A DNA stretch of 64,000 nucleotides, taken from Closterium sp. NIES-65. Its lineage: Eukaryota > Streptophyta > Zygnematophyceae > Desmidiales > Closteriaceae. The translations under genes and the position numbers were made by a program. The DNA is taken from contig CANXME010002105.1 of the NCBI GenBank assembly GCA_948144175.1, forward strand, positions 412,489-476,488, written 5' to 3'. Positions 1-64,000 of this stretch are shown one piece after another (position 1 is the first letter of the stretch; every line of letters begins with the position of its first letter). The notes under the pieces are model-generated. The model was not told the DNA's origin, searched no databases, and saw only the letters and a program-made list of their open reading frames with translations.

Positions 1-1
1 G

Positions 2-1373
2 GTCCTCGGCGCTTGCATCGTTCTGCTCTGGGAGCACAATCACAAGGCGTACGAGACTGTTACCTGCTACAAGTTTCAGTTCTGCTTGTTTTTCTTGGCC
101 GACATCTTGGCGGACATGAACGACCTCAACCGCTGCTTCCAGAGACGAGAGGTGAGGTCGCATGTTTGTATGATGTTGCTACGTGGGGTTCGTAACTGCA
201 CTGTTGCTCATCCTTCTCCCTTTTGTCTACCCCTGCTCTGCCACAACTGGACGTGACAGAGATTGCGAAGATGATCGAGTCCACAACGAGTGACCTGGTG
301 GAGCGCTACTTGACGCCAGAGAAAGCTTACGAGCTCGGAGGGAAGAGCTGGCTGGTGAACTTCCACAAAGTCCACAAGGAGGGTGGAGGCAAGCAGGTCC
401 GGGTGCGCGGCGTGGACGGTGCTGGGCGCCCTATCAACCACCTGTACACCATGCATGAGCGGAAGCTGAAGGGGCACAAACACGGAAGCACCTACGCAGA
501 CTGCGTGAAGCTGTGCCGCATATTCGCCCGTGACTGCGTGGACAACCTCACCAACCGACTGGATGAACTTGGGAAGCTGGGGCCGACGAAGCTGTTCCGG
601 GCGGGCAAGTGGCCGAAGATCAAGGCCCAGCAAGAGAAGAAGTGTAAGGAGTGGCTGAACGGGTGCAGCAAGTTGTTCCGCAACAAGCTGCCGGGATTCG
701 ACATCAAAGCAGCAGAGAGGGAGCTTCCAACCTTCAGCGCGATCATGGAGGCACACCATGAGATGGAGAGCTTCACCCAGGGCCTGTCCAACTTCCTTGG
801 GAGCGCAGAATCCAAGAGGTAGCCTTTACTCTGCGTCCATGGGTTTTACAATCTTGTAGATTGCTAACTAATTCCGTTGTGTCGCATGTGCCTGGCAGGA
901 GATGGCCCAACCTCATCATGCTGTGGCAGGCGCTGGCTGTGCTCCCTCTCTCCACCGTGGAGTGCGAGAGGGGGTTCTCCAGGCAGAACGTCATCAAGTC
1001 CTGGGCGCGAGGAGCGCTGTGTAACGCGCCTCTGGGGGAGCTGATGCAGATATCGCTCCTCAAGTATGAGATCGACTGGCCGGAGGCACTGGAGGTGTGG
1101 AGGTCCCTGCGTACTAGGCGCCCTGCGAAGAGCTTGAAGCTGGCTGTAGCAGAGAGGGAGAGGAAAGGGAAGCAGAAGGAGGGTGAAGATGTGGCTGCTC
1201 GAAATGCCTGGGAGAATGAGGATGAGGAGGAGGAGGAGGAGGACGATGAAGTGGAACAGGCCTTTGACGACGATCAAGAGATTGTGGGGGAGGAGGAAGT
1301 GGAGGACAGTCCATTCCTGTCGGACGATGAGGATGTGGAGGAGGTGTACTGCATAGACAAGCCCGTGCACTAG
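2..1373 (+). pseudogene. hAT-superfamily transposase gene, 3' part (enters from left edge)
   Basis: This is the C-terminal part of a hAT (hobo/Ac/Tam3) DNA transposase of the ZNF862-like type. Exon a (2-151, frame 2) encodes a stretch with FFLADILADMNDLNRCFQ, typical of the middle of these proteins. Exon b ends at 818 and exon c runs 899-1373. The intron 819-898 has GT-AG ends, a TTGCTAACTA branch-like site at 862-871 and joins in phase. Exon c opens with the hAT dimerisation motif (LPLSTVECERGFSRQNVIKS), then an acidic Glu/Asp tail ending at a TAG. The junction between exons a and b is unclear: a GT donor follows 151, but no in-phase AG acceptor is visible before the conserved GACGTGACAGAG at 250, so either a rare splice type or damage is present. 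The 5' half, including the catalytic core start, lies outside the window. Confidence 0.8.
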
Positions 1374-2199
1374 ACCAGGTAGAGTAGGAAACTGCATGCA
1401 CTTGTCTTATTTAGGAAAATAGTGCATTGTTAATAGCAATCCTTCGCTAAGTTGTACCTTTTTCCCGATAGTGCAATCCTCGTTCGCTCACTCAATTGCA
1501 CTCGTAATAGGTGTCCCCCTAACCCATTAGCATAGTGTCAAGTATGCAACATAACAGTGTAAAACCAAACACCACCTTCACAGAACATGCACATAACGAT
1601 CTGCGGTGGAGCAGTCATTCTGATACATCGAATGATTAGTAAGTACGCATTATTTGATTGCTGCCTGGTCGTTATGCAACGCGTATGGGCATGTCTCCTC
1701 TCATGCCAATTGAGGTGCAATAATACGGTAATAGAGCCAGACACAAACTCCCCGTATGGGGCATGGCTGCTATCATGCCATACAGGGCAACCTTTATGCA
1801 GGGACCCAAGACCATGCTGTGTTGTATGTTCTAGGTTCATGCTGGAACGGAGTTGAGAAACCCCTGTTGTTCTACCCACTAGAGCTGTGGCGACATGCAG
1901 GTATGTTTTGCAGCGTCACACAGACCCATTGTGTATTGTTTGTATACATGTCAAGCAGGAACGCCAGTGACAAACAATTCCCTACGGGTAGTGTTCTCTA
2001 GACATGGAGGACTGGTTGTGGCCAACACTCTCATTTGGCCACACTTGTTGTCAAGTCATGCAGGACTGATTCAAGGCCTCTCCATTGCGCTTTGTGTCAT
2101 GTTTGTTGGCATATCAAGCTGGCAGGACGGATGAACAAACAGTTCCGTATTGATCTTGTCCACATTCCCCCATGATACCCGCTTCCATGTTCTTCACTC
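1374..2199. other. 3' flank of hAT gene and divergent left end of element A
   Basis: No gene is supported here. From about 1739 the sequence resembles 50216-50500 of copy B (shared ACACAAACTCCC, ATGGGGC, TGTTGTATGTTCT). Between 1890 and 2140 there are degenerate repeats of a block containing CAAGC/CATGC, AGGACTG or GGACGGATG, and GACAAACA. Nothing else is recognised. Confidence 0.4.
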
Positions 2200-2821
2200 A
2201 CACACTTATTCCTCCCACGTACCCGCCTCACCCCCTCCTGCTTCCCGCCTCATTACCTCTGCTTCCTGCCTCATGTCCCCTCGCTTCCGGCCTCATCCCC
2301 CCTTGCTACCCACCCCATTCCCCCTTGCTTCCCACCCCATTCTTCACTGCTACCCTCCTCATTCTCCCTTGATACCCTCCCCATTCCCCCTTGCTTCAGG
2401 CCTCATTCTCCCTTGCTTCAGGCCTCCTTCCCCCTTGCTTTGGGCCTCATTCTCCCTTGCTACCTCCCTCATTCCCCCTTGCTTCAGGCCCCAATCCCCC
2501 TTTGCTTCCCGCCTCATTCTCCCTTGCTACCCCCCTCATTCCCCTTTGCTTCCCGCCTCATGTCCCCTCGCTTCCGGCCTCATCCCCCCTTGCTAGCCAC
2601 CCCACTCCCCCTTGCTTCCCACCCCATTCTTCACTTCTACCCTCCTCATTCTCCCTTGCTACCCCCCTCATTCCCTCTGCTTCCCGCCTCTAGTCCCCTC
2701 GCTTCTGGCCTCATTCCCCCCCTGCTACCCACCCCATTCCCCCTTGCTTCCCACCCCATTCTTCACTGCTACCCTCCTCATTCTCCCTTGCTTCAGGCCC
2801 CATTCCCCCTTGCTTCGGGCC
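2200..2821. repeat. 22-bp C-rich minisatellite (element A)
   Basis: Degenerate tandem units of about 22 bp of the type GCCTCATTCCCCCTTGCTACCC lie just past the 3' end of the protease gene. The same array sits at the same place in copy B, so it is part of the element. The long plus-strand frames with Pro/Leu/Ser-rich products are a by-product of the repeat. Confidence 0.85.
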
Positions 2822-4030
2822 TCATTCCCCCATGCTTCCCGCCTCATTCTCGCTTGATACCCGCCCCTTTACCAGCTTTTCACCGCCGCCTGCCCCACTT
2901 CCAACCTCCAACATTGTTTTTGCCCGAAAATACACAGACCACTTCCTCAAATCGTGACGGTACTGACGGCGCCAATGGAGTGGCGTCCCTACAAGCTCAC
3001 ATGCCGGTAGTTTATGGAAACCATCCTCGACCAACGTGTGCATCACACGCATCGTGAACACACCATAGTCGTTCTCATTTGCCTGCACGGGTATCTGGAC
3101 AATAACAGGGTGCGTGAGCGCGTGGTGAGGGCCGGGACGGGAGTGGGGTTTCGGTGTGGAAATTGCGTGCAGGGAAAGGGAGATGCGATTGTTTCAAAGC
3201 TCGTGCACACAAGGCAACAGCACTCACCGTGACCTGCCTTAGTGGGATGCTTGCCGCCCATGCATCTGCGTCCGACTCACTGATCCATGCACAGTATCTT
3301 AACACCTCGTTTCGCAAGTACCTACACACCGGGAGACATAGATTCAATGCTATCGTAACCCCGAACTTCTGTACGTGACAATAGCAGACTGCCATTAAAA
3401 AGAGAGTACCTTCGCAACGGGGCATCGACACCGGCATGCGTACCGTACGAGTCAGCGTGCCAGAGCACACAGTTCATGGGTATCGGGTCGTCGGGCCTCG
3501 GGATGCGCTCGATCACGATCAGGCTCCAGTGACTCCTAAGGCACACATGAGGTCTAACATCAGTAACGCCAATGACTACAGAAATAAAAGATAACCCGGC
3601 TACGGCTAGACGCGACGACTACTCACTCGGTATTTATCGGAACGAGTACATATGTGAAATCGAAAATACCCAGGCCGAAAGTATAGGCGTTTTCACGCCG
3701 CGAAATGTCCTTCTTAGCATATTCCCAGAAATATGATCCACTGTAAAGCCATTTCTTGCTGTCGCGACCGTGTTCGTACTGCAGCATCCTGCGCACGCGC
3801 GTATTTGCGACAAAGGAAACGCATGAGATAACCGTGACGAATCTGGCCTTTTGATTTTCTAACCGTGATACTCACACACCGAGCCAATCAATTACGATCC
3901 CGCTGACCCATTCACCGGGTCGTAGCCTGTCGGCGTGTTCCACGTTTATGTCGAGCCAGCCTCCGCCGTAGGGAAAGGGCATAGAAATCGGCTGAAAGGA
4001 CAGCTTACCATCTAAACACGGTAGAGCCAT
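2822..4030 (-). CDS. Ulp1-like cysteine protease of element A, active-site Cys replaced by Tyr
   Basis: This is a C48-type (Ulp1/SENP, SUMO-protease fold) gene carried by the transposon. Five exons on the minus strand agree in length and phase with copy B: 4030-3876, 3788-3627, 3535-3410, 3321-3228, 3094-2822. The order of motifs is the family's: an N-terminal RLRPGEWVSGIVIDWLG helix, VLVPINTE then SHWSLIVIE with the catalytic His, VLWHADS with the Asp, and IPVQ with the oxyanion-hole Gln. The nucleophile position reads ENDYG instead of ENDCG; the codon at 3067-3065 is TAT where copy B has TGT. The frame is otherwise open and ends with a Gly/Lys-rich tail longer than that of B. It would be expected to lack protease activity. 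Its start is the ATG shared with copy B. The role in transposition is unknown; Ulp1-like genes are known companions of Zisupton/KDZ and some MULE and CACTA elements. Confidence 0.85.
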
Positions 4031-5035
4031 GGCTAGAACTTTGACGACCTCAAGATGCGTGTGGCAATAGGGATAATTTGGAGGACGAGCACCGGACTGG
4101 AATTTGGGCTTCTGCAGTCACGACACTATGAGTCAAGAGCAGCCGCGAAGGTTGTTACACTAGTCGTCAAATTTCACTAAAGGGTTTCGAGCCAGCCTGG
4201 TCCAAACTAGTTTCGCAATCGCATGAGCGATCGAGATTCGCCAAAGCGCCCCCACTTGTCGGGGCCATAGCAATGGTCAGTGTGTTTTAACCTGCTGACT
4301 AGGCAGATACAGCCCCCTTTAACGGCCTTTCGGCCAATCTAACACCTCGCAGACGAGGTGGAACTGTGCTGTTCGCGGCTAGCAACTCCACGCGTCAGGC
4401 TATGATTTATTTGCACTTCTACACGCACTGGTAAAGGGGCACGTTTACTTCGGTTATGGCTGGCATAGGTCCTCTCCTCAGTGTTCACACGTTCACGCTC
4501 CCATGTTCTGGGCGTTCCCGTGGTTGACCGGTATAATGTGATGAACAGTGCTGAAAATCTACGGTCAGTTAGCCAAGGCATAACGATCTTCGCTGCTTGG
4601 TTAGGGTTCCGCGCCACACGAATGCCACGAAGGTTGCGCGACGCAGCGTGATTGGTCGAAACACAGAGCGCTGTCAGAACCGATTTGTCGGTTGAGTTGG
4701 CGGAAGTTTGGCAAACCATTCATCGGGCGCCAACACTTGCAAACAAAAGATATTCTTGAGATTCTAGGTGTGAAGAATGGTCTGCTAGCAATAAAAGAGC
4801 GAATATATCGGTAACTAGTTCAGGCGTTCTATTCCGCCACTTTTAGGTCACTGGTGATGAGACGCCTTTATGCACTCCTAGACAAGCTGAGTTGTGCGTG
4901 ACATTGAAACGCCTTTCCCGCCAAGCCATCAGATCCCGAACTCAACGATGGGCAATCTTAGAGCTCCAAGATGCCATGGGTTATACTTCAGGGGTGGCTT
5001 TGCTGCCCAGTGTTATGTGCTACTGAGTAGGAACA
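4031..5035. promoter_or_regulatory. divergent spacer between protease and transposase genes (A)
   Basis: This is about 1 kb between two head-to-head start codons, alignable in outline with 52337-53712 in copy B. It is the only place for both promoters. AT-rich stretches occur near 4787-4815 (AATAAAAGAGCGAATATATC) but no box is convincing. No reading frame here is conserved with B. Confidence 0.45.
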
Positions 5036-8000
5036 ATGAAAGGCCAGAAGTGTGGCTGTGGATACGTTGCCTTCTGCTATTAGACCCTTAGGAGCCACCA
5101 AGTAAATGGCGGGGAAGTCTGCAAGCTCAAGCAGAAACGTAAGCTGGTTTTCAAGCAGCCGATTCCGAAACACTGGAGGCTGGGCGGGGCTTCAAATCCT
5201 GGCGCCATTTTAAACCTAGCACCACTTCCTCGTCCGTATCCGCAGCTCCCACTGATAGGAAACGCGTACCCAAATGTCACGCCATCAGAACCGAGCGAAC
5301 AAGTGAGGCAGATCGCGGAGGCGACTTGCGAAGGCACGGTTGTCGTGGAACCTGATGGTGAAGACGATCCGATAGACTTGAAGGCCGAAGTTTGCATTTT
5401 ATCACGGAAGCACGGCCTTACGAACGGGGCTATAACGGACCTTATAGACCTGTTCCGAATTCCAGACCTTGATATCGAACAGCTACAAGGCTGGACGACC
5501 TACAGAGACCTTGAAAAGTACGAGAGCAGCTTCGAGTTGGGACCGGAGCAGTCGTGGCGAGTTTTGGAGATTAAAGTGGATCATGAAGTGGGATTCCTCA
5601 CCTTCAGATGTCGCGATATTATCGTGGTGCGTCCGTCGCAACATAATGTGCACCTTGTATGTGTTACTACCTCTGTAACACGGCCCAAGCTGTTTCTGCT
5701 GCGCCCCTTACCAGTCTCAAGTCGTAGTCGACAACTCATATCTTCACTGCTTCCACTAGTACGCACCAATAAACCCAATTCCCATCCCTCTCTGCAGTTG
5801 GTGCAGGCAATGTTCAAGAAGATGTCCGCAGTACGCGGATTCATCATCGAGCCGAAGGAGTGGAAGGTGGAGGGGGAAAGGCGCTACAGCACTCCCGGCA
5901 ACACGGACTGGATGCTGAAGGCTTGGGTTAGTTGGCATCCAAAGCGCGATGTCCTTTGTCATGGAATCTCTGTCGCACTAGCTCGTTGTTCGTCACCCAC
6001 ACGGTATTTTCCTCTCTTGAAAGGGGAGATGACCCGCATTTGTTATCTGAATCCGACCTTTTGCTCGCTGATGTCCCGCTGTTTGCTCGCTGATTTTGTC
6101 ATTTTGCTCCCTGATCTCCGCCCTGTGCTGGCTGATCTTGTCTCTTTTCTTTATAATCCCCGCCCTCTGCTCGCTGATCTCGTGACGTTTGGTGGCTGAT
6201 TAAGACCCTTGTGCTCGCCAATCTCCCGCCCTTTGCTCACTGACTACGACCATATGCTCCACGAGCTCCATTATTTGCTATCAAATCTCCGCCCGTTTCT
6301 GTCCAATCTTCCGCCCTTTGCTCTCTCACTCCCTTCCTTTAACTCCCCGATCACCCACACTTTGCTCATTTGCTCTCCCGCCCTTTGCTATCTGCTCTCC
6401 CCTCTCTGGTGCTCTCTGATCACCCGCTCTTCACTCTCTGATCTCCCGCTCTTTCATCTCTCTTCTTAGCGCGAAGCTCCCTAATCTTCGCGTCTTGCAA
6501 TCTTGAGCGCATGACTGTTGCAATATGTCACTAATCTCGTGAGTTCTGGCCATCGCTTTCGCTCCCCAACCTTTTGATCATTTTGTAACTCCAGACATTC
6601 ACTTTGATTCCTGCCCCGTGATCCCTTTCTTGTCCCCGTGCTCTATCCCCTTACTCATTTGTTCACCTAACCATACTCTATGCTCTCACACATGACAGGA
6701 CCGCGTTCGTGCCGTCGGTGCGATCGTGTTGGCGATCATTCTCTATTCGGATCAAACTAACTTGTCTCACAATGGCAGACAATCAGCACACCCGTTCGTC
6801 CTGTCATTCGGTAACACACCGGAATGGGCGCGTTGGTTGGAGGGCGGCACAGAGCTGGTGGGCCTCTTCCCTAACATTCCCTCCGACCTGAAGCCAGAGG
6901 AGAAGATTAGGGTGTTCCAGCTAGCGGCTGAATACATGCTACAGCCGCTGAAACACCTCTCCAAGCTCCGCGGGTACGCTGCCCTTAATCTCATATGCTA
7001 CAATCCTGCGCCCATGTCATAGTTTTGTGCATCATACGTGTGTGAAACCACCATGCCATGTATTGCGTGTGGGGTTAATTGGAGTGCATATTTGAATTGC
7101 TGCCCCTATCGGTTCGGTAACGAACAACCCCTTTGCACATTGCTGCCATGCTGTCAGTCTGGTTTCCTCACCCTAAAACCACCATATTGGCATGGTTCCA
7201 TGTTTGGTTGTGCAGCGGGGGTTTGAAGGTCGAGGACAGCAACGGGGTTGAGTACTTGGCCATCCCGCTGCTGTACTCAGTCGTGAACGACCATCCCGAG
7301 TCTAGCAAGGTCTCATGCACCATGTCATGTAGCTCCTACCGACCTTGCTCCATCTGCATGGTTACGCGAGAAAATCTTCGAGACGTGGATGACAAGATCG
7401 TTCCTCGAACCGTGAAAGATCAGAAAGCCGTGTACAAGCTAATGGAGGAAGCGGACACCAAGAAGGAATTGACCCGTCTGAAGAAGAAGTATTCTACCCA
7501 CTTCGTGAAGGTATAACTTTTTGTCCGTTTTCCTTGGTTTGACGCCGTGGTCCCGTAGTCCCACCCCTATATCCTCCCACCGCACTTGGGTCTAAAATGA
7601 ACTATCCCGCCCCCACTGCCCATTTGTCAACCCCACGCTCAAAACGCCCATGCCTCCACATCAACTCACGTCGCCACCTCCTCGTCGTGTTGGAGGTGGA
7701 CACCTCGCCATGTTCCACCCTTGGACAGGCACGCACCCAAACCTCACATGATCCCGCCCTCGTTCAGCAAATCCCTAAACCCCCACCCTATCCTTGCTGT
7801 CCGTACAGTCCACACACATACCCTCCCCCTACCCCGCCCATCCTAGTTCTTGGCACACAATCCCACCCTGGTCGTTTTTTTCCCTATTCTTCATTCAAAT
7901 CCCCAAAGGGGCCAATTTTCCCATTCCGCGTGCCTCCCCTTGCGGCCAGTCATTGCTGTGGGATTGGGAGTTCTCCAAAACCAAGTGGGGCAACACGTAC

Positions 8001-11000
8001 CTCGCCCAGACACCTGACATCATGCACATCATCGAGGCAGGGCTTTGGCTTCATGCAATGAGGTGCCTCGTGAAGAAGTTGAAACCGTCAGAGCGAAAAA
8101 CACTTCTCGAGTAAGTTTCCCTTTTCCCCCGGTGGGGCGAGACTCATACGTGCAAGAGAAAGAGGCATCGAGGGGGAACCAGAGGGATTGAGAGGGGAAG
8201 AGGGGCAGCGAGGGGGAAGGTTGCACTTAGAGAGACGGAGAGTGGGGCAGAGTGTTACAAGAAGTTGGGCAGAGAGGGGGAATTCGGGGCAGAGAGATGG
8301 AAGGAGGGGCAGCCGGAGGGAGGGTAGGGCGGTGGTGTGGAAGGAGGGGCAGGGATGAGTGAATGCAGGGCACAGAGAAGGAGGAAGAGTGAGGGAATTT
8401 GTAGCAGCGTTGGAGGAATGCGGGGTGGAGAGAGGGGGAAGTGGTGCAGAAAGAGGGAATTTGGGACAGAGACGTTGAGGGAGGGGCACCATGGGGGAAG
8501 GAGGCGCTGCGAGCAGGAAGGTGGGGCTGCTAGCGGGAAGGAGGGGCATAGAAGGGGGAGGGGGGGGGGGGGGGGGGGTTGGTCGTGTGAGGTGAACGCG
8601 GGATTCAGAATAGTGTCTCGGGGCATAGGGACCGCATGGGGGTAATGTAGGAGTAAAATTGGGCAGAGAGTAAGGGAGATTGCGGCTGGGAGAGGGGAAA
8701 TTGGGGCAGGGGGAGAGAACAAGGGGCGGAGAGAGGTGACCATGGGGCAGAGCGAGGGAACAAGGGGCAGAGAGAGGAATGATGAGGCATAGAGGCTGGG
8801 GGAGTGGGGCAGAGGACGAAAAGGGATTCACTGAGAGGGAGGCAGCGGGGAGATGATGTGCGATTTGATGCACCTAACTACTAGACCACCCCGCCAGCCC
8901 CACCCCTCTCCCGCCCCCCTCCCTAACCCACCCCACCGGCCCCACACAAACCCTAAACCGATACCCTTACTGCATCCTGTACGTGCAGACGCTACAAGAT
9001 TCTCAAGGCAGTGACTCCTGCGTCTTTGCTGAGACTCCCATCCGCATGGGCGTACTTCACCACGACGGCCTGCTTCTCAGCGTCGAAGCATCGTGCCACG
9101 ATGCAAGTGCTGCCCCTCATCATCGACCTCCCCAAGCGTGCCGATATTCGACATGCCATCACGCTTATGTCGGACTGGTACAAGGAGTTTATCCGGGCTG
9201 AGTATCACACCGATGCCACGCTTGAGCGCATGGAGGAGGTCTCCTGCGAGTAAGTATAGCGTGAATGGGTGTGGGTGCCATGCGCATAGGGAACGAGGGA
9301 CAGTGAGATGGCTGAAGGGGTCGAGGGAGGGATTAAGAGGCAGTGTGTGGGAAATAGGGTGCAGAGAACGGGGGAAAAAGGGAAAAGATAAGGAAAGGGG
9401 GTAAAAGCGAGGCAAAGAGGGGACGAGGGAGGGAAAGAGGGGACGAGGGGGGGAAAGAGGGGACGAGGGAGGGAAAGAGGGGACGAAGGAGGGAAAGAGG
9501 GGAGGGGGGGGAGGGAACGATGGGCTGTGGACTGTTCCGCATGCGCTGAAAAAGGGAAGGAGGGGCATAATGACGACAGGAGGGGCTTAGAGTGGGGGAA
9601 TGGAGTGGCAGAAACATGGAAGCTGAGTTGTGAGTGGGTGGGGGGGGGGGGGGGGGAGATGAGAGGAGGGGGGAGGGTTTGAGAGAGGGTAGTAGTACAT
9701 GAACCCGGGTATGGGGCATTGTATGTTGTTTGTGGCTGAATTGTTGTTTATATGCTTACGCACGCTAAACCGATCCCCAACACCCAATGCCCCAATTCTG
9801 AACCTTTCAATCCACCCAAACACGTCCTATCCAGGATGGTCGATGCGCTTGTTCTAGCATTCGACAACCAGAAGTCGAAGTGGCTTATTATCAAGGTGCA
9901 TCTTGTATCGCACCTCCCGCCGACGATCCGTGCACGGGGATTGCCACAGGAGTACTCGTCGAACCGGTACGAGCAGTCCCACAAGACAACAGTGAAGCGC
10001 CCTTCTCGCGGCACCAACTGGAAGGGTGTGGAGGATCGCATTGTGAAGAAGCATATCGAGCAAGCCGTTGTTCGACAGCTGTCTCGAGCCTCCGGCGGGG
10101 ACAAAACATACGAGACAGCCATGAAGGAGGTGAGCATGTGTACGACCTAATGCCAATCTTGCCCACCAATGTTCCCCGCCTGCTCCTGCCGCATGAAACC
10201 CTCATCACCTCTTCCCTTCCTCCCGCTGCCCCCCTAGACATCCCTTCTAGCATGCACGTGCTCACCATCATGTCCACCCATGAAATGCCTCTACCGCTGC
10301 CCCCCTTGACATCCCGTTTTGCATCTACATGCTCGCATTCTTGTCCACCCATCGCTCCTTCCACTAGCTGCCACCCTTCACATTCCGTCTTGCCCCACAT
10401 GCTTTCCCACTTAACCACCCATGCCCCTCCCCCGGCCCCCGTGGGACTATCCGTCGTTCAGCCCCCAATGCTCCCCTACTAATCCACCATATACCTTCGT
10501 GCTGCTAAACACGTCGCCCCCTCGGTTCCCCCCCCCCCCCCCCCCATCCGCCTCCATGTCCATCCCTGGTACTTCCCATTCCCTCCTGCCGTTTGTCTTT
10601 CCTTTGCTCTCCCTTGATCTACACTTGTCCACCTATGCTCCCTCCTCTTGCTGCACCCTTTGACCTCTGGAACTGCCCCGCTATACTAACCGACTAGTCC
10701 CTAATCTTTGCTCCCTCTCACTGCTGCCCCTGTTGTACTCAAGTGCTGTCCCTCTCCTGCTGCCCCCCATGTACACCATGCACCCATCACCTTCCTACCC
10801 AGGCTTGCACGCTTGGGCGTCGGGTGCTGACTAAGATACACAAGAAGATGACCGTGGGGCAGATCACGGATGATGTGTTCAGGAGCTATGTCCTTGTTCA
10901 CGGAGATGAAGCGATGGGCTACTTGAAGAAGCGGCTGGCCAGGGAGGGAATTCACGACCAAGTGCTCAATGTGAGAATCAATATGGTGCTCAATGCGGGA

Positions 11001-11563
11001 GAATCAATGTGAGAATCAACTGCCACTGCCACGTAGACCTGTTAAACGCGGACCATCAACCTCCTTAATGGGCCGAACCCAGGCATGGCACCCTGTTGTA
11101 TCCACGCACCCGTCAGCACCCCATTGTCTCAACCCTAACACAAACTTCCATTGTTGTGCTGCAACCCCTGCTTGCCTATTCGCAGGTGCACACTGCCATG
11201 GCAATCCCACCGCACGACAGGATGGAGTGGACCGAGAAGGGCCAGTTTGTCAAAGCAAGCCCTTCCGACAGGCACTTTTCAGATGTAGCCATAAATCCAG
11301 CTGGCAAAGGGGCCAACTGGTACGGCCGCTGCTTGATGCTGTTCCATTACGTGAAAGATGGCGTGGCAAAAAAAGCCGCCTACATCGAATACTACACGGA
11401 GGATCGGCGAGTCTGCCGGTACACTGGCTGCAAACGACTGTTGCCCACGAAGGGCACCTTCAACTATGCAGTTGTAGATGCAGATTGCATTCTTAGCATC
11501 GTGCATGTTGTCCCGTGCTGCAAAGACCCTGCTGTGAAGCTGCTCAATAGGTTCATCTGGTGA
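5036..11563 (+). pseudogene. Plavaka/KDZ-like transposase, copy A, nonsense at codon 16
   Basis: This is a cut-and-paste DNA transposase gene in nine exons: 5036-5623, 5798-5926, 6699-6973, 7216-7510, 7950-8110, 8989-9249, 9835-10129, 10803-10970, 11186-11563. All introns are GT-AG and the exons sum to 2550 nt, an 849-aa frame. The N-terminus has a Cys/His cluster (KCGCGYVAFC, then SHQVNG and C) like the zinc finger at the start of Plavaka proteins. Exon 3 carries ILYSDQTNLS, matching the ILYSDKT motif; exon 4 carries VVNDHPES and the CSICMV Cys pair; exon 5 carries QTPDIMHIIEAGLW, matching TPDLLHQLHKG; exon 9 has the C-terminal VDADCILSIVHVVP block. The only lesion seen is TAG at 5081-5083, codon 16, where copy B has CAA. 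No nearby in-frame ATG clearly rescues the finger. Family assignment is by motif; KDZ or another CMC relative is possible. Confidence 0.82.
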
Positions 11564-11567
11564 TGCA

Positions 11568-11573
11568 AATAAA
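11568..11573 (+). terminator. AATAAA poly(A)-like signal after transposase A
   Basis: AATAAA begins four bases after the TGA of the last transposase exon. The same TGATGCAAATAAAGTAGC follows the stop in copy B (60338 onward). It is close to the stop, so its use is inferred. Confidence 0.4.
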
Positions 11574-11813
11574 GTAGCAACTATGTCAATTTACCATAAC
11601 CTTCTTTGATTGTGAAACAAGCTTTTAAGCCACCTTATTATTGTCTCAACAATTAACATCTAACAAACATTCCATTGTAACACCGCGAAACCATTACTAA
11701 AACATCACCAAAACGTTTGGTCTGACAAGAATGCTATACAAACGATTCGTAAATGATTCCTGGATGATTGTCAAACGATTTTCAGAAGCTTGCTTAAAAA
11801 AAAAAAGGTCAGA

Positions 11814-11843
11814 TGATTTCCAGACGCACACATTTTTGTGATG
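11814..11843 (-). repeat. right terminal inverted repeat of element A
   Basis: Read on the minus strand the terminus is CATCACAAAAATGTGTGCGT and onward, the same as the right end of copy B and like the left end of copy B at 40171. Outside it the two copies share nothing (GGGATGGG here, satellite in B). Confidence 0.8.
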
Positions 11844-12218
11844 GGGATGGGAGCAACAGGTGAGGGGTTGGCAGTGGGGGAGTGAGCGCAGGCGAGGTGC
11901 CGGTGTGTTAGGCAGTGCGGGGTGGGATGGGCCCACAACAACACATCCGCGCTCTGCTACTCCTCCCATAGCCCCCAGTGCGCTACACTTTGACATGCCA
12001 CGCGCCGCGCGGCACATGCCGTGGCGTGAGATGGCGAGCACACACGCACGCATGCATGGAGGGAGTGGTGCTGTGCTCACATGGCAACGGCGCGCCCCTG
12101 TGCGTCGCAGCGCAGGCCTGCCATGGTGTCGCAGTCCCTGCCGCGCACCCACGTCTTGCACGCCGCAGTGGTGTTCCACGCCAACGCCAGCTCCGCCACC
12201 ACGCCACTGCCATCCACC
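11844..12218. other. unassigned flank
   Basis: Moderately GC-rich DNA lies between the right end of element A and the 11-bp array. Long frames on both strands run through it but are carried by the repeat to the right. No family is recognised. Confidence 0.3.
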
Positions 12219-12470
12219 ATGCCATCGCATGCCCATCGCATGCCCATCGCATGCCCATTTCATGCCCATCGCATGCCCATCGAATGCCCATCGAATGCCC
12301 ATCGCATGCCCATCGCATGCCCATCGAATGCCCATCGCATGCCCATCGAATGCCCATCGCATGCCCATCGAATGCCCATCGAATGCCCATCGCATGCCCA
12401 TCGAATGCCCATCGCATGCCCATCGAATGCCCATCGTATGCCTATCGCATGCCCATCGCATGCCCATGCC
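12219..12470. repeat. 11-bp tandem repeat (CATCGCATGCC type)
   Basis: About 22 units of CGCATGCCCAT or CGAATGCCCAT follow one another. The unit is 11 bp, so every frame cycles through the same 11-residue peptide (MPIACPSHAHR and variants) and all frames stay open on both strands. A looser run of GCCATGCCATTCCAC follows to about 12535. The long frames here are therefore not evidence of a gene. Confidence 0.9.
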
Positions 12471-12559
12471 ATGCCATTCCACGCCATGCCACGCACGCCA
12501 TTCCATGCCATGCCACGCCATTCCATGCCATGCCATACTCGGCCGCAGTCGGTGAGAGC

Positions 12560-14436
12560 AATTACGTTAGCAAGGTGACAGGTGCACAGAATAGCACGGA
12601 TGGGCCACGAAGCACGGCCGTCATCATCACAGCAGCAATTACACACCCGCGCCTGCTGCCCACCACGGCTTACTATCAGGATCCACCACGGGTACAGCCC
12701 ATGCGAGGGGCACGCAGCAGCGCGTCACCACCAGCGCCAACACCGCAGCACTCGCCGCCATGGCGACCCTTCCCATCATCGCCCGTAGGCGCATCGCGTG
12801 CGACGTGCGCAACGCGACGTGCGTGTGCGAGGACACGTGGGCGGAGGGGATCGGCGGCCCATGCGCATGCTGTGCAGGGCGGGAGACCGCCGCGTTGCGC
12901 GGCCTCCCCCAACGAGACGTTGCTACCATCTACTCGGTTCGTGGAAGTTCGAGGCCCTACGAGATGAAAACTGGTACTTCCAAGCGAGCGCGTGACCGCG
13001 GCACCACACAACGTTTGACGTTTGGGGGGTCGATTTGCAAACATGCAACGGAAGGATACCTTCGTCGTTCCTACTTGTGCATCCATCGTGACTTGCACCT
13101 GACAGCTCTCCATGGGGAGAATTTGCTTGGGAAAGGTCATTCACCGTGCCTCGCTGGCTAGTCGTTGGGGGTTGCCTGTCAGCGCAGCGATACAGCGAGA
13201 GGTCACGGCGGCCTGCAGTGACCAGATCATTTCTCCCTCCGCACGACCCTAGATTTTCTGGCACCGTATGGACCTGGTTTGACTTGCTGGTTGCTGGGGA
13301 GGTGCAACAAATCAAGCCTCTACGGACAAGTTGGGTAACAGTTGAGCACCACGGCGATTTTTCAGTGGTGTGGTGTCATATCGCCAGCCAACCACAACGA
13401 AACAGCAGTGCACGGCCAACAGAACGATGTCTTGCTGGCCCCGTTCGCCACGCCCAACGAACGATGGCATGAGGTGAGGTGAGTGGGGGGATCTCTCATA
13501 TCCAACCTGCACCTGCAACGCATGGGTGGTAACGTGCGAAGAAACGGTTGGTCTTGTACGCGTCGTTGAGGCGCGCACTAAGGAATCCCGGAGAAAAAAA
13601 AAACATAAAATTGTTTCCGAAATCGACCCGCCCTAAGGGCGGAGTCAGGTTATACAATTCTCACGCGTTTGCAGTTCTTGTTTTGTGGTTCAGGACGGTC
13701 CAGCACGGCGAGAAGCGGTTCCCGCCTCGTACCGCTCTGCACCGTGTTGAAACAAAGTGGAACGCAGTAGGCATATAGAAGGTTGTACAACGTGACTGCG
13801 CCCTAAGCACTTGCTACTACTACTAGTTGAACTCGTGTGTATTCAGTTACGCGCCTGCCTTAAAACCAGGGTCTCATGTAAATCGACCGTTTTGCAGTTG
13901 ATGGCAAACCCCCGTCCCGGGTTGGCGGACGAAATTGCAGGTTGGGTTGGGGGGGTGAAGATTTTCGCACACAAGCCACATTTCGTCTGCACGACCAAAC
14001 AACCTCGCGAACGTCGTACTGTCCAACACATGCGACCCGCCTTTCGCACACACATCAAACAACACGCCTAGCACAACTCACCCAGCCAGAGTCACAAAAC
14101 CAGAGCCTGCAGCGCCGTACGCAATTCACCAACCTCCACGACCTGTGTCGGCACATGACTTGGCGGAGGTGTGCTCACAATAGAGCTGCGCCGTAGTAAC
14201 GACGGAAGGCGAGCGCGGGACACTTGCTACACCCCATTTCGGCCTCGGCTAAAGGATCCCATCTTACGAGAACGCGACGGTAAGATTTAGTGAAGCGGAA
14301 AACGTGCGTTGCCAACAAATCCCACGAACGTAACACCTTCGGTGAACGACGCGTAGGACCAAGGACTGACTCGAGTTGACGCTCACAGGCCGAGGCAAGG
14401 CGTGCAACACGAGTAGCGCGCTGACACACACAAACC
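12560..14436. other. unassigned DNA with weak coding hints
   Basis: No gene can be supported. At 12760-12960 (+) a frame holds a Cys-rich stretch (CDVRNATCVCEDTW, then PCACCAG) that could be a relic of a secreted or Cys-rich exon, but no partner exon or start is evident. A CCGCCCTAAGGGCGG palindrome lies near 13630. The segment 13800-14170 shows nothing recognisable. Confidence 0.25.
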
Positions 14437-14776
14437 ATTTGAGGTTCCACGCTCCCCCCCTTCCCGTCGCCCACACTCCCACTTCCCGTCGCCCACGCTC
14501 CCTCTAGTCCCGTCGCCCACGCTCCCCCCCTTCCCGTCGCCACCGCTCCCTCACTTCCCTCGCCCACGCCCCCCCCCCCCTGCGTCGCCCACGCTCCCCC
14601 TTCCCGTCGCCCACACTCACCCCTCCCGTCGCCCACGCTCCCTCTATTCCCGTCGCCCACGCTCCCCCCCTTCCCGCCGCCAACTCTCTCTCACTCCCCT
14701 CGCCCACGCCCCCACCCTTGCCCTCGCCCACGCTCCCCCTCCCCGTCGCCCACGCTCCGTCCCTTCCCGTCGCCTA
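14437..14776. repeat. ~24-bp satellite (CCCGTCGCCCACGCTCCC), left part
   Basis: Tandem units built on CTTCCCGTCGCCCACGCTCC fill this stretch. The array is interrupted by Copia-1 and resumes at 22230. The last five bases (GCCTA, 14772-14776) are the left target-site duplication of Copia-1. Confidence 0.85.
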
Positions 14777-14905
14777 TGTCAGATTTATATGACATATTTG
14801 CTGTAGGCTATAGTGGGGTAGCACATATGGGGTACAGGGTGTCTAGGTTTGTATTTGTACCCAATCTTTCCTTAGTCATTTCATTCCTGTTTTCCTTTAT
14901 TCACA
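14777..14905 (+). repeat. 5' LTR of Copia-1
   Basis: 129 bp, TG...CA ends. The first 18 bases hold a small inverted repeat (TGTCA...TGACA). This is unusually short for an LTR of a full-length element. Confidence 0.93.
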
Positions 14906-14917
14906 TGGTATAGAGCG
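14906..14917 (+). other. primer-binding site, Copia-1
   Basis: TGGTATAGAGCG starts directly after the LTR. Plant Copia elements primed by initiator tRNA-Met have TGGTATCAGAGC; this copy and Copia-2 lack one C. Confidence 0.75.
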
Positions 14918-15005
14918 GGTCCTGCCTTAGGACCGTTTTTTTAGGGCCCACCGAAGCGCGCCCCGAGGCGCGCCTTTTTTTTAGCGACCCCTCGGGTCGC
15001 CTTTT
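14918..15005 (+). promoter_or_regulatory. three successive hairpins each followed by a T-run, Copia-1 leader
   Basis: Three GC-rich stems follow one another: GGTCCT/AGGACC (14918-14934, then T7), GCGCGCC/GGCGCGC (14956-14973, then a C and T8), GCGACCC/GGGTCGC (14984-15000, then CTTTT). The form is that of intrinsic or Pol III-like terminators, but the position just past the primer-binding site fits an RNA packaging or dimerisation region. Copia-2 has the same set. Confidence 0.7.
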
Positions 15006-15009
15006 CCCT

Positions 15010-15905
15010 CGCGGCCCCGCTGTCCCTCAGACGCGGCCCCGCCACCTCTCCTGATCGCGGCCCCGCCGCCTGCTTGATCGCGGCCCCGCCGCCTCTCCTG
15101 ACGCGGCCCCGCCGCCTCCCCTGACGCGGCCCCGCCGCCTCCCCTGACGCGGCCCCGCCGCCTCCCCTGACGCGGCCCCGCCTCTACTGCCGCGGCCCCG
15201 CCGCCGCCTCTGACGCGGCCCTGCCGGCCCGCCGCTGCACCCTACGGCCCGCCGCTGCACCCTACGGCCCGCCGCCTCACCTGACGGCCCCGCCGCTGCT
15301 CCTGCCGGCCCGCCGCTGCTCCTGCCGGCACTCCGCTGCACCTGCCGGCCCGCCGCTGCACCTACCGGCCCGCCGCTGCACCCAACGGCCCGCCGCTTTG
15401 CCTGACGGCCCCGCCGCTGCACCTGCCGGCCCGCCGCTGCACCCTACGGCCCGCCGCTGCACCCTACGGCCCGCCGCCTCTCTTGACGGCCCCGCCGCTG
15501 CTCCTGCCGGCCCGCCGCTGCGCCTGCCGGCCCGCCGCTGCACCCAGCGGCCCGCCGCTTCACCTGCCGGCCCGCCGCTGCACCTGCCGGCCCGCCGCTG
15601 CACCTGCCGGCCCGCCGCTGCACCTGCCGGCCCGCCACTGCACCGGTCGACCCGCCGCTGCACCTGACGGCCCCGCCCCTGCATCTCCCGGCCGAGCCGC
15701 CCCAACAGCCGAACCGCCCGGGAGCCGAGCCGCCCAACGCCGAGCCGCCCGGGAGCCGAGTCGCCCTGCACCCGAGCCGCCCAGCCGCCGAGCCGCCCGG
15801 GAGCCGAGCCGCCCTACACCCGAGCCGCCCAGCCACCGAGCCGCCCGGGAGCCGAGCCGCTGTGCACCCGAGCCGCCCGGTCGCTGAGCCGCCTTTCTGC
15901 AGAGC
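15010..15905 (+). repeat. GC-rich minisatellite leader of Copia-1
   Basis: Three arrays abut: units with GACGCGGCCCCGCCGCCTC (about 15030-15230), units with CTGCCGGCCCGCCGCTGCAC of 20 bp (about 15230-15690), and units with GAGCCGCCCGGGAGCC (about 15690-15900). All lie upstream of gag. The long Arg/Gly/Ala or Pro/Ala frames in both directions are repeat artefacts. Confidence 0.85.
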
Positions 15906-15992
15906 TACACAACCTGCCCTGCCTGGTGAGCACAGTCCCACTGACACTGCGAGCTCTTTCCCTACTGCTTGCACTGCGTCGCTGTCGTCGCC

Positions 15993-18900
15993 ATGGCTAC
16001 CCCTAGTGTCCTAGCTTTCGACGCTGAGGGTCGCGCCATTGATTTTGAGGTCTGGTTAGACGACCTGCAGCTGTTCTTACAGTGCGACAGGGCTGACGAC
16101 CTTTCTCTCTTTGACCTCACCTGTGGCGCCTCTCCTGCTCCTGCTGCTGTTGCTGATCCCTCTGTCCGCTCTCAGTGGGCCACCCGCGATGCTGCTGCAC
16201 GTCTTGCTGTGCGTCGCCACCTCCCTACCTCTGAGTGTGCGCACTTTAGCCAGTACAAGAGTGCTAAGACCTTGTACGACGCTGTAGTTGCGCGCTACTC
16301 CTCCCCTGCCACTGCTGCACTGAGCCGTCTCATGCTTCCCTACCTCTTTCCTGACCTCTCTGCCTTTCCCACTGTTGCTGACCTCATTACGCACCTCCGC
16401 ACTAGTGACACTCGCTACCGCGCCGCCCTTCCTGCTGAGTTCTGCGCTAAGAACCCCCCCCCCCATGTACATCGCTCTCTACTACGTAGTCGCGCGCCTC
16501 CCTGACTCCCTTCGCGTCGTCAGGGACCACTTTCTCGCTGTCTGTCCCACCACCCTCACCGTCGACCTCCTCGAGAAGGCCCTCCTCGCAGCGGAGAAGA
16601 GCATAGTCGCTGTAGGTGCTTCTCGTGGTGACCCTCGCACCCCCATCTTTGAGGGGTGCTCTCCTTCCCCCTTGCTGCCCTCTGTTGCCTCTGCTGCTGC
16701 TGCTGCCGACCTGCTTGGTCTTGAGTCGGTCGGCGCGGCGTCTACCCCTAGTGGGAGACGTCGCTCTAGCAAGGGCAAGGGGGGCAAGGGCGCGGGTGGA
16801 GCTGGAGGGGGCGGTGGCGGTGGCGGCGGTGGCGGCGGAGGGAGTGGGGGTGGTGGCGGGACTAGTGGCGGGGGTGGTGGTGGTGGTGGTGGCAACAGCA
16901 GCGGAGACGGTGGTGGTGGTGCCAGCGGTGGTGGTGGAGGCAGCGGCGGAGGTGGAGGCGGCGGAGGTGGAGGCGGTGGAGGCGGCAGCGGAGGAGGCGG
17001 TGGTGGTGGAGGAGGTGGAGCTGGTCGGGGTGGTACCCAGCAGCGTAGCGGCGGTGGTGGTGGCCAGCGCTCGCAGCGGCAGCAGCAGCAGCGCTCGCGG
17101 GACATCCCTCCGCCTCAGCAGCTTCGTGAGTGGTACGCTGGGCGTCAGAGGGGTGGGGGTACTGGTCCCTGCACCTACGTTCTTCGTTCCGGCGACCGCG
17201 CGGGTGAGCAGTGTGGGGGTGCCCACGCCACCCAGCGCTGCTTTGGCCGCCTGACGGACGCTTGGCGTCGGCAGTTCCCTGGGGCTAGTGAGATCCCTCG
17301 CTGGGATGAGCTTCTTAGGGCTGGTGTAGCGATCTTTGATCTTGATTTTGATGCTATCCTTGCTGCTATGTATGTTGTGGATTATAGTGAGGAGAATGAG
17401 GGTTACCGGTGTTTCCGGCCCGACCCGGGCATTGGTACTGCTGTGCTAGGTGCTTGTGAGGCTGCTGCTCTAGGTGCCAGTGCGTCTGTGCTCTCAGGTA
17501 CTGGTGAGACTGCGCTCTCAGGTACTGCGTCGTCCTCGTCCTCCCTCACTTTCACACTTGACTCCGGGGCTTCTCGCTCCTTCTTTCGGGACCGCACTAC
17601 CCTTACGCCGCTCGGCCGGCCGGTTGCGGTCTCCCTTGCTGACCCCTCTGGGGGTCCTGTCCTGTCTCACTTCTCCACTGTCCTCCCGTGTCCGGCTGCC
17701 CCTTCGGGCACCCTGTCTGGTCTGTACCTTCCCTCGTTCTCTACGAACTTGGTGAGTGGAGCGGACCTGCAGGATGTGGGGGTTCACCAGTTCACTCCTG
17801 CGAGTCAGCGGGTGACCCACTGCACGGAGGCACGCACAGGCCGACACCTGGCCACGTTCTCGCGTCGGCCTGGGTCGAGTCTCTACACCCTGACAGTTGA
17901 GTCTCCTCCTGTCCCTGCGTCTGGTCAGGTGGCTGCGTCAGGTCAGGTGCTTGCTGCTGCGTCCCGGTCAGGTCCTGAGTCTGCCCCCTGTTCTTGTCGC
18001 CTCCTGTCTCACGAGACTCTCCTGTGGCACCACCGTCTTGGCCACCCCTCCTTGCCCCGTCTTCGGAGCATGGCTTCCCGTGTCCTTGTCTCTGGTCTTC
18101 CCCAGTCTCTCCCTCCTCTCCCCTCCGGGCCAGGACCTTCCTGTGTCCCCTGTGTCGAGGGTCGCCTCCGAGCTACTCCTCACTCCTCCCACTTCCCCCC
18201 GACAGAGGCTCCCCTGCAGACGCTTCACATGGATGTGTGGGGCCCAGCCCCCGTCCGTGGGCAGGGTCACGAGCGCTACTTCCTGTTGGTGGTTGACGAC
18301 TACTCGCGTTACACCACAGTCCTCCCCTTGCGCAGCAAGGGTGCGGTCACTGAGGTGCTGATCGACTGGATCCGCGAGGCTCGTCTCCAGCTCAGGAAGA
18401 GCTTCGACTCGGACTTTCCCTGTTCTGCGTCTGCACTCGGACAGAGGCGGAGAGTTCTCTTCTCGCCTTCTGCGAGACTACTGTCGTGCACGGGGGATCC
18501 GCCAGACCTTCACGCTTCCGGACTCTCCACAGCAAAATGGGATTGCTGAGCGCCGCATTGGCATGGTCATGGATGTCGCTCGTACGTCCATGATGCATGC
18601 GGCTGCCCCCCATTTTCTGTGGCCGTTTGCGGTGAGGTACGCGGCGCATCAGCTCAACCTTCACCCCCGGGTCTCTCGGCCTGCGATGTCCCCAGCCTTG
18701 CTGTGGACGGGGAAGGTTGGCGATGCGTCTGTGTTCCGTGTCTGGGGATCTCGGGCGTTTGTCCGCGACTTGTCTGCGGACAAGCTGTCCCCTCGTGCTG
18801 CTCCCTGTGTCTTCCTTGGCTTCCCCACTGACGCCCCAGGGTGGCAGTTTTACCACCCCTCCTCTCGTCGTGTTCTGTCCTCCCAGGACGTCACGTTCGA

Positions 18901-21889
18901 CGAGTCAGTCCCCTTCTACCGTCTCTTCCCCTACCGCACTCCTTCCCTCCCCCCTCCCCCGGACTTCCTTGTGCCGGTTCCCTCCCCGGTAGACCCCCTC
19001 CCCCCTCAGGTTCCTGCCCCCTCAGGTGTGTCCCAGGTAGACGCCGTTGACCCGGTCGAGGTTACTGGTGACTCTGGTGCTGCTGCGGGTGCTGAGCCTG
19101 GGGGTGCTGACTCTAGAGGTGCTGTGCGCGGGGGTGCTGAGCCTGGGGGTGCTACTGCTGGGGGTGCTGGGCCTGAGGGTGCTACTGCGGAGGGTGCGGA
19201 GCCTGGGGGTGCTGAGCCGGGGGGTGCTGTGCCTGGAGATGCTGGGTCGGGAGCTGCTGAGCCTGGGGGTGCTGAGCTGGGAGCTGCTGAGCCTGGGGGT
19301 GCTGCGTCTGGAGCTGCTGAGCCTGGGGTTTCTCCTGCTGCTGCGTCTCGCCGGGAGCCCCTCTCTCCACAGGAGCTACGCGAGTGGTTCGCTCGCCGCT
19401 GGAGGCGTGCTGCTGAGTCTGGAGGTGCTGCTGGAGCTGGAGCTGGAGCTTCTTCGACCGTCGAGGGTGCGGGTGCTGCCGGTCCCGGAGCTGCTGGACC
19501 TGCGGGTCCTCCTGGAGCTGGACCTGCTGAGGGCGTTGGTGCTGAGTCTACTGCTGTTGGTCCTACCGCTGGAGGTGTGGGTGGCGCTGGTGCTGTCGCT
19601 GAGGGTGGTGGTGCTGTCCCTGCTGAGTCTGGAGCTGCCGCGCGGCCTCGACCGTACTTCGTTCCGCTCCTGCAGCAGGTTCTTGGTCTTTCTTCTCCAG
19701 TAGAGGGTCCACCGCCTGTCCAGTCGCAGTCCCTGCTGGAGCCTTCCTCTCCACTGCCTGCTCCCTCTCCTTACACTGGTCCTACTGGAGGTCTTGCTGA
19801 GCGTCGTGAGCCTGCGTCTCGTCCCGCGTCGCCTGTTCGTGCTGCTCGCGCTAGTGGTCGCAGTTCGCGTCAGCGTCCTCCTCCTGTCCCTGGCACGCAC
19901 CAGATGTCTTTGCGTCCGTCCACTGCTCCTCTGCGTGCCCCTTTGCCTTCTCCTCCTGAGTCCTCTCTTCCTGCGCTTGCCGACCCTGAGTCGGACTCTC
20001 TTCGTGCTGCCAGTCCTACTGTCACGCGTCTCCTTGCTACTGTCGTCACTGACCCCTCGTTTGAGTCCACTACTGCGTCTGCCCTTGTCGCTGAGCTCGT
20101 CGACTTTGCTGCTCGCTGTCGTCTCGACTACGCTGCTAGTCTTGTTGCTGAGTCTGCGTCTGTCTGTCCTCCGTCCGTCGGGGGTGAGTGTGCTCTTGGC
20201 ACGGACGTCCTAGAGGACAGGCAGGAGGAGTTACAGTGTCTAGCGGCTGCTTCACCTCATCTCGCGTCTGTACTGCTTGCCCCTGAGGGAGACCCGGATG
20301 CACTAGACATCCCGACTCCGCGTTCTTACGCGGAGGCCGTAGAGGGTCCCTACTCCTCTCAGTGGCAGGCAGCTATGGATGCAGAGATGGCTTCCTGGAA
20401 GTCCACAGGCACCTACGTTGACGCGGTTCCCCCTCCTGGGGCGAACATCGTCAGTGGCATGTGGATCTTCAGGGTGAAGCGGCCGCCGGGCTCTCCACCT
20501 GTCTTCAAGGCACGGTACGTTGCTCGTGGCTTCAGTCAGCGGCAGGGAGTTGACTACTTTTAGACCTTCTCTCCCACCCCGAAGATGACTACTCTTCGGG
20601 TGCTGCTGCACATAGCCGCTCAGCGCGACTACGAGCTTCACTCTCTCGACTTCAGCACTGCGTTCTTGCAGGGTAGCCTGCACGAGGAGATCTGGCTTCG
20701 CCGTCCACCTGGCTTCACTGGGACTTTCCCTCCTGGCACCCAGTGGAGCCTCCGACATCCAGTCTACGGTCTCCGCCAGGCACCGCGTGAGTGGCACGAC
20801 ACACTGAGGACTACGCTTGCGGCTCTTGGGTTTGCTCCTTCTACTGCTGACCCGTCGCTGTTTCTTCGTACCAACACTTCCCTGCCGCCGTTCTACATCC
20901 TCGTGTACGTCGACGACTTGGTCTTTGCCACAGTGGACACTGCTGGACTCGCCTACGTGAAGTCCGAGCTGCTGAAGAGACACACGTGCACAGACCTGGG
21001 TGAACTGCGCAGCTACCTTGGCTTGCAGATCACTCGGGACAGAGCACGCCGCACCATTACCTTGACTCAGTCGCACATGGTGCAGCAGGTCCTTCAGCGC
21101 TTCGGCTTCACGTACTCCTCGCCTCAGGCCACTCCTCTGCCTACTCGCCACTCACTCTCAGCTCTGCCTTCGGATGAGTCCGTAGAGTCGAGTGGTCCGT
21201 ATGCAGAGCTTGTTGGCTGCCTCATGTACCTGATGACCTGCACACGACCTGACCTTGCATACCCTCTGAGCATTCTTGCACGCTATGTTGCTCCTGGGAG
21301 ACACAGACCAGAGCACATGGCTGCAGCGAAGAGGGTATTGCGCTACCTGTGCAGTACGTCGGGCATGGGGCTAGTGCTTGGAGGGCGGAGTCCAGTGGTC
21401 CTTACCGGCCACGCGGACGCTTCTTGGGCTGACGACCAGGCTACGCAGCGGTCGTCACAGGGTTACACCTTCAGCCTTGGTTCCGGGTCTGTCTCGTGGC
21501 GGTCTACTCGCTCGTCTTCGGTTCTCGGCTCCAGTTGTGAGGCTGAGATCTACGCCGGGGCCATGGCTGCACAGGAGCTTCGCTGGCTCACCTACCTGCT
21601 GACTGACCTTGGAGAGCCGCCTCGTTCTCCTCCAGTGCTGTACGTAGACAACAAGGCCATGCTGGCCTTGTGTCGAGAGCAGCGCTTGGAGCACAGAACG
21701 AAGCACATTGCTCTCCGCTACTTCCTTGCTCGTGAGCTGCAGCAGCGTGGTCAGTTGCGACTTGCGTACGTGGCCTCTGAGGCCAACACTGCTGATGTGT
21801 TCACCAAGGCACTCGCGCCTTGTGACCATCAGCGCTTTTGCACCCAGCTGGGTCTTGTGCCTGTCTTGCCTCACTTGCTCTCCTCTTGA
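15993..21889 (+). pseudogene. gag-pol of Copia-1 (two frameshifts, one nonsense)
   Basis: The gag start is the ATG at 15993 (MATPSVLAFDAEG). Gag is followed by a Gly-rich tract (about 16795-17030) and an atypical Cys-His box (CTYVL...CGGAHATQRC). Protease has TLDSGASRSFF, the GAG-pre-integrase region has HHRLGH and CVPC, integrase has HMDVWGP, reverse transcriptase has YVDDLVF and RNase H has HADASWADD and DNKAM. A Pro/Gly/Ala repeat region (GAEPGGA type, about 19060-19340) sits between integrase and RT. Compared with Copia-2 there is an extra C in a C-run at 16454-16464 in gag, an extra C at 18418-18420 between the first and second integrase Asp, and a TAG at 20561-20563 where Copia-2 has CAG. 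A full polyprotein cannot be made. Confidence 0.93.
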
Positions 21890-22089
21890 CTTTACTTGTA
21901 CTGTGACATATATATACCTGCTCTTGCTTGTCTAGTTTTATATATATATGTCTGTACTCCTGCATGTGAACTGGCCTCTGGCCCTGCTCTTTTGCTCGGA
22001 CTGTGTGGTGACTTTGTGATCCACCCTGAGCTTGCTCTGCTTTGCTTTACTTGACTGGTCTTGTGACCCCTTGTTCTCCCCCACTTTGC

Positions 22090-22100
22090 CTATGGGGGTG
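22090..22100 (+). other. polypurine tract region, Copia-1
   Basis: TATGGGGGTG directly precedes the 3' LTR, the expected place for plus-strand priming. The same sequence precedes the 3' LTR of Copia-2. Confidence 0.6.
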
Positions 22101-22229
22101 TGTCAGATTTATATGACATATTTGCTGTAGGCTATAGTGGGGTAGCACATATGGGGTACAGGGTGTCTAGGGTTGTATTTGTACCCAATCTTTCCTTAGT
22201 CATTTCATTCCTGTTTTCCTTTATTCACA
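22101..22229 (+). repeat. 3' LTR of Copia-1
   Basis: 129 bp, one mismatch to the 5' LTR. The next five bases GCCTA repeat the left flank. Confidence 0.93.
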
Positions 22230-22390
22230 GCCTACGCTCCCTCCCTTCCCTCGACCACGCTCCGCCCCTTGCCGTCGCCCACGCTCCCTCTTCCCCTCGC
22301 CCACGCTCCCTCTATTCCCGTGGCATACGCACCCTCACTTCCCTCGCGCACGCTCCCTCCCTTCACTCGCCCACGCTCCCGCCCTTCAGT
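22230..22390. repeat. ~24-bp satellite, right part
   Basis: The CCCGTCGCCCACGCTCCC-type array resumes after Copia-1, more degenerate than on the left. Confidence 0.75.
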
Positions 22391-23300
22391 GCTCGTGCGC
22401 AAAAGGGTAGGCTCACCGCAGGGGACCGTGTGATCCTTCCCTCCCACCCCACATACTCCGCACACCATTCAATGCCTTGATGCTCCACTCTGGAAATTGG
22501 GTGCATGTCCCTATCCCGCCACTTGCGGGACCCGGGTACCCCCCCACCCCCCCCCCACCTCACGCTTGCATTCCCTCTCCACCTCGCTTCCATCACCTCC
22601 TCCCCTTCCCCCCCCTAAACACCCCCCCCCCCCCCCCCCCGTCACGCTTGCATTGGCTGCCCTGCTCGCATCCATTACTCCCCCCCCTCCTTCACGCTTC
22701 CCAACCCTCCCCAGCACGTTTCCATTCCCTCTTCATCCTCCTCTTCATCCCTCCCCTCCCCTCCCCACTCCTCTCCTCTCCCCTTATTACCGCCACTTCA
22801 CCCCTACTTTTCGCCCGCTTTTGCACCATCCTTGCATTATCCAGAGGCATACGCATATGTTTACTTCACCCCAAGCTCCCTTACCTCTACACCACGCTCC
22901 ATATCCCCCCAATCGCACATCCACCCCTTTCTAGTCTCCCTTCCATTCCACTCTCCCCCGTTTCTCCTTGACAAGAGCTCGTGCGTAGCATAGTCCTGTA
23001 CGCAAACCAGGCGCTAATCGCCAGCAGTTCATATGTCTCGTGTGGTCCTTGACCATCCAGCCTAACACATTTCCTATGCAACTCACCCACGATCTCAATC
23101 CACCTACCTCGTGCGTGACCTACCTTGCTCCCTGCCCCGTTTCCATCCTATCTTGCTCCCTGCCTCTCATTCCCTCCACCTTTCTCACTTGCCGGACACC
23201 CCAGCCGTGCTCTTTGAAGGGGGTCGCCTGCTAACCCTATGCCTCTCTTGCATGTTCACATCTGATTTTCTCTTACTCCCTTCAACAGTAAGGCACTCAA
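22391..23300. other. C-rich unassigned DNA
   Basis: Strand-biased C/T-rich DNA with a run of about 20 C at 22620-22640 and loose repeats of CCATTCCCTCCC type. Open frames with Pro/His/Leu-rich products are compositional. No gene is seen. Confidence 0.5.
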
Positions 23301-23457
23301 CACCTTGCCAAGTAGCATCGCTGGCGGTATGCGAACTGCCCCACGATGTCGTCTTACACCTAGGTGTGTCGTTGGGCTTACGAATGCCTTTATGTATCCG
23401 TCATCTTTGATTGTTCAGCGCTGACCAGTGTGTCCACATCAAGTTTGTTGTTGCCTT

Positions 23458-24128
23458 TTAGTGAACGCCTATGGCAAAAGCGGCTCCGAGGGGAATTGGG
23501 CCCGGCCAATGCGTTACATGAAGATGATGACGAGGGAAGTAATAGGGGGAATGACGGAAGCGGCCACAACATCGGAGCTACTGACACGGCGGTGCAAACT
23601 GTGGCAGGCCAAAGGGCTGCGCAACGAGTCAGGCGCACGTACCGACCCACGAGAAAGCCGCCCATTCGGCACGTACCAACGTGCTACTGGACTATGAAAC
23701 ATTTTGCCACAGCGTTTCACAAGCAATATGAGGTGCTGGAACAGTGGGGTGCAAACATCCTGGAGTTACCATACGATAGTCAGGAACATCTCAGTAAGAG
23801 TGGCCAGACGGTTGAGAGTATCATTAGGATTTGCTGTGGGGTCAACACTCCCGAGTCTTGTGAAGGGGATGCCATTTTGCCCAAACACCATAGGTTTAGG
23901 TGTTACCTAGAACTTTCGGAACTACTAGGTGACCATCTAGGCGACCAAGTTCGGTTGCCATGGATCGTATATGTGACGATAGGGTCACTATATCCGGGGA
24001 CAAGCGAGGAAGGATACCTTAACTGTGACAGGGAGGAGGTCGCGTGGTTCATCGCTTCTTGGGAGGTTCCGGATGAGATAGACTTCACCGCCAAGACCTT
24101 TGCAACTATTGCATTGATGTCCCAGTAA
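23458..24128 (+). CDS. unrecognised ORF, possible spliced gene
   Basis: A frame of about 220 residues runs from an acceptor-like TTGCCTTTTAG at 23450-23460 to TAA at 24126-24128; the same frame is open back to 23364. The product starts with a basic/acidic linker (LWQKRLRGELG, then HEDDDEG) and a basic stretch (RVRRTYRPTRKPPIRH), followed by a more globular part with TMKHFATAFHKQYEV, RICCGVN and LPWIVYVTIGSLY. Composition is ordinary, unlike the repeat-driven frames around it, which is the reason to keep it. It lies between Copia-1 and the MULE gene and could be a host gene remnant or an accessory ORF of the MULE. The start is unknown and no domain is recognised. Confidence 0.4.
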
Positions 24129-25254
24129 TCAATCCTTCGTTCTTGAGTGGTGGGGACTGAGCGGACGGTGATGAGGGTGGGGATATACATCTCGGGCTGG
24201 TTGGTGGATACACCGGTAGCACAGATTTCTACCGTAGTTCTGTGCAACGTCATGCTTTACTGTACACCGCTTTTGTTACGATTATGCAACTTTTGGTTCT
24301 TCCTCAATAGTCCCAACAAACAGCATGAACTTGCAGTAGAGTATGGGCCGTGTAAATGCTATGGTCCCATAAAAGTCTACCAACTATGGGGTTTCCCAAT
24401 GCTAGCTTTGCCCCCGCATATTTATTTCCCAAAAGAAAAACCGGGACCGCTTGGTGCATAGGATGGACCTCGTTCCACCTGAAGTATGGATAGCGGATGT
24501 AAATAGAAGGGAGTAGGAAGTAGGGACAATCATGTGTTGGCCAAGGATGTAGTGTAGAGATGTCATGAACATGGAGAACCATATGGTGGGTGAAGTGCAG
24601 GGGATGGACTCCAAGTCCACCTAACCGCAGCAGAGATGGGTATTGAGCGAGAAATAGGAGGATGTTGAAGGAGCACAGGCGGGCACTCTATGGTGGAGAC
24701 ACTTGTAAAAATGATAGACACACATAAGTACCATCATTCGGGCAATTTGCGGCAGACAATACAGAAACATGCAGTCCGATGGTGGGTTTGGCACAATCAA
24801 CGTGGAGCAGGCAACGCCGGCAATGTGGTGAGAGCCATACAGAAACTCAATAGTAGGCTCATATCCTACCGAACGTGGTACTTTCTTCTTCTTAGTGCGA
24901 TGAGAGGCGCCTACGTTGTGATGGTAGTCTTGTAGGCTGATGGCATGGGTGGGAAAAACAGTGTGAGTGGGGAACTTAGAAGGGAGGGTGAGGAGGGTGA
25001 GAAGGGTGGGAGGGTGTTTGTTGTGTACCTTTGGTAGCATTTGTAGGTCTGGACCCGCCTGAAGCAACACATGCATCCACGTGTTTATACGGTTACCGGA
25101 CAGAATTGCCATTCGTTTCACTTACAGTACAGATATCTGTCTCTGGCGTTTGCCTGAAGCACGCACACCCCTCCTTGCCCCCGCCGCATCATCTAAGGTT
25201 GGTGATGTTCCCTGAAATTACGGTGGAAATGAGACAATATAACAAAGACACAAT
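24129..25254. other. unassigned DNA downstream of the MULE gene
   Basis: No gene is supported. On the minus strand at about 24650-25120 a 166-codon frame ends in a Cys-containing stretch (NPPSDCMFLYC) but lacks clear neighbours. The segment could be the 3' flank of the MULE element; no terminal repeat was found. Confidence 0.3.
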
Positions 25255-26862
25255 TTAAACAACAGTAAAAATTATCAATGAGCCACCAGCAAAGATGTGC
25301 GTGTTGATGTACATACGGAAAAGCCGCATGCACACGGATGCTCGATGAGGATCAGATCTCGTCCTCTGTCGTCTAGCAGCCCAGCTGGTTGGTGTCACGT
25401 CACCATTCGAGGTAAAGATGAATGGGGTGGAGGGGGGGGTGGCGGGTGTGGTCACGTCATTGGTGGGGGTGAGCCTTGCTAGAGGAGTGGAAGGAGGCTG
25501 TAGCCGCGACAGGTCGGTAGGGAATGATTTTGCTGCCCCCTGTGCTGGTGGGGCTGTGTGAGCAGGCACCGGCGTAGGAGGGGCTGCATCATCCGGAACA
25601 TGGTTCGACTGTTCATCATTACCATGTCCCTCCGCCGGCGGGATTACATCCTCAGGCTCCAACCCAACATCTCGCCATTCTGACATGAGCTTGTCCAACC
25701 AGCTCCAGTCCATCGCTTCCAAAATCCGCACTTTGCTGCCACGACGTACTCTGGTTGTCTTTCGGACACGAGTCTTGATGGCCCGCACCAAGCGTGACAC
25801 AGTCTGGTTCCAGTGCAAGACTGAAAGGCCGATTCTCGCCTCCATACTCCCCTGAAATCTTATACGCTTTGGGGCGTACTTGATCACAAGGGAATGGAAA
25901 GATTCGTTGACCCAGTTACTCGCCCCCATCACGTAAGCCTCCATTTCTTTCGGACTGCAGTGTTCAGCCAACCATTTTTTGAGTGCCAAATGTGCCGCAG
26001 AACCCCGCTCATAAACGGCACTCTCTGGTCCCCACTTCTCTGCCACACATCTGGGTACCTCATCCCCATGCCCACACTTGCTGTGATCCCCTGCCCAATG
26101 GTCCGCCGAACCTGCAAGTTCCTGTGCAACCTTAGCAGCTGTAGGTCTTCGTCCATTCTTTGCCATCGTAGCATTCTTTAACATGACATGGTTGAAGTGT
26201 GTACCCCACCTCTGCGCCAGTGTCACTTCCGTGTACTCTGCGTCATCGCCTTCTGCTTCGCCACCCCGCTTCCGCTTCCTACTTCCCCTCTCTGTCCAAC
26301 GCCCTTTGTTAGATAGCCCGTCCTGTGAGAGTTGGTCCACGGGGATGGCTGGCCTCTCCTCCAACTCTGCCAACATGGACCGAAAAAAAAAGGAAGAGTT
26401 TGTTGAGCCGTGTCTCAGCCCCCTAGCCTCTCTCCCACCTCCCAACCCTCGCAATTACCCACCCGTCCATTGCATGACAAGTTTCTGCAACGATGGGTGC
26501 TTTCCCCCACACCCATCAACGCATTGACATACCAATACATACAAAAATGAGCTCCAACCATCATGCCTCTTCCCCACTCACCCATCCATTGCATGACTTG
26601 ATTCAGCCCCAATGCAACTTCCTCCCTTAACCATCCATCGCATGATGAATTTCGATCCCCACTCCTCGCATTCATTCACCAATCTATGTCATGCTGAAAA
26701 TTAGCCTCTCACCTTCGACATGGCAATCTCCAACTTCAGTAGCGTCCTCCATCACCTCTCCAACTTCAGTAGCCACCTCGGTATCATCTCCCACTTCAGT
26801 AGCCCCTACGGCCTCCTCTCCAACTCCAGTAGCTCCTTCCAACGCCTCTCCAGAGTCAGTAT
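25255..26862 (-). pseudogene. MULE-type transposase gene, 3' part (downstream of Copia-2)
   Basis: This continues the gene at 34289-37358 across the Copia-2 insertion. The rest of the split exon is 26862-26713 and carries repeats of EVGE/ATEVG type (ATEVGDDTEVATEVGEVMED). A GT-AG intron (26712-26367) joins in phase to the last exon, 26366-25255. That exon has the family's second half: DHWAGDHSKCGHGDEVPRC, then NWVNESFHSLVIKYAPKRI with the likely catalytic Glu in NESF, and ARIGLSVLHWN. A basic RVRKTTRVRRGSK stretch and a Pro/Thr-rich disordered tail follow to the stop at 25255. It resembles the Mutator-like transposase domain of metazoan and algal elements rather than classic plant MuDR. With Copia-2 in place it cannot be translated as one protein. 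Confidence 0.8.
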
Positions 26863-26991
26863 TGTCAGATTTATATGACATAGTTGCTGTAGGCTATAGT
26901 GGGGTAGCAGATATGGGGTACAGGGTTTCTAGGGTTGTATTTGTACCCAATCTTTCCTTAGTCATTTCATTCCTGTTTTCTTTGCTTCACA
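26863..26991 (+). repeat. 5' LTR of Copia-2
   Basis: 129 bp, TGTCAG...TTCACA, followed at once by the primer-binding site TGGTATAGAGC (26992-27002) and then the same three hairpin/T-run structures as in Copia-1 (about 27004-27093). Confidence 0.93.
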
Positions 26992-27093
26992 TGGTATAGA
27001 GCGGGTCCTGCCTTAGGACCGTTTTTTTTAGGGCCCACCGAAGCGCGCCCCGAGGCGCGCCTTTTTTTTAGCGACCCCTCGGGTCGCCTTTTC

Positions 27094-27970
27094 CCTCGCG
27101 GCCCCGCTGTCCCTCAGACGCGGCCCCGCCACCTCTCCTGATCGCGGCCCCGCCGCCTGCTTGACGCGGCCCCGCCGCCTTCCCTGACGCGGCCCCGCCG
27201 CCTCCCCTGACGCGGCCCCGCCGCCTCCCCTGACGCGGCCCCGCCGCCTCCCCTGACGCGGCCCCGCCTCTACTGCCGCGGCCCCGCCGCCGCCTCTGAC
27301 GCGGCCCTGCCGGCCCGCCGCTGCACCCTACGGCCCGCCGCTGCACCCTACGGCCCGCCGCCTCACCTGACGGCCCCGCCGCTGCTCCTGCCGGCCCGCC
27401 GCTGCTCCTGCCGGCACTCCGCTGCACCTGCCGGCCCGCCGCTGCACCTACCGGCCCGCCGCTGCACCCAACGGCCCGCCGCTTCGCCTGACGGCCCCGC
27501 CGCTGCACCTGCCGGCCCGGCGCTGCACCCTACGGCCCGCCGCTGCACCCTACGGCCCGCCGCCTCTCTTGACGGCCCCGCCGCTGCTCCTGCCGGCCCG
27601 CCGCTGCGCCTGCCGGCCCGCCGCTGCACCCAGCGGCCCGCCGCTTCACCTGCCGGCCCGCCGCTGCACCTGCCGGCCCGCCGCTGCACCTGCCGGCCCG
27701 CCACTGCACCGGTCGACCCGCCGCTGCACCTGACGGCCCCGCCCCTGCATCTCCCGGCCGAGCCGCCCCAACAGCCGAACCGCCCGGGAGCCGAGCCGCC
27801 CAACGCCGAGCCGCCCGGGAGCCGAGTCGCCCTGCACCCGAGCCGCCCAGCCGCCGAGCCGCCCGGGAGCCGAGCCGCCCTACACCCGAGCCGCCCAGCC
27901 ACCGAGCCGCCCGGGAGCCGAGCCGCTGTGCACCCGAGCCACCCGGTCGCTGAGCCGCCTTTCTGCAGAG
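27094..27970 (+). repeat. GC-rich minisatellite leader of Copia-2
   Basis: The same three consecutive arrays as in Copia-1, with unit-number differences between the two elements, for example fewer GCCGCTGCAC units near 27600-27720. Confidence 0.85.
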
Positions 27971-28058
27971 CTACACGACCTGCCCTGCCTGGTGAGCACA
28001 GTCCCACTGACACTGCGAGCTCTTTCCCTACTGCTTGCACTGCGTCGCTGTCGTCGCC

Positions 28059-31000
28059 ATGGCTACCCCTAGTGTCCTAGCTTTCGACGCTGAGGGTCGC
28101 GCCATTGATTTTGAGGTCTGGTTAGACGACCTGCAGCTGTTCTTACAGTGCGACAGGGCTGACGACCTTTCTCTCTTTGACCTCACCTGTGGCGCCTCTC
28201 CTGCTCCTGCTGCTGTTGCTGATCCCTCTGTCCGCTCTCAGTGGGCCACCCGCGATGCTGCTGCACGTCTTGCTGTGCGTCGCCACCTCCCTACCTCTGA
28301 GTGTGCGCACTTTAGCCAGTACAAGAGTTCTCAGACCTTGTACGACGCTGTAGTTGCGCGCTACTCCTCCCCTGCCACTGCTGCACTGAGCCGTCTCATG
28401 CTTCCCTACCTCTTTCCTGACCTCTCTGCCTTTCCCACAGTTGCTGACCTCATTACGCACCTCCGCACTAGTGACACTCGCTACCGCGCCGCCCTTCCTG
28501 CTGAGTTCTGCGCTAAGAACCCCCCCCCCATGTACATCGCTCTCTACTACGTAGTCGCGCGCCTCCCTGACTCCCTTCGCGTCGTCAGGGACCACTTTCT
28601 CGCTGTCTGTCCCACCACCCTCACCGTCGACCTCCTCGAGAAGGCCCTCCTCGCAGCGGAGAAGAGCATAGTCGCTGTAGGTGCTTCTCGTGGTGACCCT
28701 CGCACCCCCATCTTTGAGGGGTGCTCTCCTTCCCCCTTGCTGCCCTCTGTTGCCTCTGCTGCTGCTGCTGCCGACCTGCTTGGTCTTGAGTCGGTCGGCG
28801 CGGCGTCTACCCCTAGTGGGAGACGTCGCTCTAGCAAGGGCAAGGGGGGCAAGGGCGCGGGTGGAGCTGGAGGGGGCGGTGGCGGTGGCGGCGGTGGCGG
28901 CGGAGGGAGTGGGGGTGGTGGCGGGACTAGTGGCGGGGGTGGTGGTGGTGGTGGTGGCAACAGCAGCGGAGACGGTGGTGGTGGTGCCAGCGGTGGTGGT
29001 GGAGGCAGCGGCGGAGGTGGAGGCGGCGGAGGTGGAGGCGGTGGAGGCGGCAGCGGAGGAGGCGGTGGTGGTGGAGGAGGTGGAGCTGGTCGGGGTGGTA
29101 CCCAGCAGCGTAGCGGCGGTGGTGGTGGCCAGCGCTCGCAGCGGCAGCAGCAGCAGCGCTCGCGGGACATCCCTCCGCCTCAGCAGCTTCGTGAGTGGTA
29201 CGCTGGGCGTCAGAGGGGTGGGGGTACTGGTCCCTGCACCTACGTTCTTCGTTCCGGCGACCGCGCGGGTGAGCAGTGTGGGGGTGCCCACGCCACCCAG
29301 CGCTGCTTTGGCCGCCTGACGGACGCTTGGCGTCGGCAGTTCCCTGGGGCTAGTGAGATCCCTCGCTAGGATGAGCTTCTTAGGGCTGGTGTAGCGATCT
29401 TTGATCTTGATTTTGATGCTATCCTTGCTGCTATGTATGTTGTGGATTATAGTGAGGAGAATGAGGGTTACCGGTGTTTCCGGCCCGACCCGGGCATTGG
29501 TACTGCTGTGCTAGGTGCTTGTGAGGCTGCTGCTCTAGGTGCCAGTGCGTCTGTGCTCTCAGGTACTGGTGAGACTGCGCTCTCAGGTACTGCGTCGTCC
29601 TCGTCCTCCCTCACTTTCACACTTGACTCCGGGGCTTCTCGCTCCTTCTTTCGGGACCGCACTACCCTTACGCCGCTCGGCCGGCCGGTTGCGGTCTCCC
29701 TTGCTGACCCCTCTGGGGGTCCTGTCCTGTCTCACTTCTCCACTGTCCTCCCGTGTCCGGCTGCCCCTTCGGGCACCCTGTCTGGTCTGTACGTTCCCTC
29801 GTTCTCTACAAACTTGGTGAGTGGAGCGGACCTGCAGGATGTGGGGGTTCACCAGTTCACTCCTGCGAGTCAGCGGGTGACCCACTGCACGGAGGCACGC
29901 ACAGGCCGACACCTGGCCACGTTCTCGCGTCGGCCTGGGTCGAGTCTCTACACCCTGACAGTTGAGTCTCCTCCTGTCCCTGCGTCTGGTCAGGTGGCTG
30001 CGTCAGGTCAGGTGCTTGCTGCTGCGTCCCGGTCAGGTCCTGAGTCTGCCCCCTGTTCTTGTCGCCTCCTGTCTCACGAGACTCTCCTGTGGCACCACCG
30101 TCTTGGCCACCCCTCCTTGCCCCGTCTTCGGAGCATGGCTTCCCGTGTCCTTGTCTCTGGTCTTCCCCAGTCTCTCCCTCCTCTCCCCTCCGGGCCAGGA
30201 CCTTCCTGTGTCCCCTGTGTCGAGGGTCGCCTCCGAGCTACTCCTCACTCCTCCCACTTCCCCCCGACAGAGGCTCCCCTGCAGACGCTTCACATGGATG
30301 TGTGGGGCCCAGCCCCCGTCCGTGGGCAGGGTCACGAGCGCTACTTCCTGTTGGTGGTTGACGACTACTCGCGTTACACCACAGTCCTCCCCTTGCGCAG
30401 CAAGGGTGCGGTCAGTGAGGTGCTGATCGACTGGATCGGCGAGGCTCGTCTCCAGCTCAGGAAGAGCTTCGACTCGGACTTTCCTGTTCTGCGTCTGCAC
30501 TCGGACAGAGGCGGAGAGTTCTTTTCTCGCCTTCTGCGAGACTACTGTCGTGCACGGGGGATCCGCCAGACCTTCACGCTTCCGGACTCTCCACAGCAAA
30601 ATGGGATTGCTGAGCGCCGCATTGGCATGGTCATGGATGTCGCTCGTACGTCCATGATGCATGCGGCTGCCCCCCATTTTCTGTGGCCGTTTGCGGTGAG
30701 GTACGCGGCGCATCAGCTCAACCTTCACCCCCGGGTCTCTCGGCCTGCGATGCCCCCAGCCTTGCTGTGGACGGGGAAGGTTGGCGATGCGTCTGTGTTC
30801 CGTGTCTGGGGATCTCGGGCGTTTGTCCGCGACTTGTCTGCGGACAAGCTGTCCCCTCGTGCTGCTCCCTGTGTCTTCCTTGGCTTCCCCACTGACGCCC
30901 CAGGGTGGCAGTTTTACCACCCCTCCTCTCGTCGTGTTCTGTCCTCCCAAGACGTCACGTTCGACGAGTCAGTCCCCTTCTACCGTCTCTTCCCCTACCG

Positions 31001-33953
31001 CACTCCTTCCCTCCCCCCTCCCCCGGACTTCCTTGTGCCGGTTCCCTCCCCGGTAGACCCCCTCCCCCCTCAGGTTCCTGCCCCCTCAGGTGTGTCCCAG
31101 GTAGACGCCGTTGACCCGGTCGAGGTTACTGGTGACTCTGGTGCTGCTGCGGGTGCTGAGCCTGGGGGTGCTGACTCTAGGGGTGCTGTGCGCGGGGGTG
31201 CTGAGCCTGGGGGTGCTACTGCTGGGGGTGCTGGGCCTGAGGGTGCTACTGCGGAGGGTGCGGAGCCTGGGGGTGCTGAGCCGGGGGGTGCTGTGCCTGG
31301 AGATGCTGGGTCGGGAGCTGCTGAGCCTGGGGGTGCTGAGCTGGGAGCTGCTGAGCCTGGGGGTGCTGCGTCTGGAGCTGCTGAGCCTGGGGTTTCTCCT
31401 GCTGCTGCGTCTCGCCGGGAGCCCCTCTCTCCACAGGAGCTACGCGAGTGGTTCGCTCGCCGCTGGAGGCGTGCTGCTGAGTCTGGAGGTGCTGCTGGAG
31501 CTGGAGCTGGAGCTTCTTCGACCGTCGAGGGTGCGGGTGCTGCCGGTCCCGGAGCTGCTGGACCTGCGGGTCCTCCTGGAGCTGGACCTGCTGAGGGCGT
31601 TGGTGCTGAGTCTACTGCTGTTGGTCCTGCCGCTGGAGGTGTGGGTGGCGCTGGTGCTGTCGCTGAGGGTGGTGGTGCTGTCCCTGCTGAGTCTGGAGCT
31701 GCCGCGCGGCCTCGGCCGTACTTCGTTCCGCTCCTGCAGCAGGTTCTTGGTCTTTCTCCTCCAGTAGAGGGTCCACCGCCTGTCCAGTCGCAGTCCCTGC
31801 TGGAGCCTTCCTCTCCACTGCCTACTCCCTCTCCTTACACTGGTCCTACTGGAGGTCTTGCTGAGCGTCGTGAGCCTGCGTCTCGTCCCGCGTCGCCTGT
31901 TCGTGCTGCTCGCGCTAGTGGTCGCAGTTCGCGTCAGCGTCCTCCTCCTGTCCCTGGCACGCACCAGATGTCTTTGCGTCCGTCCACTGCTCCTCTGCGT
32001 GCCCCTTTGCCTTCTCCTCCTGAGTCCTCTCTTCCTGCGCTTGCCGACCCTGAGTCGGACTCTCTTCGTGCTGCCAGTCCTACTGTCACGCGTCTGCTTG
32101 CTACTGTCGTCACTGACCCCTCTTTTGAGTCCACTGCTGCGTCTGCTCTAGTCGCTGAGCTCGTCGACTTTGCTGCTCGCTGTCGTCTCGACTACGCTGC
32201 TAGTCTTGTTGCTGAGTCTGCGTTTGTCTGTCCTCCGTCCGTCAGGGGTGAGTGTGCTCTTGGCACGGACGTCCTAGAGGACAGGCAGGAGGAGTTACAG
32301 TGTCTAGCGGCTGCTTCACCTCATCTCGCGTCTGTACTGCTTGCCCCTGAGGGAGACCCGGATGCACTAGACATCCCGACTCCGCGTTCTTACGCGGAGG
32401 CCGTAGAGGGTCCCTACTCCTCTCAGTGGCAGGCAGCTATGGATGCAGAGATGGCTTCCTGGAAGTCCACAGGCACCTACGTTGACGCGGTTCCCCCTCT
32501 TGGGGCGAACATCGTCAGTGGCATGTGGATCTTCAGGGTGAAGCGGCCGCCGGGCTCTCCACCTGTCTTCAAGGCACGGTACGTTGCTCGTGGCTTCAGT
32601 CAGCGGCAGGGAGTTGACTACTTTCAGACCTTCTCTCCCACCCCGAAGATGACTACTCTTCGGGTGCTGCTGCACATAGCCGCTCAGCGCGACTACGAGC
32701 TTCACTCTCTCGACTTCAGCACTGCGTTCTTGCAGGGTAGCCTGCACGAGGAGATCTGGCTTCGCCGTCCACCTGGCTTCACTGGGACTTTCCCTCCTGG
32801 CACCCAGTGGAGCCTCCGACGGCCAGTCTACGGTCTCCGCCAGGCACCGCGTGAGTGGCACGACACACTGAGGACTACGCTTGCGGCTCTTGGGTTTGCT
32901 CCTTCTAGTGCTGACCCGTCGCTGTTTCTTCGCACCGACACTTCCCTGCCGCCGTTCTACATCCTCGTGTACGTCGACGACTTGGTCTTTGCCACAGCGG
33001 ACACTACTGGACTCGCCTACGTGAAGTCCGAGCTGCTGAAAAGACACACGTGCACAGACCTGGGTGAACTGCGCAGCTACCTTGGCTTGCAGATCACTCG
33101 GGACAGAGCACGCCGCACCATTACCTTGACTCAGTCACACATGGTGCAGCAGGTCCTTCAGCGCTTCGGCTTCACGTACTCCTCGCCTCAGGCCACTCCT
33201 CTGCCTACTCGCCACTCACTCTCAGTTCTGCCTTCGGATGAGTCCGTAGAGTCGAGTGGTCCGTATGCAGAGCTTGTTGGCTGCCTCATGTACCTGATGA
33301 CCTGCACACGACCTGACCTTGCATACCCTCTGAGCATTCTTGCACGCTATGTTGCTCCTGGGAGACACAGACCGGAGCACATGGCTGCAGCGAAGAGGGT
33401 ATTGCGCTACCTGTGCAGTACGTCGGGCATGGGGCTAGTGCTTGGAGGGCGGAGTCCAGTGGTCCTTACCGGCCACGCGGACGCTTCTTGGGCTGACGAC
33501 CAGGCTACGCAGCGGTCGTCACAGGGTTACACCTTCAGCCTTGGTTCCGGCTCTGTCTCGTGGCGGTCTAGTCGCTCGTCTTCGGTTCTCGGCTCCAGTT
33601 GTGAGGCTGAGATCTACGCCGGAGCCATGGCTGCACAGGAGCTTCGCTGGCTCACCTACCTGCTGACTGACCTTGGAGAGCCGCCTCGTTCTCCTCCAGT
33701 GCTGTACTTAGACAACAAGGCCATGCTGGCCTTGTGTCGAGAGCAGCGCTTGGAGCACAGAACGAAGCACATTGCTCTCCGCTACTTCCTTGCTCGTGAG
33801 CTGCAGCAGCGTGGTCAGTTGCGACTTGCGTACGTGGCCTCTGAGGCCAACACTGCTGATGTGTTCACCAAGGCACTCGCGCCTTGTGACCATCAGCGCT
33901 TTTGCACCCAGCTGGGTCTTGTGCCTGTCTTGCCTCACTTGCTCTCCTCTTGA
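28059..33953 (+). pseudogene. gag-pol of Copia-2, open except one TAG between gag and pol
   Basis: The frame starts at ATG 28059 and is open through gag, the Gly-rich tract and the Cys-His box to a TAG at 29367-29369, where Copia-1 has TGG. The same frame then stays open to 33953. Domains: protease LDSGASRSFF (about 29625), pre-integrase HHRLGH and CVPC, integrase D-D-E in HMDVWGP, LHSDRGGEF and QQNGIAERRIG, the Pro/Gly/Ala linker, a second REWF-type box, RT with YVDDLVF (about 32968), RNase H with HADASWADD and DNKAMLAL. Gag's C-run has 10 C, in frame. All catalytic residues checked are present. The single stop lies at the natural gag/pol border, so read-through is conceivable, but comparison with Copia-1 favours a simple G-to-A nonsense change. 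Confidence 0.93.
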
Positions 33954-34159
33954 CTTCACTTGTACTGTGACATATATATATGCCTGCTCTTGCTTGTCTA
34001 GTTTTATATATATGTCTGTACTCCTGCATGTGAACTGGCCTCTGGCCCTACTCTTGTGCTCGGACTGTGTGGTGACTTTGTGATCCACCCTGAGCTTGCT
34101 TTGCTTTGCTTGACTGGTCTTGTGACCCCTTGTTCTCCCCCACTTTGCCTATGGGGGTG

Positions 34160-34288
34160 TGTCAGATTTATATGACATAGTTGCTGTAGGCTATAGTGGG
34201 GTAGCACATATGGGGTACAGGGTTTCTAGGGTTGTATTTGTACCCAATCTTTCCTTAGTCATTTCATTCCTGTTTTCTTTGCTTCACA
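34160..34288 (+). repeat. 3' LTR of Copia-2
   Basis: 129 bp, one mismatch with the 5' LTR, preceded by TATGGGGGTG. AGTAT follows. Confidence 0.93.
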
Positions 34289-36122
34289 AGTATCCCCCTC
34301 CACTTCCTCTCCACTCATTAATGACTCTGTCGTAATCCGCACGTAGTCAGCTACCCCTGAATTCGGAACACCACGTGTTGGATGTGCGTCAAAACCCCAT
34401 AGCTGTTGCACATCCTGGCACTGAACATTGATGATGTCCTGTGGTGCCCCAGTAGCATCAGCATCGTCCTCATCCTCTGCAGCTGCATGAGCAACTGTAT
34501 GCCCAGATTGCCCAACCCTATCCTCCGCTGTTTTCTGGTGCTTGGCTTGACTAGCTTGACACCCCCCAGAGCTCTCCTTCATCAGCAGGACCTTTCGCAA
34601 ATCCGGATAAAGCCACGGGGACGTTGGAGTTGCGTTCGGGTCGTATTTGAAGGTGTTGAGCCGTGCACACACCAATTCAATGATTGCGGGCTTCGGTGAA
34701 TTCACAGTCATGTCCCGGTCCCCTCCGCCATGCTTCTCCAACCATGCCCAGAGAGTCGCTCTAGTGCACAACCAAAGGTCCCCTGTACACGTAGCTTTTG
34801 CTACTTTCATCGGCCGACGCCGTGCGTCTATCAATAACGCGAGGAATTTCTTCAACAATGCTCTTGCCTTATGCCACACATCCTTTTGGTGTGCAATCCC
34901 CGAATCGTGGATGCCATTCTTGAATGAACTACCATCGTCAGAAATTATGCCTTTCACGTCGCATCCCATTTCCCCTAGCTGCTTGAGTCCGAACTCAAAA
35001 GCTACTCCCTCCAGCGCAGTTGAGGAAACCTTCACCTTAGATTTCCACATCGTCGCGGTGAACATGATTTTACGGGTGATGGGGTCAATGAATGATACTG
35101 TGCACCAGTCTGCCTCTCGTGGTTGTGAAAAGCGTCCATCCACGCATACCCATTCGAAAGGAATTGGTCCTTTGCTCATCTCTGCTCGTACCGCCGCCAT
35201 TGAGCTTTCTGCTTTCTTCTCAATAGCTGCCCATAATCCCAAAGGACCTCTCATGTACCTATAGAAGGTCTCTTTGCTCAATCTTGGGATACCGAGCGTC
35301 CTTGTCACCTCCCAAAACTGCTGAAACCCAATGCCCGCTAACCCAAATGATGCGAGGTACTTGGGCAGCAAGAGGGATGACTGTGGCCCTTTGGTAGTAT
35401 TTTTCCCTGTTGTGCGGCCGCGCTTCGTGGACCAGAATTGTAACACCTTGCCGCAGGTATCACAAACGCATTCCATACAGAGACAGGCCCAGACCCGTTT
35501 CCAGGACGATAGTCTCATAGACCCTGTGCATTCTTTCGTCGCATTGCAGACTAAGCTGTTGGTTGTGAAGAAGTGCACAAGAAGTCGGGGGTCGAGCAGA
35601 CATACCAGTCCGTTTGGAACATCTTTTGGCCTTGGTGCGGGGTATGATCGGGACTGTGTTTTAGGTGGAGCGTCCGACGTGTTGGGCTGCGGTCTGCAAA
35701 CACATAAAGCGGGGAAGACACAACACAGGTAGCGTTGTTGGTTTGTGACGATGATGTGGGAGGTTCTGCCATTCAAACGTCCTTTTACCATCCCCCATCT
35801 CTCTATTCGCTGAACCATCCCCCTCAAACATGCCTACTTGTTTATGTGCCCATCCATCAGTCCCTCTCACACGTGCATCCACGAGTTGCTTCCCCCATTT
35901 CCTACTCACCCACCCCCCCTCTCAGTTGCAGCCCCAAATACTCTCACCCACATACATGTTTTGCATGTCCGTATGGTCCGCCGCACACAACCCAGCCGCC
36001 TTGTCGTTCCCACAGGAGTTTGCAACCCCATGCGGTCCAACATCACCACCTCCTGCATCATCAGAACCGTCCTCCACGCTCTCGCTCACCCTCAACCCAT
36101 CGCCTGCAACGGGCTCCTCGCA

Positions 36123-36480
36123 TGGTGGGGGTACGACGTCGCCACCCTGTTCCGGTGATGCTCCGCCTTGTCCCGCTTGAGCTGCTTTAGGGATCACAAT
36201 GGACATGTAGATAAATGTTATTTATTAGGGATGTTTTAGAAGCTGACCAAATCGTCGTGTCAGCAACTACTCAGCCAAGCACAGTGTTCTTACCAAGCAC
36301 GTCGTTTGGTGGGGGTACGACGTCGTCACCCTGTTCCGTTGATGCTCCGCCTTGTCCCACCTGAGCTGCTCTAGGGATCAAAATGGACATGTAGATAGAT
36401 GTTATTCATTAGGGATGTTTCAGAAGCTGATCAAACCGTCGTGTCAGCAACTACTCGGCACAGCACAGTATTCTTACCAG
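36123..36480. repeat. 186-bp tandem duplication including an exon
   Basis: Two units (36123-36294 and 36309-36480) share GGTGGGGGTACGACGTCG, the acceptor side of an exon and a donor ending in CTTACCA. Spacing is 186 bp. The upstream unit (in gene sense) forms a 75-nt exon in phase 1-1, so it can be spliced in without shifting the frame. Confidence 0.8.
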
Positions 36481-36813
36481 CGCGCTTCATCGCAATGTAC
36501 TCGATTCCTTTCCTCTTTCCACCGTGCCCAAAACCCTTGTCGGGCTCCAGATGACCTTTAGCATTCTTTGTATACGTCGGTAGGATGAACTTGTAGCTTT
36601 GCATGGGGCTGGCGTTCCTTTCGAGCACCTCTTTTACAGTGGCATCATCCCCCCTGATCGTGCGACAAAAAGCCCTCTCTTGTGCGTCGAGCTGCAGTTT
36701 CGCAGTTTCGGTGGCAACATCTCCATGAACTCCTAGAGTGTCATCCAAGAAGAGAGGTGTACGAAGGACAATTGAGTCGGTTTGACAGTAGAGTTTGGGA
36801 TACAGTACTTGTT

Positions 36814-36946
36814 GTAAAGATTAGTTACGGCACATACCACTCTTGAAGCACTTACTCCAATACACCTCCCCGTTTCTTGTTTTAAAGATTAGTTACGGCA
36901 CATACCACTTTTGAAGCACTTACTCCAATACACCTCCCCGTACCTG
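36814..36946. repeat. 66-bp intronic tandem duplication
   Basis: TAAAGATTAGTTACGGCACA and the rest of a ~66-bp unit occur twice in a row, with two mismatches near the middle and end. It lies in the intron after the first MULE exon. Confidence 0.85.
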
Positions 36947-37358
36947 ACTTGGCGGCAGCATTAATCATGGTCACCACTGCCTCACTAGCCTCAGAGGCTA
37001 GCACATACAGCACGTCGTTTGCACTTGCGACATGTACTCCTCCTCTCAGTGCTGTCAATCCACACCGCATGAGCGCCATCGGGATGCGCATATGTTTCCC
37101 AAGAGATATGTTGCGCTGTTTCCACTTCCCTATTATTTGTTCGAACGGATGCTTATCTTCTTCATCCTCCTCTTCATCATCATTTTCGTGGAGCGCGGTT
37201 GTGATTTCCGACACGGCCTCCACCTGTGGTGCAACTGATGGCTGTTGGGTAGTGGAACATGGGATTACATGGATGTGGAATGCTTCAGTGTTGGAGATGC
37301 AAGGGTGGTGCATGATAGCAGAGGGAGTTGTGGTGAGGTGACGGAGTATCCATGCCAT

Positions 37359-37950
37359 CCTGTGATATTCTGTCAGAAGGGTAAATGTAGAGCGTGATGG
37401 CACAATCGAGGGCAATAGGCTTGGTGCAGGGATGAGATAGCTATGCCCTCTTATGTGTCACTGTGGGTTGGGAGAGGGGGGTGCATGCTAGCCGAAATGT
37501 GTGGAAGTGCAGTGACGGAGTGGCACTACCATCGTACGTTCCACCGTTGGTGGGGAAATGTGGACGCATTGAAACAAATAGGGCGGATATGCAGTGATGG
37601 TGCTGCTCTGCGCTCCTAGTCGCCCTATGTTAGCATGCTAACTGTGATGCGTGAAAAAAGGGAGGGTGGGCTTAGGGGCTGTCGTCGAGTAGACCTGCCC
37701 TCCTATGCTCCAATGTTGGAAAGGATAAGTCGGTGCGTGAGAATCTGGGGGGGCTTCGGTGGGCAGCTGGATTAGCTCTAGTCTCTTTTGCTCCTCCCTT
37801 TTCCGGAAATAAATGGTGGTGTGTGGTAGCATGGAGGGTGGGCGCTCATGCAGTGTACGAGTAGCTGTACTCTTAGGGGCTCGCATTGAACGGTGGGAAT
37901 CGGCGCTACGCGAAAGAAGGGTGCGCAAAGGTGGAGTGATAGATTAGGTA
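37359..37950. other. unassigned DNA upstream of the MULE gene
   Basis: No ORF of convincing composition. Short dispersed repeats mention TATGCTCC or CTCCTA and GATGC. It may hold the MULE promoter and terminus, but no terminal repeat was identified. Confidence 0.3.
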
Positions 37951-39329
37951 TGCCCTTTTGACCACATCCCCCTTCCCCCCTCTGCCCTCACCTCCCTCCC
38001 CCTAAACCCGCAGCCCATCCCTTCTCTCGAAGACCTCACCTCCGTTCCCTCTCTGACCTCAGCATCATTTTCCCTCTCTCTACACCTCCTGTCCCACTTT
38101 GCCCTCGACTCTTTGTCCACTTCTGTCCTAATCTCCCTTCCCCGGTCTGCCCTAACTGCAGCACTCCCCTTCCCCCCCTGTGAGCACCCTCCAAGACCCC
38201 CCTCACAGACTCTCAACTCCATAATACCCTACACACATCCCTCTCCTCCGCTGACTACAGAAACCCTCCCACACCCCAACGCTTCCCTCCCTTCCCCTCT
38301 TTAACCTCACCTCTATCCAGCTCCCTGACCTCATCTCCCTCCCCCTTTTGAGAGCAACCCCCTTCTACATTTTCAGAAGCTCTACCTCATCCTCACACAT
38401 CCCTTCCCTAGGTGATTTGCCGCCTCCTTTTCGCTTCTTGCAACTAAACTCCCCATTCTGTCGTGACTTCCCTGCATCCTTTTGAGTCCACCACACTTCC
38501 TCATACCACCATTGTTCCCTTCCCTCTCTGTCCAAACCCTCCCAACCCCCTTTCCCTCACCTCTTATCCCTCACATTACCAAGTTCTTTCCCCCCTCACG
38601 AGAGTAGTCCCTTCCCCATAAACCCTCACCTCAAATACCCATCTTTTGTCACCTCCCTTCCCCCTCTCCAGGGCACCTCCCGTCCCCATCCCGCAGCACA
38701 GCATCCGCACCCACAGCCGTTCGTTTCACCCTGCCCACTGCCTTTCACTTCTCACTTTGGCCGACCGGGCCATCCGTCCTCTCTCTTCCACTCCCCTTCC
38801 CCCTCTGATGTGACTTCCCCAACCCTTCCCCTTCCATCAAACCCCCTTCCCTCATCCTCCCCTCGCCTCCCTACCCATTCGAACATCACCTCGCTCACTC
38901 CATCTGATCTCACCTCCTCAGTTGCCTCTTTGTCTGTTACCCCTCTTCCCCATCTCACAGCACTCCCCTTCACCGTCTCATCGGACCTCCACGCCCCCCA
39001 CAAACGCTGCATCCTCCCCCCTAGAGCTCGTCTCCCGTCTCCCGCTCACAACACTACGCTTCCCCCTCTACCTCGTCTCTTTTAATCTTCATCGACCTCC
39101 CCCCCATCCACTACACCTCCCTTTCCCCCCCTACACTGCAGATCCCTTCCCCCCCTACACTGTACCTCCATTCCACCCCTCCACTGCACCTCCCTTCCCC
39201 CCTCCACCGCACATCCATTCCCCCCTCCACTGCACCTCCCTTCCCCCCTCGACTGCACCTCCCTTCCCCCCATCCACTGCACCTCCCTTCCCCTCTTCCC
39301 TGCACCTCCCTTCCTTCTCTTCACTGCAC
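37951..39329. repeat. polypyrimidine tract grading into an 18-19-bp array
   Basis: The plus strand is strongly C/T-rich for over 1 kb (CCTCACCTCCCTCCCCC-type words). From about 39090 a looser array of CTCCACTGCACCTCCCTTCC units appears, which grades into the satellite that follows. No gene. Confidence 0.7.
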
Positions 39330-40170
39330 ATGACTTCCCCCCCTTCACTGCACATGACTTCCCCCCCTTCTCTGCACATGACTTCCCCCCCTTCACTGCA
39401 CATGACTTCCCCCCCTCACTGCACATGACTTCCCCGCCACCTCACTGCACATGACTTCCCCGCCACCTCACTGCACATGACTTCCCCGCCACCTCACTGC
39501 ACATGACTTCCCCGCCACCTCACTGCACATGACTTCCCCCCCTCACTACACATGACTTCCCCCCCTCCCTGCACATGACTTCCCCCCCTTCACTGCACAT
39601 GACTTCCCCCCCTCACTGCACATGACTTCCCCCCCTTCACTGCACATGACTTCCCCCCCTTCACTGCACTTGACTTCCCCCCCTTCACTGCACATGACTT
39701 CCCCCCCTTCTCTGCACATGACTTCCCCACCTTCACTGCACATGACTTCCCCCCCTCACTGCACATGACTTCCCCCCCTTCAATGCACATGACTTCCCCC
39801 CCTCACTGCACATGACTTCCCCCCCTTCAATGCACACGAATTCCCCCCCTCACTGCACATGACTTCCCCCCTTCACTGCACATGACTTCCCCCCCTTCAC
39901 TGCACATGACTTCCCCCCCTTCTCTGCACATGACTTCCCCCCCTTCACTGCACATGACTTCCCCCCCTCACTGCACATGACTTCCCCGCCACCTCACTGC
40001 ACATGACTTCCCCGCCACCTCACTGCACATGACTTCCCCGCCACCTCACTGCACATGACTTCCCCGCCACCTCACTGCACATGACTTCCCCCCCTCACTA
40101 CACATGACTTCCCCCCCTCCCTGCACATGACTTCCCCCCCTTCACTGCACATGACTTCCCCCCCTCACTG
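39330..40170. repeat. 23-26-bp satellite, left flank of element B
   Basis: Units TGCACATGACTTCCCCCCCT plus TCAC, TCAC-less and GCCACCTCAC variants are arranged in a higher-order pattern. Marker units (CACTACACATG, CCTCCCTGCACATG, TGCACTTGAC, CACGAATTCC) recur in fixed order: 39541 onward and 40081 onward start the same block. The second block is cut by element B after CTCACTG and resumes at 60619. Confidence 0.9.
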
Positions 40171-40200
40171 CATCACAAAAATCCTGCGTCCAGAAAACCT
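40171..40200 (+). repeat. left terminal inverted repeat of element B
   Basis: CATCACAAAAATCCTGCGTC and onward, against CATCACAAAAATGTGTGCGT for the right end read on the minus strand. It starts exactly where the satellite stops. Confidence 0.78.
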
Positions 40201-41143
40201 TTGGAAAGAGTTGCTTTAAAGCTTTGTTGAATGATTTATAAACGTCTTGTTTGGTACGATATTTTGAGAAAGTATATACCTTCTTCTGGATGCTTTGTCG
40301 AACGCTGTTCGCATGCTTCTGCGATGCTTGTGTGTTCAAACCTCTCAGGTGAAAACCTTCGGCAGAAGTTTGGTTGGAGTTTCCGCAGAGCAATTTCGGA
40401 GATTGGATCTCATTGCATTGTACTCTTCATGGACATCCGGTTTAGTTATAATGAAGTTGGATTGGAGACTTGCAATGGTTAACATGTTGTTTAACAAGAT
40501 GTTTAGTTGCCTCATCCTAGCATCCAAAATGACCATTACTGAAGCGTTGGTAAATGGGTTTTATTCTCAACAAAAAAGGCACATACAAGAGCATCCTACA
40601 CCCCACCCTCTCTAGTCAAAGACCCCGCCTCTTAGGGTGATCTGCATCAACCTGCTTCTCATGCTCCCGTACACTATGCCTCCCACTACACCCCATGTCA
40701 CGTGCTCTAGGCCGAGCATGCTCGCCCCTACACCTAGCCCCCATGATCCATGCCTTGGCTGCGACCCCACTTCCTGCCTCTCTTCCTGCATCTCCCATCC
40801 CTCCTTCACTAATTGTGGTACTATTGCCCTGCCCGTGCGTCCACTGCTTCCTCGCATGTCCAGCCCTGTCATGCGTCTGCTGCTCCGCCTTAGACATCCT
40901 CTAGTCAAGCCTTTACTGCTGTTTGCTTTGTCCTATCCGGTCATGCCTATACTGCTGCGGCCCTTGCACCACTCCCCTCCGTAATGCTGTCCCCCTTTCT
41001 CTATCCACACGTGCCTTCCCTGATGCCCCCCTTGCTGTCTCCACCAATGCCTCTCCTCGCACGTATGTGATGCCTCTCCTGCTGTCCCCTTTTGTAAACT
41101 CCACGCATGCCTCATCTGCAGCCCCCCTTGTCTCGTCACACCA
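40201..41143. other. left subterminal region of element B
   Basis: The first 400 bp are AT-richer, with frequent TTTG/TTTAG words as in the right subterminal region. From about 40620 the DNA is C-rich with loose repeats of GCCTCTCCTGCTGCCCCC type. No gene is supported. Confidence 0.4.
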
Positions 41144-44100
41144 TCATTTGGCCCTCTTGCCTCCCCTTCTTTTGCCATTTTCGTGCCTTTTGCCCTTCCT
41201 CCGCTCCTGGCCCCCCTGCTTCTCATCCTCATCCTCATCCTCTTCCTCCTCTTTCTCCTCTTCCTCCTCTTCCTCCTCTTCCACTTCCCTCCAACCTCCC
41301 TTGCCTCTGCCTCTCTTGTGCTTTCTCCCCTTCCTCCGCGACTGCCCCCCCTGTTTCTCATCCTCCTGCTCCTCCTCTTCCTCATCTTCCTCCACTTCCT
41401 CTTCCCTCCTGCTTCCCTGCCCTCTGCCTCTCTTGTGCTTCCTGCCCTTCCTCCGCTCCTGCCCCCCCTGTTTCTTATCCCCCAGCTCCTCTTCCTTCTC
41501 CTCTTCCTCGTCCGCTTCCCTCCTGCCTCCCCTGGTTTTCCCCCCCTTGTGCCTTCTGCCCTTCCTAAGATCTTGCCCCCCCCGTTTCTCATCCTCTTCC
41601 TCATCCCTCCCGCCTGCCCTAGGTCTCTTGTGCCTTTTCCTCTTCCTCTGCTCCTGCCCCCACTGTTCCTCGTCCTCGTCCTCCTCCTCCTCCTCCTCCT
41701 CCTCCTCCTCCTCCTCCTCGTCATCCTCCTCCTCCTCCTCCTCCTCCTCCTCCTCCTCATCCTCCTCCTCCTTATCCTCCTCCATGTCCTCCGAGTCGTA
41801 CACCTCCTTTTCTTCCTCCTTCAGGTCCTTCGTTTCGGCATCAAGCTCAGCCTTCCCCCGGAAGGCCTCAAATCCTGACTCGTGAACATACAGCCCACGG
41901 TCGCCCCACTTGAAGCCCTTCACGTCTGTATTGTACACGGGGGTGTGGCGTGTGAAGTGGTCCTTGATAATCCACCGCACATTTCGGTGCAAACCCCCCA
42001 TCCATTCACTGTTCTTCCGGTGGGAGTTGGAGACGTTCCAGTCAGTCCTCTTAACCTTTGATAGGCCCTGGTCAATCTGAAAGTGTATAGCACAGTATGG
42101 GATGGAGGAAATACACCAACTTCAGTGGACACTCGCGTGCAGAGTTTAGAGGCTGCGCTAAATGCCCCACATACCATGCCGAGGGACACCAAACAGCATG
42201 CCAAGCTAGAGCATACCATGGGTTGAGCAATAATTGCGTACCACCATGATTGACCAGGCAATGTGGTATGCTTTGACGCACACCCGGCGCCCGACACAGA
42301 AATTCCGAAATGCTTCCCGGACCGCATCTACAAACCGGCCGTTGGCAAACGGGAGCCCGTCTCTGTTGTTTCCCCACGAGCTGACCCGCTGTTTCCCTCC
42401 TGCGCGCATGTATGAGAATGCGGGGAAGCATGAGACATCCGTGATCATGCATGACTCATGGTTTAGGGTTGTCCAAAGGGTATGGATGAACATCGAGGGC
42501 GGGGGGGAATGAATGGCGAGAGGGCGGGAGAGTAGGGGTGGGCGGGAGATAGGGGGAGGGCGGGAGAGAAGGGGAGGGCGGTAGAGGAAGGGAGGGCGGG
42601 AGAGAAGGGGGTGGCGGGAGAGAAGAGGAGGGCGGGAGTTAAACGGGGGGCGGGAGAAGGGGAGTGTGGGAGAAGAACCAACGGATGGCTGTCATGCGGA
42701 TGTGTTTGCACATGCGCTACAAGCTTGGGCGAGGAGAGCAGGTATGTAGTCGCGTGCCAAAGTGGGGATGCATTGGGGGTACGTGCTTCATCAACGTGGG
42801 GCATGCACGAGGGGTGCATGAGCAGACATGTCAATAGGGGATGGAAAACAGTCACGCAAGTACTCACTCGGTTGGTATTTTTTCCACATCTTCCGCTTCT
42901 TCTTGGTGCCCATCCACAGTTCGGCTGCACGCAGGCCTTCCACCTTGTTGCCGAAAGTGACGAGCACTCTGCGCTTGAGATGGAAGCCACGTTCGTTCTT
43001 CCATGACGTCCAGGCGCGTTTAAAAGCGCCTATGATGTTTTTGTCTTCCATAGCCTCTCGCAGCTGCATCATGTTGATGACGTGCGTCTCGCTGATAACC
43101 TCATACAACACCTGCACGCGCTGTTTCGAGCGTTGGGTAGAAGTCTATGGCATGGTCTGGCGCCTCGAGGCACATCCGGTCCCGGCCCTCTGCGAAATGA
43201 ACCTACGACAGCCGGATGGATAGGAAAAAAGGATATGTGGGTGACTCCCAAAGAAGGGCGGAAACCAGAGGTCGAGAGAGTGGGATTTGGGTAACACGTG
43301 CCGCAGGCCACCCACACCACCACCAGCACCATGAACAGGGGCTCTGGTTGAGGTAGGGGAGAGCGGGGAGATAGAGGGGGGAGAGAGGGGATGAACTAGT
43401 CTGAGTGAAATCATATGGGAGAGGGAGCAGAGTGTGAGAGCACCGTACGGACTGCGTAAGGGGTCATGTTCTCCTCGTACTAAGAGTCACAACCCCCGCT
43501 GCAGCCCGGCCCGCTACACGCTGCGCCGCATGCCACACACGCGACCAGAAGCACCGTTTAGAGGGGCTCTGGAAGAGGAGGGAGAGGGGTGGGATAGAGA
43601 GGGGGGGGGGAGGAGCAAGCGGAAACAAGGGATTGGGCACGTGGGGATGACAGAGAGGGCTGCTGCTATCTCTGCGCCGCATGCCACCCACGCCAGACCA
43701 GCAGCACCGTTTAGAGGGGCTCTGGAAGAGGAGGGAGAGGGGAGGGATAGAGAGGGGGGGGGAGGAGCAAGCGGAAAGAAGGGGTTGGGCACGTGGGGAT
43801 GACAGAGAGTGCTGCTGCTATCTCTGCGCCGCAAGCCACCCACACCAGACCAGCAGCACCGTTTAGAGGGGCTCTGGAAGAGGAGGGAGAGGGGTGGGAT
43901 AGAGAGGGGGGGGGAGGAGCAAGCGGAAAGAAAGGATTGGGCACGTGGGGATGACAGAGAGTGCTGCTGCTATCTCTGCGCCGCATGCCACCCACAGCAG
44001 ACCAGCAGCACCATTTAGAGGGGCTCTGGAAGAGGAGGGAGAGGGGTGGGATAGAGAGGGGGGGGGAGGAGCAAGCGGAAAGAAGGGATTGGGCACGTGG

Positions 44101-47100
44101 GGATGACAGAGAGTGCTGCTGCTATCTCTGCGCCGCATGCCACCCACACCAGACCAGCAGCACCGTTTAGAGGGGCTCTGGAAGAGGAGGGAGAGGGGTG
44201 GGATAGAAGGGGGGGGGGGGGGGGGGGGGGGGGTGGGGGGGGAGGAAGCGGAACGAAGGGATTGGGCACGTGGGGATGACAGAGAGTGCTGCTGCTATCT
44301 CTGCGCCGCATGCCACCCACACCAGACCAGCAGCACCGTTTAGAGGGGCTCTGGAAGAGGAGGGAGAGGGGTGGGATAGAGAGGGGGGGGGGAGGAGCAA
44401 GCGGAAAGAAGGGATTGGGCACGTGGGGATGACAGAGAGTGCTGCTGCAATCTCTTCGCCGCATGCCACCCACACCAGACCAGCAGCACCGTTTAGAGGG
44501 GCTCTGGAAGAGGAGGGAGAGGGGTGGGATAGAGAGGGGAAGGGGGGGGGAGGGAGCAAGCGGAAAGAAGGGGAAATGGCACGTGGGGATGACAGAGAGT
44601 GCTGCCGCTATCTCTGCGCCGCATGCCACCCACACCAGACCAGCAGCACCGTTTAGAGGGGCTCTGGAAGAGGAGGGAGAGTGGTGGGATAGAGAGGGGG
44701 GGGGGAGGAGCAAGCGGAAAGAAGGGATTGGGCACGTGGGTTTGACAGAGAGTGCTGCTGCTATCTCTGCGCCGCATGCCACCCACAGCAGACCAGCAGC
44801 ACCGTTTAGAGGGGCTCTGGAAGAGGAGGGAGAGGGGTGGGATAGAGAGGGGGGGGGAGGAGCCAGCGGAAAGAAGGGATTGGGTACGTGGGGATGACAG
44901 AGAGTGCTGCTGCAATCTCTGCGCCGCATGCCACCCACACCAGACCAGCAGCACCGTTTAGAGGGGCTCTGGAAGAGGAGGGAGAGGGGTGGGATAGAGA
45001 GGGGGGGGGGAGGAGCAAGCGGAAAGAAGGGATTGGGCACGTGGGGATGACAGAGAGTGCTGCTGCAATCTCTTCGCCGCATGCCACCCACACCAGACCA
45101 GCAGCACCGTTTAGAGGGGCTCTGGAAGAGGAGGGAGAGGGGTGGGATAGAGAGGGGGGGGGAGGAGCAAGCGGAAAGAAGGGATTGGGCACGTGGGGAT
45201 GACAGAGAGTGCTGCTGCTATCTCTGCGCCGCATGCCACCCACACCAGACCAGCAGCACCGTTTAGAGGGGCTCTGGAAGAGGAGGGAGAGGGGTGGGAT
45301 AGAGAGGGGGGGGGGGAGGAGCAAGCGGAAAGAAGGGATTGGGCACGTGGGGATGACAGAGAGTGCTGCTGCAATCTCTTCGCCGCATGCCACCCACACC
45401 AGACCAGCAGCCCCGTTTAGAGGGGCTCTGGAAGAGGAGGGAGAGGGGTGGGATAGAGAGGGGAAGGGGGGGGGAGGGAGCAAGCGGAAAGAAGGGGAAA
45501 TGGCACGTGGGGATGACAGAGAGTGCTGCCGCTATCTCTGCGCCGCATGCCACCCACACCAGACCAGCAGCACCGTTTAGAGGGGCTCTGGAAGAGGAGG
45601 GAGAGTGGTGGGATAGAGAGGGGGGGGGAGGAGCAAGCGGAAAGAAGGGATTGGGCACGTGGGGATGACAGAGAGTGCTGCTGCTATCTCTGCGCCGCAT
45701 GCCACCCACACCAGACCAGCAGCACCGTTTAGAGGGGCTCTGGAAGAGGAGGGGGAGGGGTGGGATAGAGAGGGGGGGGGGGGGGGGGGAGCAAGCGGAA
45801 AGAAGGGATTGGGCGCGTAGGGATGACAGAGAGGGCTGCTGCTATCTCTGCGCCGCATGCCACCCATACCAGACAAGCAGCGCCATGAACAGGGGCTCTG
45901 GAAGAGGATGTGGAGTGACGGGAGAGAGGGGGGGGGGGGGGAGGAAATAGAACAGTTATGGTGAGCTCGGAGAGGTGGGGCAGAGTGTGAGAGTATCGTA
46001 CGCCCAGCGCCAGCGTCCTTGAAGCGGGGCATACTGGGAGTGCCTATCACACCGCAGTCAGGCCGCTATCACTGTGCATAATGGTACAAACACTCTGACC
46101 AGCATAAAGAGGTGGGGGAAACGAGGTGTTGAGAGAGAGAGCTGCAGCTATCACTGAGCCCCATGCCACACCTTGCTTAACACTTAAACATACCCACCTT
46201 CAGCAGCTTGGGCTTGGGCATCCCACGCGTTCGACGGACTGGTACGTCTACCGTCGATGGGCTTTCTGGCGCCACGCCTGGATCGAGGCCCACTGCAGAT
46301 GGGTCGCTCGACAGAGACGCAATACGAGGAGGCCTAGACGGAGGGGTGCAGGGTTTGACAGGTCCTTTGGCTCCTGGCCTTGCCTTGAGTGCCGCAATTT
46401 CGCGATCCCGCTGGGCAAGCTCCCGCATGAGCTGCTCCACCGTCTTGCCGCCAGCCACATTGGGCCGACTGGATGCGCCAGGTGTGCCCATGCTCTCGCC
46501 CCTCCCCTCCTTAGTCGCCGGATCCATTTTCAAGTATCCTCCTTCTCCCCTGCTATCCCGTACATCCCACATGGAGCCTTCCACACCGCCGCCACATTCA
46601 CCCAAGGAATTCGCCCACACACCTCCTCCCACACCGTCATTGGCTGCTGCGGCGGCCGAGGGTTCGTGCCGCTTCGTTGCTCCCTCGATTTTCACCTGAA
46701 CCGCGTGACCCCCCGAAAGCTTTGCATGCGGGTCCGTCGCTTCCGTGCCAAACCGCGCTGACCCCCAAGCGAACGGATCTCCCTTCCCAGACGAATCCAT
46801 CTGCTCGCGTAACGCAGCATACGTGTCGGTTGCTTTCCGATCATGAGGGCTTGATGGACATCGTAGCCCCATGGACTCGTAAAAATCCAACTCCCGCTTC
46901 TCCTTGCTACGCACACCCACAATTTTAGCTTCGAATCGAGGTCTCTGGCGCTTGCCATGTGGTTTGGCACGACGCACACTCTGCTTATAGCTCTTCACCC
47001 GTCCTGTCTCCGATTTTCGCTTTCCATTGCCCTTCTTGGTCTTCCGCACACCCCTCCTCTTCAAAGGCCGAGCCTCCTCCTCATCCTCGCTCTCCGGCTC

Positions 47101-48803
47101 CAACTCCTCATCCTCCTCTTCCTCTTCCTCCTCCTCCTCGTCCTCGTATACTTCCTCACTCCCTGATGAGCTGCCTGACTCACTGTCACTGGATCCCTCC
47201 TCCGAACCCGACGAGCTCGAAACATACTGTTTCGTCCCTTGTCGAGCTTGTCTCGCATTTCGGTCGCGACCGGCCAAGTCCACAGCATTGCGTCGTTTGT
47301 ACGGAATCACAGCTTCACGTCCATGCTCTTTCCCAGCCGTGACTGCTGCAGGCTTGTCCTCATCCTGATCGATACCGCCACCACCTCGCTGCTCTGCTAG
47401 CCCTGCAGCGAGAGGGATATGAGAGAGACAATCTCAGCTACACGTCACTCACGACATAGTTGCTAGTGCAACAGGTAACAATATACAAGGAGGGTGGCAG
47501 CGAAGGCTATGCAACCTCAAAATCAACGACAGAGGTAGCCAGGAGCCGCCAACCTTCTATAACGGGCCTGGGCAGCGCCTGCTCGTCGCCACCAGCCACA
47601 TCCAGCAAGAGCCTCCCCGAGGGACTGCCCTTGGCCGCCGCCGCTGCCTTCTCGTTGTTGCGCTTTCCACCACCACGCCCTTCAAGCTCGCCATGTTCCT
47701 GCTCGTCGCCACCAGCCACCTCCTGCGAGAGCCTCCCCGAGGGACTGCCCTTTGCCGCCGCCGCCTTCGCGTTGTTTCGCTTTCCACCACTACGCCCTTC
47801 AAGCTCGCCATGTTCATGCTCATCGCCACCAGCCACGTCCTCCGAGAGCCTCCCCGAGGGACTGCCCTTGGCCGCCGCCGCCGCCTTCGCGTTGTTGCGC
47901 TTTCCACCACCACGCCCTTCAAGCTCACCATGTTCCTGCTCGTCGCCACGCGCAGACATTCCTAGGCGGCCAGATGGACTACCATGATACTCCGCAGCCC
48001 TCCCGCTACGGTCATAACATCTACCGCGTTGTCCTGCACGCCTGCCTGCTGACGGAGCTGCGAGGGCGGACATCACAAGAACATTAGCAGTCCAGTGCGC
48101 GCTAACCTTAATTGCACGAAGTGGCATCAGTATGATCAGTCGATGCAGGGAGTAACGTGCTACTTAGAAACCGGCGATATTACACAAACACGCACCTTCT
48201 TTGACGGGTCCGCCGTCCTCGACCTCCTCGTCGCCTTCAGACGCAGCATGTGAAGTAGTGCCTCTCTTTTGTTGACGGCGCTTACGCCCCTTTCGGTTGT
48301 CACGCTTGTCCTCTGACAATGTTACGGGGGAGCACAATCGGAGCTTCAGTAACGGGAACAAGTCAAACACGACGGCAAACCGCACTTACTGGATCGGTCG
48401 GAGGTAATTAATCATGCAAGTCTACCTTTCAGCAGATGGTACCAAAGACACATACCTTTCTGGCCGGCTTTGGGACCGATGTCATCTAAGCGCCTCACGC
48501 GCCTCTCCCGTGGTTTTGGAGGGGAGGACACGCCCTCGTTAGCGTATGCCCCAACATCGCCGTCGCTATTTGATTCGTCACCAGATGAAGAGTCCCGTCC
48601 TGACTCAACGTCATCACGCGCCGACGACGCATTGTACTTGCGGTACTCGTTAACGATCTCGGCCGTTTTATCTACTGTAACTAACTCCATATAAATTTTT
48701 TCCTCCGGCAATTTCGACGAGTCTGCCAAAACGATCGCCCCATCGGGCCCCTTAATCGTCTGACTATCCATTGCAATGTCTAGGTTTCCATTCACGCAGA
48801 AGT
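41144..48803 (-). CDS. large acidic/basic nuclear-type protein of element B, unknown function
   Basis: Seven exons join in phase on the minus strand: 48803-48456, 48312-48196, 48057-47554, 47402-46198, 43111-42868, 42399-42245, 42076-41144. They give over 1,160 codons; the 5' start lies further upstream (the first exon begins at an acceptor) unless the internal ATG in AMDSQTIKG is used. Exon 2 has a basic stretch (RKGRKRRQQKR), exon 3 has three 40-residue repeats (GDEQEHGELEGRGGGKRNN), exon 4 has Ser/Glu runs and a short coiled coil (TVEQLMRELAQRDREIAALK). Exons 5-7 look globular (VLYEVISETHVINMM, PFANGRFVDAVREAFRNF, VRWIIKDHFTRHTPVYN), and the tail has about five alternating Glu-rich and KGRKHKRGRG-type repeats. 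The composition suggests a nuclear or chromatin-associated protein. I do not recognise the family. Intron 4 holds a 2.4-kb minisatellite. Confidence 0.6.
42490..42670. repeat. G-rich minisatellite in an intron of the large gene
   Basis: Units of about 20 bp on GGGCGGGAGAGAAGGGGA. It lies in the fifth intron. Confidence 0.7.
43540..45960. repeat. ~152-bp minisatellite, about 15 units
   Basis: Unit landmarks are GCCGCATGCCACCCACACCA, CAGCAGCACCGTTTAGAGG, a G-run of 8-30 bases and GCACGTGGGGATGACAGAGA. CACCGTTTAGAGG recurs near 43554, 43707, 43858, 44162, 44336 and so on to 45724. Related partial units sit at both edges (CCATGAACAGGGGCTCTGG at about 43330 and 45888). The array lies in the fourth intron of the large gene. 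Long frames open on both strands are repeat artefacts. Confidence 0.92.
47575..47960 (-). repeat. ~120-bp coding minisatellite in exon 3 of the large gene
   Basis: Three units start at CTGCTCGTCGCCACCAGCCA (47579), 47699 and about 47819. Each encodes about 40 residues. The middle unit lacks one Ala codon but keeps the frame. Confidence 0.88.
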
Positions 48804-50215
48804 CTGAGGTGTGTGTTAGTTTTGACGTTGCAACCTGACAGCTACGCTTCGCGCACTAAAAAATTGTTGAGCTTAGAAGGGACGAGTATCAGACAGGGGC
48901 CTGGAGCAGATGACCGTCCCACAAGCAGGCACGCAAGAGGAGCACGGAGGTGACGAGGGTTGGAGTGTTTCTTGCTCTGTTCCACCTTGCGACATCCAGG
49001 TCCCTCGTTTCCCCAAACAACCAATCACACGGTGGTTAACGTGCATCCATAAAAAAATGCGGCTCCAATGGGGCATGATTCAGTGGGAGTAGGCGTTTAT
49101 CCGTCCAGTAGCGGCAGGGAGCGATACAAAATGTTGCTAGTGCTTAAACGTGCGCTAGTGTATTAGGGCTCACGAAAGATATCTATTCTGCCCGCACAGA
49201 CTTTATGTGGCTAATTTTCATAGTCTTCCACGCGTGCCTCACGAAGCTTGGCGCAGGCGTCACGTCAATAGTCAAATCGCCACTTCGGAGAAACGGGGAC
49301 GAACCATTGGCGCAATTCGTACAGCGATGCGACAGTCTGATACGAAGCCGTTATGGAACACCTGCGATAAGAACGCATGCTCGGGAGTTAGTTGTGAGTG
49401 GTGGCGATTGGGTCGCAAGTCGGAGAGAACAACGTTCGTGGCAATGAACTGAGGTACGTGGTATGGCGCACGGGGGGCACAAAATCACACATTTATTTGC
49501 AAGGCTGCAATATAGTGTTGAAAAAACATATAAATCATTACTACCAAAGGAATGTTGAGCTGTCCAATACCGTACGTTTACTCAAAAGTATGAGCACCGA
49601 CAGTGCATAACCAGACACATCCTTCACGGACCAACTGTCATATTGTTTAAGGAGAGCAGTGACCCTGTTACCTTGATTGTTGTTTAAATATGGTCTAGGT
49701 TAATAATATATTGGTGTCGCAACAAGGTAGCTACTGGTATGTCATTTGTGGTGCAACATTACCAGTGCCATACACAACCAGTTGGGCTGAAAAGCCCTTA
49801 GGATCTTTGCAGGGGTGAACTCTGCGTATACTTGGTGTAGTAGCGGAAGCGTTAATTAAAGTGTTGTGAACCACCTTGCGCTTGTATGCGAGGGCAAAGT
49901 AAATTGATTAAAGCAAAGAGATACAAGATTATATAAGAGTACAAGGAATACGAAGAGATACGGTTGCAACTACTTTACTGTTGCTGTTGTGGTTCGATAC
50001 AGTGACGACTCGGGCAACTGCTCTGCAGCGAGTCAGTTGTGTGTCCTTGCTGTCGCGCTGTACTTGTCAGGTCAACGGTTGTTGACCTTTGACCTGACCG
50101 TAACCTCCGACAGTTACTTCATCCTCCGAGGGTTGACTCGCTGGTGCTTCGATACCGTAGTGTTTTGCTTCGTTTGTGTCTTGGTGTTTCGACACGACAC
50201 AGGCGCTTAGGACCG
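48804..50215. other. upstream flank of the large gene, possible further exon
   Basis: At about 49363-49275 (-) an acceptor-like CTTATCGCAG precedes a short open stretch (VFHNGFVSDCRIAVRIAPM) that could be an upstream exon. The AT-rich segment 49480-49990 shows nothing recognisable; 49840-49990 is A-rich on the plus strand. No other gene is supported. Confidence 0.3.
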
Positions 50216-50504
50216 ATTGTTTCCAACACAAACTCCCATCATGGGGCGTCTCTGCACTGTTGTCATGTAGGGCAGCTATAGTGCATAAATAAATTGGTTG
50301 ATGTGTTGTATGTTCTTATTTCATGCTTGACAGGAGGTGACAAACACTTGCTGTTTGGTCACGTGAGTGATGGGGACTGTTTCGAAGCCTCACCCACGCG
50401 TTCTGTGACTTGCTTGTTGGCTTGTCACGATGGACTGGACGGTGGGACAAACAAATCCTCCTTATACGTCTTGTTTGACAACATAGGCCCAATATGTTCA
50501 CCCT

Positions 50505-51150
50505 ATGCTGAGACATGCTACCCGCCTCATCCCCTCCTGCTCCCTGCTACCTGCCTATGCCTCATCCCCCCTTGCTACCAGCCTCATTCCCCCTTGCTAC
50601 TTGCCTCGTTCCCCCTTGCTACCCGCCTCATTCCCCCTTGCTACCTGCCTCATTCCCCCATGCTTCCCGCCTCATTCCCCCTTGCTACCCGCCCCATTCC
50701 CCCTTGCAACCCGCCTCATTCCCCCTTGCTACCTGCCTCATTCCCCCATGCTTCCCGCCTCATTCCCCCTTGCTACCTGCCTCATCCCCCCTTGCTACCT
50801 GCCTCATTCCCCCATGCTTCCCGCCTCATTCCCCCTTGCTTCCCGCCTCATTCCCCCTTGCTACCCGCCCCATTCCCCCTTGCTACCTGCCTCATTCCCC
50901 CATGCTTCCCGCCTCATTCCCCCTTGCTTCCCGCCTCATTCCCCCTTGCTACCCGCCCCATTCCCCCTTGCTACCCACCTCATTCCCCCTTGCTACCTGC
51001 CTCGTTCCCCCTTGCTACCCGCCCCATTCCCCCTTGCTACCCGCCTCAATCTCCCTTGCTACCCGTCTCAATCCCCACTTCATACCCGCCTCACTCCCCC
51101 TTTGCAATCAGCCTCATCCCCCTTTGCTCACCCTGTCATTCTCATTCCAG
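50505..51150. repeat. 22-bp C-rich minisatellite (element B)
   Basis: Regular units of GCCTCATTCCCCCTTGCTACCC (about 27 of them), more homogeneous than in copy A. The array abuts the 3' end of the protease gene. Confidence 0.92.
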
Positions 51151-51196
51151 TCGCGCTCCACCAAGCTCCCCGCCCCATTACCAGCTTAGACCCGCC

Positions 51197-52336
51197 TCAT
51201 GCCCCACCTCTAACCTCCACCATCGTCTTTCCCCGAAAAAACACAGACCACTTCCTCAAATCGCGACGGTACTGACGGCGCCATTTGAGTGGCGTACCGA
51301 CAAGCTCACACGCAGGGAGGTTACGGAAACCATCCTCGACCAATGTATGCATCACACGCATCGCGAACACACCACAGTCGTTCTCATTGTCCTGCATTGG
51401 AATCTGAAGACACACGGGGTCAATTACCGCAGTGTAAGGCCCGTCCGAAATTGGGGGTTGGTGGAGGAAATCGCGTTGCGAGAAAAAGAGATGCATGGGC
51501 TCGGAGCTCGTACAAACAAGGCAATTTCGCTCACCTTGACGTGCCGTAGCGGGATGCTCGCAGCCCATGCATCAGCGTCCGAATCAATGATCCACGAACA
51601 GCATTTTACGACCTCGTTTCGTAAATACCTGCATATCGGATGATGCTTCATCAATTATTTAGTTACCCCGTTTTGAGTTACGAGACAACAGCATACTGCC
51701 ATTTGAGAGCGAATACCTGCGCAACGGAGCGTCAACACCGTCATGGGTACCGTTCGAGTCAGCGTGCCATAGCACGCAGTTCATGGGAATCGGGTCGTCG
51801 GGTCTCGGGATTCTCTCGATGACGATCAAGCTCCAATGACTCCTAATGCGCAAACGAGGACTAGCATCATTAAAAACAACATTATCATGGCGAATTATTT
51901 CTGGTGCAACGGCACGACGCGGCGAGAACTTACTCGGTATTAATCGGAACTAGAACGTGTGTGAATTCGAATATTCCCAATCCGAAAGTGTAGGCGTTTT
52001 CAGGCCTCGGTGTGTCCTTCCGGGCGTAGTCCCAGAAATAGGATCCAGCGTAAAGCCACTTTGTGCGGTTGCGACCGTGTTTGTACTGCAGCATCCTGCG
52101 AGTGCGCAGATTAACGCCAAAATAAAAGCATGAGAGAACCGTGTCGTCACTGTGTAATGAGTCTATATTCGTGATACTCACACACCGAGCCAATCAATCA
52201 CGATTCCGCTGACCCATTCACCGGGTCGTAGCCTATTGGCGTGGTCTACGGTGATGTCGAGCCAGCCTCCGCCGTAGGGAAAGGGCATGGAGATCGGCTG
52301 AAAGGCTAATTTACTATCTAAGCTTGGAAGAGCCAT
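51197..52336 (-). CDS. Ulp1-like cysteine protease of element B, catalytic residues intact
   Basis: Five minus-strand exons (52336-52182, 52095-51934, 51842-51717, 51628-51535, 51403-51197) give 247 codons with all junctions in phase. The order is typical for the Ulp1/SENP C48 fold: RLRPGEWVSGIVIDWLG near residue 45, VLVPINTE near 103, His108 in SHWSL, Asp134 in LWHADS, Gln183 in IPMQ and Cys189 in NDCGVF. The family hydrolyses peptide or isopeptide bonds at Gly-Gly ends, usually of SUMO. At under 250 residues it is a minimal catalytic domain without the long N-terminus of host SUMO proteases. It is transcribed away from the transposase across a shared spacer. Whether it processes a transposon protein or acts on host SUMO is not known. 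Confidence 0.87.
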
Positions 52337-53712
52337 GGCTGAATGTTCCTGACTTCGAGTTGCGAGTGGCACTGGGGAAATTATGAGGAAGCAGCACCAC
52401 TTCTGACTCTGTGCTTTGGAGCCACGTTACTATGGGTCACGAGTTGCTTTGCAGGTTGGTGCCACATTCGTTAATTTTCGCTACTCGTACCCTAACCTAC
52501 CTGAACCTGGAACATGTCTCAATCGAATGGACGACATTCGCCACATGGGCCCACTTGTCGTGGCTCTTTGGCAATGGGGTCTGGTTCCCCATCTGCTGAC
52601 ATCACAGATACATCCCCCTTAACAGGGGGAGAGCCAATCAAAACATCGGAACGACGAGGTGGAACACCTTCTCGGGGCTAGCGATTCCACGCGTCAGACT
52701 CTCACCGGTAACTTGGTGGCTGTTGTGAATGTGTCCTTTTTCCCCGATTTGGGCACGCGCCATCCCTAATAATGTTACGGCGCGCAGAGGTCCGTCCACT
52801 CCACACATCCACTCTCCCATCTTCTGGGCGCAGTAGTGGATCCACGTTAGATGAAATCTAACGGTGAAGACAGGATGAAATCCTCCAGCTGTTTAGGGTT
52901 CCCATCTGACAGCCTAACACGTTTGTTGCACGAAGCAGCGTGATTGGTGCATACGTGTCGGGCTGTCAGAAATAATCCTGGAAGAATCGGAGCCAGGCCC
53001 CTGGAATTCATAAAGTTTTTCCCTTGCTCGATCTGTTGTTCAGTGTGGTTTTGTCACTTCCCGCTCCGTGAAATTGAGTTTGACGTTCATGTTACTCTCA
53101 GAACCTTGACATGAGTAAAATCGTACCCTATAATTCAGTATAAGAGAGTGGCGTCTGCCCTAATGTTTTCGCATATAGGACATTCCAACATTGCTAGGGC
53201 TCTTGTTGCTCTCGAATTTCGACTAAGTCTCTGGCATCTTGCTTGGGCACTGGAACCGGAGGAATGCGGACAAGAATATGGAAATATACTCGAAATGTGT
53301 ATTGAGACAGTGTAATAACCGGGAAGTTTAGCTAGTGCGCATCTAGTACGCACTGGACATTCTGCAAAGTCTAAGGGCACAATAGAAACTCGTCTAAATC
53401 ACTGGAGACCGTGTGTATTCCCCGAAGTCGCCCAAACACATTGGAAATTAGGCTACGTCACACGAGCACTCGGAACTGCAGCGCGTCACAAAAACACACT
53501 GCAAGTTTCGCTAAGTCCCCGGGACATGCCAGTGAGACGCCCTTCCACCTTAATTTTCCACGCTAAGTACTGCTCAACAGTGATGCGCTCTTCCCGCCAA
53601 ACACTCTGATCCAGAATTCAACAATGGGGAACCATGGAGCGATACGTGTGTTATGGGTTATATGGCCAGAGTTGCTATTGTGCCCGCTGTCTTGCATTAT
53701 TGAGTAGGAAAG
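52337..53712. promoter_or_regulatory. divergent spacer between protease and transposase genes (B)
   Basis: About 1.4 kb between head-to-head starts. An AT-rich TATAATTCAGTATAAG lies at about 53130. The parts near both ATGs align with copy A; the middle is less similar and longer. No frame is conserved. Confidence 0.45.
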
Positions 53713-56700
53713 ATGAAAGCCCAGAAGTGTGGATGTGGATACGTTGCTGTTTGTTATCAAACCCTTAGAAGCCACCAGGTCAATGGCGTCGAATTGTGCA
53801 AGCTCAAGCAGAAGCGTAAGCTGGTTCTCAAGCAGTCGGACCCCAAGCACAAAAGGCTAGGTGGAGGCTCGAATTCTGGCGCACTTTTGATCCCTGGACT
53901 ACTTGCACGACCGTATATCCAGCTGCCTTTGACAGAACCCGCGCAGATAGTTGTAGCCCCATCAGAGCCATCAGAACAAGTGAGACAGGCCGTTGCGGTG
54001 CCTTGCGAAGGCACCGATGTTGTGGGACCTGATGATGAAGAAGATCCGATCGACTTGAAGGCCGAGATTTGCATACTGTCACGGAAGCACGGCCTTACGA
54101 ACGGGGCTATTACTGACCTCATAGACCTGTTCCGCATTCCAGACCTTGATATCAAGCAGTTACAAGGCTGGACAACCTACAGAGATCTTGAGAAGTACGA
54201 AAGCAGCTTCGAGCTGGGACCGGAGCAGTCTTGGCATGTGGCGGAGATTAAGGTGGATCATGAAGTGGGATACCTCTCCTTCAGGTTCCGCGATATTAAC
54301 GTGGTGCGTCTCACGCCTTACAACGTGCGCTTTGTGTGTGTTACTACCTGCGTAACACGGTCGTGGGTATCCCTGCTGCGCCCCTCAAGAGTTACTAACC
54401 TTAGTCAACCACTCATCAAATGGCTGCGTCCACTACTCACCAATACAACAACCCCCACCCCACTCTGCAGTTGGCGCAAGCGATGTTCAAAAAGATGTCC
54501 GCTGTACGCGGATTCATCATCGAGCCGAAGGAGTGGAAGGTGGAGGGTGAAAGACGCTACAGCACTCCCGGCAACACGGACTGGATGCTGAAGGCCTGGG
54601 TTAGTGATCATCCAAAGCTCGATGTCCTTTGTCATTGGTCACTCACGCCCGTTGCTCAATGCCCTCCCGGTTGTTGCTGCTATCTCTACCGCCCAGGGCT
54701 CTCTGCTCTCCCGCCCCTTTCTCTATGCTCTCTCGCCCATTGCTCTCTGATATCCCGACCTTTACAGTCTGTTCACCCGCCCTTTCCTCTCTATTCTCAA
54801 TTCGAAAGCTCCCGAATCTCCGCGTTTTGAACCACTGAGCTTCTCTCAGTGTTGCTCAAAACGGCCGTTCTTGTGTGTTCTGCCCAACGGCCTTTGCTCG
54901 CCTCCCTTTAATCGTTTTGTAACCCTTGACATACACTTTTATCCCCGCTCTGTACCCCCTTTCTTGTGACCGTGCTATTCCCCCTTCGCCCTCTTTCACC
55001 TAACCATATTACATCATCGCACACTTGACAGGACCCGCGTCCGTAAAATCGGTGCAATCGTCTTGGCGATCATTCTCTATTCGGACCAAACGAACTTGTC
55101 CAACAACGGCCGACAATCGGCACACCCTTACGTACTGTCGTTCGGTAACACACCGGAATGGGCGCGTTGGTTGGACGGCGGCACTGAGCTTGTGGGCCTG
55201 TTCCCTAACATCCCCTCCGACCTGAAGCCGGAGGAGAAGATTAGGGTGTTTCAGCTGGCGGCGGAATACATGATACAGCCTCTGAAACGCCTGTCCAAGC
55301 TCCAGGGGTACGCAGCCCTTAAACTCATCACCATCATTCGTATGAACATCTCGTAGTTTTGTGCATCCTACCTTTGTGACATGTCCTTGCCATGTATTTT
55401 GTGATGGTGTGCATACTTGACTTGCGGCCACTCGTGATGTGTTTGGTTAGTATTCACTCATCCATTTCCCACTCATTTCGTTCCTGTAACGCACTCCCCC
55501 CTGCAACATTGCTTCCATCCTGTTACCCGCTGTTTTCCTCGCCGATAACCACCATTCATGGCATGCTTCCATGTTTGGTTGCGCAGTGGGGGCTTGAAGG
55601 TCGAGGACAGCAATGGGGTTGAGTACGTGGCCATCCCGCAGCTGTACTCAGTCGTGAACGACCATCCCGAGTCTAACAAGGTCTCGTGCACCATGTCATG
55701 TAGCTCGTACCGACCGTGCTCCATCTGCATGGTTACGAGAGACAATCTTCGGGACGTGGATGACGAGAGCGTTCCTCGAACCGTGAAAGATCAGAAAGCC
55801 GTGTACAAGCTAATGGAGGAAGCAGAAACCATGAAGGAATTGACCCGTCTGAAGAAGAAGTATTCAACCCACTTTGTGAAGGTATCACTTCTTGTCCGCT
55901 TAAGTTGATTAGGCTCCGTGGTCCCAAAGTCCCACCCCTATATCCTCCCACCGCACTTGGGTCTAAAATAAATTATCCCGTCCGCAGTGCCCATTTGTCA
56001 ACCCCACGCTCAACACCCCCATGCCTCCACCTCAACATTTGTCGCCACCTCCTCCTTGTGTTGGAGGTGGACACCTCGCCATGTTCCACAGGCACGCTCC
56101 CACAGCTCACATGATCCCGCCCTCGTTCATCAAATCTCTAAACCCCTAAACCCTGTCCTTGCTGTCCGTCCAGCTCACACACATACCCTCCCCATACCCC
56201 GCCCATCCTAGTTCCTGGCACACAATCCCACCCTGGTCGTTCTTCTCCCTATTCTTCATCCAAATCCCCAAGGCGCCCTCTTTTCCGTTCCGCGTGCCTC
56301 CCCTTGCGGTCAGTCATTGCTGTGGGATTGGGAGTTCTCCAAAACCAAGTGGGGCAACACGTACCTCGCCCAAACACCTGACATCATGCACATCATCGAG
56401 GCAGGGCTTTGGCTTCATGCAATGAGGTGCCTCGTGAAGAAGTTGAAACCGTCAGAGCGAAAAATACTTCTCGAGTAAGTTTCCCTTTTCCCCCGGTGGG
56501 GCGAGAGTCATACGTGCAAGGGAAAGGGGCATCGAGGGGGAACCAGAGGGATAGAGAGGGGAAGAGGGGCAGCGAGAGGGAAGGTTGCACTAAGAGAGAG
56601 GGATATTGGGGCAGAGAGTGGGGAAGATGGTCAGAGAGACGTATGTTGTGGCTGACTAAGGGGAGGACGGGGAGGTGGATGGAAGGGGGGCAGCTATAAA

Positions 56701-57231
56701 CGACTACGGGGCAGAGACAAGGTAGGAGGTGCAGAGAGAAGTGATTGCGAGCCAGAGTGAGAGCACGCGGCGAGTGAAGTGGGAACTAGGGACGGAGAGA
56801 GGTAAGGAGGGGAATGGAGGGGGACAGTGGGGCAGAGAGAGTTAGGGAGGGCGGGGCAGAGATAGGGAATGCGGGGTCGAGAGAGGGTAGGAGGGGCAGA
56901 GAGACGGACGTTGGGGTATCGAGCGAGAATGGCAGAATACGGCGCCTGAGAAAGTAAGCGGCAAAGGAGGAATGGCAGGTAGAGAGAGGGAAAGAGACAG
57001 AGCTAAGGAGGTACTGCGGGGTTGAGAGGGAACGATACGCACATAAGGAGGCATGGAGGGAAGAGTGAGGGAATTTGTAGCAGCGTTGGAGGAATGCGGG
57101 GTGGAGAGGGGGGAAGTGGTGCAGAAAGAGGGAATTTGGGACAGAGACGTTGAGGGAGGGGCTGAAAGGTGGAAGGAGGCGCTGCGAGCAGGAAGGTGGG
57201 GCTGCTAGCGGGAAGGAGGGGCATAGGAGGT

Positions 57232-57305
<74 letters not shown>

Positions 57306-60300
57306 GGTCGCGTGAGGTGAACGCGGGATTCAGAATAGTGTATTCGGGGCATAGGGACCACATGGGGGTAATGTAGGGGTAAATTTGGGCAGAGAGTAAG
57401 GGAGATTGCGGCTGGGAGAGGGCAAGTGGGGCAGAGTGAGGAAATTGGGGGCATGGAGAAAGAAATTGGGACCGAGGAAGGGAAATTGGGGCAGAAAGAG
57501 AGAGAACGAGGGGCGGAGAGAGGAATGATGAGGCATAGAGGCTGGGGGAGTGGGGCAGAGGACGGAAAGGGATTCACTGAGAGAGAGGCAGGGGGAAGAT
57601 GAGGTGCGATCTAATGCACCTAACTACAAGACCACCCCGCTAGCCCCACCCCTCCCCCGCCCCCCTCCCTAACCCACCCCACCGGCCCCACACCCCCTAA
57701 ACCGACACCCTTATTGCATCCCGGAAGTGCAGCCGCTACAAGATTGTCAAGGCAGCGACTCCGGCGTCTTTGCTGAGACTCCCATCCGCATGGGCGTACT
57801 TCACCACGACGGCCTGCTTCTCAGCGTCGGAGCACCGTGCCATGATGCAAGTGCTGCCCCTCATCATCGACCTCCCCAAGCGCGCCGATATTCGACATGC
57901 CATCACGATCATGTCGGACTGGTACAAGGAGTTTATCCGGGCTGAGTATCACACCGATGCCACGCTTGAGCGCATGGAGGAGGTCTCCTGCGAGTAAGTC
58001 TAGCGTGAATGGGTGTGGGTGCCATGCGCATAGGGAACAAGGGACAATGAGATGGCTGAAAGGGGTCGAGGGAGGGATTAAGAGGCAGTGTTTGGGAAAT
58101 AGGGTGCATAGAAGGGGGGAAGAAGGAAAAAGATAAGGAAAGGGGGCAAGCGAGGGAAAGAGGGGACGAGGGAGGGAAAGAGGGGACGAGGGAGGGAAAG
58201 AGGGGACGAGGGAGGGAAAGGGGACGAGGGAGGGAAAGAGGGGAGGGGGGGGGGGAACGATAGGCTGTGGACTGTTCCGCATGCGCTGAAAAAGGGAAGG
58301 AGGGGCATAATGGCGAGAGGAGGGGCTTAGAGTGGGGGAATGGAGTGGCAGAAACATGGAAGCTGAGTTGTGAGTGGGTGGGGGGGGGGGGGGGGGGGAG
58401 ATGAGAGGAGGGGGGAGGGTTTGAGAGAGGGTAGTAGTACATGAACCCGGGTATTGGGCATTGTCTGTTGTTTGTTGCTGAATTGTTGTTTATATGTGTA
58501 CGCACGCTAAACCGATCCCCAACACCCAATGCCCCAATCCCGAACCTTTCAATCCACCGAAACACGTCCTATCCAGGATGGTCAATGCGCTTGTTCTAAC
58601 ATTCGACAACCAGAAGTCGAAGTGGCTTATTATCAAGGTGCATCTTGTATCGCACCTCCCGCCGACGATCCGTGCACGGGGATTGCCACAGGAGTACTCG
58701 TCGAACCGGTACGAGCAGTCCCACCAGACAACAGTGAAGCGCCCTTCTCGCGGCACCAACTGGAAGGGTGTGGAGGATCGCATTGTGAAGAAGCATATCG
58801 AGCAAGCCGTTGTTCGACAGCTGTCTCGAGCCTCCGGCGGGGACAAAACATACGAGACAGCCATGAAGGAGGTGAGCCTGTGTACAACCTAAGGCCAATC
58901 TTGCCCACCAATGTTCCCCGCCTGCTCCTGCCGCATAAAACCCTCATCACCTCGTGTTTTTGTTTAGACCCTGCCTCTTCCCTTCCTCCCGCTGCCCCCC
59001 TAGACATCCCTTCTAGCATGCACGTGCTCACCATCATGTCCACCCATGAAATGCCTCAACCGCTGCCCCCCTTGACATCCCGTTTTGCATCTACATGCTC
59101 GCATTCTTGTCCACCCATCGCTCCTTCCACTAGCTGCCACCCTTCACATTCCGTCTTGCCCCACATGCTTTCCCACTTAACCACCCATGCCCCTCCCCCG
59201 GCCCCCGTGGGACTATCCGTCGTTCAGCCCCCAATGCTCCCCTACTAATCCACCATATACCTTCATGCTGCTTAACACGTCGCCCCCATCGTTTCCCCCC
59301 CCCCCCCCCCCCCCCCCATCCTCCTCCATGTCCATCCCTCTTACTTCCCATTCCCTCCTGCCGTTTGTCTTTCCTTTGCTCTCCCTTGATCTACACTTGT
59401 CCACCTATGCTCCCTCCTCTTGCTGCACCCTTTGACCTCTGGAAATGCCCCGCTATACTAACCGACTGGTCCCTAATCTTTGCTCCCTCTCACTGCTGCC
59501 CCTGTTGAACTCAAGTGCTTGCCCCTCTCCTGCTGCCCCCCATGTACACCATGCACCCATCACCCTCCTACCCAGGCTTGCACGCTTGGGCGTCGGGTGC
59601 TGACTAAGACACACAAGAAGATGACCGTGGGGCAGATCACGGATGATGTGTTCAGGAGCTATGTCCTTGTTCACGGAGATGAAGCGATGGGCTACTTGAA
59701 GAAGCGGCTGGCCAGGGAGGGAATTCACGACCAAGTGCTCAATGTGAGAATCAATATGGTGCTCAATGCGGGAGAATCAATGTGAGAATCAACTGCCACT
59801 GCCACGTAGACCTGTTAAACGCGGACCATCAACCTCCTTAATGGGCCGAACCCGGGCATGGCACCCTGTTGTATCCACGCACCCGTCACCACCCCATTGT
59901 CTCAACCCTAACACAAACTTCCATTGTTGTGCTGCAACCCCTGCTTGCCTATTCGCAGGTGCACACTGCCATGGCAATCCCACCGCACGACAGGATGGAG
60001 TGGACCGAGAAGGGCCAGTTTGTCAAAGCAAGCCCTTCCGACAGGCACTTTTCAGATGTAGCCATAAATCCAGCTGGCAAAGGGGCCAACTGGTACGGCC
60101 GCTGCTTGATGCTGTTCCATTACGTGAAAGATGGCGTGGCAAAAAAAAGCCGCCTACATCGAGTACTACACGGAGGATCGGCGAGTCTGCCGGTACACTG
60201 GCTGCAAACGACTGTTGCCCACGAAGGGCACCTTCAATTATGCAGTTGTAGATGCAGATTGCATTCTTAGCATCGTGCATGTTGTCCCGTGCTGCAAAGA

Positions 60301-60337
60301 CCCTGCTGTGAAGCTGCTCAATAGGTTCATCTGGTGA
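53713..60337 (+). pseudogene. Plavaka/KDZ-like transposase, copy B, two 1-bp insertions
   Basis: Nine exons correspond one to one with copy A: 53713-54300, 54471-54599, 55032-55307, 55587-55881, 56314-56474, 57733-57993, 58577-58871, 59576-59743, 59959-60337. Exon 1 is intact and starts at the ATG before KAQKCGCGYVAVC (Cys/His finger). Motifs ILYSDQTNLS, VVNDHPES, CSICMV and QTPDIMHIIEAGLW are as in A. Two differences break the frame. Exon 3 begins GACCCGCG where A has GACCGCG, one extra C just after the acceptor. Exon 9 has eight A at 60141-60148 where A has seven. Each shifts the frame by one and leads to stops. The second lies in a homopolymer and could be a sequencing error. Unlike A there is no early stop. 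Confidence 0.82.
57232..57304 (+). repeat. 73-nt near-pure poly-G in transposase intron 5
   Basis: All G except one A at 57265. The matching run in copy A (8560-8578) is 19 G. It lies within a G/A-rich intron (GAGGGGCAGAGAGAGGGA words). It would fold as G-quadruplex in DNA and in the pre-mRNA. Confidence 0.9.
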
Positions 60338-60588
60338 TGCAAATAAAGTAGCAACTATGTCAATTTACCATAACCTTCTTTGATAGTGAAACACGCTTTT
60401 AAGCCACCTTATTATTGTCTGAACAATTAACATCTAACAAACATTCCATTGTAACACCACGAAACCGTTACTAAAACATCACCAAAACGTTTGGTCTGAC
60501 AAGAATGCAATACAAACGATTCGTAAATGATTCCTGGATGATTGTCAAACGATTTTCTGAAGCTTGCTTAAAAAAAAAAATGGTCAGA

Positions 60589-60618
60589 TGATTTCCAGAC
60601 GCACACATTTTTGTGATG
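60589..60618 (-). repeat. right terminal inverted repeat of element B
   Basis: Ends ATTTTTGTGATG, identical to the right end of copy A and inverse to 40171-40182. The satellite starts at the next base. Confidence 0.82.
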
Positions 60619-60965
60619 TGCACATGACTTCCCCCCCTTCACTGCACATGACTTCCCCCCCTTTACTGCACTTGACTTCCCCCCCTTCACTGCACATGAC
60701 TTCCCCCCCTTCTCTGCACATGACTTCCCCACCTTCACTGCACATGACTTCCCCCCCTCACTGCACATGACTTCCCCCCCTTCAATGCACATGACTTCCC
60801 CCCCTCACTGCACATGACTTCCCCCCCTTCAATGCACACGAATTCCCCCCCTCACTGCACATGACTTCCCCCCTTCACTGCACATGACTTCCCCCCCTCA
60901 CTGCACATGACTTCCCCGCCACCTCACTGCACATGACTCCCCCGCCACCTCACTGCACATGACTT
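60619..60965. repeat. 23-26-bp satellite, right flank of element B
   Basis: Same orientation and same marker-unit order (TGCACTTGAC, CTCTGCACATG, CACGAATTCC) as 39636-39890. It continues the block interrupted at 40170. Confidence 0.9.
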
Positions 60966-61270
60966 CACCCCTCTGCCACACCCTTCCGCCCCTCCTTGTG
61001 CAGCACAACCCCTTCCCAGCCTGACGAGGACTCCCCTTCCCACACTGACGGGACTCCCCCTTCCCAGCCTGACGAGACTCCCCTTCCCAGCCTGACGGGA
61101 CTTCCCCTTCCCAGCCTGACGGGACTCCCCTTCCCAGCCTGACGGGACTCCCCTTCCCAGCCTGACGGGACTCCCCTTCCCAACCTGACGGGACTCCCCT
61201 TCCCAGCCTGACGGGACTCCCCTTCCCAGCCCGACGGGAATCCCCTGCCCAGCCCGACGTGACTCCCCTT
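60966..61270. repeat. 22-bp repeat (CCTTCCCAGCCTGACGGGACTC)
   Basis: About 12 units, regular in the middle and degenerate at both ends. A few looser CCGCCTGACGTGAC units extend to about 61410. Confidence 0.88.
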
Positions 61271-61410
61271 CCCAACCTGCCACTATCCGTCCCCGCCTGG
61301 AGTGACTCCTCTTCACCGCCCGACGTGACATCCCTGTGCCGCAAGACGTGACTCGCCTTCCCCGCCGGGAATGTTCTTCTCCCCGCCTGTCGCGACATCC
61401 CTTCGTCGCC

Positions 61411-62560
61411 AGACGTGACGCATCGCACACGTGCTTCCGACAGCTCTGACCGTTGTCGCTCCGTGCGCATTGTGTGGCCAAGCTTGGTGCAGTGGTTACG
61501 TAGCGTGTGTCGCTGCTGGCGCAATGCGTGGCGCGCGGTGGGACTTGCGGTCATTCTACATTATCGTCTTTCCACCCGAGTTGCCACCGCCTTTACAACG
61601 CCTTGTGTCTTTCTTAGGCCATCTATCCTCGCTATTTTGCTTGCCTTGCTGCTAAATATTGCGACATCCATTACCTCGCCATTGTTTCCTGCTGTTCGTC
61701 ACGTTGTCGTCCATCACGTCGCGGAAGACTCCTTTGCGCGCACCACTGTTTTTTTTTTTTTTTTTACGGCGCGGCGATTGTCGCTTCCCACAAACGGTGG
61801 CGTCGGTTCCTTTATGCACGGGCGTGGTGCGTGCGTGGTGTGCGTGGTACGCGCTGTGTGCTAAGGGGCGCGGCGTACACTGCTTGCTAGCCTGCTCTCA
61901 CCCTAGTTGCGTGCCTGCCTAGACTGGGGAAAAGTCACACGTACAAATTTGCATGTTTTGCAGATGGTCTGGGTGTGGTGGTGTGTTTAGGGTTGCGATT
62001 GTTTTGGCATTTGCGTCAAGCCCTTGCGACGAGTTTTGTGTCGCCCTGTGCGTTTTTGTGTCTCAACCCAACAACTCCAACCCATACCCATGAAACATGG
62101 TAACCCGGCCCTTCGTGTGTTTTGGCAGTTGATCTCCCTCTCGGTACATATGACCCTGGTTTTAACGTGTGGATGTATACCCGTAGTCGCTCGTACCCAA
62201 GCTCTGCTCCCCTTTCGTAGGACCAGTTCCAACCGTGCGGCACCGTATCAAGCCCAGCAGGCTCTAGTACTAGTAGGACGAGAGGACACCACCCTACTCG
62301 CGCGCAAACGCGGTCCTTCGGGCAGTGCTGTCACTCGCCAATGCGAACGCACCGTGTAAGCTCGCCACTCCTTGCTCCGGCCCATGCGACATCCGCCCGA
62401 GTGTATCTAGTACTAGCGGCCACTCAGCCGCACACCATCGGCGCTCCGCATAGCAAACTCCACGGTAGAGTCCGCAGGCAAGGTCGTAGGAGTCGCAGCG
62501 CTGCTGCTGTCGTCAGATGCGATTTCAAGCCGTGCAAGCAATCACTGGTTGGTAGTATTT
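61411..62560. other. unassigned DNA
   Basis: No gene is supported. There is a T18 run at 61749-61766 and a few frames of up to 150 codons without recognisable motifs. Tetranucleotide CTAGTACTAG occurs at 62263 and 62408. Confidence 0.3.
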
Positions 62561-62721
62561 GTAACACCTCGCTACCACTGGGTCAAAAACGAGGGTTGTA
62601 TTTGAGGCGCAGCGGATGCTCTCATACCCTTACGTGTAATGTAACACCTTCGCTACCCACTGGGTCAAAAACGAGGGTTGTATTTGAGGCGCAGCGGATG
62701 CTCTCATACCCTTACGTGTAA
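62561..62721. repeat. ~80-bp tandem duplication
   Basis: GTAACACCTCGCTACCACTG through CCCTTACGTGTAAT is repeated at once with a few single-base indels (CCTTCGCTACCCACTG). Internal sequence (GGGTCAAAAACGAGGG) is identical in both. Confidence 0.9.
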
Positions 62722-63330
62722 GCCCCACAGGCGTTACACTCGTCCCCCCCTGGAGCCAACGTCCTCGTTGGGCAGGGAGTCGGCCCTGCCAGTATTTGTT
62801 TGTGAGCGTATGATACAACTCTCACATCCGGCGCTACCACCGTCAGGCCAGCGTAGTTGGCAGTGGTGAGTCCGGGGGCCATGTGGAGGGAAAGGGAGAG
62901 AGGGGGGTACTAGTAGTATGCTACGGTCCGGGCCCTGCCTGCCACAACTCTGTGAGCGGCCAGAAGCAGCTCTGCTTGCAGCGGTGCTGCAGTGCAGCAT
63001 TTAGGACTCTTTGCAGTCCGGAAAAGGATGTTTTATGAAAGGGCTGGTTTTGCTCACAGCTGAATGGACGGGCTCGGTATGCTAAATATCGCGGCGTGCA
63101 GTGAGGGCAGGCAGGGGATGATCATGATGCATGGCGTGGGCAGCAGTGGGGTGAAGGCACTGGTTGCTCGTCAGGCCACTCGACCGGCTCCACAGGTGTT
63201 GTGCAGCTTGCTAACCAGTGCAGAATTGAGCTGGTTGCCCATTCTGATTCTCAATCGTGGAAATGGGAGGTGTGCAGATCTTGAGTCAAGACTGCTAGAC
63301 CAAGCCAGCGCATGGCGGGAGAGAGAGCGC
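62722..63330. other. unassigned DNA
   Basis: No coding or structural feature is supported beyond a GTACTAGTAGTATG palindrome-like word at about 62908. Confidence 0.25.
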
Positions 63331-64000
63331 ATTGTAGCACCCAGCCCTCTTCCTCTTCCCTCGGCCCTCTTCCTCTGAGCCTATTTAAGGGCCCTGGTGC
63401 CTTCTTCTCCTCATTATTTCGTGTGTTCTCAGTTTTCCGCGGCTCGCGCCGGCGGCCTTGGGCCGCGCGCGTTCAGAGGCAAGACACTCACACAAGGAGT
63501 TGATCAAGCAAGGCATTCCAAGGCATTCAAGAAGGAAGAAATCAAGCAACTGGAGAGCACCACCTGACGATCAAGATGCAATACTACACGAGACGCCGCT
63601 CTACCTGCGTGTACAGCCAGCCCCCTCCGCCTCAAGCATCGCGAGAAGACACCCCGCCATCGAGTGGAGAAGCTCCGCCGAGAAGCGAAGAGTGTCAACA
63701 GGGTCCCGTGCTGAGCCGCAGCGTGAAGATCAAGAGCGAGGCGGGGGAAGGTACGGGCTAAGGGTGCTACCCCGGCGGGCGCATCCGACACGGGCAATAA
63801 AAGGGGGACAATCTCTCCTGCCAAGCGACGCACTGTCCTTGGGGCCCTTGAGCAAAACTGCTCGGTGTGTGACGCATGGCCTCACACGCCGCCAGCGAAG
63901 GCTCGCCAGCCCCTCAGCAGCCCCCGCCCAAATTCCACATCCGGCCCACATGCTCAGCGTGGGATCTCTCCCGCGCGGCTGGGGAGAGGCGCAGTCGGAA
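63331..64000 (+). promoter_or_regulatory. possible promoter / LTR-like leader with TATTTAAG box
   Basis: TGTAGCACCC at about 63333 is followed by a C/T-rich stretch, TATTTAAGG at 63382, a pyrimidine-rich start-site-like segment (TTCTTCTCCTCATT) about 25 bases on, and then an A/G-rich leader (63500-63575) up to an ATG at 63576. This arrangement is that of an LTR U3-R-U5 and leader or of a compact promoter. The short frame from 63576 (about 60 codons) is not recognised, and no second LTR is in the window. Confidence 0.3.

Follow-up and report, generated by a model that had tools for sequence, protein, structure and literature searches.

In Closterium sp. NIES-65, a 24-bp satellite breaks off within a stretch of 64,000 nucleotides (the window, as we call the whole of the DNA analysed here) and resumes some 20 kb further on, raising the question of whether a single mobile element has inserted there and, if so, to which kind of transposon it belongs and what its genes may do. 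We find that the interruption is a single insertion of 20,448 bp (window positions 40171-60618), and that the inserted element is very probably a copy from a PlavakaB-type family of cut-and-paste DNA transposons with recent activity. The empty site can be read in the very array that the element interrupts: the flank up to 40170, joined to the sequence from 60621 onward so that one TG is removed, matches positions 39439-39858 at 419 of 420 bases and without a gap. All nine shifted joins (10 to 48 bp) score lower, at 736-808 against 835 for the true join; for four of them this is in part because they are 10-24 bases shorter, while the remaining five are equal to the true join in length. When the joined flanks are searched with BLAST, the second-best register reaches only 94%, with gaps. 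A second empty site, this one not in a satellite, belongs to another copy (C2002b), whose junction is bridged by a paralogous stretch at about 86% identity; at that point the stretch has just one TG and the alignment is gap-free. The claim of the sequence-only reading that the two satellite edges mark one large insertion is thus borne out. One could suspect instead that the edges are unrelated or were brought together in assembly, as the target is a satellite, prone to misassembly, and contig C1976 also has an insertion with the flank sequence of the window copy. This explanation is contradicted, however, by the gap-free match of 419 of 420 bases and by the behaviour of the ends elsewhere in the genome, where, rather than ending differently or never occurring together, the same two ends recur as a pair at unrelated sites; we give it virtually no chance of being correct.

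The inverted ends of the window copy (CATCACAAAAAT / ATTTTTGTGATG) are perfect over 12 bp and extend to about 27 bp if mismatches are allowed. The ends retrieved by genome searches comprise 38 left ends, all of which start with CATCACAAAAAT except for one with CATCAAAAAAAT, and 40 right ends, all 40 of which close with TTTGTGATG (one has an altered base in the T run); CATCA..TGATG termini are present at 38/38 left and 40/40 right ends. Grouping of 36 of the 38 left ends and 39 of the 40 right ends yields at least 30 and at least 31 distinct sites, respectively. These copy numbers are lower bounds, because 40 of 124 left and 40 of 138 right candidates were scored, and this partial scoring at least partly explains why 17 left and 17 right rows are unpaired. 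In 21 of 23 left/right pairs, the left flank ends in the same two bases with which the right flank begins (the exceptions are C863 and C926), compared to 74 of 500 mispaired flanks (about 15%); longer matches comprise three bases in one pair and four bases in two. Duplicated loci that share their left flank account for three site pairs, leaving 20 distinct sites, of which 18 show the 2-bp duplication (binomial P about 2e-13 against a 14.8% background); copies C1760 and C2002b have the right flank alone in common. The duplication at the window copy, previously given as TG or TGCA, is therefore TG, with TGCA ruled out by a 4-bp match in just two of the 23 pairs. Copies span 8.5-42 kb, and the family is thus not one uniform element, although 13 of the 23 paired copies lie between 18.9 and 23.3 kb. 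The presence of near-identical copies suggests recent activity. CACTA-like subterminal repeats show no clear excess in the two 430-bp ends of the window copy; the motif AAACG/CGTTT occurs six times there (2.2 counts expected; 7.0 per kb versus 2.2 in the body), an enrichment that is suggestive at best, given a motif chosen by eye and a maximum of 7 in 500 shuffles.

Table 1. Features of the insertion and its target, in window coordinates; exon borders are predictions.
Feature	Position	Strand	Basis or remark
24-bp satellite, left part of target	39123-40170	.	includes empty-site template 39439-39858
TG target duplication, left copy, 2 bp	40169-40170	.	flank comparison
Whole transposon	40171-60618	+	ends, TG duplication, empty-site alignment
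Left terminal inverted repeat CATCACAAAAAT	40171-40182	+	extends imperfectly to about 27 bp
Possible further coding exon	42794-43144	-	weak third-position signal alone
Internal tandem array, 152 bp unit	43521-45943	.	
Third gene, main frame, acidic low-complexity protein	46177-47433	-	no Pfam match below E 0.1
Third gene, probable upstream exon	48412-48855	-	motif again upstream of 53%-identical homologue
Internal 22-bp minisatellite	50559-51133	.	longer in copy C1845
Ulp1/SENP-like (C48) protease gene, predicted exons	51200-52426	-	Pfam, PDB alignment, dN/dS
Protease, predicted exons	52182-52317 (or to 52426), 51934-52095, 51717-51842	-	upstream start tentative
Protease, predicted exons	51535-51628, 51200-51403	-	
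Plavaka transposase gene, predicted exons	53713-60334	+	Pfam, paralogue alignment, dN/dS
Transposase, predicted exons	53713-54303, 54471-~54600, ~55032-55307, 55587-55881	+	
Transposase, predicted exons	56314-56474, 57733-57993, 58577-58871	+	
Transposase, less certain exons	59609-59743, 59959-60334	+	frame change near 60140 in window copy
Right terminal inverted repeat	60607-60618	-	end comparison
TG target duplication, right copy, 2 bp	60619-60620	.	flank comparison
24-bp satellite, right part of target	60619-60971	.	array reading

The plus-strand gene encodes a Plavaka-type transposase, in agreement with the earlier reading: its spliced model matches the Pfam Plavaka family (PF18759) at E 2.6e-22 over profile positions 18-321 of 325, and two single exons match on their own (E 2.8e-7 and 2.3e-6). 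Apart from this, Pfam matches up to E 1 number three; all are weak, and no KDZ (Kyakuja-Dileera-Zisupton) model, such as Pfam may include, is among them. Among the predicted exons, the second has a poor donor and the last two have weak splice sites. A tblastn match in this genome, to a different Plavaka family (L087), is collinear with the transposase model over 663 aligned positions (28% identity, E about 1e-66) and stop-free over its first 501 residues, with one stop thereafter. In an alignment of the window protein with ten paralogues from about five families, an N-terminal CxC/H/C, D194, D271, D370 and a C(2)C at 389-392 are invariant in all 11 sequences. C389-x2-C392 corresponds to the C(2)C motif that PlavakaB has, like its H(3-4)H motif, between the second D and the last E, the assignment of D/E residues as catalytic being putative; a search of the alignment for H(3-4)H found conserved histidines at 440 and in PDIMH, in which the spacing of the group was not recognised. 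Comparison of the two copies in the window gives a dN/dS of 0.21 for the transposase (664 codons, exons 1-7) and 0.16 for the Ulp1-like protease (237 codons), versus 1.5-1.6, with 17-22 stops, for transposase exons 1-4 read in two wrong frames; both genes are under purifying selection. The description of the element as apparently complete holds for its ends and genes but not for the 3' end of the transposase gene: near it, the window copy carries a frame change that all 26 other places read there lack. The window copy may thus be non-autonomous, or the frame change may be a sequencing error. The first transposase exon of the second window copy contains one stop, and its protease has a tyrosine at the position of the catalytic cysteine; the two enzymes are thus not both preserved in every copy.

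The element had been assigned to a Plavaka/KDZ type. In the accessible parts of Kojima 2025 (PMC12730594), Plavaka, initially described beside KDZ and put near it in the same author's earlier review, is placed with EnSpm/CACTA in CMCT and out of KDZ; PlavakaB termini are given as CATCA..TGATG with a 2- or 3-bp target duplication, and duplications as 8 bp for Zisupton and Dileera and 7 bp for Kyakuja. The KDZ half of the assignment is not upheld, because of this move to CMCT and because the ends and duplication fit PlavakaB. While the history of the group would lend some sense to a KDZ element, a 2-bp duplication in 21 of 23 pairs, where 7 or 8 bp would be expected, contradicts it, as does the match of the spliced transposase to PF18759, and we consider it exceedingly improbable. 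A classical EnSpm/CACTA element, which would belong to the same CMCT group and for which Ulp1 domains are known from grapevine (PMC2528002, in the text available), strikes us as highly unlikely: the ends are CATCA..TGATG, where that group has 5'-CAC..GTG-3', and the target duplication measures 2 bp instead of 3 bp (PMC12730594, same parts), and the EnSpm transposase model is absent from the Pfam matches up to E 1. We thus favour a PlavakaB-type transposon; the family is a real one, an Ulp1-carrying variant of a known Plavaka kind. Its supposed novelty in the green lineage does not stand, since EnSpm-Plavaka is reported from the green alga Auxenochlorella in the accessible part of a 2025 preprint (PMC12633428) and this genome itself holds many other Plavaka families, with at least 133 Plavaka match rows from the 123 of 1397 candidates scored.

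The minus-strand gene that diverges from the transposase gene is, judging from its sequence, an Ulp1/SENP-type protease. It matches PF02902 (E 2e-10) and SENP2 in the PDB (E 4.6e-6), and its alignment to SENP2 and SENP7 shows H, D, Q and C where the C48 catalytic residues lie. The protease and the third gene were also considered as one gene; two genes are more likely, because no strong splice donor was found close to where the protease frame ends, and the earlier count of three genes (transposase, Ulp1-like protease and acidic protein) is a fair one. The third gene is found in 102 match rows in this genome. At 76% identity or more, an Ulp1 gene lies within 20 kb on the expected side in 67 of 79 rows and on the wrong side in six, whereas for the 53%-identical homologues the listed matches place it on the expected side in 0 of 20 and on the other side in one. 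These counts draw on 76 Ulp1 places among 320 matches, with unlisted Ulp1 neighbours possible, and omit three of the 102 rows, which are second gene pieces at 99, 70 and 74%. Read by eye, the 53%-identical homologues adjoin no Plavaka match among the 123 of 1397 scored candidates. The case for the third gene is weaker in the group at 76-86% identity, because in-frame stops (one or more, usually a lone TAG) occur in 41 of its 43 rows, although an exon border may explain this. In the divergent copy C1845, the third gene is absent from a 5-kb stretch that has an enlarged minisatellite instead. Viral contigs searched with one transposase exon and with the third protein yielded no relatives.

As far as the accessible parts of the sources go, the element resembles PlavakaB of Agaricomycetes (PMC12730594) in its CATCA..TGATG ends, 2-bp duplication and Plavaka transposase, and some of those elements in carrying accessory gene cargo. 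It differs from them in its host, which has a plant-type rbcS, in the many predicted introns of its transposase gene, in the identity of its accessory genes, an Ulp1-like protease and an acidic protein, and in its Pfam matches, which include no TET/JBP domain over the 22 pieces scanned (20 frames and two spliced models, part of the element's frames). With the Auxenochlorella EnSpm-Plavaka (PMC12633428) it shares a Plavaka-type cut-and-paste nature in the green lineage, a likeness of type. The Plavaka giant repeats of Amoebidium (PMC11244446) may differ in that they hold tandem gene clusters, many of them for tyrosine recombinases. Like grapevine and rice CACTA elements (PMC2528002) and Kaonashi/KIU MULEs (PMC13317346), it carries an Ulp1-like protease, but the transposases there belong to other groups, and here the protease is a divergent gene next to a Plavaka transposase. 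Our literature search found no paper pairing Plavaka and Ulp1. The Plavaka literature that we found is, by title, mostly fungal.

The transposase would be a DDE/D enzyme with an RNase-H fold, from the CACTA-like CMCT group, and we propose that it binds the element's ends, excises the element and inserts it at a 2-bp staggered cut, the repair of which would yield the target duplication. Accessory functions might fall to the Ulp1-like protease and the acidic protein, conceivably with SUMO-dependent chromatin silencing or the transposition complex as their target. A more specific and, in our judgement, rather doubtful idea, for which the VANC/KIU genes of plant MULEs offer an analogue, is that the two could form an anti-silencing module that, wherever a copy of the element sits, removes SUMO from the chromatin or from silencing factors; such a module would account for the multiplication of intron-rich 20-kb PlavakaB elements in this genome, and the acidic gene would also travel with more distant families, those of the 53%-identical homologues. 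As a well-delimited family, with empty sites, purifying selection on two genes and an Ulp1 companion, in a host that carries a plant-type rbcS, these elements widen the PlavakaB structure and provide a concrete case for the question of why unrelated transposons repeatedly acquire SUMO-protease genes.

The 20,448-bp Plavaka element interrupts a satellite at 39123-40170, begins with CATCACAAAAAT and ends with ATTTTTGTGATG. When the flank ending at 40170 is joined to the flank starting at 60621, the product aligns without a gap to 39439-39858 in that satellite array and is identical to it at 419 of 420 positions, and all nine shifted joins scored below the true join (four of these nine were also shorter). 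These results bear out the sequence-only reading of one insertion with an empty site readable in the array, and they settle the target duplication, which that reading had given as TG or TGCA, in favor of TG. For copy C2002b, too, an empty site can be read, this one outside the satellite: a paralogous stretch in locus L015 (~86% identity) crosses the junction ungapped with one TG.

Searches of the 874-Mb assembly containing the window returned at least 41 left-end rows (40 of 124 candidates scored) and at least 42 right-end rows (40 of 138 scored). Twenty-four left rows had a same-strand right end as partner no more than 60 kb away; two were pieces of a single copy, C1704, leaving 23 copies spanning 8.5 to 42 kb, 13 of them 18.9-23.3 kb. 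A 2-bp duplication (TG, AG, CG, AT, GC, TC or CC) matched in 21 of the 23 pairs, compared with 74 of 500 mispaired flanks. Because three locus pairs with common left flanks represent duplications of a locus and not independent insertions, the count for distinct sites is 18 of 20 (P ~2e-13). Of 38 left and 40 right ends retrieved, our grouping pattern captured 36 and 39, representing 30 and 31 distinct sites.

Left ends form one group with 93-100% identity to the window and a second with 77-80%, but the right ends of the second group's four paired copies are 97-99% identical; these copies are therefore mosaics. At C1760:80250 and C2002:274913 (L046, L048, L076, L077) the right flank is common and the left flanks differ, and the C1760 left flank does not carry on the paralogous empty site, a pattern that points to recombination inside the element. 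The window also holds a second copy, 76-94% identical and with the same right terminus, and, to judge from a third-gene match at C1807:408236, this copy seems to continue beyond the left window edge. The window insertion and its flanks, in contig C1807, recur in contig C1976 (L001, L002, L009-L011), as a segmental duplication or unmerged haplotypes; ~72 kb away in C1976 lies another right end with an identical right flank, the only flank read there. An rbcS-like exon, our host marker, occurs at six places in the genome, and the one read matches rubisco small subunits in the PDB, with 197 bits for the best of them and 138 bits for 1gk8, a Chlamydomonas structure; we assign the host to the streptophytes.

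Features of the window copy and its neighbor
Feature	Position	Strand	Remark
Second copy	~2155-11843		right terminus 11843
Candidate fourth coding piece	42794-43144		weak signal only
Acidic third gene, main frame	46177-47433	-	nothing in Pfam below E 0.1
Putative upstream exon of third gene	48412-48855		
Ulp1/SENP-like protease	51200-52426	-	five predicted exons, 277-aa model
Plavaka transposase	53713-60334	+	787-aa model

Splicing the plus-strand exons in silico, with most splice sites also found in a divergent copy, yields a transposase model that covers nearly the entire Pfam Plavaka profile (E 2.6e-22). A match to L087, from another Plavaka family in the same genome, aligns with it collinearly across 663 positions (28% identity; stop-free for its first 501 residues, then crossing one stop), which supports the predicted exon order. 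Alignment with ten paralogues from about five families, picked from 30 Plavaka loci, shows conservation of an N-terminal CxC/H/C cluster, D194, D271, D370 and C389-x2-C392, and suggests that predicted exon 2 is a few residues too long. Near 60,140 the reading frame of the window copy changes within a homopolymer run; this change is absent from 28 other loci, which represent 26 distinct places (two were read twice); the search pattern gave nothing in 3 of 30 right-end loci. Between the two window copies, transposase dN/dS is 0.21 (664 codons of exons 1-7, with one stop in the second copy; exons 5-7 are nearly alike and add little), and a wrong-frame control on exons 1-4 gave 1.5-1.6 with 17-22 stops. 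Many further Plavaka matches occur in the genome (L081-L110 and more), a good part of them long intronless open frames.

The protease matches PF02902 (E 2e-10) and, in the PDB, SENP2, SENP7 and SENP1, with short matches to designed Pizza proteins set aside. Its dN/dS between the window copies is 0.16 (237 codons, no stop), and the second copy has Y in place of the catalytic cysteine.

Scoring 100 of 1830 candidates gave at least 102 match rows for the third gene, grouped at 93-100%, 76-86% and 53% identity. In the 76-86% group, 41 of 43 rows are interrupted by one or more stops, in most cases by one TAG. Relatives at 53% (C511:1344356-1345555 and 19 other places among the matches listed) have frames of 671-815 aa, with the match interior stop-free in 19 of 20; among the matches listed, none of the 20 has Ulp1 on the expected side, and neither Ulp1 nor Plavaka adjoins them. 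A 1-kb stretch upstream of one such homologue starts with sequence resembling the window frame tabulated as an upstream exon, a role that frame probably has. Among listed Ulp1 matches, third-gene matches of at least 76% identity have Ulp1 within 20 kb on the expected side in 67 of 79 cases and on the wrong side in 6, a count that leaves out three second-piece rows. The proposed three genes are thus a fair count, alongside the putative fourth piece.

The earlier label "Plavaka/KDZ-type" is upheld for Plavaka but not for KDZ: Kojima (2025, PMC12730594) notes recognizable similarity of Plavaka to EnSpm and places it in CMCT, not KDZ. That paper gives PlavakaB ends CATCA..TGATG and duplications of 2 or 3 bp; the element shows the PlavakaB features tested from it, except for one motif, H(3-4)H, which was not recognized. 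Other papers report EnSpm-Plavaka from the green alga Auxenochlorella (PMC12633428), giant Plavaka repeats in Amoebidium (PMC11244446), and CACTA and MULE elements that carry Ulp1 (PMC2528002, PMC13317346); a Plavaka-Ulp1 combination was not found in literature searched under these two words. The Closterium elements are a genuine transposon family with signs of recent activity, and the novelty of this family is its gene content.
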